64,000 bases of DNA from an uncultured Prevotella sp. (GCA_905234145.1 CAJOGK010000001.1:1-64000); one strand, 5' to 3'; counted from the first letter of the stretch, positions 1 through 64,000 are shown. Notes: generated by a model from the sequence alone, not told the origin. Made by a program: numbers and translations.

Positions 1-2
1 CA

Positions 3-356
3 CCGAGGGGGTGCCTCGCGGCAGGGGGCTCGCAGCCCCCGAAAGCGTCTACCTACTCAGTATCTCATTCCGTTAGCGACTGCAAACATAGTAACTACGG
101 TGTTGATATCCCTGGCAACTTTGCATATTACAACGAAGCCGTAGATCAGAAGATACTGCCGCTGCCCGACAAGCAATCAGCCGATTACATGTCGCGTAAG
201 CAGCAGTTCACCGAAGGTCTGCGCAAAGCATTGCCCGATACCTCCAAATGGGCAAACCAGTGTACCGACTGCGAAGAATGCCTGAAGAAATGCCCCCAGC
301 AGATTCGCATTCCCAACCAAATGTCCCGCATCGTCGAAACCCTCCGAAGAAAATAA
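3..356 (+). CDS. C-terminal fragment of aldo/keto reductase with 4Fe-4S C-terminal domain (5' truncated by window edge, possibly disrupted)
   Basis: Frame 3 reads ...GVDIPGNFAYYNEAVDQK...WANQCTDCEECLKKCPQQIRIPNQMSRIVETLRRK*; the CxxCxxCxxxCP ferredoxin-like tail is typical of Bacteroidota AKRs. Confidence 0.6.
   Translation, partial: PRGCLAAGGSQPPKASTYSVSHSVSDCKHSNYGVDIPGNFAYYNEAVDQKILPLPDKQSADYMSRKQQFTEGLRKALPDTSKWANQCTDCEECLKKCPQQIRIPNQMSRIVETLRRK
24..40. repeat. Perfect GC-rich hairpin GGGGGCT-CGC-AGCCCCC, preceded by TGCC-TCGC-GGCA
   Basis: Direct inspection; REP-like twin hairpin inside the AKR reading frame. Confidence 0.5.
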
Positions 357-470
357 AGACCTATTTTTTATCATTTCACCTTTTCTTGTTGTGGTGCATA
401 TATGGTATTTGCAACAGAAACGGCAAACCTTGCCATAACTGTCGCGTGGATCTATTGGAGTTCTGACAGA

Positions 471-1115
471 TTATAAGCTGTCAAGATTCTTCATGCACTC
501 CTCGAAGATGGCCTCACGCTGAGTGTCGGACATCTCTGACAAGGGCATGAAGGTGGTGAAGAAGCTGATTCCTACTGGTGCTTTCCCCTCAAGGGTTTCT
601 TTGCCGGACAGCTTAAAACAGAAACCGTCGGGAACTAGGAATCCCTCTCCGGCGAACTCACCGTATTTCTCGATATGCTTGTTAATACGCTCATCGACAG
701 CCATCGGTTTCATCTCGGAGTTGCGCGACAGGAACATGACGGCTACTTCATTGGCAGTCATTTCAGGCTGTTTCAGGAAACGCTCCTTGTAGCGTTGCAG
801 GAAATGACTCGTAAAAACATGTATGGCAGGCGATCGCCAGTCGGTCCACTTAATAACAAACCGCTTACTGCCATCATATAAGATGCAGAGGTAGCCTGAC
901 TGAACAGGGGCAAAAAGATACGTTCGATAGAAATAGATGATGTATTGATTGTTGGATGATGGAATCTTATAGTCATACAAACACTGGAAGCGCATGCTCC
1001 TTTCCATCTCTTTGATTGCTTTCGAATGAAGGGATTCGCGTTTCCAGTCCAGTTTCGGCATCTCTTCCATGAGCGTGTCATACACCTCATGGAGGTTCAT
1101 GTTTGCTACAATCAT
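471..1115 (-). CDS. Hypothetical protein (214 aa)
   Basis: ORF track; stop-start overlap with the upstream transporter gene. Confidence 0.6.
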   Translation of the reverse strand: MIVANMNLHEVYDTLMEEMPKLDWKRESLHSKAIKEMERSMRFQCLYDYKIPSSNNQYIIYFYRTYLFAPVQSGYLCILYDGSKRFVIKWTDWRSPAIHVFTSHFLQRYKERFLKQPEMTANEVAVMFLSRNSEMKPMAVDERINKHIEKYGEFAGEGFLVPDGFCFKLSGKETLEGKAPVGISFFTTFMPLSEMSDTQREAIFEECMKNLDSL

Positions 1116-2899
1116 GGGCGCAATGGTGTTATTGGGAACATCATACAGACAGTAACAATGCCGGTGATGGCAACGATGATGGCAAGGGGGATTCCGACGC
1201 GCATAAAGTCGGTGAAGCGGAGGTCACCAGGACCGTAGACCAGCATATTAGGCGGTGCGCCAATAGGCGTGGCAAAGGCGGTGTTGACAGCGATCATCAG
1301 GGCGAGGATGAATGTGGTGGGGTCACAGTTCGCCTGAATTGCCACCTCGTACATGATGGGGAAGAACATGGCACCCGCAGCCACATTCATGACCAACTGC
1401 GTGATCATCATGGCCAATATGCAGATGGCAATCATCATCACGAGGGGATGCGGGCCGCAAATACCGAGGATGCCATAGGCAATGTTCTGGGCAATTCCCG
1501 TCTTCGAGATCGCCGTTCCAATGACGATCGACCCAGCCATGCTCGTCAGCACACGCCAGTTGACGGAGTTCATGGCCTGATTTGCCCCACAACAACGGCA
1601 AAGCAGCATGGCCAAAGCTGCCAATATCGTACCTTTCAGCAAAGATACAACGTTCAGGGCAGTGAGTACCAGCATCGCCAGCATAATCAGCGAAGACAGG
1701 ATTGTTTCAGGACCTAATCTGACAAACTCCTGGAAGTCGGAGAACTGCAACTTCGAAATCAGCTGATCGGCAGTGATCTTCATCTTGCGCGGACACTCGA
1801 AGAGCAAAGCATCACCCGCCTGCAATATCACATCGCGGGGTGCCACATCAAGGCGTTTGCCACAACGCGATACTGCCACCAAAATCAGTTCGTAGTCTTG
1901 TTCTATCGAAGTGTCGCCGATGGTCTTTCCGATAAGGTCGCTGTCGAAATTGATATAGGCCATGCACAGTCGGAAAAAGCGATTCATCTCGCTCATCGAG
2001 TAGATGTGATGGTCGGAAACAACCAGTTTATGACTTTGTTTCAAATCTAAGATTTCTTCTATCTTACCAGCATAGATCAGACGGTCGCCACCCATTATAA
2101 ACTCACTTTCGCTGACGGCCGCTGGCAGGTTATCGAAACGGTATAATCCGATCAGACTGCCGCCCTTGACATGGAAGAGTCCGGCTTCACCCAAGGTCTT
2201 GCCGAAATTCGGGTTATCCGATGGCACCAGCAGCTCCACAGTGTAGTCGTGCGTTGTCTCGAAGGCCGATTCCGGCGATACACGCTCTGGCAGCCATCGA
2301 CGCATGACGATGATCAACGTCATACCGACAAACAAACATGCCATACCTGGCACGAAAGGCAGAAACATGTCCATTTGTCTGCCTGTAACTTCGTGGTAAA
2401 GGTCGGAAATAACGATATTAGATGTGGTGCCAATCACCGTACAGACACCTCCCAACAGCACCACATAAGCCAATGGAATAAACAATTTCGACGGTGCGAT
2501 GTTAAGCTTCCTCGCCCATTGCTTCAACACGTCGACGAAGAGCGCAGTCACGGTGGTATTGTTGATAAAGGCACTCAGTAAGCCCACTGGTATCATCATA
2601 CGCAGCAGGGCTTTGGAATAGCTGTCGGGCAAACCAAAGACATTAATGACGATCCACTGCAGCACGCCCGTATAGCGCAGTCCAGCCACGACGACGGCCA
2701 GGATACCAGTAGTTACTACTGCCGACGAACTAAAGCCCGCAAATGACTCCTTGAGGTCGAGCACGCCCGTAACAAACAGCGTACCTATGGCCGCCATGAA
2801 GACGACATCGGTACGCACTTTCGTGAACAGCAACATACCGAGTACCATGATGACGGTCATGATCGTAATCCAAGCGTCTATGTTAAGTCCTCCAATCAT
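1112..2899 (-). CDS. SLC13/DASS-type anion transporter with RCK_C (TrkA-C) domains
   Basis: 595 aa, many TM segments, two central TrkA-C-like segments, conserved INNTTVTALF and NTAFATPIGAPPNMLVYGPG motifs. Confidence 0.85.
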   Translation of the reverse strand: MIGGLNIDAWITIMTVIMVLGMLLFTKVRTDVVFMAAIGTLFVTGVLDLKESFAGFSSSAVVTTGILAVVVAGLRYTGVLQWIVINVFGLPDSYSKALLRMMIPVGLLSAFINNTTVTALFVDVLKQWARKLNIAPSKLFIPLAYVVLLGGVCTVIGTTSNIVISDLYHEVTGRQMDMFLPFVPGMACLFVGMTLIIVMRRWLPERVSPESAFETTHDYTVELLVPSDNPNFGKTLGEAGLFHVKGGSLIGLYRFDNLPAAVSESEFIMGGDRLIYAGKIEEILDLKQSHKLVVSDHHIYSMSEMNRFFRLCMAYINFDSDLIGKTIGDTSIEQDYELILVAVSRCGKRLDVAPRDVILQAGDALLFECPRKMKITADQLISKLQFSDFQEFVRLGPETILSSLIMLAMLVLTALNVVSLLKGTILAALAMLLCRCCGANQAMNSVNWRVLTSMAGSIVIGTAISKTGIAQNIAYGILGICGPHPLVMMIAICILAMMITQLVMNVAAGAMFFPIMYEVAIQANCDPTTFILALMIAVNTAFATPIGAPPNMLVYGPGDLRFTDFMRVGIPLAIIVAITGIVTVCMMFPITPLRP

Positions 2900-2907
2900 A
2901 TTTCACT

Positions 2908-3309
2908 TCATACTTTTTTCATGACGGTGAGGATATTTTCACCGTTGGTGTATTCGTACTCGACCGTATCCATAAACTGCCTGACAAGGTAGATGCCCAG
3001 TCCGCCTATCGGGCGCTCCTCTATCGGCAACGACGTGTCGGGCGCTTCACGCTCCAACGGATTGAACGGCACGCCACCGTCACGGAAACGCAGCGTGATA
3101 TGCCCTTCGTCGCGTATAATCTCCACATCAAGGTAGTCGTCAGCGCCATCGGGATAGGCATAGCTCGCGACATTAACCACCAGTTCTTCAGTCACCAGAT
3201 GGATGGCTTGCCACACAACCCCTAACGATGCCATCTCTTCTGCTTGAAGGATGGTATCGATAATGTACGGTGCCTTATCCCGAATAGGCTGGAAATGTAA
3301 CTTCGTCAT
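2908..3309 (-). CDS. RsbW-like anti-sigma regulatory serine kinase (HATPase_c_2)
   Basis: EELVVNVASYAYP, RDGGVPFNP and GGLGIYLVRQFMD ATP-binding motifs. Confidence 0.85.
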   Translation of the reverse strand: MTKLHFQPIRDKAPYIIDTILQAEEMASLGVVWQAIHLVTEELVVNVASYAYPDGADDYLDVEIIRDEGHITLRFRDGGVPFNPLEREAPDTSLPIEERPIGGLGIYLVRQFMDTVEYEYTNGENILTVMKKV

Positions 3310-3329
3310 GATGGCCGATGATTCTTTAA

Positions 3330-5249
3330 TTATTCATTTTTGTATTGTATCACTAACATCGTGAGGTCGTCGCTCTGCGGGGCATCGCCTACAAACTGGT
3401 GTACTGCCTGGATCATTTTTTCTATCTGGCCCTTGCAGCCTACTTCGCGCGTTAGTTGGTCTATCAAGCGTTCGCGACCGAATAGCTCAAGCTGTACGTT
3501 CATCGCCTCCGTCAGTCCGTCGGTATAGAGGAACAGCATCGTACCGTCTGTCATATCGTATTCGCCAACCACATAAGGCGCATCCTCATCAATACCCAAA
3601 GGCAGGCCAGGCTTTGCCGATAACTCTGTGATCGTATCGCTGACGACAAACGGTTTATTATGACCTGCATTACAGTAGCGCAACCGTCCTGTTTTTAAAT
3701 CGAGCACACCCATGAAGAACGTGACGAACATGAGCGTCTCGTTGCCGTCGCATGTGGTCTTGTTGATCGAGGTAATAATCTGCGTCAGATCGTCCTTATA
3801 GCTGGCCACGTTACGGAACTGGCTGAGTGTTGTGGCCATCACCAAAGCTGCCGGAACACCCTTACCCGAAACGTCGCCGACGCAGAAGAACAACTTCCCG
3901 TCGCGAATAAAGAAATCGAAGAGATCGCCTCCTACCTCACGGGCTGGTTCCAAGGATGCATAGAGATCGATATGTTTGTCAGTAAACTTCGGGGGCATAG
4001 AGGGCAACATGGATAGCTGGATATCCGTAGCAGCTTTCAGCTCTCCTTCCATACGACCCTTCGCCTCGTTCACCTGTTTCAGTTCCTCCATCTGACGGGC
4101 CAACGACTGTTGCATGGTGCTGAATGAATGGTGTAGCTGCTGCATTTCGTCTTTGGTGTGGATATCGGGCAACTCAGCCTGCAGATTGCCTCGTGCCACC
4201 TCATCCGCTGCCATGGTAAATGTGGTAAGCGGGGCGATGAGCCGGTGCACACCACGCCAGAGGAGGCAGGTGAGCAATACCAGCATCAGGCCAAACAGCG
4301 AAATCAGGAAAATCACCGTTTTGTAGACATCCTTAAACACCTCAGAGGCCTTGCACACGATGGCTATCGACCAGCCCGTATGCTGCAAAGGCACGAAGAA
4401 GATATAAGCGTCGCCATAAGAGGGTGACTTCCACCGCCGCATGCCGCTCTTGCCGTCAATCACCTCCTGACCGATTTCCTTCAGTTCTGGAAGTCCCATC
4501 TTCTCGGCAACACTGAAGATGGTTTGGCGGAGTACCAGTTCCTTGATGGGGTGCGAGATAAAGGTACCATCACGACTGATCATGCAAGCATAGCCTTGCT
4601 CGTAATATTTTATTTCGAGCAACTTCGACAGGTCATCGAGCAAGATGTCGGCCGTTATCACTGCGATAAGGTTGCCTGCCTCGTCCATCACAGGATAGCT
4701 ATAGGTAGTCATCGGCATCTCACCCCCACCCTTGTCGAAATAAGGTTCGCTCCAGTAATCCTGCTTGAGCGAATCGGGCGTATGATACCAGTCCATCTTG
4801 TTGTAGTTGTAGTCTTCCCCACCCAACTGCTTCGTGCGTATCGTGTCGCCATCCCTGTAGCTGTAGGGCGAGAACCACACACCCTTTTCTGGAAAGTAAT
4901 TAGGCCGGAAGGCGATGGCCGAACCTACGATGGCAGGATTATCATCCAGCATCCTTTGGGTGATACGGTAAAGCGCATCGGTATCATGCAGGTTATCCTT
5001 GATATCGTCGACATGATTCCTTACAGCGACTTCAATAGAGATAAACCCCGTATTGATGCGCTGGCCCACAATGTAGAGGATACCGTTGGCCTTGACGCTT
5101 TCTTCGAGCTTGATGCCTTTTACGATGTAATAGTTGCCGAAAAAAGCTGTGACAGTAAGGATTACCACCACGCATATCACAACCCACAGGCTGATACGGC
5201 TTGCGAGCGACCGTCTAACTAGACCTATCCATGCCTTAACGCTAGCCAT
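3330..5249 (-). CDS. Cache-HAMP-SpoIIE/PP2C phosphatase (RsbU-like)
   Basis: N-terminal TM plus Cache-like sensor, HAMP, C-terminal PP2C motifs (EVGGDLFDFF, GDVSGKGVPAAL, FLYTDGLTEA). Confidence 0.9.
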   Translation of the reverse strand: MASVKAWIGLVRRSLASRISLWVVICVVVILTVTAFFGNYYIVKGIKLEESVKANGILYIVGQRINTGFISIEVAVRNHVDDIKDNLHDTDALYRITQRMLDDNPAIVGSAIAFRPNYFPEKGVWFSPYSYRDGDTIRTKQLGGEDYNYNKMDWYHTPDSLKQDYWSEPYFDKGGGEMPMTTYSYPVMDEAGNLIAVITADILLDDLSKLLEIKYYEQGYACMISRDGTFISHPIKELVLRQTIFSVAEKMGLPELKEIGQEVIDGKSGMRRWKSPSYGDAYIFFVPLQHTGWSIAIVCKASEVFKDVYKTVIFLISLFGLMLVLLTCLLWRGVHRLIAPLTTFTMAADEVARGNLQAELPDIHTKDEMQQLHHSFSTMQQSLARQMEELKQVNEAKGRMEGELKAATDIQLSMLPSMPPKFTDKHIDLYASLEPAREVGGDLFDFFIRDGKLFFCVGDVSGKGVPAALVMATTLSQFRNVASYKDDLTQIITSINKTTCDGNETLMFVTFFMGVLDLKTGRLRYCNAGHNKPFVVSDTITELSAKPGLPLGIDEDAPYVVGEYDMTDGTMLFLYTDGLTEAMNVQLELFGRERLIDQLTREVGCKGQIEKMIQAVHQFVGDAPQSDDLTMLVIQYKNE

Positions 5250-5284
5250 TACTGTTTTTTTATTTCACGTTACCTTTTTGGCTA

Positions 5285-5292
5285 CAAAGATA
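5285..5292 (-). promoter_or_regulatory. Bacteroidota -7 box TATCTTTG upstream of SpoIIE phosphatase
   Basis: CAAAGATA on + strand, about 40 bp upstream of the start codon. Confidence 0.5.
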
Positions 5293-5345
5293 GTCTATTT
5301 CTTCATATCCTCCAAATTTTAAGCTACTTTTTTCGTACGACTACA

Positions 5346-5374
5346 ATTTGTTTCAAAAAAAAGTTGTATATTTG
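5346..5374 (+). promoter_or_regulatory. Bacteroidota promoter: -33 TTTG-like and -7 TATATTTG
   Basis: atttgtttc...tatatttgcc upstream of the GH13 gene. Confidence 0.6.
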
Positions 5375-5394
5375 CCGCATGAAATATTACGAAT

Positions 5395-6522
5395 ATGAAA
5401 AAGTGGTTTGATAATATCCGAATCTATCATTTGTTGATTGACAGATTCAATGGAGGGTGGCAAGTGCCTCCTAAGAGTGAGAATGTTTTCTGTGGCGGTA
5501 CGCTACAGGGTGTGACTGACAAGCTTGACTATATCAAGGACATGGGATTTACGGCCATCATGCTATCTCCCATCTTCAAATCGGCCAACTATCACGGCTA
5601 CCACACGCTGAATTTCGACGAGGTAGACCCGCATTTCGGCACGTGGGAGGATTATCAGAAGCTGCTGGATACGGCCCACGCCAAGGACTTGAAGATTATC
5701 TGCGATTTTGTACCAAACCACTGCTGGTATCAGGCACCGATGTTCCAGGAGGCGCTGATTGCTAATGGTGGCAAGCACCGCGACTGGTTCTTCTTCGAAA
5801 GCGTCGACAGCGATGCGTTCGTTTCGTTCCTGGGTTTTGGCGATCTGCCTAAGTTTAACCTGACAAACCCCGAAGTGGAAAGTTTCATGATCGACAAGGC
5901 TGAGAAACTCGCCCGCATGGGCGTGGATGCCTTCCGTATCGACCACGCACTGGGTCAGCCGCACAATTTTTTGCAGAGCCTGCGTAACAGTCTGGAGAAG
6001 ATCAACAGCGACATCGTGGTGTTCGGTGAGGTCTGGGCATTCGGCATCGGTCCGAATTTGGCCAGTCAGCTGTATTTCAAGACCCCAGAGCGACTGAACG
6101 AGTTCCTGGCACAGGAAACAAAGCCTTTCAGTCAGGACGACTTACAGGCCGACTATACAGAGACACTCGACGGTGTGCTCGACTTTGCCTATCGCGACAT
6201 CATACTGGAGGAAATCCGTGCAGGCCGAGGCATTAAGGGCAACGCAACGCTTAAGCAGAAGGTTGAAGCGCACTTTGCCAAGTACCCCGACGGTTTCAAA
6301 CTGGTACTGTTCCTGGATAATCACGACACCGACCGCTTTATGTTCGACTGTCACGACGATGCAAACCTCATGCAGGAGGCTATCGACTTTACGAAGGAAC
6401 TGCACAGGCCGTTCTCTTACCTCTATGGCACAGAGCAGTTGATGACCATCAAATCCACGATTTTCAATGCAGAACCCTACGCCGACCTCCGTGTACGCAA
6501 CTGCATGGATTGGACTAAGTAA
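5395..6522 (+). CDS. GH13 alpha-amylase family protein
   Basis: DFVPNH, GVDAFRIDHA, FGEVWAF and LFLDNHDTDRF: the four GH13 conserved regions. Confidence 0.9.
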   Translation: MKKWFDNIRIYHLLIDRFNGGWQVPPKSENVFCGGTLQGVTDKLDYIKDMGFTAIMLSPIFKSANYHGYHTLNFDEVDPHFGTWEDYQKLLDTAHAKDLKIICDFVPNHCWYQAPMFQEALIANGGKHRDWFFFESVDSDAFVSFLGFGDLPKFNLTNPEVESFMIDKAEKLARMGVDAFRIDHALGQPHNFLQSLRNSLEKINSDIVVFGEVWAFGIGPNLASQLYFKTPERLNEFLAQETKPFSQDDLQADYTETLDGVLDFAYRDIILEEIRAGRGIKGNATLKQKVEAHFAKYPDGFKLVLFLDNHDTDRFMFDCHDDANLMQEAIDFTKELHRPFSYLYGTEQLMTIKSTIFNAEPYADLRVRNCMDWTK

Positions 6523-6540
6523 TTTTCGCATGTATAATAA

Positions 6541-6722
6541 CGACCACGAATTAAACGAATTACACAAATTATGCTATGCAGAACGGCGTCGAATTACACG
6601 AATTAATTTAACGACCACGAATTTATCGAATTAAACGAATAGGCTGCCGCAAGGATTCGAGAAATTCGTAATAATATCTATGCGCAGCTAAAAATTCGCT
6701 CAATTCGTGAAATTCGTGGTCG
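6541..6722. repeat. Intergenic repeat: two copies of CGACCACGAATT plus inverted AATTCGTGGTCG
   Basis: Direct copies at 6541 and 6612, inverted copy ending at 6722; multiple ATTCG/CGAAT motifs between. Confidence 0.65.
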
Positions 6723-6745
6723 AAAATAACTTGAGAAATTTAGAT

Positions 6746-7021
6746 ATGAATACAGAAACTTATCAATTAGGGAAAAGGTTAGACTCCTTTAATTACAAGG
6801 AAGAACAGGAAAGGATTCTGGCTATTTTGGAGAAAGATTGCAGTGTAGTACTCGATATGACAGAATGCAATTACGTTTCCAGTTCAGGTTTGCGCGTATT
6901 GCTCTATTGCAAGAAAGTAGCAGCCTCCAAGGGATTGAAGCTCTTTCTGAAGGGCGTAACTCCCGAAGTGAAGGATATTATGGATATCACGGGCTTCGAA
7001 AATTTCTTCGATTATGCATAG
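6746..7021 (+). CDS. STAS-domain anti-sigma factor antagonist
   Basis: VVLDMTECNYVSSSGLRVLLYCKK STAS phosphorylation motif; start taken at MNTETYQL rather than 6707, which lies in the repeat. Confidence 0.85.
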   Translation: MNTETYQLGKRLDSFNYKEEQERILAILEKDCSVVLDMTECNYVSSSGLRVLLYCKKVAASKGLKLFLKGVTPEVKDIMDITGFENFFDYA

Positions 7022-9128
7022 AGTCGACCTATTCCCCACACATGAGTACCAAGGGTTAAAGTTGCGCTCAGGCCGACCATACCCCTTTGGGGCAATGGTT
7101 ATTGGCAATGCGGTAAACTTCTCAGTTTATTCCCGCTATGCCACCGACTGCACGTTGGTACTCTTCCACAATCGCGAAGAGCAGCCGTTTATCGAAATCC
7201 CGTTCTTCAAGGAGTTCCGTCTGGGTAATGTGTTCTCTATGATGGTATTCGACCTCGACTATGAGAACATCGAGTACGGCTTCCGTATGGACGGACCGTA
7301 TGCACCCGAAGAAGGCCATCGTTTCGATAAGTCGAAAATCCTGCTCGACCCCTATGCCAAGCTCATCGCGGGTCGCGACGTGTGGGGAGAGCAGCCCAAT
7401 TGGGACAGTCTTTACCAATACCGTGCACGAGTGGTATTCGATGACTTCGACTGGGAGAACGACCTGCCATTGGAAACGCCCGTCAACGACCTCATCGTCT
7501 ATGAGATGCATGTACGTAACTTTACATGCGGTGCCAGCTCTGGTGTGAAACACAAGGGAACGTTTGCCGGAATCGTCGAAAAAATACCCTACTTGCTCGA
7601 ACTGGGTGTCAACTGCGTAGAACTGATGCCCATCCATGAGTTCGACGAGTTTGAGATTTCCCGAGTCTCGCCAGTCGATGGACGCCAGCTCTATAACTTA
7701 TGGGGCTACAGCAACGTAGGCTTCTTTGCGCCTAAGGCCGCTTACGCCTCGTCGGGAAGGTTCGGCATGCAGGTGGATGAGCTGAAGAACCTCGTAAAAC
7801 GCCTCCACGCCAACGGCATAGAGGTGATACTCGACGTGGTGTTCAATCATACCGCCGAGGGCGACGAGCGAGGCCCTTACATCTCTTATCGCGGCATCGA
7901 CAACAAGACCTACTACATGCTTACGCCAGATGGTCAGTATTACAACTTCAGCGGCTGCGGCAATACGCTGAACTGCAACAACCCCAATGTGCGCGACATG
8001 ATTGTGGAGAGCCTGCGTTATTGGGTGACCGACTATCATATCGACGGTTTCCGTTTCGATCTCGCCGCCATCCTCGGTCGCGATCAGGAGGGCAATCCCA
8101 TGTCGAACCCACCACTGCTTGAATCGCTGGCACACGACCCTGTGCTCGGCAAGACAAAACTTATCGCCGAGGCCTGGGATGCGGGCGGACTCTATCAGGT
8201 GGGCTCCTTCCCCTCGTGGGGGCGCTGGGCCGAATGGAACGGGAAGTACCGCGACAGCATACGCCGCTTTATCAAGAGCGATACCGACGTGCTGGCCGAT
8301 GTCAAAGAGCGCATCATCGGCTCACCCGACCTCTACGCCTCGCAGAAGCGCGGCATCAAGGCCAGCGTGAATTTCATCACGGCACACGACGGCTTTACGC
8401 TGATGGACCTCGTATCGTATAACAACAAGCACAACGAGGCCAACGGCGAGGATAACCGCGATGGCGAGAACCACAACAACAGCTGGAACTGCGGCTGGGA
8501 AGGTGAATGCGACGATCCGGACATCAACCGTCTGCGCCACCGACAAGTGAAGAACGCCATCACACTGCTGATGGTAAGCCAGGGTATTCCCATGGTGCTG
8601 TCAGGTGATGAGATGGGCAACTCGCAACAAGGCAATAACAATGCCTATTGTCAGGACAACGAGGTAGCCTGGCTCGACTGGAACAATCTGGAGAAGAACG
8701 CCGACATCTTCCGCTATTTCAAGCAGATCATAAAATTCCGTCGCCAGCATAAAGTGCTTCGTTACGATGATCACCTCTCCCATAGCGACTATCGCAACCT
8801 AGGCTATCCTGATTTCTCTTGGCACGGCGTGAAGGCCTGGCAACCAGAGAGCGGTCACAATAACCTCACGGCAGCTTTCATGTTGAACGGACAATATGCC
8901 GATAACGACGACTTCATCTACGTGGCCATGAACATGCACTGGGAGATGCACGGCTTCGAGTTGCCGCAATTGCCAGAGGGTATGGCTTGGCACGTATTCG
9001 CCAATACCGGCATGGAGTCACCTGCTGACATCACCGAGCCAGGCAAGGAGCCGCTCATCGACAGCCAGCAAGAGATTCTTGTAGGCCCGCGCTCCATTAT
9101 CGTCTTAGTGGGAAAGCGTCATGAGTAA
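7014..9128 (+). CDS. glgX: Glycogen debranching enzyme, GlgX/isoamylase-type GH13
   Basis: CBM48-like N-terminus, DVVFNHTAEG, DGFRFDLAAIL, IAEAWDAGG, FITAHDGFTL; overlaps STAS stop codon. Confidence 0.85.
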   Translation: MHRVDLFPTHEYQGLKLRSGRPYPFGAMVIGNAVNFSVYSRYATDCTLVLFHNREEQPFIEIPFFKEFRLGNVFSMMVFDLDYENIEYGFRMDGPYAPEEGHRFDKSKILLDPYAKLIAGRDVWGEQPNWDSLYQYRARVVFDDFDWENDLPLETPVNDLIVYEMHVRNFTCGASSGVKHKGTFAGIVEKIPYLLELGVNCVELMPIHEFDEFEISRVSPVDGRQLYNLWGYSNVGFFAPKAAYASSGRFGMQVDELKNLVKRLHANGIEVILDVVFNHTAEGDERGPYISYRGIDNKTYYMLTPDGQYYNFSGCGNTLNCNNPNVRDMIVESLRYWVTDYHIDGFRFDLAAILGRDQEGNPMSNPPLLESLAHDPVLGKTKLIAEAWDAGGLYQVGSFPSWGRWAEWNGKYRDSIRRFIKSDTDVLADVKERIIGSPDLYASQKRGIKASVNFITAHDGFTLMDLVSYNNKHNEANGEDNRDGENHNNSWNCGWEGECDDPDINRLRHRQVKNAITLLMVSQGIPMVLSGDEMGNSQQGNNNAYCQDNEVAWLDWNNLEKNADIFRYFKQIIKFRRQHKVLRYDDHLSHSDYRNLGYPDFSWHGVKAWQPESGHNNLTAAFMLNGQYADNDDFIYVAMNMHWEMHGFELPQLPEGMAWHVFANTGMESPADITEPGKEPLIDSQQEILVGPRSIIVLVGKRHE

Positions 9129-9537
9129 ATTCCATTTCCAGCCCATCAAAGAGAAGGCCGACGAGATACTCAAGGCCATCCTTCAAACGCCCGAGCTAGC
9201 CTCGTGCAGTATGAAGGATGTCATGGTGATTCGACTGGCCTGCGAAGAGGTGGTTGTGAATATAGTATCATACGCCTATCCTGACGACGCGGAGGGCTAT
9301 TTGGATTTGGAAATTGAAGCCGTAAACGACCGCATCATGCTCCGTTTTATCGATGGCGGTACACCTTTTAATCCTTTTGAGCACGAAATGCCCGACACCA
9401 CGCAATCGTGGGAAGAACGTCGCATAGGCGGCCTTGGCATCTTTCTCGTCTTTAAAAAGATGGATGATGTACGCTATGCTTACGAGAACAATCAGAATAT
9501 CTTAACTATCGAAAAAATAATCAATCAGAATCGTTGA
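9121..9537 (+). CDS. RsbW-like anti-sigma serine kinase (paralogue of 2908..3309)
   Basis: EEVVVNIVSYAYP, DGGTPFNPFE, RRIGGLGIFLVFKKMD; overlaps glgX stop. Confidence 0.85.
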   Translation: MSKFHFQPIKEKADEILKAILQTPELASCSMKDVMVIRLACEEVVVNIVSYAYPDDAEGYLDLEIEAVNDRIMLRFIDGGTPFNPFEHEMPDTTQSWEERRIGGLGIFLVFKKMDDVRYAYENNQNILTIEKIINQNR

Positions 9538-9542
9538 AGTCT

Positions 9543-10613
9543 ATGAAGAAAGTTTTAAAGTTTGTGCTATTTGGCATACTGGGACTGGTGATCGTTGCAG
9601 GCGTGCTGATAGGGTTAGAGTTTGGCCCACTGATTAGGGGCGCCATGTCGTGCGAGAAACTCGACGAAGGCCTTTACTATATGGAGTACAAGGGCGATGA
9701 CGGTTTCGATGCCCTGATGAAGAAAGGCGGATTTGAGAAAAGCGACGATATGGTAGGCTATATCATCGAGTTCCTGTCGAGGGGACACTACAAGCCAGAG
9801 GTGACGATCTCAGGAGAGCCCTACGGATGCTCTGCCCTCACGGTGAGTACACCCGATGGCGGTGTCATGATGGGCCGCAACTTCGATTTCCCATCAGCCG
9901 TTGGCGTTATTATGCATTGCATACCCGATAACGGCTATGAATCCATCACCACCTTCAACGCAGAGTTCTATGGATTTGGCGACGACTTCAAGCCAGAGGG
10001 ATTCAAGAACCAGTATATGTCGTTAACGGGGCTGTTTTTTGCCCTCGACGGCATCAACGAGAAGGGACTGGCCATTGCCGATCTGATGGCTGGCGACACG
10101 ACTCAGACCCATCAACGCACCGACAAGCCCGACCTTACCACATCAGCATCCATCTGCTATCTGCTGAAGAATGCAGCCAACGTCGACGAAGCCATCATGC
10201 GATTAAAAGAAATCGACATGCACTCCGACATCGGTTCAGCCCATCATTATGCGATGGCCGATGCTTCGGGCAGAAGTGTCGTCGTAGAATATGTCGACAA
10301 TCAGATGGTAGTGGTAGAATCGCCCGCTGTAGCCAACCACTATCTTTGTGAACAGAAGCTGAACGTAGGTCTGAAAGAGGGCGATAACCGCTATGCCAAC
10401 CTCTGCGAGCGTTACGACCAAGCGGATGGTGTGATGACCAGAGAACAACTGCTAGAAGCCATTGCAGAGGTATCACAACCACAGCGAGACGGTTTCCTAG
10501 GTACAGCTTGGACGATGATCATGGATTTAACGAATCCCACCGTTACCTATGCATCCCGCCGCCATTTCGGCAAGCCATTTACTTTTCAACTGTCAAAAGC
10601 AAAAAAGGAATAA
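9543..10613 (+). CDS. Linear amide C-N hydrolase / choloylglycine hydrolase-like (Ntn) protein with N-terminal TM
   Basis: EPYGCSALTVSTPDGGVMMGRNFDFP pattern of the C-N hydrolase family. Confidence 0.75.
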   Translation: MKKVLKFVLFGILGLVIVAGVLIGLEFGPLIRGAMSCEKLDEGLYYMEYKGDDGFDALMKKGGFEKSDDMVGYIIEFLSRGHYKPEVTISGEPYGCSALTVSTPDGGVMMGRNFDFPSAVGVIMHCIPDNGYESITTFNAEFYGFGDDFKPEGFKNQYMSLTGLFFALDGINEKGLAIADLMAGDTTQTHQRTDKPDLTTSASICYLLKNAANVDEAIMRLKEIDMHSDIGSAHHYAMADASGRSVVVEYVDNQMVVVESPAVANHYLCEQKLNVGLKEGDNRYANLCERYDQADGVMTREQLLEAIAEVSQPQRDGFLGTAWTMIMDLTNPTVTYASRRHFGKPFTFQLSKAKKE

Positions 10614-10616
10614 AAA

Positions 10617-10648
10617 AAATGCGGGTGGCCATTTGACCACCCGCATTT
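10617..10648. terminator. Bidirectional rho-independent terminator
   Basis: AAATGCGGGTGG-ccatttga-CCACCCGCATTT, A-tract upstream and T-tract downstream, between convergent genes. Confidence 0.9.
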
Positions 10649-10664
10649 GATTTTTTGCTTTTTG

Positions 10665-11090
10665 TTATGCGATATCAATCTGACGTGATACCTTAACTTT
10701 CTCTTCAACGATCTTGGGGAGTTCGACGGTCAATACGCCGTGCTCTACCTTGGCGGAGATGTCCTCCTTCTTTACATCGTCTGGCAGGATCAATGTCTGC
10801 TCGAACTTTGAGTAAGAGAACTCACGACGCAGGTAGCGCGTGTTCTTATCTTCCTCCTTCTTCTCGTTCTTGCTCTCCATCTTGATGATCAGGTTGCCCT
10901 CATCATTGATATGTACGTTGAAGTCCTCCTTCTTCATGCCCGGTGCTGCTAGTTCTACAGTATATGCCTTGTCGCTTTCTTTCACATTGATGGCTGGAGC
11001 CGTGCAATTTGCCTTTGGCATAAAGTCTGTATCAAACAAATCATTGAAAACACTAGGTATCCAACTGTTACTTCTCATTACTGGCATCAT
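10665..11090 (-). CDS. Hsp20 small heat shock protein
   Basis: alpha-crystallin domain; KAYTVELAAPGMKKEDFNV and GVLTVELPK motifs. Confidence 0.92.
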   Translation of the reverse strand: MMPVMRSNSWIPSVFNDLFDTDFMPKANCTAPAINVKESDKAYTVELAAPGMKKEDFNVHINDEGNLIIKMESKNEKKEEDKNTRYLRREFSYSKFEQTLILPDDVKKEDISAKVEHGVLTVELPKIVEEKVKVSRQIDIA

Positions 11091-11192
11091 AATTTTTACC
11101 TCCTAATTCTATTTTTAAATTGTTATACATGTTATCTTTTTTGTGATTGCCTTTCGGCGCTCACCAGACAACATGCAAGCAATTTTTTCACG

Positions 11193-14100
11193 TCATTTTG
11201 TCATAATCTCGCGACAAATTGTCAGAGCAGAGGCAACAGAGTCTACTGGAGAGATAACCACAGAGTGCTTACCATTGGCCTCGCGGAAGTTGCACTGTCG
11301 AGGATGACTGGATACATAGTTGAGTATCTTGCCAAAGGCATCGCTCTGATAGTAAGGACTATCGGGATTGTTCACAAAATAGAAATACATCTTACCTTGT
11401 TTCAGCATGAGTTTCTCGATACCCAGCTGCTTGCCCAAAACACGAACGGAAACGACACGAATCAATTCTTCGGCCACATCGGGAATAGGGCCAAAGCGAT
11501 CGATCAGTCGTTGGCGATAGGCTTCCAAATCGTTTTCAAGATGATTGCTGTTGGCCAGATTGTCGAGTTCGCGATAGAGCAACATACGCTCAGAATCGCT
11601 TGGCACGTACTGATCGGGGAAGTACATCTCAATATCGGATTCGAGGGAACAATCGTCAACGAAGAATTGATAGTTTATAGCTGATAGTGGATAGTTATGA
11701 TTACTATCAGTTGATTTTGGTTCACTATCTACGATCTCATTGCGCAGTTCTGCCATGGCCTGATTGAGTATCTTCTGATAGGTTTCGTAACCGAGATCGG
11801 ATATGAAACCGCTCTGCTCGGAACCCAACAGATTGCCCGCACCACGGATATCCAAATCTTGCATGGCGATGTTGATGCCAGAACCGAGATCGGAGAAATT
11901 CTCAAGGGCTTCAAGGCGACGGCGGCTATCGGCAGGAAGTGAGGCCAATGGGGGCGCCAGGAGATAACAGAAAGCCTTGCGATTGCCACGACCTACACGG
12001 CCACGCATCTGATGAAGATCGGAAAGGCCGAAATAATGGGCACCATTAATGATAATGGTGTTGGCATTGGGGATATCGATACCATTCTCGACGATGGTGG
12101 TAGAAAGCAGCACATCGTAATCGTAGTTAGAGAAATCGAGCACGATTTTCTCGAGTTCGTCGGGCTTCATCTGTCCATGACCGATGGCCACACGGGCATC
12201 GGGGATGTACTTATGAATCATATCGGCAATCTCCTGCAACTGGCTGATACGATTATTCACGAAATAGACCTGACCATTGCGCGACATCTCGAAATTGATG
12301 GCATCGGTGATAATCTCTGCCCCGAAGGTATGAATCTCTGTCTGAATGGGGTAACGATTGGGAGGTGGCGTCTGGATAACACTCAAATCGCGGGCACCGA
12401 CCAAAGAGAACTGGAGGGTACGGGGAATGGGGGTGGCCGACATGGTCAGCGTGTCGACATTCGACTTCATCTGGCGCAGTTTCTCCTTGGTAGACACGCC
12501 AAACTTCTGCTCCTCGTCGATAATCAGCAAACCAAGATCCTTAAACTTAACTGTTTTGCCTATCAGCTTATGCGTACCTATTATAATATCTATCTTGCCC
12601 TCTGCAAGGTCTTTCAATATTTCGGTGGTCTGCTTGGCAGATTTGGCACGCGTCAGATAATCCACACGCACAGGCATATCCTTCAGACGGCTGGTAAACG
12701 TACGATAGTGCTGATAGGCCAGCACCGTGGTAGGTACCAATACGGCCACTTGCTTGCTATCGGTAGCTGCTTTGAAAGCTGCGCGCACGGCAACCTCGGT
12801 CTTACCAAAGCCCACATCGCCACACACCAGACGGTCCATCGGAAGGGCGCGCTCCATATCGGCCTTTACATCCTGCGTGGCCTTCAACTGATCGGGGGTA
12901 TCTTCATAAAGGAAGCTGGCCTCCAGCTCATGTTGCAGATAACTGTCGTGGCTAAAGGCAAAACCCTTTTCGCGACGACGCTTGGCATAGAGCTTAATCA
13001 GGTCGCGAGCGATATCCTTGATATGTTTCTTGGTGCGCTCTTTCAGTCGCTCCCACTGGCCTGTGCCCAAAGCAGAAAGACGAGGGCCCTCACCATCACC
13101 CTGAGACTTATACTTGGAAACCTTATATAAAGAATGGATGGATACGTAGATACTATCGCCATGCTGATAGAGGATCTTGATCATCTCCTGAAAGACCTCC
13201 TCCCCTGCAGCATTCTTGACTGGCATGCGAACCAAGCCACCAAACTTACCCACACCATGATCGACATGTACCACATAATCGCCGATCTCAAACTGCTGAA
13301 TCTCTTTCAGCGTGAGCGCCATCTTACCACTACGGGCCTTGTCGCTCTTGAGGTTATACTTATGGAAACGGTCGAATATCTGGTGATCGGTAAAGAAACA
13401 GATACGCAGATCATCGTCGGCAAAGCCCTCGTGGAGGGTCTTCTGTACGGGGGTGAATGATAATTTTGCTCGTTCGGCAAAAATATCTTTCAGGCGCTCA
13501 TTCTGCTTCTGGCTGTCGGCAAGGATATAGATTTGGTAGCCTTGCAACAGGTAATCTTCGAACGACTTGGAAAGCAGGTCGAAATTCTTGTGGAAGAGAG
13601 GCTGAACGGATACGTGGAAGTGAAGAGTAGAGAACTGCGCATTACCGGATGAGGGACGATGGCCGAAATCGATACGACGGAAGGTATCGGCATCGCTCAG
13701 GAACTGCAAGCCCGTAATAAGTTGGGATTCCTTACGCAACTGGCGCTCAATCTCTTTTTGTTCTACCTCGGTAGCACTTTCCATCTGTTCCATCTTAGCC
13801 TGAGCAGAGAAGCCCTCCTGATAGGTACGGTCGATAGCATCGCGCACATACAAATAATCCTTTGTGACCAAAATCAGATCTTCAGGCGCGAATGAGAGGA
13901 AGGGCACCTTATCCTCAGCCACAACGGCCAGTTCGGGCACGATCTCTATCCTATCGCGCTGCTCCTTGGAAAGCTGGTCTTCCACTTCAAAGGTACGAAT
14001 GGAGTCGATATCATCGCCAAAAAAGTCGATACGATAGGGGTATTCGCAACTAAAAGAATAAACATCGAGGATAGAGCCGCGCAGAGCAAACTGACCGGGT

Positions 14101-14625
14101 TCGTAGACGTAATCCACTTCTTTGAAGCCAAACTCCCTGAGTGTTTTCTCTATATCGGAAATGTTGATGGTCTGATCTTTCTCTAATACTAATGTCCGCG
14201 TGTCGAGACTCTTCTTTGAGACCACCTTTTCGGCCAAGGCCTCGGGATAGGTTACAATATAGAGGTGAGGAGAGGTTAGTGTTAGCTATCGCGGTAAGAA
14301 CTTCCGTGCGGAGGATTTCGCTGGCGGCATCGCGCTGGGCGTATTTTACCGCTCTGCGATAACTGGACGGGAAAAACAGCACATCGCGCGTACCCATCAA
14401 CTGCGTTAAGTCGTGATAGAAATAGCCTGCCTCTTCGGCATCCTGCAAGATGAAAAGCATGCGAGACGGACATTTCTCAACGAGACTACTAAACAACATG
14501 GGGGCAGAAGAGCCCAATAAACCATCGAGGAAAATGTTACGAACTGACTTTTTCCCCAACTCCTTTGCCAGTGCCGACACCTGCGGCAACTGCGCATATA
14601 ATTTCTCTAAATCTTGTATATTCAT
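11193..14625 (-). pseudogene. mfd: Transcription-repair coupling factor Mfd, split by an apparent frameshift near 14255-14275
   Basis: ORF 14050..14625 carries the Mfd N-terminus to ...EVLTAIANTNLSSPLY; ORF 11193..14237 continues in another frame (TYPEALAEKVVSKK...) through the D2, RID, helicase and C-terminal domains. Confidence 0.85.
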
Positions 14626-14638
14626 CGCGAATCGGGTG

Positions 14639-14646
14639 CAAAATTA
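14639..14646 (-). promoter_or_regulatory. Bacteroidota -7 box TAATTTTG upstream of mfd
   Basis: CAAAATTA on + strand. Confidence 0.45.
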
Positions 14647-14698
14647 ATAAAAAAAACTCAAATCCTCAATTTAATTTGGTATTTTACACACTTATTCG

Positions 14699-14706
14699 TA
14701 ACTTTG
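14699..14706 (+). promoter_or_regulatory. Bacteroidota -7 box TAACTTTG with TTTG at 14674-14677
   Basis: upstream of the glycosyltransferase gene. Confidence 0.5.
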
Positions 14707-14727
14707 CAGCGCAAAATCAATAAAAAG

Positions 14728-15474
14728 ATGCATCAAAGCGATAGTATTGTTATTATACCTACTTATAACGAAAAGGAGAATATCGAGAAAATTATCCGTG
14801 CGATATTCGCCCTAGAGAAGTGTTTCCACATTCTGGTAATCGATGATGGTTCGCCCGACGGCACTGCAAATATCGTAAAAGGCTTGATGACGAGCGAATT
14901 TGGAGATCGCCTCTTTATTTTGGAGCGCCAAGGCAAATTAGGTCTGGGCACTGCCTACATCGCAGGTTTTAAGTGGGCTTTGGCACATATTTATGATTAC
15001 ATCTTCGAGATGGATGCCGACTTTAGTCACGACCCCAACGATTTACCAAGACTATACGCGACTTGCCACGACGAGGGGTACGATATGGCCATCGGTAGTC
15101 GTTATGTGACGGGTGTAAACGTGGTAAACTGGCCTATCGGCAGAGTCTTGATGAGCTATTTTGCCTCGAAATACGTCAAGTTCATAACAGGCTTTAAGGT
15201 TCACGATACCACGGCTGGATTTGTTTGCTACAAGCGCCGTGTACTGAACACGATTGAACTCGACAAGATTCGTTTTAAGGGCTATGCCTTCCAGATTGAG
15301 ATGAAGTATACCACCCATAAGATCGGTTTCAAGATTAAAGAGGTATCTGTGATCTTCGTGAACCGTCGCGAGGGCACCAGCAAGATGTCGGGCGGTATCT
15401 TTGGCGAGGCGCTCTTTGGTGTCATGAAGCTGAGATGGGACGGATGGACAAGGAAATACCCTCGTATTAGTTGA
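14728..15474 (+). CDS. Polyprenol/dolichyl-phosphate mannosyltransferase-like GT2
   Basis: IIPTYNEKENI, VIDDGSPDGTA, FEMDADFSHDP, IGSRYVTG motifs. Confidence 0.88.
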   Translation: MHQSDSIVIIPTYNEKENIEKIIRAIFALEKCFHILVIDDGSPDGTANIVKGLMTSEFGDRLFILERQGKLGLGTAYIAGFKWALAHIYDYIFEMDADFSHDPNDLPRLYATCHDEGYDMAIGSRYVTGVNVVNWPIGRVLMSYFASKYVKFITGFKVHDTTAGFVCYKRRVLNTIELDKIRFKGYAFQIEMKYTTHKIGFKIKEVSVIFVNRREGTSKMSGGIFGEALFGVMKLRWDGWTRKYPRIS

Positions 15475-15500
15475 TAGTTTAGAGTTGATAGTTGATAGTT

Positions 15501-16262
15501 ATGATAACACTGCTATATAGGATTTATCAATTATTCATTGGCTTGCCGATATTGGTGCTGATTACGATTATCACCGCACTGGAGGTAGGTATTGGCACGA
15601 CCATAGGCGACGGCCACTTCTGGGGCTATTACCCAGGTCGCTGGTGGGCTAAAGTCATTGTAAAAACACTCCTGATACCCATCACGGTAGAAGGTCGCGA
15701 GCATTTGGAGAAAAACCAGAGTTATGTGTTCGTGAGCAATCATCAAGGATCGTTCGACATCTTCTTGATTTACGGATACTTAGGCCGTAACTTCAAGTGG
15801 ATGATGAAACAACAGTTGCGCAAGATTCCGTTTGTAGGCTATGCCTGCGAGAAATCACACCAGATATTCGTAGACAAGCGTGGCCCCAAAAAGATTCGCA
15901 AGACCTACGAGAATGCGCGCGAGATTCTGAAAGAAGGCTATAGCGTAACGGTATTCCCAGAAGGCGCCCGCTCATTCACTGGTCACATGGCACACTTTAA
16001 GAAAGGGGCCTTTGCACTGGCCGATGAACTGCAGTTGCCGGTGGTACCTCTTACCATCAACGGTTCGTTTGATATCTTGCCTCGCATGAAGGGCTTTAAC
16101 TTTATCAACTGGCATCCGATGAAGTTGACCATTCACCAACCCATCTATCCGATAGGACAAGGACCTGAGAACATTGAGGCTACATTGCGCCAATCGTACG
16201 ATTCCGTGATGTCGGCACTCGAACCAAAATATCAAGGTTTTATTGAAAATCCAGATCAATGA
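15501..16262 (+). CDS. plsC: 1-acyl-sn-glycerol-3-phosphate acyltransferase
   Basis: SNHQGSFDIF (NHxxxxD) and FPEGARSF motifs. Confidence 0.88.
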   Translation: MITLLYRIYQLFIGLPILVLITIITALEVGIGTTIGDGHFWGYYPGRWWAKVIVKTLLIPITVEGREHLEKNQSYVFVSNHQGSFDIFLIYGYLGRNFKWMMKQQLRKIPFVGYACEKSHQIFVDKRGPKKIRKTYENAREILKEGYSVTVFPEGARSFTGHMAHFKKGAFALADELQLPVVPLTINGSFDILPRMKGFNFINWHPMKLTIHQPIYPIGQGPENIEATLRQSYDSVMSALEPKYQGFIENPDQ

Positions 16263-17458
16263 TCGCACGTTCATTACCTTTATTCCTGCTATTGGTCATT
16301 ATACCTTATTTATATATTGACCTGAGATATCTGCGCCGCAAATCGTGGTGGAAGCGATTGCTTTGGTGGCTTACAGGCATCGGCATGATTGCCTATACGG
16401 TGTATCTGGCTTTGGAACGCGATTTCATCCCCAGCGGTGATCGCATCTATATCCTGTACGCCTATCTTATGCTGCTGGGCGCCTTTATCATTCCCATGTG
16501 CACCTTTATGCTGTGTTCACTGATTGGCAAAGGGTGCTCTAAACTTGTAAGAGCCAGCAAAGGCGAGAAGAGCCAGCAGCGTTCTGCCAGGAATTATGGC
16601 AATCTAGTGGGCATCGTCAGCATCCCTGTCGTATGGTTTATCCTCTTCTGGGGTGCCTTCATCGGGTTCAACAAGTTTGACGTAAATCATATCGAATACG
16701 AATCAGAAGCGATACCAAAGGCGTTTGACAATTATCGCATCGTGCTGTTTTCGGATGCGCACGTTGGAAGTTATCTGAAGCACAATGCCTGGGTACTAGA
16801 GCAAGCTGTGGACAGTATCAATGCCCAGGAGCCTGACATGATAGTATTTACGGGCGATTTGCAGAATATCCAACCTCAGGATTTGTATCCGCACATGGAT
16901 GTATTAAGCAAACTGAAGGCGAAGGATGGTGTATTCTCTGTACTCGGTAACCACGACTATGCTGAATATGTAGGTTGCGATGATGCCAGGAAAGTGGCCA
17001 ATTGCCGAGAGACGAATAGTCTGGAGAGACAACTCGGATGGACACTCTTGCTGAATGAGCATCGCCTGATAGAGCGCAACAAGGCGCACATCGTGCTAGC
17101 AGGCATGGAAAACGATGGCGACGGCAAGCATTTCCCGCAAAAAGGCGATATCGACAAGACGTTAGAGAATGTAAAGGAGGGTGATTTCATCCTGATGCTT
17201 GAACATGACCCATCAGCTTGGCGAAGAAAGATTATTCCCGATGGGCGCGCTCAACTAACCTTCAGTGGTCACACACATAATATGCAGTTCGCCCTGTTTG
17301 GCTGGAGTCCGATGTCGATAACCGGCAAGGAGGTTAACGGCTGGTATAAGGAAGGCGAGCAGTCACTTTTTGTAACGGCAGGTCTTGGTGGTCTTATCCC
17401 CTTCCGCTTTGGCGCTACAGGTGAGATCGTGGTGGTAACTTTGAAATCTAATAATTAG
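16259..17458 (+). CDS. Membrane-anchored metallophosphoesterase (YkuE/YaeI-like)
   Basis: SDAHVGS, FTGDLQN, LGNHDY, LEHDPSAW, SGHTHNMQ. Confidence 0.88.
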   Translation: MIARSLPLFLLLVIIPYLYIDLRYLRRKSWWKRLLWWLTGIGMIAYTVYLALERDFIPSGDRIYILYAYLMLLGAFIIPMCTFMLCSLIGKGCSKLVRASKGEKSQQRSARNYGNLVGIVSIPVVWFILFWGAFIGFNKFDVNHIEYESEAIPKAFDNYRIVLFSDAHVGSYLKHNAWVLEQAVDSINAQEPDMIVFTGDLQNIQPQDLYPHMDVLSKLKAKDGVFSVLGNHDYAEYVGCDDARKVANCRETNSLERQLGWTLLLNEHRLIERNKAHIVLAGMENDGDGKHFPQKGDIDKTLENVKEGDFILMLEHDPSAWRRKIIPDGRAQLTFSGHTHNMQFALFGWSPMSITGKEVNGWYKEGEQSLFVTAGLGGLIPFRFGATGEIVVVTLKSNN

Positions 17459-17463
17459 TTATT

Positions 17464-18099
17464 ATGCCTCGTAAGACTAACGGAATAGAAATTGAAATAC
17501 ATCCTCGTCCCACCAAAGGTGAAGACGGCAAGCCCCTACTCTACGTACGTCCTGCAAAAGGGAGAAAGAAAAGTTTCAAGGAACTCGAGAACTTCTGCAA
17601 TAAGTATCGTGGGATACGTACAGGCGAGCTCATACAAGTATTTGACGTAGTGAAAGAGGTTTTAGGCCTCTGGCTTTCTGATGGTTATCGTGTAGAAACA
17701 CCCCTTGGATCCTTTGCTCCAAAACTGAAATTATTGGGCGAGCATACAGACCCAAAGACTATTCAAGGTAGGGATATTGCCTATGCAGGCATTGAGTTTA
17801 TCCCCTCAAAAGAATTTTATAAAGAGGCAGGCAATAACCGTGAGGGCTACCGCAAGAGCCAAGCTCCTGTAGGAAACAGCCAGATGTATGATGCCAAAGC
17901 GATGGATGAGGCGCTTCGTCGCAGTCTCAGACTGGGATATGTGACAATTCCTGAGTTTATGATCTACAGCGGACTGAAGCGCGATTCAGCCAAGACCTAT
18001 CTCGACAGCCTCTGCAAAGGTGAGCATCCCCACCTTTGGAAGGTGCGCGAAAGCCGCCGCTGGCTCTACTTCCCCAAGAAACAAACTCCAAAGGAATAA
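17464..18099 (+). CDS. HU-like DNA-binding protein with extended C-terminus
   Basis: Bacteroidota HU-family pattern; extra C-terminal ~70 aa. Confidence 0.7.
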   Translation: MPRKTNGIEIEIHPRPTKGEDGKPLLYVRPAKGRKKSFKELENFCNKYRGIRTGELIQVFDVVKEVLGLWLSDGYRVETPLGSFAPKLKLLGEHTDPKTIQGRDIAYAGIEFIPSKEFYKEAGNNREGYRKSQAPVGNSQMYDAKAMDEALRRSLRLGYVTIPEFMIYSGLKRDSAKTYLDSLCKGEHPHLWKVRESRRWLYFPKKQTPKE

Positions 18100-18113
18100 A
18101 AATCAGAATCGAG

Positions 18114-18190
18114 CGGGCGCTCCTATATAAAAGGCCGTTCGCTCGCAGACATAAGGGCGCCCGCCCGCATTGATGCGGCCGAGCGTCCTT
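18114..18190. terminator. Structured GC-rich intergenic region ending in CTTTT; possible terminator
   Basis: GCGGGCGC/GCGCCCGC arms, CCGCAT-TG-ATGCGG hairpin (18165-18178), CGCTCG/CGAGCG arms. Confidence 0.4.
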
Positions 18191-18304
18191 TTCTTATTAC
18201 TCTGGGGTTCTCTCCCTGTTACTCCGTAACGCTTTCCTTGTTACATAGGCATACTTCCCCAGCTAGTACGTATTCCTTCCGTAGCCACTGCTTTGGCGTG
18301 TCAG

Positions 18305-20848
18305 TTAGAACGCGCCAGTATCTGTGTCCTTGTTCAGGAGCTTGCGCTTCAACTTCAGGTTCTTACCGCTGGAGAAGTCGTAACTGAAGCCAAGGACAAA
18401 CATCGACTTGTTGTCGTCAATCCAAGTCTTGTTGGTACTTTGCAAGATGCTTGTGGGAAGACTATTGCCTGAATAGCGGGCACGGGTCAGAAAGAAATGG
18501 CACCTTGCAAAGATGCGCAGTGGTTTCTTCTGCCAAAAGACTTGGAGATGTGAACGGTTCTCGCCAGTATTAAGCATGGAACCGTTTAGTCGCTTTGCTA
18601 CAATCTTTCCATTATAGCTGGCTCCCCAATGCCCCTTGTGGAACTCGATGCCGTATTGGAAAGGGACTGCCGTATGGTGGTAGTATCCGATAACAGGACT
18701 GCTGACAGTCTGATAGAGCACGTCACACTGTATAAAGAGTGTAAGCATATCATTGCTCAACGGATTCAGGATCAGTTGCCAAGTTGTACCAAGGTCTGAG
18801 GCATAGTTGGCATTCTCCATCATGCCTACGATATACTTTGCGCCATTGATGGTCTGTTCGGTATAATACGTGCTGATGGGAGAGTCGTGATAGATATAGC
18901 CTGCAATGGCATTTAGCTTGAGCCACTTTAGTTTCCATCTGGCGATAATCTGTGTCGAATAGTTATTGTAGCTCTTCAGGTCTGGATTACCTATCGTCAT
19001 CACATTTGGAATCACATGACTGGCATTGTTGCTAAGCTCTGAGATGGTGGGGGTACTGGTCCATGATGAGGTCTCCCATTGAATGCTCAAGCTTTTGGAG
19101 GGATTAGTGCTCAGCACCAGCTTGGGTGTGAAGAGCCAACGGGAGTCGTGGGCATAGTCGTTGTTCTGCGTCACTTGCTTCGCGCCTGCTCCGATGCGGT
19201 ACATTAGCTTCTTCCACATGCCGCTATATTCCGCGTATATATAATGCTGATAACTGGCTGACGAGTAATCATAGTCCCTGTAGTTGGAGAGCACGTTGCT
19301 GATGGTGGCCTTCGAACGTCCGAACGTTCCGCGATAGCCAAGGCTGAGATTGCCCGTCTTCCACTTCTTGGTGTAGGCCAGCTCACCGATGAAAGAGTAT
19401 TTGTTGTTCTTCTGGTTCACCTTGTCTGTGAGCAGACTGCTTCCGTCGCTTAGGTCCTTGTCTGCTTTCTCATTCTCAGAGTCTACGTGATAATAAGTCC
19501 CCACGAGGTCGATGGCGAGCTCCTGATTCTCGGGCAGGGTCTTCTGGAGATAGATATTCAGGCTGGGCCCGAATGTGTTGGCACTGCTACTGAATGTTCC
19601 TTCGCCTTTAGTATTGGTGTTGGCGGAGTTGATGGTGATGTCCTCAGATCCGTCGCTATGATAGTGGTTGAAGGTTGGTGTAGCTGTTAACTGCACGGCA
19701 AAGTCATTGGGTTTATTATAGGTGTATTTGATGACAGGGTCGCTCCACGTATAGCCGAACTTGTCGTGGCGATGGTCTTCGTAGTGGGTTTGCACCCCGT
19801 TTAGGAGATAGTCGTAGGTATGCTCACTATATCGCTTGGTGTAGTCTCTGAGATTGAACGTATAGGAGAGAGACAGCTGATGGTTGCCAGAGGTCAGATT
19901 CAGGTAGGCTTCATCATTGCTGAAGCCTGTTGTGAAGGCTGTGCAGGCTTCGACACCTGCGTTCACGCCATTGTCCATCCTCTTGGTGATCACGTTGATC
20001 AACGTACCTGCATCAGCATAGCGGGCAGGGGGAATGTTGTAGTATTCCACTTTTGAAATTTTATTGGCAGGAATACCTTTCAAGTCGATGTCAGAGCCGC
20101 TGATACCATTAATCAAGATTTTTACATCACCGCCATCCATGCGCTTAATCTTGTTATTAATGGGGTCAATCTTCAGATCTTCCACATGCTCCAACAAGTC
20201 GCGTACATTACGGGCTTGCCTGATCTGCTCAGTTGAGAAGGTATGTACGCTCTTGTCCACGTAGTTCATGATATGCGTGCCATCCACTGTTACGCCTTTG
20301 ATGGTGTATTGGGCAGGTTTCATCTGGATTCTGCCGATATCGCCCACTTCGCATGTGTGGGAAATGGTCTCGTAGCCTATAAATGAACACTTGACGATCA
20401 CCCGATAGGCATCTGTGGGTATCACGAAATCGCCTGCCTCATTGCTCACGCCACCACCGATGAGAGAGGAATCGGAAGGGTTGAGCAGTGAAATATTGGC
20501 ATAGGCGAGTGGATGTTGGTGCTCATCAATCAGGCGGCCTTTCAAGTGTCGCTCCGTCTTGTGGGTACACTCCACGAAATACTTCTCACCGTCTCTGACG
20601 ATGCGGACTGGATAGAAGCCGACAACCTTCATCAGGGCATCGTCAAGGCTGAGGTGCTCTAATTGACAGGTAACGGTGAAGTCCTCTAAGTCGTTATAGA
20701 CGAAAGATATCTCGTGACGATTTGTGGCTGTATTCAAGTCTTCGAGCACACGACTTAACGACTGATTCTTGTAGTTACGTGTTATTTTCTGCGCTTGGGT
20801 CATGCTTACTACTGCACACAGCAGTAGCAGAATATATAGTTTTCTCAT
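18305..20848 (-). CDS. TonB-dependent outer-membrane receptor (STN, CarboxypepD_reg-like, plug, beta-barrel)
   Basis: signal peptide, STN-like NLEHLSLDDALMKVV, plug motifs VKILINGISGSDIDLKGIP, barrel-like repeats. Confidence 0.85.
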   Translation of the reverse strand: MRKLYILLLLCAVVSMTQAQKITRNYKNQSLSRVLEDLNTATNRHEISFVYNDLEDFTVTCQLEHLSLDDALMKVVGFYPVRIVRDGEKYFVECTHKTERHLKGRLIDEHQHPLAYANISLLNPSDSSLIGGGVSNEAGDFVIPTDAYRVIVKCSFIGYETISHTCEVGDIGRIQMKPAQYTIKGVTVDGTHIMNYVDKSVHTFSTEQIRQARNVRDLLEHVEDLKIDPINNKIKRMDGGDVKILINGISGSDIDLKGIPANKISKVEYYNIPPARYADAGTLINVITKRMDNGVNAGVEACTAFTTGFSNDEAYLNLTSGNHQLSLSYTFNLRDYTKRYSEHTYDYLLNGVQTHYEDHRHDKFGYTWSDPVIKYTYNKPNDFAVQLTATPTFNHYHSDGSEDITINSANTNTKGEGTFSSSANTFGPSLNIYLQKTLPENQELAIDLVGTYYHVDSENEKADKDLSDGSSLLTDKVNQKNNKYSFIGELAYTKKWKTGNLSLGYRGTFGRSKATISNVLSNYRDYDYSSASYQHYIYAEYSGMWKKLMYRIGAGAKQVTQNNDYAHDSRWLFTPKLVLSTNPSKSLSIQWETSSWTSTPTISELSNNASHVIPNVMTIGNPDLKSYNNYSTQIIARWKLKWLKLNAIAGYIYHDSPISTYYTEQTINGAKYIVGMMENANYASDLGTTWQLILNPLSNDMLTLFIQCDVLYQTVSSPVIGYYHHTAVPFQYGIEFHKGHWGASYNGKIVAKRLNGSMLNTGENRSHLQVFWQKKPLRIFARCHFFLTRARYSGNSLPTSILQSTNKTWIDDNKSMFVLGFSYDFSSGKNLKLKRKLLNKDTDTGAF

Positions 20849-20866
20849 GATGGTATTCTGCTATTA

Positions 20867-21469
20867 TCAAGGTTTCACAATCAGTTTGTCATCCTCGAGT
20901 ACAAGGTTCACGTGGTCGAAATGATTCAGGTCATCCATCACATCTTCTATCTTATCTTTCAGTTCCCACTTGTAATAGAGCCTCAGATCATGGGCCTGCG
21001 CATTCTGGACGTCTGCCACCTTATTATAATATGAGGCCAGTTCGCTTACCATCTCGTCGAGCGGCACATTCTCGAAGATGCGGGTCTGTGGGATGCTGTC
21101 TGTGATTTCCTCTGTGGCTTGGTTCTGCCTCTGTGGCTGCTGAATTGAAACACGCGCCTCTTGAGTCGGGGATTTCATATTCCCTCCTACATTGCTTATG
21201 ATATGAATGGCCGCGTATGCAATACCCGAAAGCATCAGCACACCAATGAATGCAGCCGCAACCTGTATCCAGCGTCGTTGTGGGGCGATAGCAGTTGTTT
21301 CTTTCGCCGTTACTTTCTCGCTGAAAATGGCATCGGTGGCCCGTACCATCTGCTCGTACAGCTGTCGGCACTCCTCGTCAGTCATCAGCTGGCGTATCTC
21401 TTCTTCGGTGTAGCGCTCTGGATGCTCCTGCATCTCTAAGAGGCGCTGTAATTTCTCTTCCTGTGTCAT
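20867..21469 (-). CDS. Anti-sigma factor-like membrane protein (DUF4974-type C-terminus)
   Basis: single TM, downstream of the ECF sigma factor with stop/start overlap; ENVPLDEMVSELASYYNKVADV. Confidence 0.7.
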   Translation of the reverse strand: MTQEEKLQRLLEMQEHPERYTEEEIRQLMTDEECRQLYEQMVRATDAIFSEKVTAKETTAIAPQRRWIQVAAAFIGVLMLSGIAYAAIHIISNVGGNMKSPTQEARVSIQQPQRQNQATEEITDSIPQTRIFENVPLDEMVSELASYYNKVADVQNAQAHDLRLYYKWELKDKIEDVMDDLNHFDHVNLVLEDDKLIVKP

Positions 21470-21972
21470 GGGTTGAATCTGTTTTTGAGTTTTGTGATAG
21501 CCTGAGAGAGATGTTTATAAACGGCGGCCTCGCTAATGCCCACCTGTTCCGCTATCTCGCGGTACTTCAGCTGCTCACCGTAGTGCATCCGGAATACACG
21601 TTGGGTCTGCGGCGTCAGTTCTGTCTGAATGAATTGCTGGTACTGCTGGTATTGCTCTTCCTCATCGCGGATGGACGACTGATTGTCAGCGTCATCGTTC
21701 TCAGCATTGTCTAATGGAAGGGCTCGCCTTATGCGTTCCTGCAGTTTCATTCTTTTCAGGCGGTTCAGGCACTCGAAGCGCACACTGCTTCTGGCATAGG
21801 CAATAAGCTTTTCGCCTTCAGGCAAGATGTCTGTCGCCATCAGGCGTGCCATCACATCGCTGACAGCATCACGGGCATCCTCCTCGTCGTGAAGCAGGAT
21901 CTTGGCTTTTCGCAGCAGTTCCTCGTAGTGCAGGCGGTACAACTCCGCCACCGTTTTATCTCTCTTCGGCAT
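21466..21972 (-). CDS. RNA polymerase ECF sigma-70 factor
   Basis: sigma70 r2 and r4 regions; LKYREIAEQVGISEAAVYKHLSQAITKLKN. Confidence 0.92.
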   Translation of the reverse strand: MPKRDKTVAELYRLHYEELLRKAKILLHDEEDARDAVSDVMARLMATDILPEGEKLIAYARSSVRFECLNRLKRMKLQERIRRALPLDNAENDDADNQSSIRDEEEQYQQYQQFIQTELTPQTQRVFRMHYGEQLKYREIAEQVGISEAAVYKHLSQAITKLKNRFNP

Positions 21973-22078
21973 TTCTTTTTTGTCTATTTATAAGACAATC
22001 ATATTCTCATTTTCCCAACCCCTACAAGGAAGGAAAATTCAAAAAAAGTACAAATTGCAAAAAGAATAGCCACATTTC

Positions 22079-22906
22079 CTACAGATTTGCCGCCAGGAAC
22101 TTGCGGGCAACTTCTGTGGGGAGACCGCGACGATGGGCATAATCAAGAAGCTGGTCTTCGCCAATCTTGCCGATTGAGAAATAATGGGCTTTGGGGTTCG
22201 AAATCATCATGCCTGATACACTGGCATGAGGCTTCATCGCACCACTCTCCGTCAATCGAATGCCAATCTGCTTCATGTCTATGATTTCGTCGATGAGGAA
22301 GTTCAGACTGGTATCGGGCAACGAGGGATAGCCCACAGCAGGACGGATGCCCTGAAACTTCTCTATCAACATATCAGGAATCGACAAGTTTTCATCCTTG
22401 GCATAGCCCCAATAGTGCTTGCGCACCTGCTCATGCATCAGCTCGGCAGTTGCCTCAGCCAGACGGTCAGCCAATAGTTGTGCCATCATCTTCTGATAGG
22501 GATCGGACGAGAAATCAGTTTCGAGGCCGTGCGAAACAGACGTAGAAAAGAGCCCAATCTTTGATGATACAGGCGAGATGAAGTCGGCCAGACAGAGAAA
22601 AGGCGGACGTCCTTGTTGCTGACGCAAACAAGGGATATTAGCTACACGTACAGGATGTGGAACACCGCACTCCTCACAGTATGCACTTCGGAATAATACG
22701 ATATCATCGTCTTCGCTACGTGCATCAAAAAGCTCGAAGAGCGCGTATGCCTGATATTTGCCTTCCAACTGCAGCAAAAATTCCTCAGCTTCCTGACGCA
22801 GTTTTTCTTTTTCTGCATCAGGTAAACCACTAATACCCCAGGCATGATAGAAATATACCCAGTTGATGTAAGGAGCTACTTCGGATATCTGATAGGTGAT
22901 TATCAT
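22079..22906 (-). CDS. Stand-alone MetH activation domain-like protein
   Basis: GIRPAVGYPSLPDTSLN... and LTESGAMKPHASVSGMMISNPKAHYFSIGKIGEDQ match the MetH AdoMet-binding activation domain. Confidence 0.85.
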   Translation of the reverse strand: MIITYQISEVAPYINWVYFYHAWGISGLPDAEKEKLRQEAEEFLLQLEGKYQAYALFELFDARSEDDDIVLFRSAYCEECGVPHPVRVANIPCLRQQQGRPPFLCLADFISPVSSKIGLFSTSVSHGLETDFSSDPYQKMMAQLLADRLAEATAELMHEQVRKHYWGYAKDENLSIPDMLIEKFQGIRPAVGYPSLPDTSLNFLIDEIIDMKQIGIRLTESGAMKPHASVSGMMISNPKAHYFSIGKIGEDQLLDYAHRRGLPTEVARKFLAANL

Positions 22907-24225
22907 CTAAACGCTACGGGTTGTCCAATATAGTTTGTGTCTACTTTTCCATCGCAGTAAACAGTGTGGCCATTACAAATGGTTCGCTCTACACGCCAAA
23001 GGTACATGTGTCCCTCCATCGGACTCCAGCCACAGCGACTCTGGATGCTATCTTTCGTAACCGTCCACCCCGTATTCGGACGAACAATCACGATATCAGC
23101 CTGATAACCTTCACGGAGGAAACCGCGATGGCGCACCTCGAAGAGACGGGCAGGGTTATGACACATCAGCTCCACCAGACGTTCGATGGAAAGCACACCT
23201 TGATCTACAAGCTCCAGCATCGTTACCAACGAAAACTGAATCATCGGCATCCCACTGGCAGCTTTGGCGCATCCACCCTCTTTCTGAGACAGGAGATGAG
23301 GCGCATGATCAGTACCAATGACAGTAATCCGTCCATCATTGAGAGCCTCTCGTAGTGCATCACGATCGCGCTGGGTCTTAATAGCAGGATTGCACTTGAT
23401 ACGTGTGCCCAGGGCCGTATAGTCCCGATCGCAGAAATAGAGATGGGAAACAGTTGCTTCAGCAGTAATATGCGCATCATTTCCAAACAATTCCAGTTCT
23501 TTTGCTGTGCTGAGATGCGCCACATGCAGACGAGCCTGATGCTTACGAGCCAACTCTACTGCCAATTTAGTGCTCTCATAACAAGCCTCCTCACTACGGA
23601 TTTCAGGATGGTGAGTCACCTTGGGGTCGTCGCCATATTTCTGCTTGGCCTCAGCCATATTGCGATTGATGATAGTCGTATCTTCGCAATGGGCCATAAT
23701 AGGCTGAACTGTAGATGAGAAGATATTATCCAACGACTCTTGGCGATCGACAAGCATATTTCCCGTTGACGAGCCCATAAAAAGCTTAATGCCCGGGATG
23801 CGTTTGGGATCAAGTTTCTCAAAGAGTTCTACATTATCATTCGTGGCCCCAAAGAAAAATGCATAGTTCACATGACTTTTCTGAGCTGCTAAAGCATATT
23901 TCTCTTCGAGTGCCTCCAGCGTCGTGGTCTGCGGAATGGTATTCGGCATATCAAAGTAAGTGGTAACACCCCCGGCAGCAGCTGCACAACTCTCGGTTTC
24001 GATATCAGCCTTTGCCGTGAGACCAGGCTCGCGGAAATGCACATGATCATCGATAATACCAGGAAGCACAAAACAGCCCGAAGCATCTACGATCTGATCG
24101 CATGATGATTCGGGCATTAAGTTTCCTGCAACAATCTCCCTTATTTTACCTTGCTCAACGACGATAGCGCCGTCGAATACCTTACCTTCATTTACGAGTG
24201 TGCCACCTTTGATGAGCGTTCTCAT
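22903..24225 (-). CDS. pyrC: Dihydroorotase
   Basis: GIIDDHVHFREPGLTAKADIETES..., GTDHAPH motif. Confidence 0.9.
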   Translation of the reverse strand: MRTLIKGGTLVNEGKVFDGAIVVEQGKIREIVAGNLMPESSCDQIVDASGCFVLPGIIDDHVHFREPGLTAKADIETESCAAAAGGVTTYFDMPNTIPQTTTLEALEEKYALAAQKSHVNYAFFFGATNDNVELFEKLDPKRIPGIKLFMGSSTGNMLVDRQESLDNIFSSTVQPIMAHCEDTTIINRNMAEAKQKYGDDPKVTHHPEIRSEEACYESTKLAVELARKHQARLHVAHLSTAKELELFGNDAHITAEATVSHLYFCDRDYTALGTRIKCNPAIKTQRDRDALREALNDGRITVIGTDHAPHLLSQKEGGCAKAASGMPMIQFSLVTMLELVDQGVLSIERLVELMCHNPARLFEVRHRGFLREGYQADIVIVRPNTGWTVTKDSIQSRCGWSPMEGHMYLWRVERTICNGHTVYCDGKVDTNYIGQPVAFR

Positions 24226-25004
24226 TTCTGCTCAAGATTGGTTGGCGGAACTTGCAGGCTATCTGTTGTAGCTACAGGCGTATCTACTACAGGCGCATTA
24301 TCATCTATCAATCCATTCTGGCGAGCCTGAATAGCAACTGCAGTCTGATAATACGATTTTACGTAGTCATCTTCCTTGAACTTCTTGGTAGCCTTACTCA
24401 TGATATCCTCGATCTGTGGTGTAAGTACAGGGTACTGATAACCACTTGTCATCATCATAAAGACGCCAGGGCCCAATACATTATCGAAGTTTTCGACGAT
24501 GAAGTTGGTCACAAGACTGTCTTCCTGCTGAGCCAATCGCGCTGCCTCGGCTGAAAGCTGGCGATTGATCACTTCCTCATCAATACCCTCAAGGAGCATT
24601 TGACTCTGCTTATGACTTAGTTCATTCAGTTCATTACCTAACTGGTCGTGACGCTGGATAAACTGATAAAGCTTATCGTTTAATGGCGATCCACTTACAG
24701 TGCGGCTCGTATTATCAATACGGATTTCAATTTCACCCTTCTCTACAACCACAGGCATCATCAATGACTGTTCGTCCATATAGAGATTGGCCATCTTAAC
24801 AGTATCAAGTAATCCTGCAAAGCGGAACTTGCCATGTACAACGTCACATGAATCCAAGTTCTTCAGTTCTTGGTCTTTGATTGTTTTAAGATAGAGTTTG
24901 CTGCCATCGAGTGAAGATACAGAGGATGACCCCTGAATCGAGTATGACTCAGCACACGATGCAAGCGTTGCGATAATTACTACTGCGTAGAAAATCTTAT
25001 TCAT
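24222..25004 (-). CDS. DUF4369-type lipoprotein
   Basis: lipobox ATLASCAES; overlaps pyrC start. Confidence 0.7.
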   Translation of the reverse strand: MNKIFYAVVIIATLASCAESYSIQGSSSVSSLDGSKLYLKTIKDQELKNLDSCDVVHGKFRFAGLLDTVKMANLYMDEQSLMMPVVVEKGEIEIRIDNTSRTVSGSPLNDKLYQFIQRHDQLGNELNELSHKQSQMLLEGIDEEVINRQLSAEAARLAQQEDSLVTNFIVENFDNVLGPGVFMMMTSGYQYPVLTPQIEDIMSKATKKFKEDDYVKSYYQTAVAIQARQNGLIDDNAPVVDTPVATTDSLQVPPTNLEQK

Positions 25005-25024
25005 AAATAAATCGTTTCGTGGCG

Positions 25025-25032
25025 CAAATGTA
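25025..25032 (-). promoter_or_regulatory. Bacteroidota -7 box TACATTTG upstream of the 24222..25004 gene
   Basis: CAAATGTA on + strand. Confidence 0.45.
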
Positions 25033-25048
25033 CAACGATATATTGAAT

Positions 25049-25090
25049 CTCAAAAAAAAATTTGCGCATTTTAAAACAATTGCGCAAACT
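25049..25090 (-). terminator. Rho-independent terminator (minus strand)
   Basis: TTTGCGCA-ATTGTTTTAAAA-TGCGCAAA followed by a poly-T tract on the minus strand. Confidence 0.8.
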
Positions 25091-25091
25091 T

Positions 25092-25493
25092 TTATAATTT
25101 TTTTGCCTCTTTTGCCAGTTCTTGGTCTAATCTATGCATTGAATAGAGTTGTAAGATAGCTGCAATCAGCAGAACTACAATCCACTTGTTGTACACATAT
25201 TCCATATAGGTAATATAGCTAAGACCAAACACATTGTGACCATTCGAAAGCATCAGCACACCAGCCAACATGAAAAGGACATCGCTCGTAAGCATGATTC
25301 TTCTTAATCGACGGATGGTGAAATTCGTGCCTTCGTAGCGCTGCAGCATCTGCATAGAAGCAAAACACAAGGCACCCACGCAATAGACGTAGGGGGCAAT
25401 CCACCAGCCGAGAATAGAAATGCCTGCCCCGATAGCCATCAGCGTAGCACCTAATAAATAAATAATGAGTTGTATTTTATTCAGTTGTTTCAT
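25092..25493 (-). CDS. Small integral membrane protein (133 aa)
   Basis: four hydrophobic segments; overlaps the FtsB-like gene. Confidence 0.6.
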   Translation of the reverse strand: MKQLNKIQLIIYLLGATLMAIGAGISILGWWIAPYVYCVGALCFASMQMLQRYEGTNFTIRRLRRIMLTSDVLFMLAGVLMLSNGHNVFGLSYITYMEYVYNKWIVVLLIAAILQLYSMHRLDQELAKEAKKL

Positions 25494-25836
25494 TCTTCAA
25501 AATTGATTGGGGCGTGCGCTCATCATCGCTGAGCACAAAAATATCTTCATCTTCGGCTTTCATGAAATAGCGCTCACGGGCTATCTTCTCCATCGCCTTC
25601 GGATTCGTATCTAACTCACGTATTTGAGCCTGATCACGCTCATAGTCGGCATTATACTTATCCTTCTCCTCTGTCAATTGCTCTATCAATCGCAGATTCT
25701 GGACATGTTGCCATACACTGTTATCGCCCAGGAAACCCACAACGGCGAAACCCAGAATCATAACCAGAGAATATTTTAAGAACATCGACCTCCAGAGACG
25801 CAGTAGATTCAACTTGATATAGTTTATAACCTTCAT
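25477..25836 (-). CDS. FtsB/DivIC-like septum formation initiator
   Basis: N-terminal TM, coiled coil, REL..NPKAMEKIARERYFMKAEDEDIFVL. Confidence 0.85.
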   Translation of the reverse strand: MKVINYIKLNLLRLWRSMFLKYSLVMILGFAVVGFLGDNSVWQHVQNLRLIEQLTEEKDKYNADYERDQAQIRELDTNPKAMEKIARERYFMKAEDEDIFVLSDDERTPQSILKNETTE

Positions 25837-25856
25837 ACTTCTGCTTTATTTGGCTG

Positions 25857-25864
25857 CAAAGTTA
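25857..25864 (-). promoter_or_regulatory. Bacteroidota -7 box TAACTTTG upstream of ftsB-like gene
   Basis: CAAAGTTA on + strand. Confidence 0.45.
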
Positions 25865-25960
25865 CAAAAGAAAAGTGAAAAGTAAAGAGCGAAAAGTGAA
25901 AAAATTGCTTCTGCCACGAAAAAAAACGCAAATCGTAAATCGTAAGTCGTAAATCTTTGC

Positions 25961-25968
25961 TATCTTTG
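25961..25968 (+). promoter_or_regulatory. Bacteroidota -7 box TATCTTTG upstream of dnaX
   Basis: tatctttgca about 22 bp upstream of the start codon. Confidence 0.5.
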
Positions 25969-25989
25969 CAGAAAAATTAAGTTACCAGT

Positions 25990-27747
25990 ATGGAATATAT
26001 CGTTTCTGCCAGAAAATATCGTCCGCTGACTTTCGACACAGTCGTTGGACAGGCGTCGCTTACCACGACGCTGAAAAATGCCGTTAAAAGCGGAAAACTG
26101 GCACATGCTTACCTGTTTTGCGGGCCACGAGGTGTAGGTAAAACCACCTGCGCACGCATTTTTGCGAAAGCCATCAACTGTCAGAATCCCACACCTGATG
26201 GTGAGGCTTGTAATGAGTGTGAGTCATGCCAGTCGTTTAACGAGCAACGTTCACTCAACATCTTTGAGCTCGATGCTGCTTCTAACAATTCTGTAGAGCA
26301 CATCAAGACACTCATGGAACAGACGCGCATTCCACCACAGCTCGGACGTTACAAGGTGTTTATCATCGACGAGGTTCACATGCTCTCAACCGCAGCCTTC
26401 AATGCGTTTCTGAAGACGCTGGAAGAGCCACCCGCTCATGTCATCTTCATCCTTGCAACGACTGAGAAGCATAAGATTCTGCCCACCATCCTCAGTAGAT
26501 GCCAGATATACGACTTTGAGCGTATGACCGTACGCAACACCGTCGACCATCTGAAGCATGTGGCAGAGCAAGAAGGCATCAGCTATGAAGAGTCGGCACT
26601 CGCCATCATCGCCGAAAAAGCCGATGGCGGTATGCGCGACGCCCTTTCCATTTTCGACCAGGCTGCTTCTTTCTGTCAAGGTAACATTACTTACGACAAG
26701 GTTATCGAAGACCTGAATGTGCTCGATATCGAGAATTACTTCAAGATCATCGACCTTTCTATTAATAATAAGGTGAGCGATATCATGGTGCTGCTAAACA
26801 GCATTATCAATAAGGGGTTCGATGGCGGTCTGCTGATTCAGGGACTTGCCAAGCACGTGCGTAATGTACTGATGGCGAAGGATCCTCAGACATTGCCTTT
26901 GCTGGAAGTCAGCGATCAGATGCGTGAACGCTATGCCCAGCAAGCCAAGCAATGCGACACCCGATTCCTTTATCAGGCCTTACGACTGATGAACCAATGT
27001 GATATCAATTATCGCCAATCGAGCAACAAGCGCCTCTTGGTAGAACTCACCCTGATTGAGGTAGCACAGATTACGCAACCAGATGACGGGGTAAGTGCGG
27101 GGCGTCGCCCTAAGCGATTAAAATCCCTGTTTAAGCAACTCATACAGCAGGCACAGCCCAAAACGACGTCGGCCCCACAGGTAGCCGCGGCTAAGCCTGC
27201 TGTATCTACACCAGCACCCTCGGTTCCCGAAAATTCCGGCAAAGCCGAAGCTCCCAGAAATACCATCAAACTGAATGGCATTGGTTTCTCATGGAGTAAT
27301 ATCCGTGGCAAAGGCAAAACTGATAAGACACCGATGCCATCGGCTATTGCAACTCCATCAGAAACCAATCAAACTACGACAAGCCAGTTCTCTCAAACCG
27401 ATCTCCAATTCCAATGGATGGCGATGTGTAACCGTATGCCCCAACAACTGAGCGGCATCGCCACACGCATGAAAAACATGAAGCCCGAAATTACAGATTA
27501 CCCCCACGTAGAGGTATCTGTCGACAACGAGCTGATCAAGCAAGAGATGGAGAAAATCCATAAGAACATTGCCAAGACACTGCAGATCGCACTTCAGAAT
27601 GCCGAGATAACGCTCAGCATCAAAGTGGTTGACCATGCGGAGGAGGCCAAGAAAGCTATGACCCGTCGCAACCAGTTTGAGGATATGAGTAAAGAAAATC
27701 CTGCCGTAGAAAAACTACGACAGGTATTCAATCTGGAACTGGCTTAA
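25990..27747 (+). CDS. dnaX: DNA polymerase III subunit gamma/tau
   Basis: YRPLTFDTVVGQ, GPRGVGKTT, zinc module CQNPTPDGEACNECESCQ, DEVHMLS. Confidence 0.95.
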   Translation: MEYIVSARKYRPLTFDTVVGQASLTTTLKNAVKSGKLAHAYLFCGPRGVGKTTCARIFAKAINCQNPTPDGEACNECESCQSFNEQRSLNIFELDAASNNSVEHIKTLMEQTRIPPQLGRYKVFIIDEVHMLSTAAFNAFLKTLEEPPAHVIFILATTEKHKILPTILSRCQIYDFERMTVRNTVDHLKHVAEQEGISYEESALAIIAEKADGGMRDALSIFDQAASFCQGNITYDKVIEDLNVLDIENYFKIIDLSINNKVSDIMVLLNSIINKGFDGGLLIQGLAKHVRNVLMAKDPQTLPLLEVSDQMRERYAQQAKQCDTRFLYQALRLMNQCDINYRQSSNKRLLVELTLIEVAQITQPDDGVSAGRRPKRLKSLFKQLIQQAQPKTTSAPQVAAAKPAVSTPAPSVPENSGKAEAPRNTIKLNGIGFSWSNIRGKGKTDKTPMPSAIATPSETNQTTTSQFSQTDLQFQWMAMCNRMPQQLSGIATRMKNMKPEITDYPHVEVSVDNELIKQEMEKIHKNIAKTLQIALQNAEITLSIKVVDHAEEAKKAMTRRNQFEDMSKENPAVEKLRQVFNLELA

Positions 27748-27750
27748 GCC

Positions 27751-28107
27751 TTATTCTCCCAAATACTTTTTGATCGTCTCTATACAGAGCTGACTGCTGA
27801 CAGGCTTAGAGAGGAAGTCGTTACAACCTGCCTCCATAGCCATTGTACGGTCACTATCAAAGGCATTAGCCGTTAAGGCAACAATGGGAAGGTCGGGATA
27901 TTTTTCCCTGATCAGACGTGTAGCCTCCATTCCGTCCATAATGGGCATCTTGATGTCCATCAGGATAAGGTCGAATTTACCACTGTCTGCCTTTTCAACA
28001 GCCTCCTGACCATTCTTGGCCCTTTCAAACTCATAGTACTTCTTCAGGATGTACGACATCAAGATGAAGTTACTGTCATTGTCTTCTGCAACTAAAATCT
28101 TTTTCAT
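27751..28107 (-). CDS. Single-domain response regulator (REC only)
   Basis: AEDNDSN, LILMDIKMPIMDG, ALTANAF, FLSKPV; start at MKKILVAED. Confidence 0.88.
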   Translation of the reverse strand: MKKILVAEDNDSNFILMSYILKKYYEFERAKNGQEAVEKADSGKFDLILMDIKMPIMDGMEATRLIREKYPDLPIVALTANAFDSDRTMAMEAGCNDFLSKPVSSQLCIETIKKYLGE

Positions 28108-28145
28108 ATCTTTTCCACTTTTAACTATCAACTTTCAACTCTCAA

Positions 28146-29624
28146 CTATTTCCCCAGTCTATCTTTCCACATCTTGCTCATATCCTCAAGCGTCTTACCC
28201 TTTGTCTCAGGAACCAGACGCCATACGAACAGAGCTGCAACTACACAGATGATACCATACAGGCCATAAGTGAACCAGTGGCCGAAGTCATCACCTTCTG
28301 TCAGGTGCATATTGAACATGGGCACGAACGAACTCGAAACGATGAAGTTCGAAATCCACTGGAAGGCCACGGCAATCGCAACAGCTGCACCACGAATGGT
28401 GTTGGGGAATATTTCTGCAATGAGTACCCATGTGATAGGACCCCATGAAAACATAAACGAAGCTGAGTAAACCAGCAATGAAGCAGCTGTAACTAAAGCA
28501 AGGCTGTCATTACCGAAGGTTAGAGCCACACCAAAGGCACCCAGAGCCATACCCAGTGAACCGGTGATAAGCAAAGGTTTGCGACCCAGTTTCTCTACCG
28601 TGAACACAGCTACCAGTGTAAACGAGATATTGATGATACCCATGAATACCGTCAGCATCATTGGGTCGTCCATACCCATATCACCGAAGATACGAGGCGC
28701 GTAATAAAGCACAGCATTGATACCCACTGCCTGCTGGAATACCGACAGCATGATACCTACAAAGATACAGAGCGCACCGTATGTCATCAGCTTCTCGGTC
28801 TTTACCACCATCGTATTCTTGATATCCTGCAGAATCTGAGCAGCCTTCGCAGAACCATTAATCTTAGCAAGAATACCCTCGGCCTTCTTATCCTGTCCGA
28901 TAGAAACGAGGTAACGAGGCGTCTCTGGTACGAAGCAAATCAACAGGGCGAAAAGTCCTGCGGGCACAGCCTCACTACCAAACATATAGCGCCAACCTGT
29001 TTCGACCGTCCACTGGGCGGCAGGCGTGATATCAGCAATCTGTTTACCGATATCCTCCACGAGCGGCTGGATGTGATCGCCCAGAATGAAGAAGTTTACA
29101 AAGTAAACCACCAACTGACCGAAGATAATGGCAAACTGGTTCCAACTAACGAGCATACCGCGGATGTTTGAAGGCGCTACCTCACCGATATACATTGGGC
29201 AAATCGCAGATGCCAAACCTACGCCAACACCACCTATTACGCGATAGACGTTGAACATCAGAGCAAGCGAATAAGTAGGCTGTCCGTACTCGAAGAACAA
29301 GAACTCTGGATCCATCGAGCCCAGTGCCGAAATAAAGAAGAGTAAACCGGCAATGATCAGCGACTTTTTACGTCCCAGATTTGTGGCCAGATAGCCCGAA
29401 AGCGCAGAACCGATGATACAGCCAATGAGTGCCGATGCTGACGTAAAGCCGTGCCAGCCATCAGTGTAATCAAAATCATGTGCAGTCTTGAAGAATGCCT
29501 GTAATCCCTTTTCTGCACCAGATATTACAGCCGTGTCATATCCGAACAGCAGACCACCTAATACGGCGACCATAACGATTGAAATCAGGTAAGCCTTGCT
29601 ACCTTGTTGTGTTTGTTGATTCAT
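28146..29624 (-). CDS. Sugar porter (MFS, XylE-like)
   Basis: GGLLFGYDTAVISG, LGRKKSLI, VPETPRYL, PETKGKTLEDM signatures. Confidence 0.92.
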   Translation of the reverse strand: MNQQTQQGSKAYLISIVMVAVLGGLLFGYDTAVISGAEKGLQAFFKTAHDFDYTDGWHGFTSASALIGCIIGSALSGYLATNLGRKKSLIIAGLLFFISALGSMDPEFLFFEYGQPTYSLALMFNVYRVIGGVGVGLASAICPMYIGEVAPSNIRGMLVSWNQFAIIFGQLVVYFVNFFILGDHIQPLVEDIGKQIADITPAAQWTVETGWRYMFGSEAVPAGLFALLICFVPETPRYLVSIGQDKKAEGILAKINGSAKAAQILQDIKNTMVVKTEKLMTYGALCIFVGIMLSVFQQAVGINAVLYYAPRIFGDMGMDDPMMLTVFMGIINISFTLVAVFTVEKLGRKPLLITGSLGMALGAFGVALTFGNDSLALVTAASLLVYSASFMFSWGPITWVLIAEIFPNTIRGAAVAIAVAFQWISNFIVSSSFVPMFNMHLTEGDDFGHWFTYGLYGIICVVAALFVWRLVPETKGKTLEDMSKMWKDRLGK

Positions 29625-29630
29625 AATTGT

Positions 29631-31454
29631 TTATTGTGTTATAAGTTTGATTGGTAAATATAGTTTGAAGGTAGTGCCTTCCGTCGACGTATGGTCGAGT
29701 TTCAAGCTGCCACCCAGTTTCTGAGCAGTCTCGTAACAATAAGCCAGACCCAGTCCAAGACCCTCCTTAAATTCGTCGACTTTCACCCAACGGTTAAAGA
29801 TGGTTCCCACCTTGTCTGCAGGAATGCCGCAACCCGTGTCCTCTACCGTGAAGACCATGTTTTCCTTGTTCTTTTCTACGGTCAGACGGATATAGCCCTT
29901 TTCTGTAAACTTCACAGCATTCTCAAGAATGTTGTCAAGCATCTGCAACAAGCTGTCGCCATTGGTCATCAGATGGGCATCCCCACCCGTCAAGTCCTCA
30001 AACAACACCTTGATTTTCTCAGCATCCACTTGCGGCATGGCGGCGATAGCCCGCTGGCATATATCGACAGCATCTGTTTGCTCTACGTCTTTCAGCAAAT
30101 CCGTCGTGCTCTCGTTGGCCAGTGCCAGCATCTTGTTCACTAGCGAGGTAATCTGGCGCGTATTATTGTTGATCGTATCGGCTATATTGTGGCGCTCATT
30201 TTGTTCAAAGATATAATTTTCATCGGTCAGCACCTGCGAGAAGCCATTGATAATGTTCAGCGGGGTTCTGATCTCGTGGCTGACGTTCCTGATAAACTCC
30301 GTCTTCATCTCGTCAGCAGCAGCCACCTGCTTATAGGCCGATTTCAGTTCTTTGTTTTTCGCCATCAGTTGTTTATTATACTTCCGACGATTCACAAGAT
30401 TAATGTGCAGCAGAACAATCGCAAGGAAGGCCAGCACTACGCAACCCGTAAGGATATAGTTCATCATCTTACCGGTCTTCTGACTCTTCCTCATCAGCTC
30501 CATTTCCTTTTCCTGCCTGTCAATGTTCTCAGCTATCATCACGCCCGTAATCGAGTCGCGCTTATGCATCAGTTCGCGCTGGGTCATAAAGGCTTTCTCG
30601 TTGTCGCCAATATAGCGGTAGATATCGCACTTCAAGAGATATTGTTCCTTCAGATTCGGCAGCACTTCTGCTTCGGCCAGCGCTTGTTCTGCCCCTTTTT
30701 CCATGAGTGTCTTATAGATACGGGCATAAGGTGTAAAAAGATCACCCATAGGAAAATTACTCATCTTCTCTGCCTCATCCATCTTTGCCAAACACTGACG
30801 GGAGGCTTCAAGATCTCTTTGCTTAAACCTTACAATGGCCTTGATAGCATACACGTCCGCCAGACATCTGTGATAGTTCCATGAACCCACATTCTTATTC
30901 AGTTCCTTCTCAGTGATGTCAAGCCAGTGGAGGGTCTGCTCCAGACTATTATTAAGATGTACGTGCGCCAATGCGAGATAGATAAAAGCAAGGCCGTCGC
31001 GCTCAAATGGCGTGCCCTTGATCTGCTCTGCCGATTTCAGGAATTCTGCCTCGGCACCAGGGATATTGCCACAGGTGTTATACACATGGCCCATCATGTT
31101 GGATATGAAGTATTTTCCCTCTTCTGCAAACTTGCTATCCTGGATATCTCTCTTCAATCCCTGCGTAATATGATAGGCCGACGAGATATCCATCTTGCCC
31201 AGACTATACATAATGCCGCATACCCACGACGTACTGGCTTCGAGCATATTGTTATCCGCCTTCGCATGCTTCAGATACGCTGTACAGGCATCAAAAACCA
31301 CCTGTGAGTCGTCTTGGAAACAAGATTTCCACATCTCCATCTGTAAGCGCCTGTGCTCGGCTGTATCTTTACATAAGGGTTGTGCCGACAATTGCGATGA
31401 AGCCACCAGCATCATCACAAAAAACAGTACGCGTAACCAATAGTTGATTAACAT
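29631..31454 (-). CDS. TPR-containing sensor histidine kinase
   Basis: TPR-like N-terminus, TM, NVSHEIRTPLNIINGF H-box, DNILENAVKFTEKG N-box, DTGCGIP and GLGLGLAYC G-boxes. Confidence 0.92.
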   Translation of the reverse strand: MLINYWLRVLFFVMMLVASSQLSAQPLCKDTAEHRRLQMEMWKSCFQDDSQVVFDACTAYLKHAKADNNMLEASTSWVCGIMYSLGKMDISSAYHITQGLKRDIQDSKFAEEGKYFISNMMGHVYNTCGNIPGAEAEFLKSAEQIKGTPFERDGLAFIYLALAHVHLNNSLEQTLHWLDITEKELNKNVGSWNYHRCLADVYAIKAIVRFKQRDLEASRQCLAKMDEAEKMSNFPMGDLFTPYARIYKTLMEKGAEQALAEAEVLPNLKEQYLLKCDIYRYIGDNEKAFMTQRELMHKRDSITGVMIAENIDRQEKEMELMRKSQKTGKMMNYILTGCVVLAFLAIVLLHINLVNRRKYNKQLMAKNKELKSAYKQVAAADEMKTEFIRNVSHEIRTPLNIINGFSQVLTDENYIFEQNERHNIADTINNNTRQITSLVNKMLALANESTTDLLKDVEQTDAVDICQRAIAAMPQVDAEKIKVLFEDLTGGDAHLMTNGDSLLQMLDNILENAVKFTEKGYIRLTVEKNKENMVFTVEDTGCGIPADKVGTIFNRWVKVDEFKEGLGLGLAYCYETAQKLGGSLKLDHTSTEGTTFKLYLPIKLITQ

Positions 31455-31482
31455 TCTTTATTTACTTGTTTCAATTCCTGTG

Positions 31483-31490
31483 CAAAAATA
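31483..31490 (-). promoter_or_regulatory. Bacteroidota -7 box TATTTTTG upstream of the histidine kinase
   Basis: CAAAAATA on + strand. Confidence 0.45.
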
Positions 31491-31575
31491 CAGCTTTTCT
31501 AGCAAATCACCAAACATTTTAGTCCATTATGCTCATTTTTTTGCGAGAAAATTTCCCCACCTCAGTATTTTTATG

Positions 31576-31583
31576 TACTTTTG
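31576..31583 (+). promoter_or_regulatory. Bacteroidota -7 box TACTTTTG upstream of GH51 gene
   Basis: about 30 bp upstream of ATG 31613. Confidence 0.5.
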
Positions 31584-31612
31584 TAGCCATAACATCATTA
31601 AGAACTACTAAA

Positions 31613-33637
31613 ATGAAGAAATTTACAACACTTTGTCTGCTTGCTGGCTGGCTCACTGCCTCAGCCCAGACGCCCGTTTTTGAAGTTAACACAAAGAAAC
31701 TAGGAGCACCCGTACAACCCACGATGTACGGTATCTTCTTTGAAGACATCAACTATGCCGCCGATGGTGGTCTTTATGCCGAGATGGTCAAGAATCGCTC
31801 GTTCGAGTTTCCGCAGCACCTGATGGGCTGGCGAGCTTATGGTAAGGTCGACATCAAGAACGATGGCCCCTTTGAGCGCAATCCCCATTACGTGCGCTTA
31901 GGCTATTCCGGTCATAGCGACAAGTTTACAGGTCTTGAGAACGAGGGCTTCTTTGGCATCGCCGTCAAAGAAGGTGCCACTTATCGTTTCTCTGTATGGG
32001 CCCGCTGTCCCGAGGGCGGCAAATCCACACTCGAGGTCAGCTTCGTCAAGAATAACACGATGGAGGAAGACCAGCGCTTTGTAAGAACCAAGATCAATAT
32101 CGAAGGCAAGGAATGGAAGAAGTACACGGCAGAAATCAAGTCACCACGTACCGAGCCCAAAGGCGCCCTCCGCATCTTCCTGCGCAAGAATGGCAAAGAC
32201 CCCATCACCACGACCGATGTAGAGCACATCAGCCTCTTCCCCACCGATACTTGGAAAGGGCGCGAGAACGGCATGCGCAAGGATTTGGCACAAGCCCTGT
32301 TCGACATGCATCCTGGCGTATTCCGCTTCCCTGGCGGCTGCATCGTTGAGGGCACCCAGCTTCCCGACCGTTACCAGTGGAAAAACACGGTAGGCCCTGT
32401 AGAGAACCGTCCGCTGAACGAGAACCGCTGGCACTATACCTTCGACTATCGTTTCTATCCCGACTATTTCCAGAGCTACGGCCTCGGCTTCTTCGAGTTC
32501 TTCCAGCTCTGCGAGGATTTCGGCAGCGAGCCCCTGCCCGTTATCAGTTGTGGATTAACCTGTCAGTTCCAGAACCCTGACCCCACCAAACCAGGCGTAC
32601 ACGCTGGTCTCGACGAACTTGAGCCTTATATCCAAGATGCCCTCGACCTCGTAGAGTTTGCCAATGGCCCTGTTGATTCCAAATGGGGTAAGGTACGTGC
32701 CGATATGGGCCATCCAGAGCCATTCAATCTCAAGTACCTCGGTGTTGGCAATGAGCAGTGGGATTACGACGATGCCCATGGCGGCTATGGCCCTGTGTTT
32801 ACAGCTCGCCTCAAGAAGTTCTCCGATGCCCTGCGCGCCAAATACCCCGACCTGAAACTCATCGGCACCACTGGTCCTAATTCCGAGGGATGGGACTTCG
32901 ATCTCTTGCAGCCCCGCATGAAGGAACTCAAGGTCGATCTTTACGACGAGCATTACTATCGCAACGAGCAGTGGTTCTTGAGTCATGGCTTGCGTTATGA
33001 TACTTACGATCGCAAGGGTCCGAAGATCTTTGCCGGTGAATATGCCTGTCATGGCAGCAACAAGCACAAGTGGAATCATTTTTATACCTCTTTATTAGAA
33101 GCCGCTCACATGACGGGTATCGAGCGTAATGCCGATATCGTCCACATGGCCACCTATGCCCCACTCTTCGCCCATGTCGAGGGCTGGCAGTGGCGCCCCG
33201 ATGCTATCTGGTTCGATAACCTGCGCATGTTCAAGTCTGTCAGCTACTACGTGCAGCAGCTCTATGCCACCAACAAGGGCACCAATGTACTCTCGCTCAC
33301 ATGGAACGGCAAGCCCGTAGCAGGTCAGGAAGGTCAGAATGGTCTTTTCGCATCTTCGGTCTTCGACAACAACACGAACGAGGTGATTATCAAGGTGGTG
33401 AACACCAGCGAGACAGAACAACCCATCAGCATTCAACTGAAGGGCATGAAGGGCACTTTCACCGCTCAGACCATCACCCTGAGCCACAACGAGATGGACG
33501 ATGAGAACACGCTCGACAATCCCGAGAAGATTATCCCACGTCCAGGCACCTGTCAGGTAGATGCCGGCAAGGGCGCCTCGCTCCTACTCGACAACCTCCC
33601 CGCCCGCACCTTCCGAATCTATAAGATTAAGAAGTAA
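31613..33637 (+). CDS. GH51 alpha-L-arabinofuranosidase, secreted
   Basis: signal peptide; MYGIFFEDINYAADGGLYAEMV, GVFRFPGGCIVEG, YLGVGNEQW. Confidence 0.92.
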   Translation: MKKFTTLCLLAGWLTASAQTPVFEVNTKKLGAPVQPTMYGIFFEDINYAADGGLYAEMVKNRSFEFPQHLMGWRAYGKVDIKNDGPFERNPHYVRLGYSGHSDKFTGLENEGFFGIAVKEGATYRFSVWARCPEGGKSTLEVSFVKNNTMEEDQRFVRTKINIEGKEWKKYTAEIKSPRTEPKGALRIFLRKNGKDPITTTDVEHISLFPTDTWKGRENGMRKDLAQALFDMHPGVFRFPGGCIVEGTQLPDRYQWKNTVGPVENRPLNENRWHYTFDYRFYPDYFQSYGLGFFEFFQLCEDFGSEPLPVISCGLTCQFQNPDPTKPGVHAGLDELEPYIQDALDLVEFANGPVDSKWGKVRADMGHPEPFNLKYLGVGNEQWDYDDAHGGYGPVFTARLKKFSDALRAKYPDLKLIGTTGPNSEGWDFDLLQPRMKELKVDLYDEHYYRNEQWFLSHGLRYDTYDRKGPKIFAGEYACHGSNKHKWNHFYTSLLEAAHMTGIERNADIVHMATYAPLFAHVEGWQWRPDAIWFDNLRMFKSVSYYVQQLYATNKGTNVLSLTWNGKPVAGQEGQNGLFASSVFDNNTNEVIIKVVNTSETEQPISIQLKGMKGTFTAQTITLSHNEMDDENTLDNPEKIIPRPGTCQVDAGKGASLLLDNLPARTFRIYKIKK

Positions 33638-33649
33638 AACCTCACATAT

Positions 33650-35542
33650 ATGAAACATGCTAGATTTATCTTTTCAGTAGCTTTTGCTATTGTAACAGTA
33701 CTACCGATTTCAGCAGGTAAGTACAAGAACTTTAAGGTATCAACCTATATCCGTGCTCAGGATGTAGCACGGATGGCGGATACCAAGTACCTTAATGAGA
33801 CATGGCAAACGGTAAGTACACAGGTAGATCTCGACAAAATCTATCTGGAAACCCATCGAGACGCTTTTACCGTAGACGAGAAAACACTTTCGAAGGTTAA
33901 GAAATTCTTCCTCGAAAAAGGCTTGGAGGTAGGGGGCGGTATCACCTATACACGCTCTGAACCCAAAGATTTTGAAACCTACAGCTATGCACGTGAAAAC
34001 GAGCGACAAATCGTAAAAGAGATAGCAGAGTACACGGCTAAGCATTTCGATGACTTCATACTCGACGATTTCTTCTTTATCGATTTAAAGAACGATGATG
34101 AAATAGCTGCCAAGGGCTCAATGAGCTGGACAGAATACCGACTCAGACTGATGGCCGATGCTGGTCGCGAGCTTGTCGTGAATCCAGCCAAAAAGGTAAA
34201 CCCCAAAGTTAAGGTCATTATCAAGTACCCTAACTGGTACGACCATTTCCATGGTCTTGGTTTCAACCTTGAGGAAGAACCTATTTATTTTGATGGGCTC
34301 TGGACTGGCACGGAAACACGCGATCCTGGCTCTGCTCAGCACCTGCAGAACTATTTGAGCTATAACATCGTGCGCTTCTTCGACAATATTGCTCCAGGAA
34401 AGAATGGTGGCGGATGGGTAGATGCTGGCGGCATCAACATGAGCATGGACCGATATGCCGAACAATTACACCTGACCATGTTATCAAAGACGCCTGAGAT
34501 TATACTATGGAACTATATGCAATTAAACGATGTAAAGATTACATCAAAGATGCGTGCGCCTTGGCAGGATGCCGGAGGAAACAGTTTCCGCTACGACGAC
34601 ATGGTTTCACCATTTATGGTTAATGGCAAAACCATTACGCCAACAACCATGGCACGATTTGCAAATGTAACACTCCACCAAACAGACAACTTGGTAGGGC
34701 AGTTAGGCAAGCCTATTGGCCTCGCCTCTTACAAGCCCTATCATTCTTCAGGCGAAGATTTCCTGCAGAACTATCTTGGCATGATTGGTCTGCCTATGGA
34801 CATGTATCCACAATTTCAATCCTCTCGACAGCAAATTCTTCTTACCGAGCAGGCAGCAAAAGACAAACAGATTGTAGAGAAAATAAAACAGCAGTTGAAG
34901 AAAGGTGGCGACGTGATGATCACCACCGGTTTGCTAAAAGCTATCCGAGAACAGCTTGCCGATGTCTGCGAACTATACTGTGGCGACTTGAAAGCCATTG
35001 TTAACGACTTTGGCTTTTGGGGCAAGTCGGAGCGAGAATTTATCATCCCGCAAGTTAAGTATTTTACTAACGATGCGTGGGAGGTAGTAAGTGCAGGCCG
35101 TCCTCTCAATGGTGGTGTTTCCGGCTATCCTATTCTGCTTCGTAACAGCTACTCGAAAGGTACGCTCTTTGTACTGACCATTCCCGATGACTACGGCAAT
35201 CTCTATGACTACCCAGCGCCAGTTCTCAACGTTATCCGTAGGGTCATGAGTAAGGATGTGGGAGCTTATATTGATGGCCCGTCCAAAGTGGCACTGTTTC
35301 CTTACGACAACAAAACACTCGTTGTAGAGAATTTCAACGACGAGGCTGTTAGCCTTAAGGTGGTTATCAACACCAAGGTTCCCCTGTTACGAAATCTCCT
35401 TACTGGCGAACAGTTGCAACCCGATGAAGTGCCAAAAGCCCAGCCGATGCCATTCCGAAATCGTTTTTGGGGCTATCCAGAAGGGGCTACGGTGTTTAGC
35501 ATCCAGCTCCCAGCCCATAGCTATATAGGACTTGGATATTAA
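33650..35542 (+). CDS. Secreted hypothetical protein, glycoside hydrolase-like (630 aa)
   Basis: signal peptide; TIM-barrel-like DDFILDDFFFIDL, KVKVIIKYPNWYDHF, FDGLWTGTETRDP; adjacent to GH51. Confidence 0.55.
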   Translation: MKHARFIFSVAFAIVTVLPISAGKYKNFKVSTYIRAQDVARMADTKYLNETWQTVSTQVDLDKIYLETHRDAFTVDEKTLSKVKKFFLEKGLEVGGGITYTRSEPKDFETYSYARENERQIVKEIAEYTAKHFDDFILDDFFFIDLKNDDEIAAKGSMSWTEYRLRLMADAGRELVVNPAKKVNPKVKVIIKYPNWYDHFHGLGFNLEEEPIYFDGLWTGTETRDPGSAQHLQNYLSYNIVRFFDNIAPGKNGGGWVDAGGINMSMDRYAEQLHLTMLSKTPEIILWNYMQLNDVKITSKMRAPWQDAGGNSFRYDDMVSPFMVNGKTITPTTMARFANVTLHQTDNLVGQLGKPIGLASYKPYHSSGEDFLQNYLGMIGLPMDMYPQFQSSRQQILLTEQAAKDKQIVEKIKQQLKKGGDVMITTGLLKAIREQLADVCELYCGDLKAIVNDFGFWGKSEREFIIPQVKYFTNDAWEVVSAGRPLNGGVSGYPILLRNSYSKGTLFVLTIPDDYGNLYDYPAPVLNVIRRVMSKDVGAYIDGPSKVALFPYDNKTLVVENFNDEAVSLKVVINTKVPLLRNLLTGEQLQPDEVPKAQPMPFRNRFWGYPEGATVFSIQLPAHSYIGLGY

Positions 35543-35584
35543 GAATTGTGATTCTATTGCCTCATTGTGGCAAACAACTACTGA

Positions 35585-35612
35585 GGGTGTGTCAAAATAG
35601 GCACATCCTTTT
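35585..35612 (+). terminator. Rho-independent terminator
   Basis: GGGTGTGTC-AAAATA-GGCACATCC-TTTT (9-bp stem allowing G:U). Confidence 0.7.
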
Positions 35613-35629
35613 AAATTTTTGCACAATCA

Positions 35630-36277
35630 TTATGAAAGACCGTCAAGCCACGAGAAGTCTTCTCTATGAGGGCCATCATGCCAGTACTCATAGAAGTCCT
35701 GCGAACAGGGAGGAAGGTTATCGCCTTGACCTTCACGGAAGATGTCGTCTGTTTCTTGTTCCGCCCTGTAACCTGCCATTTCCTCCTCCCATTCACCGAT
35801 CAACTCATCGTAGTAGCCATCGTATTTCTCTGCGAACATGTAATAATAGCATGTTCCGAAGTACCGACTGGTCAAATACTCCATCCTTTTGTCCCACCAA
35901 TCGTATTCGGGGAATCCAAGCGTTCTCCAAAGTTGACTGCAACGACGTTCTAGCATTTCGCATTCCGTTTCTGATATAACATCTCTAAGACTTACCCAGT
36001 TATTGTCGAACCAGACATATCGCCAATCGTCATAATCTTTCACATTAATAAGACTAGCCGTGAATCTCCACACCTTTCGAGCCCACCAAAAGTGACCTGT
36101 TTCTGCACAGAGATCACCAATACGTGCCCCTTTCATGTATTTCTGCTTGCAACTCGCTGCGCAGCGGATAGGATGAATCTCTCGGTTTACGATGTCTTTC
36201 AACAAACGGGCTTCAAGATGGATAACAACACCATTGGGCATGCAGCTGCACACCCGATAAGGAATTCTTCTTCTCAT
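35630..36277 (-). CDS. Hypothetical protein (215 aa) downstream of AAA+ ATPase 1
   Basis: 13-bp gap to the AAA+ gene; Trp/Tyr-rich; no recognisable family. Confidence 0.6.
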   Translation of the reverse strand: MRRRIPYRVCSCMPNGVVIHLEARLLKDIVNREIHPIRCAASCKQKYMKGARIGDLCAETGHFWWARKVWRFTASLINVKDYDDWRYVWFDNNWVSLRDVISETECEMLERRCSQLWRTLGFPEYDWWDKRMEYLTSRYFGTCYYYMFAEKYDGYYDELIGEWEEEMAGYRAEQETDDIFREGQGDNLPPCSQDFYEYWHDGPHREDFSWLDGLS

Positions 36278-36289
36278 ATAAACTGTTGT

Positions 36290-37972
36290 TTAAAATCCAA
36301 TTTTGGCTTTCGGGCGAGGAACCTCAATTGGAACAATGTCCTCTGGTGTGATTGCCAGCAATTCTGACTTGCCCTTTGTCTGCTGTTTTACGCATCTGGA
36401 TGCATGTTGGATATAAATGCGCTCTAGCAGGTTCCCAACAAAACGAGCATTGCCCCATGTTTCTGTGTCGCGGGCTTGGTAGGCCGATGACAAAACATCA
36501 ACATATTTCTGCCATGCTTCCTCAATGAACCTGTAGCCATAGTCCAGAACACGCCGTTTCGTAATTTCCAACAATTCGTCAATAGTGAAGTCTTGGAATT
36601 CAAATCTATTAGGGAAACGGGATTGCAATCCGGGATTGAGGTCGAGTAGTTTCTTCATCGGCTCATTATATCCACATAAAACGATAGCGATGTCACGTTG
36701 CGTCTCGTCGGCAAGGATATTCATCAGCAACTGTATCACGTTTTTACCTGGGTCGTTGGGGTGCGAGCTGTTCAGCAAATAGGCTTCGTCTATCATCAGT
36801 ACGCCTCCCTTCGCCATATCAAGAACCTGCCGTACAGAACGTTCTTCGTCACCCCACAATGTACCAATGAACGTACTACGGTCGCATACCACCACATGTC
36901 CCTTGGACAATGCTCCAGCCTGACGCAACAAAGAACCGTAAATCTTACAAACCGTCGTCTTTCCCGTACCGGGGCGACCAAGGAACAAGCTATGCAGTGA
37001 GACAACATGCTGTTTGGCTGTAGGACAGAACTGTTGGAGCATTTTGTTATAGCTGGTCAGGTTCAATAAATCGTCCATACGCTGTTTGATGTCATTGCAA
37101 CCTACAAGTTTGTCAAGTTCTTCACGGGGATTAGGTATGGGACGTAAAATTTCGACATTAACACTGACATTTGGATTCTGCTCTATTTCTCCATCAGGAA
37201 ATGATACGTCTTCTTCAGGAGTCGTATCATGCTCGTCAGCGTCGAAATCGCTCTCACCATCGTCATCGTCCATATCAAGCTCTTGATGATCTGCTGTCGG
37301 ACCATTCCCGAACGTTTCGTTATATTCTTTGTTGATGAAGTCGTTCAGCATTCTTTCGAACTCTTCGTATTCAGGATCTACAGCCTCCGTTTGTGAATTC
37401 TCCTCCAAATGAGGCTGATTGATGGGATTGCCCGTCTCTAAGGCAGGCAGCGGATTCTCGATCATAGCATTTACATAGCTCCTGCAGGCCAACTCTTCGT
37501 CTTCATTCACCCGTATCTTACGATATTTCAGCCTCTTCATATAATCTATGACCGTGACATTGTTGGAATCCCACATATCATAAAGATTGTATGCATTGGT
37601 AATGTCAGCTTCTGTTATTAACAGACCATACACGGGTATCATGAGTTGATTCTTGATTGAACGAACAGTCTGTACCAGCTTCCATACTTTGCTGACACGT
37701 GAATCATGTCCATCACTTAAAATAAGTGGACTGAGTGTTTCGGATTCTTCGTATGTCTGTTCTTCACAATGACCGCAGTAGTCAAGACATACCACGACCA
37801 TACTTGAATTGTCGCAATACAGATATACGTCGAAGTCCGTCAAATATGGGGCTAAGCCCTTCAAGTGAGAGGAATAGACGGCATAATTCACCGCCATGGC
37901 ATCTAAGTGTTTCCAGATAGTTGTTTGTGTCTGTTTTTTGAAATCATTAATGAGTCTATATTCTTTCCGCAT
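36290..37972 (-). CDS. AAA+ ATPase 1, SpoVK/CbbX-type, with acidic linker and unknown N-terminal domain
   Basis: Walker A LGRPGTGKTT, Walker B GGVLMIDEAYLL, NPGLQSRFPNRFEF, WGNARFVGNLLERI. Confidence 0.9.
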   Translation of the reverse strand: MRKEYRLINDFKKQTQTTIWKHLDAMAVNYAVYSSHLKGLAPYLTDFDVYLYCDNSSMVVVCLDYCGHCEEQTYEESETLSPLILSDGHDSRVSKVWKLVQTVRSIKNQLMIPVYGLLITEADITNAYNLYDMWDSNNVTVIDYMKRLKYRKIRVNEDEELACRSYVNAMIENPLPALETGNPINQPHLEENSQTEAVDPEYEEFERMLNDFINKEYNETFGNGPTADHQELDMDDDDGESDFDADEHDTTPEEDVSFPDGEIEQNPNVSVNVEILRPIPNPREELDKLVGCNDIKQRMDDLLNLTSYNKMLQQFCPTAKQHVVSLHSLFLGRPGTGKTTVCKIYGSLLRQAGALSKGHVVVCDRSTFIGTLWGDEERSVRQVLDMAKGGVLMIDEAYLLNSSHPNDPGKNVIQLLMNILADETQRDIAIVLCGYNEPMKKLLDLNPGLQSRFPNRFEFQDFTIDELLEITKRRVLDYGYRFIEEAWQKYVDVLSSAYQARDTETWGNARFVGNLLERIYIQHASRCVKQQTKGKSELLAITPEDIVPIEVPRPKAKIGF

Positions 37973-38097
37973 AATCTACATAATTCTAATCACTATAATA
38001 TAAAAAAGGTATAGGTCCCGCTAATATTGGGACGCGAGAGTTAATAGGCAAGTGCGCTAGCACCGACCTGTAGCAATTGTAGCAACATGTCAAAGAC

Positions 38098-38271
38098 CGC
38101 TTCAGCGAGTAAAGAGTGAAAGCCTGCTTTCAAACTCTTTCGAGCGCCAAAGGTCTTAGAAGCATCGCTTCAAAGAACGCGCAAGCCGAATGCAAAGTGA
38201 AAGCTCGCTTTCATACTTTGCTGAAGCGCTGCCGTTTTTCGAGACGAAGTCTCAATGAACGCACAAGCCGA
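38098..38271. repeat. Cluster of related hairpins and short repeats in the divergent AAA+ intergenic region
   Basis: Hairpins at 38098-38107, 38111-38140, 38159-38171, 38192-38221, 38241-38253; GAACGC(G/A)CAAGCCGA at 38175 and 38257. Confidence 0.75.
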
Positions 38272-38634
38272 CAAGGTACAATCCTCCCGTCGATTCTCAG
38301 ATTCTGTTCTATACTTCATCATTGAACCGCTCGGTACTTGGTTGTTTCCTTTGTCATCTTGTTCATTCTTGCTACAATTTTAAAATGTGATTTGTGATAG
38401 AATTATGTATTTCGGCTGCAAAAATAGCTAAAATTCCCGTCTCCACCAAATATTTTGAGGTAAATTTTGAGGTCTCTAATAATATATTTTTTCAGGTGAT
38501 AGAAAGTAATAGTATGAAGGCTCTCTTTAATGGTAGTGTTACACAAAAACAATTAAGGAATGGGAAAGATGGATAGATGAAAAAATGAAGAGCAAAGAGT
38601 AAGATTTGGAAAATCAGATAAATAATTGGTATAT

Positions 38635-40290
38635 ATGTCGATGGCAAACAGATTAATTGAAGATTTTAAGAAACAGACCAAGAATTCAATTCTTGAGCAC
38701 ATGGACAAGTTGGCAGTGAACAACACTGTCTATTCTACTCATTTTAAGGGCTACGAACCACATCTAAAAGAAAAAAATATCTTTATCTATATCCATGCTT
38801 CGAGTATGGTTGTGGTTTGCTTCGACCTCTGCGGACAGATTGAAGAGATTGCAGAAGAGGAATCACCTTATGGTGTTGGCAGACCAGAATACTATTCATC
38901 TAAAGGCCCACGAATCAGTCCTGTATATCGATTGTCAGAGTCTATTAAGAAAATGAAAAACCGTTTGAACGCAATCAATCCCCCTATGGAGATTTATGGC
39001 GTGGTGCTCTCTGAGACTAACATCCTTAATGCAGAAGACATGAAAGACATCTGGGATATGATGAATATCATTGTCATTGATAACTTAAAAAATCTCAGGC
39101 ATAGGGAGATTACAACCCATGACAACAATAATGCCAAAGCCAGAACAATCATACAAGCCATTTCTGACGAAAATGAAATCATCAGGAATTACACATTCAA
39201 ATCTCCGTATTCTGATGAAGACGAAGAATTTAAAAAACTTCTTGAGATGTACGTAAACGACAGTCCAGACGATGATGATGAATGTGAAGATGATGAATGT
39301 GAAGAAGACGACGATAACGAGATCAACTTGAACGATTTTCCTGAAGGAAGCGTTCATAAAATTGAGGATATATCATTTCCTGACGGAACCATCGATCAGA
39401 ACCAGAACATAAGCGTAAAAGTTGAAATTCTGCGCCCCATTGCCAATCCTCGTGATGAATTAGACAAATTAGTAGGGTGTACTGACATTAAGAAAAGGAT
39501 GGACGAACTGGTAGCATTAACCAGTTATAATAAGATGATGCAACAACTGTTTCCTAACAGCAAGCAGCATGAGGTATCACTGCATAGTGTGTTTCTTGGT
39601 CGCCCCGGTACAGGGAAAAGCACAGTTTGCAAAATCTTCGGGTCTTTGCTTCGCCAAGCAGGCGCTTTGTCAAAGGGTCATGTGGTAGTATGCGATCGTG
39701 GAACTTTCATTGGTACACTTTGGGGTGATGAAGAACGCTCTATGCGCCAAGTACTCGAGATGGCTCATGGCGGTGTGCTGATGATAGACGAAGCCTATCT
39801 GCTGAACGGCAAGCACGAGAATGATCCTGGCAAACTCGTCATACAACTGATGATGAATATTCTAGCAGACGAGACACAGCGAGATATTGCCATCGTACTC
39901 TGTGGTTACAAGGAACCGATGGAGCGACTGCTTGAAGCAAATCCTGGATTACAGTCACGCTTTCCAAACAGGTTTGAGTTCTCTGATTTTACCATCGAGG
40001 AACTGTTGGAGATTACACGTCGCCGAGTAAAGGAGTATGAGTACGAGTTTACGAAACCAGCATGGGAAAAGTATTGTCAGCTGCTCACAAAAGCCTATAA
40101 CGAACGAAATTCCAAAACTTGGGGAAATGCCCGTTTTGTCGCTAACCAACTGGAACGAATATACATCCAGCACGCAACCCGTTGTGTAAAACAGCACCCC
40201 ATTGACAAATTACAAATGCGTCTTCTTATACCAGAGGACATTCTGCCAATCGAAGTACCGAAGGAAAAGAGGCGTATAGGTTTCATTTAA
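38635..40290 (+). CDS. AAA+ ATPase 2, SpoVK/CbbX-type, paralogue of ATPase 1
   Basis: full-length similarity to 36290..37972; Walker A LGRPGTGKST, Walker B GGVLMIDEAYLL; ATG at 38635. Confidence 0.9.
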   Translation: MSMANRLIEDFKKQTKNSILEHMDKLAVNNTVYSTHFKGYEPHLKEKNIFIYIHASSMVVVCFDLCGQIEEIAEEESPYGVGRPEYYSSKGPRISPVYRLSESIKKMKNRLNAINPPMEIYGVVLSETNILNAEDMKDIWDMMNIIVIDNLKNLRHREITTHDNNNAKARTIIQAISDENEIIRNYTFKSPYSDEDEEFKKLLEMYVNDSPDDDDECEDDECEEDDDNEINLNDFPEGSVHKIEDISFPDGTIDQNQNISVKVEILRPIANPRDELDKLVGCTDIKKRMDELVALTSYNKMMQQLFPNSKQHEVSLHSVFLGRPGTGKSTVCKIFGSLLRQAGALSKGHVVVCDRGTFIGTLWGDEERSMRQVLEMAHGGVLMIDEAYLLNGKHENDPGKLVIQLMMNILADETQRDIAIVLCGYKEPMERLLEANPGLQSRFPNRFEFSDFTIEELLEITRRRVKEYEYEFTKPAWEKYCQLLTKAYNERNSKTWGNARFVANQLERIYIQHATRCVKQHPIDKLQMRLLIPEDILPIEVPKEKRRIGFI

Positions 40291-40308
40291 TTATCAAATA
40301 GCTATAAT

Positions 40309-41145
40309 ATGGAATATCTACAACGAAACAAAAACACTTCTACCAGTCTGTTACTAAAACGCTTTACTGATAAACAGAGCGGAAAAGTGAGTGAGGCGAG
40401 AAGAGAGATACAACACCGTTTCGACTATTTGGACTGGAATGTTCAGAAGCGAATACTGCTATACTTCCTGGATTCAGGCAAATCCGACAGGATGTGGGCT
40501 TATGCTAAGTTGCTCAAGTTCTGGGATGACTGTTTTGAGCCTATTGTGAGGTCACATTGGGAACAGTACCACGAAGATAAATGTGCTTGGTCCATCATCC
40601 GATTCTTCCCTGAGAGTTATGTTTGGGAACATCTAGAGGAACTATCCTCCGGCGAAAACTACTATCACATTTGCCTGAGGCTCGGTATGAACGAGGAGTT
40701 TACAATAGACAAAACAAAGTTGACACCAGAGAAGTATCTTTCCGTATTACACAGGACAGGGAGAAGAATCAATGAGGAAGAAGCCAATAGCTTGCTGTAT
40801 CAGTTAATTAAGGGTCTTTGCTTTAGAGGCCTATCCTTAAGAGATACCCGATACATGAGCTGTCATGACCGCAGTAAAGCACCATATCCTTATGACATTC
40901 CTACCATCAGACAATATATCTATGATTTGAATGATTTAGGCGTCAACAAGATATTTCATGTCTTTACCTCATGGGCAAATAAAATACAGACAGAAATTAG
41001 TAACAGCCCCGAATATCATCATCTTCAGTCGTTGTCATTGCCTGATGATGTCTACTTGAGGCTGCTCGCAGAAATAACGCTTGATTATACAAAACGGGCT
41101 TTGGCTATGTTTGCGCCATTAACTGAAATAAAATTGGGATACTAA
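40309..41145 (+). CDS. Hypothetical protein (278 aa)
   Basis: 19 bp downstream of AAA+ ATPase 2; no family recognised. Confidence 0.65.
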   Translation: MEYLQRNKNTSTSLLLKRFTDKQSGKVSEARREIQHRFDYLDWNVQKRILLYFLDSGKSDRMWAYAKLLKFWDDCFEPIVRSHWEQYHEDKCAWSIIRFFPESYVWEHLEELSSGENYYHICLRLGMNEEFTIDKTKLTPEKYLSVLHRTGRRINEEEANSLLYQLIKGLCFRGLSLRDTRYMSCHDRSKAPYPYDIPTIRQYIYDLNDLGVNKIFHVFTSWANKIQTEISNSPEYHHLQSLSLPDDVYLRLLAEITLDYTKRALAMFAPLTEIKLGY

Positions 41146-41196
41146 AATAAAAACTACATTTTTCTTAGATTTTTTTATTATTCAAATAATTATTAG

Positions 41197-41204
41197 TATA
41201 TTTG
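41197..41204 (+). promoter_or_regulatory. Bacteroidota -7 box TATATTTG before the vWA-tubulin-protease operon
   Basis: agtatatttgcac, 35 bp upstream of ATG 41239. Confidence 0.6.
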
Positions 41205-41238
41205 CACCCGACTAAAGATATAAAAGTATACTATAAAT

Positions 41239-42996
41239 ATGAAAAAATTTATTTGGGTATGGTGTCTTGTTGCATTTGTGATGTTTAACGTCACAGATTT
41301 ATATAGTCAAGACCAATTAAAGAAAAGCAATTATATATACATATTCGACTGTACTAAGTCGATGGTTAATTATGGTATCCTTGATGAAACCCTTGTTTTT
41401 CTTCATCAGGATATCAACGAGCGTATACCCGGAAATGAAATAACCATTCAGTTGTTCCAAGGGAGGCCTTTGGAAACAGTTCACTTTTTGCGAGAAGAAT
41501 TTGATGACAGTAAATGGTCTGAGATAGAACAACTAATCAGAGAACATGCGCAAAATGTGACTAATACAAATATTTGTAGCGCTTGGGAAGAGGGCCTCAA
41601 ATGCATTGACACAGGTAAATATAATTATATCTACCTCATGACAGATGGTGAAGATAATGCGCATGGAAGTAACGGAACAGCCATGGTGTGTAAGCTGATT
41701 CGTGAATGGTGCGGGAAGTTTCGTGATTCACGCGCTTATTATGTAGAGCTTTATAAAGGAGCTATGAATCAGGATATTTTGAAAGCCATAAAAGAGAGTT
41801 GTAATATTATACCTATTCACAGTGGTGATCACGACCACTTTATGGCTTTCGATAAGAATAAAATTACATTTAACACACGCGAATTAGAAAAAACAGCTAG
41901 ACTGCATAGCGACTGGTCTCGTGAATCACCTATGGAAATAATATGTTCCAACCCCTATTTTACGGTGACTATTGATGGACAAAAACTGAAAGAAGGCGGT
42001 ATTGTAGATTTTAAGATCTCGCCAAAGATAGATCTTCAGGATTTCAATGAGGCTATTAATCACGATTCGGAGTACAGGTTTACCATTAAACTGAATACCA
42101 ACAGGAAAGATCTTAAGATCCAGAATCCGGAGGTTGAGGTCGTTGTCATTAACAAACCTGAACGTATTATAAACACAGAAGTGACAGAAGGAGCGGATTT
42201 GGGATGTGCCCATTATTATCCTGCATTCCTTTTTTCCGAAGAAAGTAATCTCGACACATTATCAATAGATTTAAATGCTCAATTCAACGAAGAAGCCGTT
42301 CACATAGGTTCCTCCCTGACTATGCAAGTCATCTCTGATATTGACGGTGATGCTTACACATTATTATATAATGGGAAAGAGGTGAATGACAAGACATTTA
42401 CTATTAATAAGGATGATAAACAGAATCTATTGCAAATCATATTTGATCGGGAAGCAAAAGATGGAGACAGGAACTTCATCATAAAAACAATAGAAACTCA
42501 TCAGCTTGATCGTGTAAACCAGGTTGAACCTAATGATTTTGTCATAACACTCGAAGCAGAATACGACATTGACTGGAATCCGCTTAAGACATTCTTGTTT
42601 TGGCTAGGTATCATTATTTTAGGCCTGCTCATTATATGGCTGTGCCTGCTAAAGCCTATTGCTCGTCCTAATTTCAGAGGAATCAGGAGATTAACACTTG
42701 AAGACAAAAAAGATACGTCTTATTTCAAAACCATATCAGCCAAAGGTTATCGGGAGATTGTGATATGTAACAAGGCTAGTAAGCAGAATGTTTTCAGTAA
42801 AATCTTCGGAGGCAAAATCAACTATGAAGTTGATGGCCGTTGGAATCACCCCATCGTCATCACTCCTCACAAGAATGGCATTCATATTCAGGCGGGTATA
42901 AAGTATCTCGTTGACAAACACACTTGTAAGGTTGGCGAAAGCATGACTATTGATGGAACAGAACGGGATATGAAGGTCATTTTAACCGTAAATTAA
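41239..42996 (+). CDS. von Willebrand factor A-domain protein: signal peptide, periplasmic vWA, one TM, cytoplasmic C-terminal domain
   Basis: MIDAS-like IFDCTKSMVNYG and YLMTDGEDNAHGS; TM TFLFWLGIIILGLLIIWLCLL near residue 455. Confidence 0.8.
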   Translation: MKKFIWVWCLVAFVMFNVTDLYSQDQLKKSNYIYIFDCTKSMVNYGILDETLVFLHQDINERIPGNEITIQLFQGRPLETVHFLREEFDDSKWSEIEQLIREHAQNVTNTNICSAWEEGLKCIDTGKYNYIYLMTDGEDNAHGSNGTAMVCKLIREWCGKFRDSRAYYVELYKGAMNQDILKAIKESCNIIPIHSGDHDHFMAFDKNKITFNTRELEKTARLHSDWSRESPMEIICSNPYFTVTIDGQKLKEGGIVDFKISPKIDLQDFNEAINHDSEYRFTIKLNTNRKDLKIQNPEVEVVVINKPERIINTEVTEGADLGCAHYYPAFLFSEESNLDTLSIDLNAQFNEEAVHIGSSLTMQVISDIDGDAYTLLYNGKEVNDKTFTINKDDKQNLLQIIFDREAKDGDRNFIIKTIETHQLDRVNQVEPNDFVITLEAEYDIDWNPLKTFLFWLGIIILGLLIIWLCLLKPIARPNFRGIRRLTLEDKKDTSYFKTISAKGYREIVICNKASKQNVFSKIFGGKINYEVDGRWNHPIVITPHKNGIHIQAGIKYLVDKHTCKVGESMTIDGTERDMKVILTVN

Positions 42997-43016
42997 TAAT
43001 ATTAAATAATAAAACT

Positions 43017-45782
43017 ATGGCAAGGAATATTAGAAGAAGCCTTTTTATCGGGCTTGGAGGTACTGGCATGAACGCTATCCTCAACACTAAGAAAACGTAT
43101 TTGGACTCATACGGCGAAGTACCGCCTATGATAGGTTTTATGGGAGTGGATACCGATGGTGGTGAATTCGACAAACAAATAGTCACTATGCGGAATGGCC
43201 AAAAGGTGTCGCTTGCACAAGATGAACGAGTACAAATATCCGTCGAGGATCCTTTCCCCCTTTATACAGTAAACAAGCAATATCTTAGTTGGTTCCCAAC
43301 AGATAATGCAGGAGCCCTCATTTCCATGACAGAAGGTGCTGGTCAGGTACGCAGTAATGGTCGTTTTGCCCTGTGGACCAATCACCTTAAGGTATACATG
43401 GCCATTAACAACAAACTTACAGAAATTACAAGAATCCAAAACATCAACAATCCGAATTATAACATTCTGAACGGGAATCCCGTCATTAATATAGTCTTTT
43501 CTATCTGCGGTGGCACAGGCTGTGGTTCTTTCCTTAATGTGGCCTATCTTATCAGGCAGCATTTCCCTGGTATCGAAATAAACGCCTATGCTGTAATGCC
43601 TGGTGTCTTTTTTGCCATGAACGCACAAAAGACCGCCAATGCGCGACCTAATGCCTATGGTTCTTTGGAAGACATAGACTGGCTTATGTCACTTACACCT
43701 GAGAGCACACCTATAACGATAGAGAATCTGAATGACAGATTTTCAACATACATGACACCTTTCGACACTATAAAACTGATAGACAACGAAAATGCCAATC
43801 GAGACTCGGTGAATCATGTCAATGACTTGTGTGCCATGATCGGAATGGCTCTTACCACATTGGCAGGTGATACTTCTGCAGGTGCAGGAAGTGATCTTAA
43901 TAACTTGAAAGTCAGGATGTACTCCAAGAATTACGATATCGCCAACAAAAAAGCGTGGGCATCAGGAATAGGTATGTGTGAGATTACTGTGAACAGCAAT
44001 GAACTGAGTAGTCTATACAGCTTAAAAGCCGCTCAATATATTATTGACGAGTTGCTTTCCAGCACAGCCGATACTATGGCTTCGGCTACGGATTGGATTA
44101 ATGACATGCAAATTCGTGAGAACAATGGATATAACCAAGTTGTTGATTATATGTTCTCGGCAAATCCCAGAAGTGAAATGCCGGAGATCATCAACAGTAG
44201 CAGTCCCAACGGTGAAGTCAACAGCTGGTTGGATGCAGTAGCCAAACAGGCAGATGACATCAAAAACTATCCGCAGAAAGTTCAGGAATTGTCAACTCGC
44301 GTAGAGAATAGCCTTGAAACTTTTGTTGATAGTAATCTTCAGGCTCATGGCGTTATTTATACTAAGAATGTTCTTGAAGCAATTATTGCTCAAATAGATG
44401 CCTGCTACGATGAGATGGGGAAAGAGCTTGCTGCTTACAAGGAGAAAAAACAAGTTGCAGAAGGTTTGTTGAATAGCGCCATAGCCACACTTACAAATTA
44501 TGACCACCCATGGTATTCCCTCAGACGCAACCTCACTGAGGATTACAAAAATGATGTTGCATCCGCAGCTCTCTCTCTTGCTGTCAATATCAGAGAAGTC
44601 TATCGACGTGAAGCAGCTATCAATTTCTACAGTAAACTTAAGTCAAAACTGGATGCAATGAAAACAACCGTGGAGGATATCAAGGCACGCCTTGAGGGAC
44701 TTCGTCGAACCTTTGAGCAGCAAAAAGAGACTGTCAGACGCAGCATCGAATCACAGAAGCCTCTTTTCCAGATTGACCTTACATCAAAATATCTATCACA
44801 GGTTACTGTAAACGACAATGGACTGACCAGCTATTTCCTTGGTGCCAACAACGTATTGGCAATGGCAACAATGGAAAAAAAGGAGCTGGAAAAAATATTC
44901 TTGGACTACACTACGTCGCTTGATCAGACCCAGACTTGGAAAAAAATCAGTATTGACCAAGTCTTTGGACAGTTACCCGAAAATGAAAGAACAAGTATCC
45001 TTCATGAGGCCGTCAAGAAAAGTTCGCCTATGTTGAGATACCAGATTACAAGTCAAGGCATAACGCCAGAAATGAGACCCGATGAAACTTTCGTCATAGC
45101 TGTCCGCGACCACAACCAGTCGCCTGTTACTACACAAGAATTGCAACAGCATATTGACGATCCAAATGCCCGACCAGAATTCTGCAGTACAGGAGCAAAA
45201 GACTCCATTATCGTCTTCAGAATGGTAGGACCAGTACCTCCATGCGTCATCAGTAATATGACTACCTATCAGAAAAAAGCTGCCGATTCAACTTGGAATG
45301 TACACTTTGATGCTGTCATCAATGCCAGGATGCAGCGCGAAGGCTGGAGCCTCTTCCCATCCCAAGCCTCAAGTGACGCTCTAGAGCTTTGGGTAAAGGG
45401 CTTTATCTTTGAATTGATTAGAAACCGAGACGGACACTATCAGTATCAGGACTATAACGAGGCTTCTCAAGCTATATATGACTATTGGGTAGACCTTGAT
45501 CATCCCAAGAAAGGCGACCGCGCGACAGCATTCGAATTATTCAAAACGAAACTTAACGACAAAGACATGCACAATGCCTTTGTTAACGAATTGGAGAGTC
45601 GAATCAATAAAATCGGACAGGACAATTATAATGAAAAGATTGCCATTATCAAGGGCAAGGGTTATTATTATGACCAAATTTCACAAATCAATCTTAAACT
45701 TGAGACGCTCGAGGGCGTTGGCTACGATGCCATCAAGAGACAGATCAACAATGAGATTAATTATGTAACGAAAGAACTGTAA
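43017..45782 (+). CDS. Bacterial tubulin-like GTPase (Tubulin_2-type), 921 aa with long C-terminal coiled-coil extension
   Basis: N-terminal GLGGTGMNAI, FMGVDTDGGEF, tubulin signature FSICGGTGCGSFLNVAYLI. Confidence 0.82.
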   Translation: MARNIRRSLFIGLGGTGMNAILNTKKTYLDSYGEVPPMIGFMGVDTDGGEFDKQIVTMRNGQKVSLAQDERVQISVEDPFPLYTVNKQYLSWFPTDNAGALISMTEGAGQVRSNGRFALWTNHLKVYMAINNKLTEITRIQNINNPNYNILNGNPVINIVFSICGGTGCGSFLNVAYLIRQHFPGIEINAYAVMPGVFFAMNAQKTANARPNAYGSLEDIDWLMSLTPESTPITIENLNDRFSTYMTPFDTIKLIDNENANRDSVNHVNDLCAMIGMALTTLAGDTSAGAGSDLNNLKVRMYSKNYDIANKKAWASGIGMCEITVNSNELSSLYSLKAAQYIIDELLSSTADTMASATDWINDMQIRENNGYNQVVDYMFSANPRSEMPEIINSSSPNGEVNSWLDAVAKQADDIKNYPQKVQELSTRVENSLETFVDSNLQAHGVIYTKNVLEAIIAQIDACYDEMGKELAAYKEKKQVAEGLLNSAIATLTNYDHPWYSLRRNLTEDYKNDVASAALSLAVNIREVYRREAAINFYSKLKSKLDAMKTTVEDIKARLEGLRRTFEQQKETVRRSIESQKPLFQIDLTSKYLSQVTVNDNGLTSYFLGANNVLAMATMEKKELEKIFLDYTTSLDQTQTWKKISIDQVFGQLPENERTSILHEAVKKSSPMLRYQITSQGITPEMRPDETFVIAVRDHNQSPVTTQELQQHIDDPNARPEFCSTGAKDSIIVFRMVGPVPPCVISNMTTYQKKAADSTWNVHFDAVINARMQREGWSLFPSQASSDALELWVKGFIFELIRNRDGHYQYQDYNEASQAIYDYWVDLDHPKKGDRATAFELFKTKLNDKDMHNAFVNELESRINKIGQDNYNEKIAIIKGKGYYYDQISQINLKLETLEGVGYDAIKRQINNEINYVTKEL

Positions 45783-45802
45783 TCGCTAAACAAGCAAAGC
45801 CC

Positions 45803-48800
45803 ATGAAACATTTCACTTATTTGTTTCTTGGCGAGGTATTAGAAGAGTGTGCCACTCTCATCACTCAGAATATCCTTAAGGATGGAACTGATGAGCAGTG
45901 GCAACACTTCAATGCCTTGTTGTGGAACTTTAAACAGAATGAGATTGAAATAAAGGAATTAGTACACCATCCCCTAGATGAAGCGCAATTCTTTCCTGAT
46001 GACACCTACATTTACCAGATAGAGGGCAAGCCACTTAACCCGATTTCTGTATTCGATAACGAAAATCAAATCTGTGCTTTTTTTGATGATAATTTTCAAA
46101 CGCATATTACAAACAACGGGAAAATGCTTTTGAATATCATCCTGCGAGCTTCAGACAAATCACACGCAGACTTAGCAAAAAGTATTATTCGCCTGTTAGG
46201 AGAAAAGCGCCCAAATTATGATATTGACATCCTGTTGATAGCGCCAGACATCTATCCGTTATTTATTCATGACGAAGATTTATGTAAAAAAATGAAAGAA
46301 TCCATTCATGAAGAAAACCAAAAGGCACATGTTTTGGTGGATAAATGGATTAGCTTTCGAAAAGAGCAGGAAGCACGATGTCTCCAACAAATTATTTTAT
46401 TACAAAATCGAAGGAAAGGTGGAGGATCTTTCAACTTTGATCTTTCCACACTAACCCGTATCATCAGCGAATACGCTCTGACTTGCATAGAGAATTATGA
46501 AGAAATCTATGACCAGTCAACAGCCATTCGAATGAGAAAAGAAGGAAAAATTGCTGGTTTTGGAATTTCCTGTCTAGATTTCAACCGTTCCTATTACCTC
46601 AACTACATGCTTCATCATGCCTATCTGCACATCATGAAGCGTGAGGGGGTAAAACAAGAAGTCGCAGATGTAAACAAAGTGGCCCAGATAGCCACAGAAA
46701 CATTAGAGTCACGAATCAATGTTCTGACAAATTTCTATAACAAGCACATACAGTCAGGGATTGACAAGGGTAAATCTGGTGATGACATAGTCAGAAAAGG
46801 GCTGAACAGTCAGATGGATGAGTTTATCTCAGAGATGGAAAGTGCCATAACAAATCATATCAATGACGAAGACCTCACTCTTCCAGAAAAATCTGCACTG
46901 ATGGCACAAATTCTACTCAAGGATGAGGATATGCTATCCGGCTATTTATACAATAAGGACCAACCTGCATTTCTTGATCTCTTCCGTGAGCCCGTCAATT
47001 TCTTCATTGAGCATTATAACAATAGCTTAGAATTCGAAAAAGACGAGGAAGGTAATATCGTCAGAGATGAGGAAACAGGCATCCCTGTCATCAAAGATGC
47101 AATCATCTCAGGACCTCAAGACAATGAAGGCTACATTAAGGTTCCCTTTGACCAACTGAAAAAACTACGGATGGACATTCAACAAAGTTCAGAATTCATC
47201 CGTCAACGCTCAGAGGAATTATTGCAATTGGAGCAAAGCCAAGAAGCCATGAAAAAAGCAGATGACGTAGTGGTTGAAGATGACAACTATTTCAAACGTT
47301 TCAAACTCATCGGTGATGACATCAAAGAGGATCCACTTCAAGAGAATTATGAGCCTGTACCAACAAAGGAAACGAATATCGACCTCTCACATGATTTCAC
47401 GCCCGTCAAGAACCAAGGACCTGTTGGAGCCTGTACAACCTTTGCTGTGACTGCTGTCTACGAGCATATCCTTAAGAAGAATGACAGAGCGGATCATGAC
47501 CTCAGCGAACGCTTTCTATATTATAATGCCAGAGAAACTGACGATAGGCTTGATAAGGAGGGTGTGTCCATCAGCACCGCCATCCGCAGCATTGGCGATA
47601 AAGGTATCTGCTCAGAAGAAAAATGGCCATATTCTTTTGATGAGTATAACACAAAGCCAAGCGATGATGCATACCAAGATGCAGAATCCAGAAAAATCAA
47701 GAAAGCTCTGAACATTGTGTTGACAGACAATCAAGACGAAAACAGGGATGCCCTGCGTTCGGCTATTGCAGAAGGCTACCCTGTGATTATTTCATTGAAC
47801 CTGTTTGATGCATTTGACCATATTGGCAGTGACGGAATGGTGCCTGTACCTTCACCAGGTGACTCGATCCTTCAGCGCGAGGGCTCCGAATCCAGGACAT
47901 CGTCTCCACATGCTATGGTAGCTTGTGGATATGATGACAAGAATCAGGTGTTTCTTGTCAGAAATTCATGGGGAGAGCGTTTCGGTAAGAACGGTTATTG
48001 CTACATCCCCTATGCCTATATTTGTAACCACGAGTACTTGAATCATGCCTACATTATTACGGAGGTAACCGATGACAGTATAAAGGTTCGTGGTGTGAAA
48101 GGCCGCTATAAAGTTATGCTCGACCTCAACGACATCGGTGTAAAGATCGGACTTACACGCTATGCTATTGCGGCTAAGAAGAAAGAACAAGAACAACTTG
48201 TTGCCGAATATAATGCTATTTACGTTCAGTTCATGGCATTAATGGAATCTTTACGCAACCCTTCTGTACGCGAAGAAATCGTAGGAATAACGGGGGAACA
48301 CTATTCCCAAAGAGTAGAAGGACTCATCACTTTACACAAGCAGAAAGAGAACAAAAAGTCCATTGAACTTGATAACTATGACAAGAAAACGATATCGAAT
48401 CAAGTCAAAGGTTGGGCCATTTTTGGGGTAATAGTAGTTATTTTGGGTATTATAACCTATTATTTTGGCTATCTGGAGAATATAACCATCCCGACATGTG
48501 TTGCGCTTGGCATAGGAGCTATCGCACTTATCAGATATGCCTTCTATCGCAAAAATAAGAGATTTGCCCTTGAAGCAGAATTAGACGACGAAATTGCAGC
48601 TAACAACCGAGAACTCATTAAGGCACGCACAACCCTAAAAGAACTGGATTATCGCCAACATGTTGCTGGTATGGTATTAGACAACGTCGTCATCCTAAGC
48701 AATAAATTACAGGCACTTCAAACTGCACTTTACAATTTCGTAAAGAATTTATCTGCTTGGTATGATGAGGAAAACGAAAAGGTTCTAAATATGTCTCCTG

Positions 48801-49330
48801 AGGAAAAACCTCCATTCATCACGTTGCTGGACAATTCCGTTCTCGACAACTTCTTTGAGAAGATGAAAGAAGATCTCACAAAAGATATTCATCTCTACAA
48901 ATTCTGGAATGGGAACTATATTATTGATGATATGAAGATCCTGACGTTCAAGAATAGTCTAAAACAGCAAATAAAGGATGAATTATCTAAGTCACTTGAC
49001 GGTTTTAACGTATATGAGTATATAGCTGGCATTCGTCATTATCCATATTTAACAGATCATCAGGAAAATGATCTCCGCTCAGAGCACATTAGCAAACTGA
49101 ATGATTACTCTATGATTTTTCTTCTCCCTGTCAATAACAATCCAATGCTTGCAGCACATCATATTTTTGTCAAGTGTAAAGAAACGTTCGTACAAGAATG
49201 GAGAGATCTCTGTAAGCGAAACACCGAGGGCGGAGCTTCACAATGTGGAAATATCTCTTCACCATTTAAAGTATTAGAAATTCAATTAGAGTATATCAGT
49301 CTAGATAACATAACCATTTTGGCAACATAA
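45803..49330 (+). CDS. Papain-like C1A cysteine protease embedded in an 1175-aa protein with TM segments
   Basis: HDFTPVKNQGPVGACTTFA (Gln/Cys), SPHAMVACGYD (His), LVRNSWGERFGKNGYCYIPY (Asn); TM GWAIFGVIVVILGIITYYF and TCVALGIGAIALIRYAF. Confidence 0.88.
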   Translation: MKHFTYLFLGEVLEECATLITQNILKDGTDEQWQHFNALLWNFKQNEIEIKELVHHPLDEAQFFPDDTYIYQIEGKPLNPISVFDNENQICAFFDDNFQTHITNNGKMLLNIILRASDKSHADLAKSIIRLLGEKRPNYDIDILLIAPDIYPLFIHDEDLCKKMKESIHEENQKAHVLVDKWISFRKEQEARCLQQIILLQNRRKGGGSFNFDLSTLTRIISEYALTCIENYEEIYDQSTAIRMRKEGKIAGFGISCLDFNRSYYLNYMLHHAYLHIMKREGVKQEVADVNKVAQIATETLESRINVLTNFYNKHIQSGIDKGKSGDDIVRKGLNSQMDEFISEMESAITNHINDEDLTLPEKSALMAQILLKDEDMLSGYLYNKDQPAFLDLFREPVNFFIEHYNNSLEFEKDEEGNIVRDEETGIPVIKDAIISGPQDNEGYIKVPFDQLKKLRMDIQQSSEFIRQRSEELLQLEQSQEAMKKADDVVVEDDNYFKRFKLIGDDIKEDPLQENYEPVPTKETNIDLSHDFTPVKNQGPVGACTTFAVTAVYEHILKKNDRADHDLSERFLYYNARETDDRLDKEGVSISTAIRSIGDKGICSEEKWPYSFDEYNTKPSDDAYQDAESRKIKKALNIVLTDNQDENRDALRSAIAEGYPVIISLNLFDAFDHIGSDGMVPVPSPGDSILQREGSESRTSSPHAMVACGYDDKNQVFLVRNSWGERFGKNGYCYIPYAYICNHEYLNHAYIITEVTDDSIKVRGVKGRYKVMLDLNDIGVKIGLTRYAIAAKKKEQEQLVAEYNAIYVQFMALMESLRNPSVREEIVGITGEHYSQRVEGLITLHKQKENKKSIELDNYDKKTISNQVKGWAIFGVIVVILGIITYYFGYLENITIPTCVALGIGAIALIRYAFYRKNKRFALEAELDDEIAANNRELIKARTTLKELDYRQHVAGMVLDNVVILSNKLQALQTALYNFVKNLSAWYDEENEKVLNMSPEEKPPFITLLDNSVLDNFFEKMKEDLTKDIHLYKFWNGNYIIDDMKILTFKNSLKQQIKDELSKSLDGFNVYEYIAGIRHYPYLTDHQENDLRSEHISKLNDYSMIFLLPVNNNPMLAAHHIFVKCKETFVQEWRDLCKRNTEGGASQCGNISSPFKVLEIQLEYISLDNITILAT

Positions 49331-49345
49331 TAAAGCGATTTGAAT

Positions 49346-49738
49346 ATGAAAAAAGTAACTCTTTTTACAATTGTGGCATTTGCCATACTGTTATTTTCCT
49401 CATGCGACAAGAAACAGCGCGCTATCGACAATCTCAGCGACTTAGTTGAGAAGGTGGAGAAAAATGCTTCTGATTACACAGAAGAGGACTGGGCAGAAGT
49501 CGATCAACAATTTGATAAGATTATTGCTGAGATCGACAAGTATGATTACTCTAGTAACGATAGTAAGCGAATCTCAAAATTGAAAGGCAAATATTCTGGG
49601 ATTAAGACACGAAATAGCATCAGCAAATTTGTTGATGGTATCGACAAGGCCGCAAAAGAAGTAAAGGGAGCCATTGAGGGTTTTACAGAAGGACTTACAG
49701 GTGAAAATAATTCAGAAAAAGAACAAGACAATGAATAA
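49346..49738 (+). CDS. Small lipoprotein
   Basis: lipobox LLFSSC; helical, acidic; immediately downstream of the protease. Confidence 0.75.
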   Translation: MKKVTLFTIVAFAILLFSSCDKKQRAIDNLSDLVEKVEKNASDYTEEDWAEVDQQFDKIIAEIDKYDYSSNDSKRISKLKGKYSGIKTRNSISKFVDGIDKAAKEVKGAIEGFTEGLTGENNSEKEQDNE

Positions 49739-49749
49739 GAACAAGTACC

Positions 49750-50664
49750 TCATTTATTTGTCTCATGCAACTTTTTTAGCTCGTCAAAGTGCTCCATCGC
49801 TGTCTGATATCCAAGGTCTATCATCATCGATAGACTGTGAGGTTCATAATCCTTGATGGTGAAACCATTCAGATTGGGATGGATATAAATATCGGCATCG
49901 TCGATATTTTTTAATCGGCGGGGAATATCCGGGCGGGTATTAATCCACTTGGTTAATATGCCTAAGGTGGGTAGTCCAAGATCAAAGTCGCTGTTTCCCT
50001 GTTCCAAATCAATGGCAATCACGATATCAGCACCCATACGTCTGGCAACATCAACGGGCAGATTATTGACGATGCCACCGTCTGCCAACGACATTCCATC
50101 CATATCAATCGGTGCATTGCCCGGAGCAGGAAATGCCATAGAAATACGGATTGCTTCAGCAACAACTCCTTCAGACAGGTCTTTCTCCTTGATTTCACCA
50201 TTACTGATGTCTGTAGCCACACAAACAAAAGGTGTCTGAATGTGTCGGAACAGATGAGCGCCCTTTTGGGATAGGGCTTTATCCATCTGTTCCCTGAAAT
50301 ATGGTCCTCTCACTAGTCCTAACGTTGATCGGTTGTCACTCAACTGGAGCATTTTATAACCATCATATAGCCACATCCAATCTTCGTATAAAAGCAGCTT
50401 TTCAATCTCATCAGCAGTATAACCCGCAGCATAGAGTCCACCGATGACAGCCCCCATACTGGTGCCAACAACAAAATCAGCCTTGATTCCTGCTTTTTCT
50501 ATAACTTTTAGAGCACCAACTTCAGCAGCACCTTTCGCACCGCCACCACCAAGCACTATGCCAATTTTAGGACGTGACTCTTTAGGTGTTGATTTTGAAG
50601 CACATCCAATAAGCATCAGGCAACAGCACAAAGCGATGAGGAGTAAAGCATGGCTACTTTTCAT
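49750..50664 (-). CDS. Patatin-like phospholipase lipoprotein (RssA-like)
   Basis: lipobox LMLIGC; GGGGAKG oxyanion loop, GTSMG nucleophile, DGGIVNN aspartate. Confidence 0.9.
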   Translation of the reverse strand: MKSSHALLLIALCCCLMLIGCASKSTPKESRPKIGIVLGGGGAKGAAEVGALKVIEKAGIKADFVVGTSMGAVIGGLYAAGYTADEIEKLLLYEDWMWLYDGYKMLQLSDNRSTLGLVRGPYFREQMDKALSQKGAHLFRHIQTPFVCVATDISNGEIKEKDLSEGVVAEAIRISMAFPAPGNAPIDMDGMSLADGGIVNNLPVDVARRMGADIVIAIDLEQGNSDFDLGLPTLGILTKWINTRPDIPRRLKNIDDADIYIHPNLNGFTIKDYEPHSLSMMIDLGYQTAMEHFDELKKLHETNK

Positions 50665-51133
50665 AATGAATAGTCTTAGTCCGTGATTCCGTATAAGATC
50701 GTCTGCTTATAATCTTCTTGCTTTCCTTTTCAAACGTAACAATATATTCGTGATCGTTCTTTTTCGACTCATAGATGTTAGCACTATATTTCCGCCCTTT
50801 ATAGACATGCCCCAACCTTCCTTCAAAATCGTGGGTGCCATAAACCACTACTTCCCTTTCACCACACTGACGGACACTATCTACTTTTAAGGAACCGTTA
50901 ACGTATGACCTGGTGCCCCAGAAATCGTGATAAAGGTCGTCATAGTAGTCCTGACAGAATTTCTCCAACAGACCCTCATAGAACTCCTTCGACTGAACAT
51001 CGTTAGCACTATTGAAGAAGCCTAGGATGTTTGCACCACCATTATTTCCACATGCAACAAACAGCATCGGCAATAAAAGGCAAACGGTGGTATACCTAAA
51101 CCATATCTGTATTTTTTTTATTAATCTCATCAT
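50654..51133 (-). CDS. Hypothetical lipoprotein
   Basis: lipobox LLPMLFVAC; overlaps patatin start. Confidence 0.65.
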   Translation of the reverse strand: MMRLIKKIQIWFRYTTVCLLLPMLFVACGNNGGANILGFFNSANDVQSKEFYEGLLEKFCQDYYDDLYHDFWGTRSYVNGSLKVDSVRQCGEREVVVYGTHDFEGRLGHVYKGRKYSANIYESKKNDHEYIVTFEKESKKIISRRSYTESRTKTIHYEK

Positions 51134-51153
51134 TACAAGTCCTTATATGGGTG

Positions 51154-51161
51154 CAAATATA
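51154..51161 (-). promoter_or_regulatory. Bacteroidota -7 box TATATTTG upstream of lipoprotein/patatin pair
   Basis: CAAATATA on + strand. Confidence 0.5.
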
Positions 51162-51229
51162 GTGCTTTTTTCTTAACTATACAAGTATTCTACTATTTTA
51201 TAGCAGTATAGAAAGCATTTTGAGTCTTC

Positions 51230-52318
51230 TTACTCATTTACGAGATTACCTTTCCCATCGAGAATGATACCTGTATTGGTAAAATCAAAGACACAATAAT
51301 AGAGATTGGGACCGATACCTGTAATGGAAGAAAATTCCGGTTTAGTCAATGGCTTGCCCTCTGGACTCAACAATCCATAGTGGCCAGCATGGGTATAATA
51401 AGCCTTACATGGTGTTAGTTTGGTGATGTCTTCTCCTAATTCAGTTACATTTGTGGTGGTATAGTAGATGTCATCAATATCACCAGTAACGAACTTATAC
51501 TTCAAGGAACCGTCAAAATCCACCATCTGCATAGTATAGTCTTGAAGAACAACCGAGATACCATGTTCCATTACGTTTATTTCGCGGTATTCCACAGGGA
51601 TGACGGGTCGGCCTTTCTTGTCAATAAGGCCTCTCTGCTCATTCTTGTTCAATAGCCAATAGCCAGATTTGACATGAGCTATCCCATCATATTCCGGACA
51701 AATCACCCAATCCCCTCTCCTATCAATAATGCCCCACTTGCCTGACGCATCTGTCATGGCACAAAGACTGTCATAAAAGAGAAAACCGTATGAGAAATCA
51801 GGAAAACGGAAGTCCTTATCGATAACCACCTGACCGCGGGTATCAATGAACTTTATGGTACTGTCTTTCTCCATAACCGCTGCAAGTCCCTCAGAGAAGA
51901 GCCACGCCTTAGTATAACGTTCAGCAGGAATAACGGGACGGCCTGTACGAACGTCTAGGAAACCACGGAATCCCTTGCTGGCATAGCATGCCAATGTGTC
52001 TTTCTTGTTTTCAGAAGCAATGACCCACTTGACATCGCGGAGCACCTTCTTGTCAGTATTGTTGTTCTTGATATAGCCATGAGCACCATTGCTATAGAAG
52101 GTGATATGCTCGTTGATTACATCCTTGTAGGTGTAGTTGTCATAACGGTCGTCAAGAATAACAGAATGGACGAAACCACTAAGCGGGCGATGACAGATGT
52201 TGTAACAGCCCGTGATGAAGCACAAAATAAAGAAAGCATACAAGATAAAACAACCAGCCTTCTTGAGGTACACTAAGATGCGAAGATTGCGCATCTTTGA
52301 AAACTTACATAATTTCAT
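51230..52318 (-). CDS. WG-repeat protein with N-terminal TM
   Basis: GFRGFLDVRTGRPVIP, GKWGIIDRRGDWVICPEYD, GLIDKKGRPVIPVEY, GHYGLLSPEGKPLTKPEF. Confidence 0.85.
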   Translation of the reverse strand: MKLCKFSKMRNLRILVYLKKAGCFILYAFFILCFITGCYNICHRPLSGFVHSVILDDRYDNYTYKDVINEHITFYSNGAHGYIKNNNTDKKVLRDVKWVIASENKKDTLACYASKGFRGFLDVRTGRPVIPAERYTKAWLFSEGLAAVMEKDSTIKFIDTRGQVVIDKDFRFPDFSYGFLFYDSLCAMTDASGKWGIIDRRGDWVICPEYDGIAHVKSGYWLLNKNEQRGLIDKKGRPVIPVEYREINVMEHGISVVLQDYTMQMVDFDGSLKYKFVTGDIDDIYYTTTNVTELGEDITKLTPCKAYYTHAGHYGLLSPEGKPLTKPEFSSITGIGPNLYYCVFDFTNTGIILDGKGNLVNE

Positions 52319-52457
52319 AATCGTACTATTTTAAATTTCCCTAATGGATACTAAAAGAAAGAGCCGCCAAAACAGTTCTTTCTATCATGCAAAATGAAAA
52401 AATATAGGTTTAAATTCAAAAAAACCTCAATTAGTTAATAATTTGGGGATTTTTTTG

Positions 52458-52465
52458 TAATTTTG
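52458..52465 (+). promoter_or_regulatory. Bacteroidota -7 box TAATTTTG
   Basis: 61 bp upstream of the 52526 start. Confidence 0.5.
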
Positions 52466-52525
52466 TAGCGCAAGAAATATAGTTTCAGACATATCATATT
52501 ACTTCTAACAAATAACTGAAAGCGT

Positions 52526-53560
52526 ATGTTCAAGGTCTTTCTAGCAGAGAACATTCTGAGGAATATTATTCAGGCCGAGAGTCAACGACCGAATAATTCC
52601 CGGTCAGACCTATTCAAGATTCTTAAGTCTGCCAAGAATCTATACGTGGCTATGGATACTCCTGATTTAGCATGGATTAAACAGTTAAAAGATAATTTTG
52701 GTCTTGTGGCAGATACAACGAGAACAGAATATATAAAAAAAATTCCTGCCAAGCCAGAGACAGTGCTTAAGAATCCTTCTTCATTATTTATGCTTGATAT
52801 TCCACTTGCTGAAGCTAAGAATATCCAGATCGAGTATGGTGTAATGTGCCGAAGTGGCCAGGATATAAATATCTCGTCGTTAATCGACATCAACGACGAA
52901 CATACGACTGATAAAAATGAGCCTCTAGGTAGAGGATGGGACACGGTATTAGACAGCGTGGAGCCCCTACCCTCTAACGCACTCATTCTAACAGACCGTT
53001 ATCTGTTTAAAACCACTAATGCCAAATATGGTAATGGATTTGACAATGTGCGCAGTATTCTAACGGAGTTACTACCACGAAAGTTGAATACCACATATCA
53101 TATTACTATTATTTTTGATAAAGATAGCATTGATCCCCTTTATAACTTTCAATCTATTGCAAGACGACTAAACGGCATCAAAGAAGAATTTAAGCGTCCT
53201 TATCCCATAACGATGGAAGTATTGGGTATCACAGACAAAAACGACACTTATCACAATCTTCACAACCGTCGTATCGTTTCTAACTATTTCGTGGTAAAGA
53301 TGGATTATAGGCTTGCTGCTTTCAATAAGACTGTGGGTACAGTTGACCAAACGATTACGCCACAGGTATTGTTTACTGAGGACAGTCTGAATCGTCATTC
53401 TACAGCTCCATTAAAAACTATGGAGCAGATTATCTCTACTCTTCGTAAATTCTCTAATTCCCTATCGTCACCATACACCAAGCACGATAGCTACTATTAT
53501 GCGGTTAATGGTGAATGGATGGAGAAATGTATCTCAATTAGGAATAGATTGACAAAATGA
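52526..53560 (+). CDS. Hypothetical protein (344 aa), first gene of the TIR island
   Basis: ORF track; no family recognised; co-directional with TIR genes. Confidence 0.65.
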   Translation: MFKVFLAENILRNIIQAESQRPNNSRSDLFKILKSAKNLYVAMDTPDLAWIKQLKDNFGLVADTTRTEYIKKIPAKPETVLKNPSSLFMLDIPLAEAKNIQIEYGVMCRSGQDINISSLIDINDEHTTDKNEPLGRGWDTVLDSVEPLPSNALILTDRYLFKTTNAKYGNGFDNVRSILTELLPRKLNTTYHITIIFDKDSIDPLYNFQSIARRLNGIKEEFKRPYPITMEVLGITDKNDTYHNLHNRRIVSNYFVVKMDYRLAAFNKTVGTVDQTITPQVLFTEDSLNRHSTAPLKTMEQIISTLRKFSNSLSSPYTKHDSYYYAVNGEWMEKCISIRNRLTK

Positions 53561-53593
53561 TTTTCTCGGTAATGGGCAAATCGATTAAATCGC

Positions 53594-53601
53594 TAAATTT
53601 G
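53594..53601 (+). promoter_or_regulatory. Bacteroidota -7 box TAAATTTG abutting ATG 53606
   Basis: gctaaatttgtagcATGG. Confidence 0.5.
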
Positions 53602-53605
53602 TAGC

Positions 53606-54964
53606 ATGGAAAATAAAAAATACGATGTTTTCATTAGCTATAGCCGTCAGGACTATATAAAGGATGATACTATCATACCTAACAACCCAATATCTCGCAT
53701 AATGGAGTTGTTGGACAAGAATCATATTAGTTATTGGATAGACAAAGAGGGTATTTCATCTGGACAGCAGTTTGTTGAAGTCATCACAGAGGCGATTGTT
53801 AATTCAAAGATGCTCGTTTTTGTGTCATCAGAAAACTCTAACGCATCAAAGTGGACAGCAAATGAAATTTTTGAAGCCTATAATGAGGGAAAACTAATTA
53901 TACCTGTAAAAATAGACAATAGTGAATACAACAAAAAATACAGAATGATAGTTCGTCCATTTGATTTTATTGATTATAACAATCAGCCCAATACGGCATT
54001 GCCTTCATTACTAAAAGCGGTAAAAAAAGAAAAAGAAGAAATAGAGGAGATGGAGAAACAACTCCAGATTGAAAAGGAAAGAGAGAAGATTATTTTAAAT
54101 ATCTCGTCAAAGATTAAGGAGTTGCAAAGTCTTATGGGGCAACAAACTATCTTGCTCAAAGAACTATATGCCAATAGTAAGTTTTTAGGATTGAAAACAA
54201 AAGTATGTCCTGTTTGTAAATCCACTTCTTCTACAGAAGCATCCTTCTGCACGTCTTGCGGCTGGCAATATTCTCCCCTTTACGGTGTTTATAGTGTTGA
54301 CAGTCCCTTTCTTCATGATGAAACACAATTAAAAATCGTTCGTAATCTTTGGGAAAATGCTACAAGAAGCGAGAATTACAAAGTCCGTATAGAAACACTT
54401 GAAGAAGAATGTAAATCGTATCAAGAAAGTATTGAAAGATTAAAAGAGCATCAAAAGCTACAGTTAGAAGAGATAAAAACTCGTTCAGAAGAGGCTGAGC
54501 GACTACGGCAAGAGAATCAAAGAAAGGTTTTAAAGCCAATAGAACAAAATGGGAAACATGGTGGCCATATCCCTGAGATGCAGCAGCTGGTAAGTGAAAA
54601 TGTAGCAGAACAGCCCCGTAAGGTTTACGAAACCAAGGCCGAAGTGCTTCGTCGTGTGCAGGATATCGCCCATGGCGAGGATATACCGCAGAAGGAAGAG
54701 GTCGACTACCTGAAGACAGTGTTCTACAAGCTGATCATTGCAGAGCGTGAAGCCAAGTTGAAGGCTTATCTCGATGCTGGAGGCAATCTGGATACCTATC
54801 AGATTACACCTGATATGGATGAGGAGAAGTTCAAGGCCGAGATGGATATCATCAAAAAGCGTCGTGCCAAGATCTTCAAGGACAAGCTGCCCGGACGCAA
54901 CGACCCTTGTCCCTGTGGCTCCGGAAAGAAATTCAAAAACTGTCATGGAAGGGGAATAGTTTAA
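53606..54964 (+). CDS. TIR - coiled coil - zinc ribbon - DUF349 N-terminus-like segment - SEC-C protein
   Basis: [69 protein letters not shown]...; [19 protein letters not shown]. Confidence 0.85.
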
Positions 54965-55004
54965 TCCAAATCAGCAATAACAGAAGAATCAGAATAATTA
55001 AATT

Positions 55005-55275
55005 ATGAAAGCAACGGAAGCGCAAAAAAGAATCGTTGAATTCGTTGAATTGGGTTCTGGCAATGACATCATTGATGCAGTAGCAGGTGCTGATAAGACC
55101 ACCACGCGAATGGGATGTGTAAAGCTATCTCCTAGCTCGTTGTGAAACTAATGGATATGGAACAAAGAAAGATTTACATAGTGCATTGTTGGATTATCAT
55201 AACTATATAGGAATGTGTGGTGGAAATGAAACTATAAAAATAGAAGAATTAAAGCAAGAATTGGGTAAAGAATAA
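55005..55275 (+). pseudogene. Composite remnant: helicase-like N-terminal fragment (MKATEAQKRIVEFVELGSGNDIIDAVAGADKTTT) joined out of frame to a Sel1-repeat-like C-terminus (SYLLARCETNGYGTKKDLHSALLDYHNYIG)
   Basis: manual translation; short ORFs below the ORF-track cut-off; Walker A-like GAGKTTT degraded to GADKTTT. Confidence 0.6.
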
Positions 55276-55318
55276 AACTATATAATAAATTATCAGACAC
55301 CAATAAATTGAAATATCT

Positions 55319-56686
55319 ATGCTCAACTATAAGTATCAGGCATATATTAGCTATAGCCGTCAAGACGAAAAATGGGCTAAGTGGATCCAAAATGCTTTGG
55401 AACGCTATCAAATCCCTCTTCCTTTGTCAAAGAAAGTCGGTATGAATCATTTGCGCCCGATATTTAGTGGCGTAAATGATTTGACAGGTGGTGCATTGTC
55501 TAAGCAATTGGACGAAGCACTCTTGGAATCAGAGTTTCTTATTGTAATATGCTCACCATACGCTGCCCATTCGATGTTTGTAAATGCAGAAGTTGAGCAA
55601 TTCCAGAAGAATGGAAGAGCTGATCACATTATACCCATAATAGTTGATGGCATCCCATATTCTGTCCATGAATGTTTTCCACCATCTTTGCGTGAATTGC
55701 AAAATTCTAGAGATGAGATAATAGCAATTGACGTTAATACGCATGGTAAGGATCGTGCTCTTATTAAAGTTCTTGCAATAATTCTAGGGGAAAGTTTTGA
55801 TGCTCTGTGGAAAAAATATAGGCAAGACATTTATAAGAATCCCTTGAAAAATGTTTTTGAGATTTTATCATCTGTTTTCAGACGTAAAGACCAGACGATT
55901 ATCAATAGGTATGAACCAAAGAAAAATAAAACTCAAATTTTCATTAGTTATAGACGAGAAGATGGGCAAGGTGATGCGCGTTCCATAGAACAGGCGTTAA
56001 TCAGCAAATTTGACCGTTCGGTGGTTTTCTTTGACTTTACCTCTTTACAGGACAAAAAGTTTAATTTGCAAATTTTAGATTCAATATATTCATGCAACGA
56101 CTTTATATTAATCCTAAGCCCTAAATCCATGAAAAAATGTGTAAAGAAAGGAGATTGGGTTGCACTAGAAATTAGAACAGCATTAAAATACAAAAAACAT
56201 ATAATACCAGTTAATATTGATAATGGATTTAAAGAGTGGCCAAGAAGGTTCCCAAAAGATTTAGCAGAATTACGAGAAGAACAACAGTTGGAATTTCAAC
56301 GCGGCTCTCTCTTTTATGAATCATTTGAAAAATTGGTTGAAAGGTTAGAATCTGTACCATCAACAGAACCTAAAAAAAAAGCAAGCGGTTTATTTTCTAC
56401 TGATTTTGAAAACCATTTGTCTATAATTGTAGCCGATGCTGTAAAAACCGCCATTGCAGCAGGTGCACTTGGCAAAATTGTTTTTTATAAGTTGAGAGTG
56501 AATCGCGAATGTGTTCTATTTGTTGATGATGCTGAAAAATCTTCTATTGAACCTAATTCCCTAACCAAAATATCATTGGAAAGAGGTCAATATTTGATTT
56601 CTCTAAGATCCAAAGACTTACAGACGAATTTCTTTGAGAAGAAGTTGGTTCTTGACAATGACGTATTTGATGATTTATCCATTTAA
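55319..56686 (+). CDS. Double-TIR protein
   Basis: N-terminal TIR (YQAYISYSRQDEKWAKWIQ...LIVICSPYAAHSMFVNAEVEQF) and second TIR (TQIFISYRREDGQGDARSIEQAL...VVFFDFTSLQ). Confidence 0.85.
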   Translation: MLNYKYQAYISYSRQDEKWAKWIQNALERYQIPLPLSKKVGMNHLRPIFSGVNDLTGGALSKQLDEALLESEFLIVICSPYAAHSMFVNAEVEQFQKNGRADHIIPIIVDGIPYSVHECFPPSLRELQNSRDEIIAIDVNTHGKDRALIKVLAIILGESFDALWKKYRQDIYKNPLKNVFEILSSVFRRKDQTIINRYEPKKNKTQIFISYRREDGQGDARSIEQALISKFDRSVVFFDFTSLQDKKFNLQILDSIYSCNDFILILSPKSMKKCVKKGDWVALEIRTALKYKKHIIPVNIDNGFKEWPRRFPKDLAELREEQQLEFQRGSLFYESFEKLVERLESVPSTEPKKKASGLFSTDFENHLSIIVADAVKTAIAAGALGKIVFYKLRVNRECVLFVDDAEKSSIEPNSLTKISLERGQYLISLRSKDLQTNFFEKKLVLDNDVFDDLSI

Positions 56687-56707
56687 ACACAAAAATGTAT
56701 TGCGAAC

Positions 56708-59302
56708 ATGAAACAGGAAAAAGATTATTTTGCATTCATCAGCTATAAAAGTGAGGATATCGAGTGGGCGATATGGGTACAACACGAGTTGGAGCATTAT
56801 CATCTGCCTACTTCGTATAACGGACGTACAAATATCAGGAAAGATCTTCGTCCGGTGTTCCGCGACATTGACGAGCTTAGTGCTGGAAATTTGCCAGAAC
56901 AAATAAAGCTAGCACTTGTAAATTCACAGAATCTTATTGTCATATGCTCACCACAAGCAGCGGAATCACCCTGGGTAAACGAGGAAGTAGAAACCTTTAT
57001 CAGCTTAGGCAGAACTGACCGGATTTTCCCATTTATCGTTGAAGGTAATTCTCCTAAGAAGTTCTTTCCAACGGCATTGCTAAATCTTCCAAAGAGCAAA
57101 GAACGTCTTGGAGGTGATGTGAGTAAGAATGGTCGAGATGCGGCATTTGTCAAAGTCGTCGCAGGTATGCTTGGAGTAGGTTTTGACTCTTTGTGGAATC
57201 GATACGAAAAAGAAAAGGCCGAAGAAGAGCGAAAGCAACGAGAGCAGAGGGATAAGCTGATGATTAGTCAGAGCCGATTCCTGGCTGAAAAAGCGAATTC
57301 GTTGGTGGATAAAGGGGACGCCTATACAGCAAGGTTACTCGCTATAGAAGCTCTTCCTAATAATTTGGACAGTCCTAACAGGCCTTATACAGCAGAAGCA
57401 GAAGCCGCTTTAATATATGCCGATAAATATGAAAATGCAATATTACAAAATCATTACATGAAAGTTTATTCTGCAGTTTTCAGTCCTGACGGGAGAAGGA
57501 TAGCCTCTGCATCAGAAGACAAAACTGTCAGGATTTGGGATGCTGATACAGGACAACAAATTGGAGAACCACTAAGTGGACATGAACGTGGAGTCTGTTA
57601 TGCTGCTTTTAGCCCCGACGGGAAGCGTATTGTTTCTGCTTCTTGGGACCAAACAATCAGAATATGGGATGCAAATTCTGGGCAACAAATAGGAGAATCT
57701 TTAAAGGGACATGATGGCAGAGTTTGTTCTGTTGTTTTCAGTCCTGACGGAAAACAGATAGTTTCAGCATCAGGAGATGGTACGATCAGACTATGGAATG
57801 CTGTCACGGGAGAACAAATTGGGAAACCAATAAAAGGGCATAATGACAGTGTTGAATATGCTGCTTTCAGCCCTAATAGCAAGCAAATTGTTTCAGCATC
57901 AGGAGATAAAACCATTAAAATATGGGATACATATACGGGACAGGAAATTAAATCTTTCGAAGGACATTCTGGAACTGTTAATTCTGCAGTCTTTAGCCCA
58001 GATGGTAAGCAAATCGTTTCAGCATCTTCTGACTTCACCATAAGAATTTGGGACACAAAAACCGGAAAGGAAAAGAATAAAATGGAAGAACATACATGGG
58101 TGGTTAGATCTGTAGCTTTCAGCCCAGACGGGAAACGAATTGTTTCTGCTTCTGATGACGAGACGATCAGATTATGGGATGCAAATACAGGACAACAAAT
58201 TGGAGAACCCCTAAAGGGGCATGAACGCGGAGTTTGTTCTGCCGCTTTTAGTCCTGACGGAAAACGAATCGCTTCTGCAGCTTTGGACAATACCGTTAGA
58301 ATATGGGACATTGGCTTAAAACGTCAAACGAGGGAACCACTAGTAGGGCATACCAAAACTATTCGTCATGTCGCTTTCAGCCCTGACGGGAAGCGGATTG
58401 CCTCTGCATCAGAAGACAGAACTGTCAGAATCTGGAATGCTGTCACGGGACAACAAATCGGAGAGCCTTTAACTGGACACTACAACAGTGTTATGTTTGT
58501 CGCCTTCAGTCCCGATGGAAAACAGATTGCTTCTGCATCAGATGACAACACCGTCATAATATGGGATATCAATACAGGACTACCACTAGGCGAGCCAGTA
58601 AATACCGGTTATATCATGTCTGTCGCTTTCTTTTCTAAGAGGGTTCGAATAATTTCTGCTTGGGAAGACTACATTGTTAGAATATGGGATGCTAACACTG
58701 GCCAGCAAGTTGGAAAGCCGCTAAAGGGACATTCCTCTTACGTTGAAGATGCTGTTTTCAGTCATGACGGTAAACGGATAGCGACTGCTTCTTGGGATAA
58801 TACCGTTAGGATTTGGGATACCAATACTTGGAATCAAATAGGGGATCCGCTTGTTGGACACAAAGGAGGGGTTTGTTCAGTTTCTTTCAGTCCCGATGGG
58901 ATGAGTATTGTTTCCGCATCAGATGACAACACTATTAGAATCTGGGACAGCAATACGGGACAACAAATAGGAGATCCATTAAAAGGTCATGTTGCAGGAG
59001 TTTATTCTGCCATTTTCAGCTCCGACGGGAAACGGATAGCATCGGCATCATGGGATGGAACTGTAAGAATTTGGGATGCAAACTCGAGACAACAAATTGG
59101 AGAACTGCCAAAGGATTCTATAAGGAAGGGTGGACCTATTGCTTTCAGTCCCGATGGAAAAAAAGTTATCTATGCATCTGATGACAATACTATCAGGATT
59201 TGGGATTTTCCTATTCTCCAAGATCTTATTGACCAAACTCGCGAGAGGTTCAAAAACAGACAGCTTACTCAAGAAGAACGTAGAAAGTACTATTTAGAGT
59301 AA
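56708..59302 (+). CDS. TIR-WD40 protein (14 near-identical WD40 repeats)
   Basis: TIR YFAFISYKSEDIEWAIWVQHELE...; 14 counted units of pattern (V/I)xxAxFSPDGKxI(V/A)SASxDxT(I/V)RIWD. Confidence 0.93.
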   Translation: MKQEKDYFAFISYKSEDIEWAIWVQHELEHYHLPTSYNGRTNIRKDLRPVFRDIDELSAGNLPEQIKLALVNSQNLIVICSPQAAESPWVNEEVETFISLGRTDRIFPFIVEGNSPKKFFPTALLNLPKSKERLGGDVSKNGRDAAFVKVVAGMLGVGFDSLWNRYEKEKAEEERKQREQRDKLMISQSRFLAEKANSLVDKGDAYTARLLAIEALPNNLDSPNRPYTAEAEAALIYADKYENAILQNHYMKVYSAVFSPDGRRIASASEDKTVRIWDADTGQQIGEPLSGHERGVCYAAFSPDGKRIVSASWDQTIRIWDANSGQQIGESLKGHDGRVCSVVFSPDGKQIVSASGDGTIRLWNAVTGEQIGKPIKGHNDSVEYAAFSPNSKQIVSASGDKTIKIWDTYTGQEIKSFEGHSGTVNSAVFSPDGKQIVSASSDFTIRIWDTKTGKEKNKMEEHTWVVRSVAFSPDGKRIVSASDDETIRLWDANTGQQIGEPLKGHERGVCSAAFSPDGKRIASAALDNTVRIWDIGLKRQTREPLVGHTKTIRHVAFSPDGKRIASASEDRTVRIWNAVTGQQIGEPLTGHYNSVMFVAFSPDGKQIASASDDNTVIIWDINTGLPLGEPVNTGYIMSVAFFSKRVRIISAWEDYIVRIWDANTGQQVGKPLKGHSSYVEDAVFSHDGKRIATASWDNTVRIWDTNTWNQIGDPLVGHKGGVCSVSFSPDGMSIVSASDDNTIRIWDSNTGQQIGDPLKGHVAGVYSAIFSSDGKRIASASWDGTVRIWDANSRQQIGELPKDSIRKGGPIAFSPDGKKVIYASDDNTIRIWDFPILQDLIDQTRERFKNRQLTQEERRKYYLE

Positions 59303-59351
59303 GAATTATGGAGTACTTGATGGAAATGATGATAGAACATGACTCAGAAAA

Positions 59352-59401
59352 GACTCTTTATTATGATAGTCAATGATTAAAACGAAATATGATGAAACAA
59401 G
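59352..59401 (+). repeat. 50-bp direct repeat, copy A
   Basis: gactctttattatgatagtcaatgattaaaacgaaatatgatgaaacaag, identical at 62299-62348. Confidence 0.95.
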
Positions 59402-62142
59402 ATTCCAAAGAACAAAACGTATCATATATTGAAGAGCAAGACTATGAGTACTTTGCTTTTATAAGTTACAAACGTGAAGATGCAGAATGGGCCATATGGC
59501 TTCAGCGTAAGTTAGAAAACTATCATTTACCTTCGAAAATAATCAAAGAACACCCTGAACTACCTAAAAAAGTTCAAGAGACGTCGCATATACGTCCAAG
59601 AATGTTCCGTGACATCACAGAACTTGGGGGCGGTATGCTTCCACAGGAAATAGAACAAGCATTAGACAATTCGGAGTATTTAATTGTAATTTGCTCTCAG
59701 AAATCAGCTGGATCAGCATGGGTAGATAAGGAGGTAGAGGGCTTTGTAAAAAAAGGGAAGGTTGATAAAATTATACCTTTTATTGTTGACGGAGAACCAT
59801 ATGACCCTAAAAAGGAATGCTACACAAAAACTCTTCAGAGTCTAAAGGGGGAAAAAAACGAACCTATAGGTATCAAAATAAACGATCTCGGACGCGAAGC
59901 TGCCGTAATTAAAGTTGTTGCAACGATGCTTAAACTTAAATTTGACACGTTATGGCAGAGGTTGACGAGAGATAAAGCTAAGAGGCAGGGAATAATTGCA
60001 ACAATAGGTATTGTGGCATTTTTTTTTCTAACTGGTTTCTTAATATGGCTGTATTATAACAACCGAGAGTTGGAAAGTCGCAATTGGAAGATAAAGGAGA
60101 ACCAAGCGAGATATATAGCAGGTCGGGCTTACCAGTTGATAGATGAAGGCGATGAATATACTGCCAGATTTATATTAAGTAAAGTTTTGCCCACAAATCT
60201 TGATAATCCCAATTACCCATACACGGCAGAGGCAGAGTCGGCATTAAGGAAAGCATGGAGCAGTCGGTCTTCTATCTTAAATGGTCATACTAGTATGTTA
60301 TGGGCATCAGAATTTAGTCCTGATGGTAAAAGTATCGTAACGTCTTCAAGCGACAAAACCGTTAGAGTGTGGAATGCCGCAAGTGGAGAGCAATTACTTA
60401 TACTTAAGGGTCACCAAGATGCTGTTCGTTTTGCATCTTTCAGTCCAGACAGTAAAGAAATTGCTTCTTTATCTTGGGACAACGTGGTGAAAATATGGGA
60501 TTCATCGACAGGAGAACTGAAAAACACCTTTATTGGAGACCAAAACACCACATGTTCCTTGTCGTATAGTCCAGATGGGGGGAAAATAGCTATAGGCAAT
60601 GGTGGAGGATATATAATTGTGCGAGATGCTAAGAGTGGTCACATAATGAGCTCCTTCAAAGGCCATATGAATCATGTATGGTCTGTCTGTTATAGCCACG
60701 ATGGGAAACAACTTGTTTCTTCATCTAGTGATGGTTCTGTCAAAATCTGGAATACTGAGACTGGCAAAGAAGAGAAAACTATCAATAACAAAACAAGCCG
60801 CATTTGGCATGTTTCATATAGCCCTGATGATTCTAGAATAATCTATGTTGCAGATAGCGTTTTCAAAGTCCTTGATGCACGAACTGGCATAGTATTAAAG
60901 GTATATAAAGGCCACGCAGGACTTGTAACCAATGCAAAATTCAGTCATGATGGTAAAAGGATTGTCTCTTCTTCAGATGATAAAACAGTTAAAATATGGG
61001 ATGCTCAAACTGGTGAACTTATAAAAACACTTAATGGGCATAAAGACGCGACATGGGATGCAAGTTTTTCACCCGATGACAAAATGATTGTATCTTGTTC
61101 AAACGACAATAGTGCAAGAGTATGGGATTTAACTATTAACGAACCATCATATTTAATCAGACTAAATAAAGAACCAATTAAAATCTTTACAGACGATGAG
61201 GACAAGTTTTTAGACTACGACCAAGTAGAGTTTGCAATGTTTACACCAAATGAAAACAATGTTGTCTTTACCACAGAAGAATCTGGAATCAAAACTTACA
61301 ACCTCAAGACTGGAAATCTACAGATAGCAGACTCTGCCAATTTCTACAAGTATTTAGAGCAAGAGATGTTCTCATCAGACGGGAAATATTTAGTTCGTTC
61401 TTTCGGTAACAAGATTAAGATTCTCAATGTGCAGAACCACAAGGTAGAAAAAGAACTGACATCGGAAATATATTCTAGTAAAGTATATTTCACGAATAAC
61501 GGGAAAAATGTTATCGTATTGACAAACAACAGATATGAACTGTGGGATTGGTATAAGGGAAGATGCTTAAAAAGGTCATCATTCGATAGTACATATTATA
61601 CAGTAGCAAGTAGTCCTCATGGATATATTGCAACATCTCGCAAAGACACTCTGTCATTATGGAATGCGCAAACAGGGAAGAAAGAGAAAACATTTGTCAA
61701 TGTCCAACACGGAATAGAAAAAATAGCTTTTAGTCCTAGCGGGAAATATCTTGCCTGCACATCTAATAACGTTGTAACAGCTACAATTTGGGATGTTGGC
61801 AAAGGAACTAAAACACAGACGATATACGGTTATTCAACTTACATTAATTCCTTGACCTTTAATCCTCAGGAAAATGTATTGATTACTGCTGCAAGAGATG
61901 GTGGTGTCAAAATATGGGAAATCAAATCTGGTGTTTTACTTTCAGAATACGAAGGGGATGCAGGTGATGCTTGCTATGTCGCTTTCAGCCCGTCTGGAAA
62001 GAAATTTGTAGTTGCTTATGGGCATGAAACCATCAAGATTTGGGATTACCCTCTGTTACAGAATCTAATAGATCGTACTAACTCTCTTTTCCGAAATCGC
62101 AAACTAACCGAAGAGGAAAAGGACATATTCCATTTGGAATAG
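59389..62142 (+). CDS. TIR-TM-WD40 protein (14 WD40-like repeats)
   Basis: TIR YFAFISYKREDAEWAIWLQRKLENYHLP; TM GIIATIGIVAFFFLTGFLIWLYY; WD40 units to the C-terminus. Confidence 0.92.
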   Translation: MMKQDSKEQNVSYIEEQDYEYFAFISYKREDAEWAIWLQRKLENYHLPSKIIKEHPELPKKVQETSHIRPRMFRDITELGGGMLPQEIEQALDNSEYLIVICSQKSAGSAWVDKEVEGFVKKGKVDKIIPFIVDGEPYDPKKECYTKTLQSLKGEKNEPIGIKINDLGREAAVIKVVATMLKLKFDTLWQRLTRDKAKRQGIIATIGIVAFFFLTGFLIWLYYNNRELESRNWKIKENQARYIAGRAYQLIDEGDEYTARFILSKVLPTNLDNPNYPYTAEAESALRKAWSSRSSILNGHTSMLWASEFSPDGKSIVTSSSDKTVRVWNAASGEQLLILKGHQDAVRFASFSPDSKEIASLSWDNVVKIWDSSTGELKNTFIGDQNTTCSLSYSPDGGKIAIGNGGGYIIVRDAKSGHIMSSFKGHMNHVWSVCYSHDGKQLVSSSSDGSVKIWNTETGKEEKTINNKTSRIWHVSYSPDDSRIIYVADSVFKVLDARTGIVLKVYKGHAGLVTNAKFSHDGKRIVSSSDDKTVKIWDAQTGELIKTLNGHKDATWDASFSPDDKMIVSCSNDNSARVWDLTINEPSYLIRLNKEPIKIFTDDEDKFLDYDQVEFAMFTPNENNVVFTTEESGIKTYNLKTGNLQIADSANFYKYLEQEMFSSDGKYLVRSFGNKIKILNVQNHKVEKELTSEIYSSKVYFTNNGKNVIVLTNNRYELWDWYKGRCLKRSSFDSTYYTVASSPHGYIATSRKDTLSLWNAQTGKKEKTFVNVQHGIEKIAFSPSGKYLACTSNNVVTATIWDVGKGTKTQTIYGYSTYINSLTFNPQENVLITAARDGGVKIWEIKSGVLLSEYEGDAGDACYVAFSPSGKKFVVAYGHETIKIWDYPLLQNLIDRTNSLFRNRKLTEEEKDIFHLE

Positions 62143-62149
62143 AGTCTGA

Positions 62150-62280
62150 CAGGGTAAAACAAAACAAAGATTATTTCGCATTTATAAGTTACAAACGTGA
62201 GGATATTGAATGAACTATATGGGTACAACATGAGTTGGAGCATTATCATCTGCCTGAGCAGATAAAACAGGCATAGTGAT
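62150..62280 (+). pseudogene. Remnant of a TIR-WD40 gene start with internal deletion
   Basis: frame reads VKQNKDYFAFISYKREDIE*TIWVQHELEHYHLPEQIKQA*; deletion joins ...HYHLP to (N)LPEQIK of the 56708 paralogue. Confidence 0.8.
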
Positions 62281-62298
62281 AGAACCAGACTCTTAAAT

Positions 62299-62348
62299 GA
62301 CTCTTTATTATGATAGTCAATGATTAAAACGAAATATGATGAAACAAG
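62299..62348 (+). repeat. 50-bp direct repeat, copy B
   Basis: identical to 59352-59401. Confidence 0.95.
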
Positions 62349-62629
62349 TAAAGTACACACCGCAGCCTATTGACACTACGGATGTCAAGCTGCCAGAGGA
62401 ATTAGAACAATTGGTAGAGCAGATGTCAAAGAACGTACATGAGGTATGGGCCGAGACTCGTATCAAGCAAGGATGGAAGTATGGCGAGCAACGCAATGAT
62501 GATTTGAAAACTCATCCATGCCTTGTACCGTACGAGGATCTTCCAGAAGTTGAAAAAGAGTACGACCGCAATACTTCTATCGGCACACTAAAGCTGATTA
62601 TGAAGCTTGGATTCAAAATTAGTAAGTGA
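62336..62629 (+). CDS. RyR (ryanodine receptor repeat) domain protein, 97 aa
   Basis: YTPQPIDTTDVKLPEELEQLVEQMSKNVHEVWAETRIKQGWKYGEQRNDDLKTHPCLVPYEDLPEVEKEYDRNTSIGTLKLIMKLGFKI matches the RyR repeat pattern end to end. Confidence 0.9.
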   Translation: MMKQVKYTPQPIDTTDVKLPEELEQLVEQMSKNVHEVWAETRIKQGWKYGEQRNDDLKTHPCLVPYEDLPEVEKEYDRNTSIGTLKLIMKLGFKISK

Positions 62630-62655
62630 TTTTGAGATCAAAATGATTATAACGT

Positions 62656-63054
62656 ATGAAAAAGTATTTCTATTTGATGGTTGTGTTGGTCTTTGTGAGT
62701 TGCTCACAGATGGATCTGCCAGAGAAGGAAGTAATGTCAGTAGTCCCAGAGCATGAAGCGTCTGATTGGTCAGTAGAGCGAGTGTATTTTATGGATAGAG
62801 GAAATAGAATGATTGCTCGCGTGAACAGAGAAGATCTTGGCGGGGAATGGTATTTCTACAGGTCTATAGACAAAGGTGAACAGGTAATGATGTCTGCTAT
62901 CTCAGACCAGTTGTTTCGAAAAGATGTCAGCGAGTATCCTTGCATCACCTCGACCTTTAAGTTTGCAGATGATGTCTATCGAATCCATCGGTATGATGGC
63001 AAACAATCAAGGTATTCTCAATATTATTTCTTGATTATTTCCAAGAAAAAGTGA
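62656..63054 (+). CDS. Hypothetical lipoprotein (132 aa)
   Basis: lipobox VLVFVSCSQ. Confidence 0.65.
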   Translation: MKKYFYLMVVLVFVSCSQMDLPEKEVMSVVPEHEASDWSVERVYFMDRGNRMIARVNREDLGGEWYFYRSIDKGEQVMMSAISDQLFRKDVSEYPCITSTFKFADDVYRIHRYDGKQSRYSQYYFLIISKKK

Positions 63055-63144
63055 GGAGTTAGACATCTTTTTGTGCTTTGCACTTACTGGGTGTTTTATG
63101 CAGTTGATAGACTCTATTTTGGAAATTTTTCTATGAAAAACTTG

Positions 63145-63172
63145 TTTGTTTCAATTATTCTTTGTATTTTTG
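63145..63172 (+). promoter_or_regulatory. Bacteroidota promoter TTTG-N16-TATTTTTG
   Basis: tttgtttcaattattctttgtatttttgcaac upstream of MscS. Confidence 0.55.
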
Positions 63173-63257
63173 CAACATCTCCAAGAATTTGATACACCCT
63201 TGCAAAGGGTTGCATGATGGTTCTTATTTAAAATTTAACTTAGAGGACTTAATCACA

Positions 63258-64000
63258 ATGTATAAAATAATCAGAAGTAAATATCTGGCTTCAGAGTCTC
63301 TGCTTAAGCAGATTGTTGGGGCTGTTTTTGAGCATTGGCAGCTTCTGTGGGTACTGTTACTTTTGTTAATTGCCCCATTGCTGACTATGTGGGTAGCACC
63401 TAACATTTTCAATGTTATTATTAATAATTTCTGGTATCAGTTGGCATTCCTAACCATTTTGGTAATGCTAGCGATAGCTGTATGTCGTAAATTGACTGAC
63501 ATCTTTAGTCTACGCAAAAAAGAAATTTGTATTACCTGGTGTCAGATGTCCATTTTGATAGCCGTTGGTATATGGATTATTGGTTTTATGATTATTTTCA
63601 ATACCAAGAGTCATCCCCGTTATGCAGCAGCTCTTGCAGTTATTGGAACATTGACAGCATGGATTTTTCAGGATACAATAAAGGGAGTCGTAGCCTTTAC
63701 TCATTTACGGCTCAATCATCAATTATGCATTGGAGACTGGATAAAAGTTCCTAAATACAATGTAGACGGTGTTGTAACGCGTGTTTCTTTAACGAACGTG
63801 ACCCTTTACAACTGGGATACGACGACGGCATCCATTCCTACAAGTGTCTTGCATTCTGATTATTTCGTAAATCTTCAAAAGATGAGGGATGGTAAAACCT
63901 ACGGGCGCCGAATGTACAAAACGTTTATTTTTGATACAGGTTGGTTCCATTTGTTGTCCGCTGAGGAGGCAGAAGAATTGAGATCGTCAGAAGATATTGT
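63258..64000 (+). CDS. MscS-family mechanosensitive channel, 3' truncated by window end
   Basis: manual translation MYKIIRSKYLASESLLKQIV...; GTLTAWIFQDTIKGVVAFTHLRLNHQLCIGDWIKVPKYNVDGVVTRVSLTNVTLYNWDTTTASIPTSVL. Confidence 0.88.
   Translation, partial: MYKIIRSKYLASESLLKQIVGAVFEHWQLLWVLLLLLIAPLLTMWVAPNIFNVIINNFWYQLAFLTILVMLAIAVCRKLTDIFSLRKKEICITWCQMSILIAVGIWIIGFMIIFNTKSHPRYAAALAVIGTLTAWIFQDTIKGVVAFTHLRLNHQLCIGDWIKVPKYNVDGVVTRVSLTNVTLYNWDTTTASIPTSVLHSDYFVNLQKMRDGKTYGRRMYKTFIFDTGWFHLLSAEEAEELRSSEDI

Follow-up and report, generated by a model that had tools for sequence, protein, structure and literature searches.

Comparison of sequence and gene order indicates that a vWA gene, a tubulin-like gene (Tub) and a C1A protease gene are one conserved three-gene unit, rare in Prevotella and its relatives. 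The unit occupies positions 41239–49330 of the window, the 64,000-nucleotide stretch of DNA from an uncultured Prevotella sp. that was analysed. By its family assignment Tub is an FtsZl1 protein, and the pairing of this family with vWA genes has been described before (PMC2875224). The peptidase partner appears to be an undescribed part of FtsZl1-vWA operons.

Gene order and conservation of the locus

An ORF check of the window found every reading frame that an initial annotation of this DNA had named, each where that annotation had placed it. The features of the locus are as follows.

35630–37972, minus strand: AAA1 and the 215-aa protein encoded beside it, a conserved pair in its own right that we place outside the unit
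38635–41145, plus strand: AAA2 and a 278-aa protein, neighbours judged to lie outside the unit
41197–41205, plus strand: putative −7 element of a Bacteroidota promoter, TATATTTGC (consensus TAnnTTTG), at a distance of 42 nt from the vWA start
41239–42996, plus strand: inner-membrane vWA protein, 585 aa; motif and TM segment conserved in 6 loci
43017–45782, plus strand: FtsZl1/Tubulin_2 GTP-binding protein (Tub), 921 aa; Pfam PF13809, E 7.3e-49
45803–49330, plus strand: membrane-anchored cysteine protease of family C1A (papain, xylellain-like), 1175 aa; Pfam Peptidase_C1, 3.9e-17
49346–49738, plus strand: small lipoprotein, an optional member; Pfam DUF6565, 8.1e-10
49750–52318, minus strand: patatin-like lipoprotein (Pfam Patatin, 3e-29), a lipoprotein of 159 aa and a WG-repeat protein (Pfam WG_beta_rep, 7.9e-22)

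The profile search that had been proposed for these reading frames matched Tubulin_2, Peptidase_C1, AAA with AAA_lid_6, and DUF6565, while the vWA protein had no match in the Pfam library. Along the run from the vWA gene through Tub and C1A to the lipoprotein, which often joins the unit, the intergenic gaps are 20, 20 and 15 bp, and the gap 5′ of the vWA gene is 93 bp. In each of the five loci with enough clean upstream sequence to be counted (the window, L009, L112, L113 and L114), the motif TAnnTTTG, which has a background of 0.45 per kb per strand, stands 42–57 nt upstream of the vWA start. It is absent from the 120 nt upstream of Tub, C1A and the gene for the 278-aa protein, and from the 300 nt upstream of AAA2. 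No motif was seen in L115, L053 and L065, where the upstream sequence is short or another gene comes first. The unit has its own predicted promoter motif, conserved in the five loci, just upstream of the vWA gene.

Relatives were gathered by protein, genus, family and order searches. The same vWA-Tub-C1A order is found in seven other loci, namely, L009, L112, L113, L114, L115, L065 and L053, the last with a split vWA gene. The protein search with Tub gave one relative at 75% identity, L009, which is also from an uncultured Prevotella. Across the triad loci, Tub shares 20–75% and C1A 20–65% of its residues with the window protein, and the three proteins diverge congruently (Mantel r 0.92, 2–4 of 720 permutations). 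The shared order and congruent divergence bear out the earlier grouping of the vWA, tubulin-like and membrane papain protease genes as one unit, and the neighbourhood check, in which the triad was kept down to 20% identity, carries their co-occurrence beyond close relatives. Tubulin_2 is above cut-off in 35 of 200 genomes of the genus; full-length C1A is present in five, all of them among the 35. In G606, the triad sits between queG and GH20, and these two genes adjoin in G655; thus, the triad comes or goes as a unit.

At the DNA level, 41306–50992 and 51357–52301 of the window are collinear with L009. Since this homology begins at 41306 and stops at 52301, it marks the bounds of a cassette. 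The opposite-strand trio of patatin-like, 159-aa and WG-repeat genes accompanies the unit only in L009, and a homologue of the small lipoprotein follows C1A only there, without being conserved elsewhere among the triad loci. A phage-borne origin was considered and rejected because viral contigs hold no Tubulin_2 relative; C1A matches in those contigs span the protease domain region only. Plasmids gave no close relatives, only remote Tubulin_2 and domain-only C1 matches.

The three proteins of the unit

The vWA protein carries a hydrophobic signal segment at its N-terminus. A MIDAS-type motif, D37xT39xS41 (DCTxSM), together with T108/T110 and T135-D136-G137, is invariant in the alignment of six vWA relatives, and it is by this retained motif that the gene qualifies as the adjoining vWA gene of an FtsZl1-vWA operon. 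Hydrophobicity gives a single TM segment at 453–471. The charge count around it is 8 K/R after vs 1 before, which by prediction puts the final ~110 residues in the cytosol. The vWA domain, with its metal site, should be periplasmic, and the cytosolic tail should be short.

Tub scores 167.3 bits against PF13809, for which the Pfam cut-off is 27. The loops T1 (GLGGTG), T2 (DTD), T3 (GAGQxRSNG) and T4 (GGTGxG) are conserved, and G14, G15 and G165-G166-T167-G168 are invariant in eight Tub relatives. The Tub profile aligns with FtsZ across T1–T4 (E 7e-4); the global alignment to FtsZ failed past T4, and in the Tub family the catalytic residues of the FtsZ T7 loop could not be recognised. This is consistent with Makarova and Koonin (PMC2875224), who likewise failed to identify any FtsZl1 elements beyond H5. 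FtsZl1 proteins are expected to have a coiled-coil middle and a helical C-terminus. The centre of Tub may be a coiled-coil; it gives weak profile matches to coiled-coil chains, and AlphaFold predicted long helices at 397–578 with pLDDT under 65 (two-sequence alignment; overall pLDDT 33). An ordinary cell-division FtsZ, distinct from Tub, is also encoded in the genome, at G000:C10:14949-15422.

The protease domain of the C1A protein lies at about 520–755, and the catalytic Q-C-H-N residues (Q538, C544, H703, N721) do not vary among eight C1A sequences. The closest solved chain is that of xylellain (3ois, E 7.3e-41). The likeness to xylellain C1A peptidases is in the protease domain; the domain here, however, is inside a 1175-aa membrane protein, with an N-terminal region of ~500 aa and a C-terminal region of ~400 aa. 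The protein has no signal peptide, and hydrophobicity gives a TM hairpin at about 873–914. Basic residues flank both outer sides of the hairpin, with none within the loop; therefore, the papain domain should be cytosolic. The L065 protease is without the hairpin. The topology previously described for the vWA protein and the protease agrees with these hydrophobicity and charge patterns, and the idea of a sensor acting on a protease is plausible.

Peptidase partners of FtsZl1 operons

FtsZl1-vWA operons were described in 2010 by Makarova and Koonin (PMC2875224). The present locus is like them in the tubulin family, in having a vWA gene next to the tubulin gene that encodes a signal peptide and a TM segment, and in its patchy spread. 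It differs in its partners. The main text of that paper lists as partners protein kinases, OmpA proteins and a diverged GTPase and mentions no peptidase, whereas the present operon has a C1A protease. The kinase, GTPase and OmpA partners, which are frequent rather than required, gave no Pfam match in genes 41239–49738. The claim that the system is undescribed is only partly true: it appears to hold for the peptidase, as far as that main text goes, but falls for the FtsZl1-vWA pairing. Literature searches, in which subscription journals were thinly covered, turned up no account of a peptidase in these operons.

The unit also resembles two other kinds of system. The GAP1-N2 GTPase-centric systems (Kaur et al. 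2020, PMC7159879), for which the tubulin theme has been reported from actinobacteria and firmicutes, likewise combine a tubulin with a membrane vWA protein and have a predicted conflict role. They differ in holding TRAFAC GTPase and GAP1/FNIII components, none of which Pfam scans found in the triad or its near neighbours. The MoxR-vWA ternary systems (PMC7159879, PMC12839542) share the logic of an NTPase, a vWA protein and an interchangeable peptidase; however, the NTPase there is MoxR and here is tubulin-like, and the vWA domain here is periplasmic, by its predicted topology, and not effector-fused.

In Bacteroidota, four peptidase families, papain, transglutaminase-like, calpain and zinc HExxH, were found near Tub in 14 loci, and most of the vWA-bearing FtsZl1 operons examined have a large peptidase gene near Tub. 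Two vWA-Tub operons, L319 and L320, encode a Transglut_core protein of ~980 aa (6e-18 and 1.7e-9) with Cys-His-Asp visible. In L058, a calpain domain (1.3e-13) is found within a 1147-aa protein after Tub. L044, L188 and L322 encode proteins of 1249–1278 aa with HE(L/M)THIWQ and then an E-G pair downstream; the peptidase gene does not directly adjoin Tub but follows at a remove of one or two genes, and L322 is the one locus of these three in which the vWA gene was directly read. In the commoner type of FtsZl1 operon in Bacteroidota (about 23 loci), motif inspection showed neither a vWA gene nor a peptidase, and Pfam found none in the one that was scanned. The tubulins of these vWA-less operons form a clade (100/100) separate from that of the tubulins of the cysteine-peptidase operons (98/90). 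In L190, L191 and L192, the last of which ends at a contig end, a vWA gene is present with no visible peptidase. Thus, the link between vWA and peptidase is frequent, not universal. When the N-terminal regions of C1A proteins were compared by profile with those of the transglutaminase-type proteins, the match had E 0.008 and a probability of 5%, a hint that does not warrant a common N-terminal domain. C1A, calpain and transglutaminase domains have a common overall fold, so some of the apparent swaps could be old divergence.

Proposed function and alternatives

What might the unit do? We suggest, with about even confidence, that it is a membrane sensor, tubulin scaffold and protease-output module, by which a ligand or damage signal would lead to controlled cytosolic proteolysis. 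Binding of the ligand or damage signal by the vWA domain would alter the cytosolic tail, and the altered tail would drive or release GTP-dependent assembly of Tub beneath the membrane. This assembly would cluster and activate the protease, which would then cleave cytosolic targets. Proteolysis as such would be the output, and for this reason the peptidase family could change while the sensor and the tubulin stay. The triad remains intact amid changing surroundings and the peptidase family varies by lineage, which argues that cutting itself is the output. We infer every functional step of this scheme from sequence, and it is the simplest reading of the locus. More speculatively, vWA-FtsZl1-peptidase operons may be a general class of membrane-surveillance machines, in which a periplasmic sensor would act through a tubulin-family assembly on an interchangeable protease, as a cytoskeletal analogue of inflammasome-type protease activation.

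FtsZl1 was described as a tubulin family in 2010, and we found no known job for it in the literature. A conserved peptidase partner drawn from differing families by lineage offers a concrete biochemical output to look for, and three genes are few enough for reconstitution. If Tub gates the protease, this would be a new use of the tubulin fold.

A possible but less probable alternative is that the unit is an anti-phage or self-killing (abortive) system, in which phage or another attack on the envelope would be sensed by the vWA protein, and killing or arrest of the cell would be the work of the protease. The patchy, rare accessory distribution (5 of the 200 genus genomes) and the recurrence of differing peptidase families favour this, as do the TIR and WD40 genes that neighbour the triad in the window, a TerY-P-like set with poly-AAA near the triad in G1175, and a NucA nuclease near it in G594. 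Outside Bacteroidota, distant operons on Thermus and Meiothermus plasmids have the order vWA-tubulin-unknown-brxL, and an FtsZl1 tubulin gene on an Azospirillum plasmid adjoins two caspase-family genes. However, three triad loci lie amid housekeeping genes (GH20, PNPase, nadC), with housekeeping surroundings in G606, G728 and G137. PADLOC-DB 2023 gave zero families at E 0.1 for the vWA protein, Tub and C1A, and its matches to the lipoprotein were weak and non-specific only; the lack of a Tubulin_2 relative in viral contigs also tells against defence. The gene surroundings do not decide between envelope response, defence and self-killing.

Makarova and Koonin (PMC2875224) proposed that FtsZl1-vWA operons remodel membranes or form vesicles, and the protease would then merely process a component. 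The tubulin family and its pairing with vWA are the same as in their operons, and membrane proteins are encoded on either side of the Tub gene. We nevertheless consider this unlikely as the role of the present unit. The peptidase family differs in relatives, whereas one would expect an enzyme that processes a conserved component to be conserved itself, and no peptidase was seen in the commoner FtsZl1 operons of Bacteroidota that lack a vWA gene. Furthermore, a cytosolic tubulin relative without a recognisable T7 may not constrict membranes.

The initial annotation had made the paired AAA+ ATPases, with the 278-aa and 215-aa proteins, parts of the machine. AAA1 and AAA2 are paralogues, 58% identical, each with AAA and AAA_lid_6 (Pfam), and the nearest NCBIfam to both is SpoVK/CbbX, far under curated cut-offs. 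AAA2-like proteins with the N-terminal domain are found in at least 17 of the 200 genus genomes. A near full-length AAA2 was found in none of the other triad genomes: homologues are absent in G720, G606 and G728, and those in G594 and G1175 are partial or limited to the core domain, with core-domain homologues only in G1175. In G723, AAA2 directly precedes homologues of the 52.5-kb and 56.7-kb genes of the window, with no triad between. Of the 18 stretches displayed, 10 have a 215-aa homologue directly next to a gene of the AAA1/AAA2 family, in unrelated surroundings, and in L009, the closest relative of the unit, neither the ATPases nor the 278-aa protein is beside the triad. The ATPases were therefore rejected as parts of the unit, since they form widespread families of their own and are absent or unlinked in other triad genomes, and we judge them to be bystanders from a separate locus. 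The 278-aa protein was rejected as well, since its family is scattered over other contigs in about 24 of the 200 genomes and the 93-bp gap and separate promoter motif set both it and AAA2 apart from the vWA gene; like the 215-aa protein, the 278-aa protein belongs to a family of its own that occurs elsewhere without the unit. It is thus very improbable that the two ATPases gate the protease by remodelling the complex, despite their genes adjoining the unit in this genome and CbbX-like poly-AAA genes about 12–18 kb upstream of the G1175 triad, given these absences and an AAA + 215-aa pair that stands alone elsewhere.

As a separate observation, the surroundings of the G594 triad also include a His-Xaa-Ser peptide system.

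Neighbours of the triad in related genomes

The triad of vWA, tubulin-like and C1A protease genes lies near different genes in two relatives, the genome G1175 and the locus L115:

G1175:C2:95000-133900 (stretches L180 and L181), operon-like run immediately 5' of the triad
L115, within 202-5762, membrane-anchored NucA-type endonuclease, 3' of the triad
L115, within 202-5762, HxsB, HxsC and HxsD genes of a His-Xaa-Ser peptide system, 3' of the triad

The G1175 run encodes a 2227-aa poly-AAA protein, a vWA protein, a PP2C phosphatase and a kinase, together with FGE-sulfatase, WG-repeat and zinc-ribbon proteins. Xylellain-like C1A proteases are frequent on viral contigs, with 281 relatives on IMG/VR contigs (L193-L272); these matches span roughly the protease domain.

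Other operons with tubulin-like genes

The common FtsZl1 operon type of Bacteroidota is represented by L048, L046 and about 20 similar loci, in which neither a vWA gene nor a recognisable peptidase was found, as judged by motif and, in one locus, by Pfam. Its layout is a product of ~200 aa, the tubulin-like protein (~1030 aa), and then products of ~260, 370, 240, 335, 506 and 255 aa; hardly any of these proteins gives an informative match in Pfam. A second, shortened Tubulin_2 gene is present in some of the loci. Plasmids of Thermus and Meiothermus (L325, L326) share the four-gene order vWA, tubulin-like, ~678-aa protein and brxL, and this run is adjoined by defence-like genes.

AAA genes and the TIR/WD40 cluster

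The SpoVK/CbbX-like AAA gene and its ~215-aa partner (window 35630-37972) form a pair that recurs within the genus (L160-L177), in surroundings that differ and are unrelated between loci. A 660-bp gap separates the divergent AAA genes of the window; by eye, repeats and inverted stretches, e.g. AAGTGAAAGC..GCTTTCA, are seen within it at 38020-38320. Further downstream lies:

window 52526-62142, gene cluster of an orphan 344-aa protein, a TIR-zinc ribbon-SEC-C protein, a TIR protein and two WD40-repeat proteins

In genome G723 (L161), a homologue of the second AAA gene is followed directly by relatives of this cluster.
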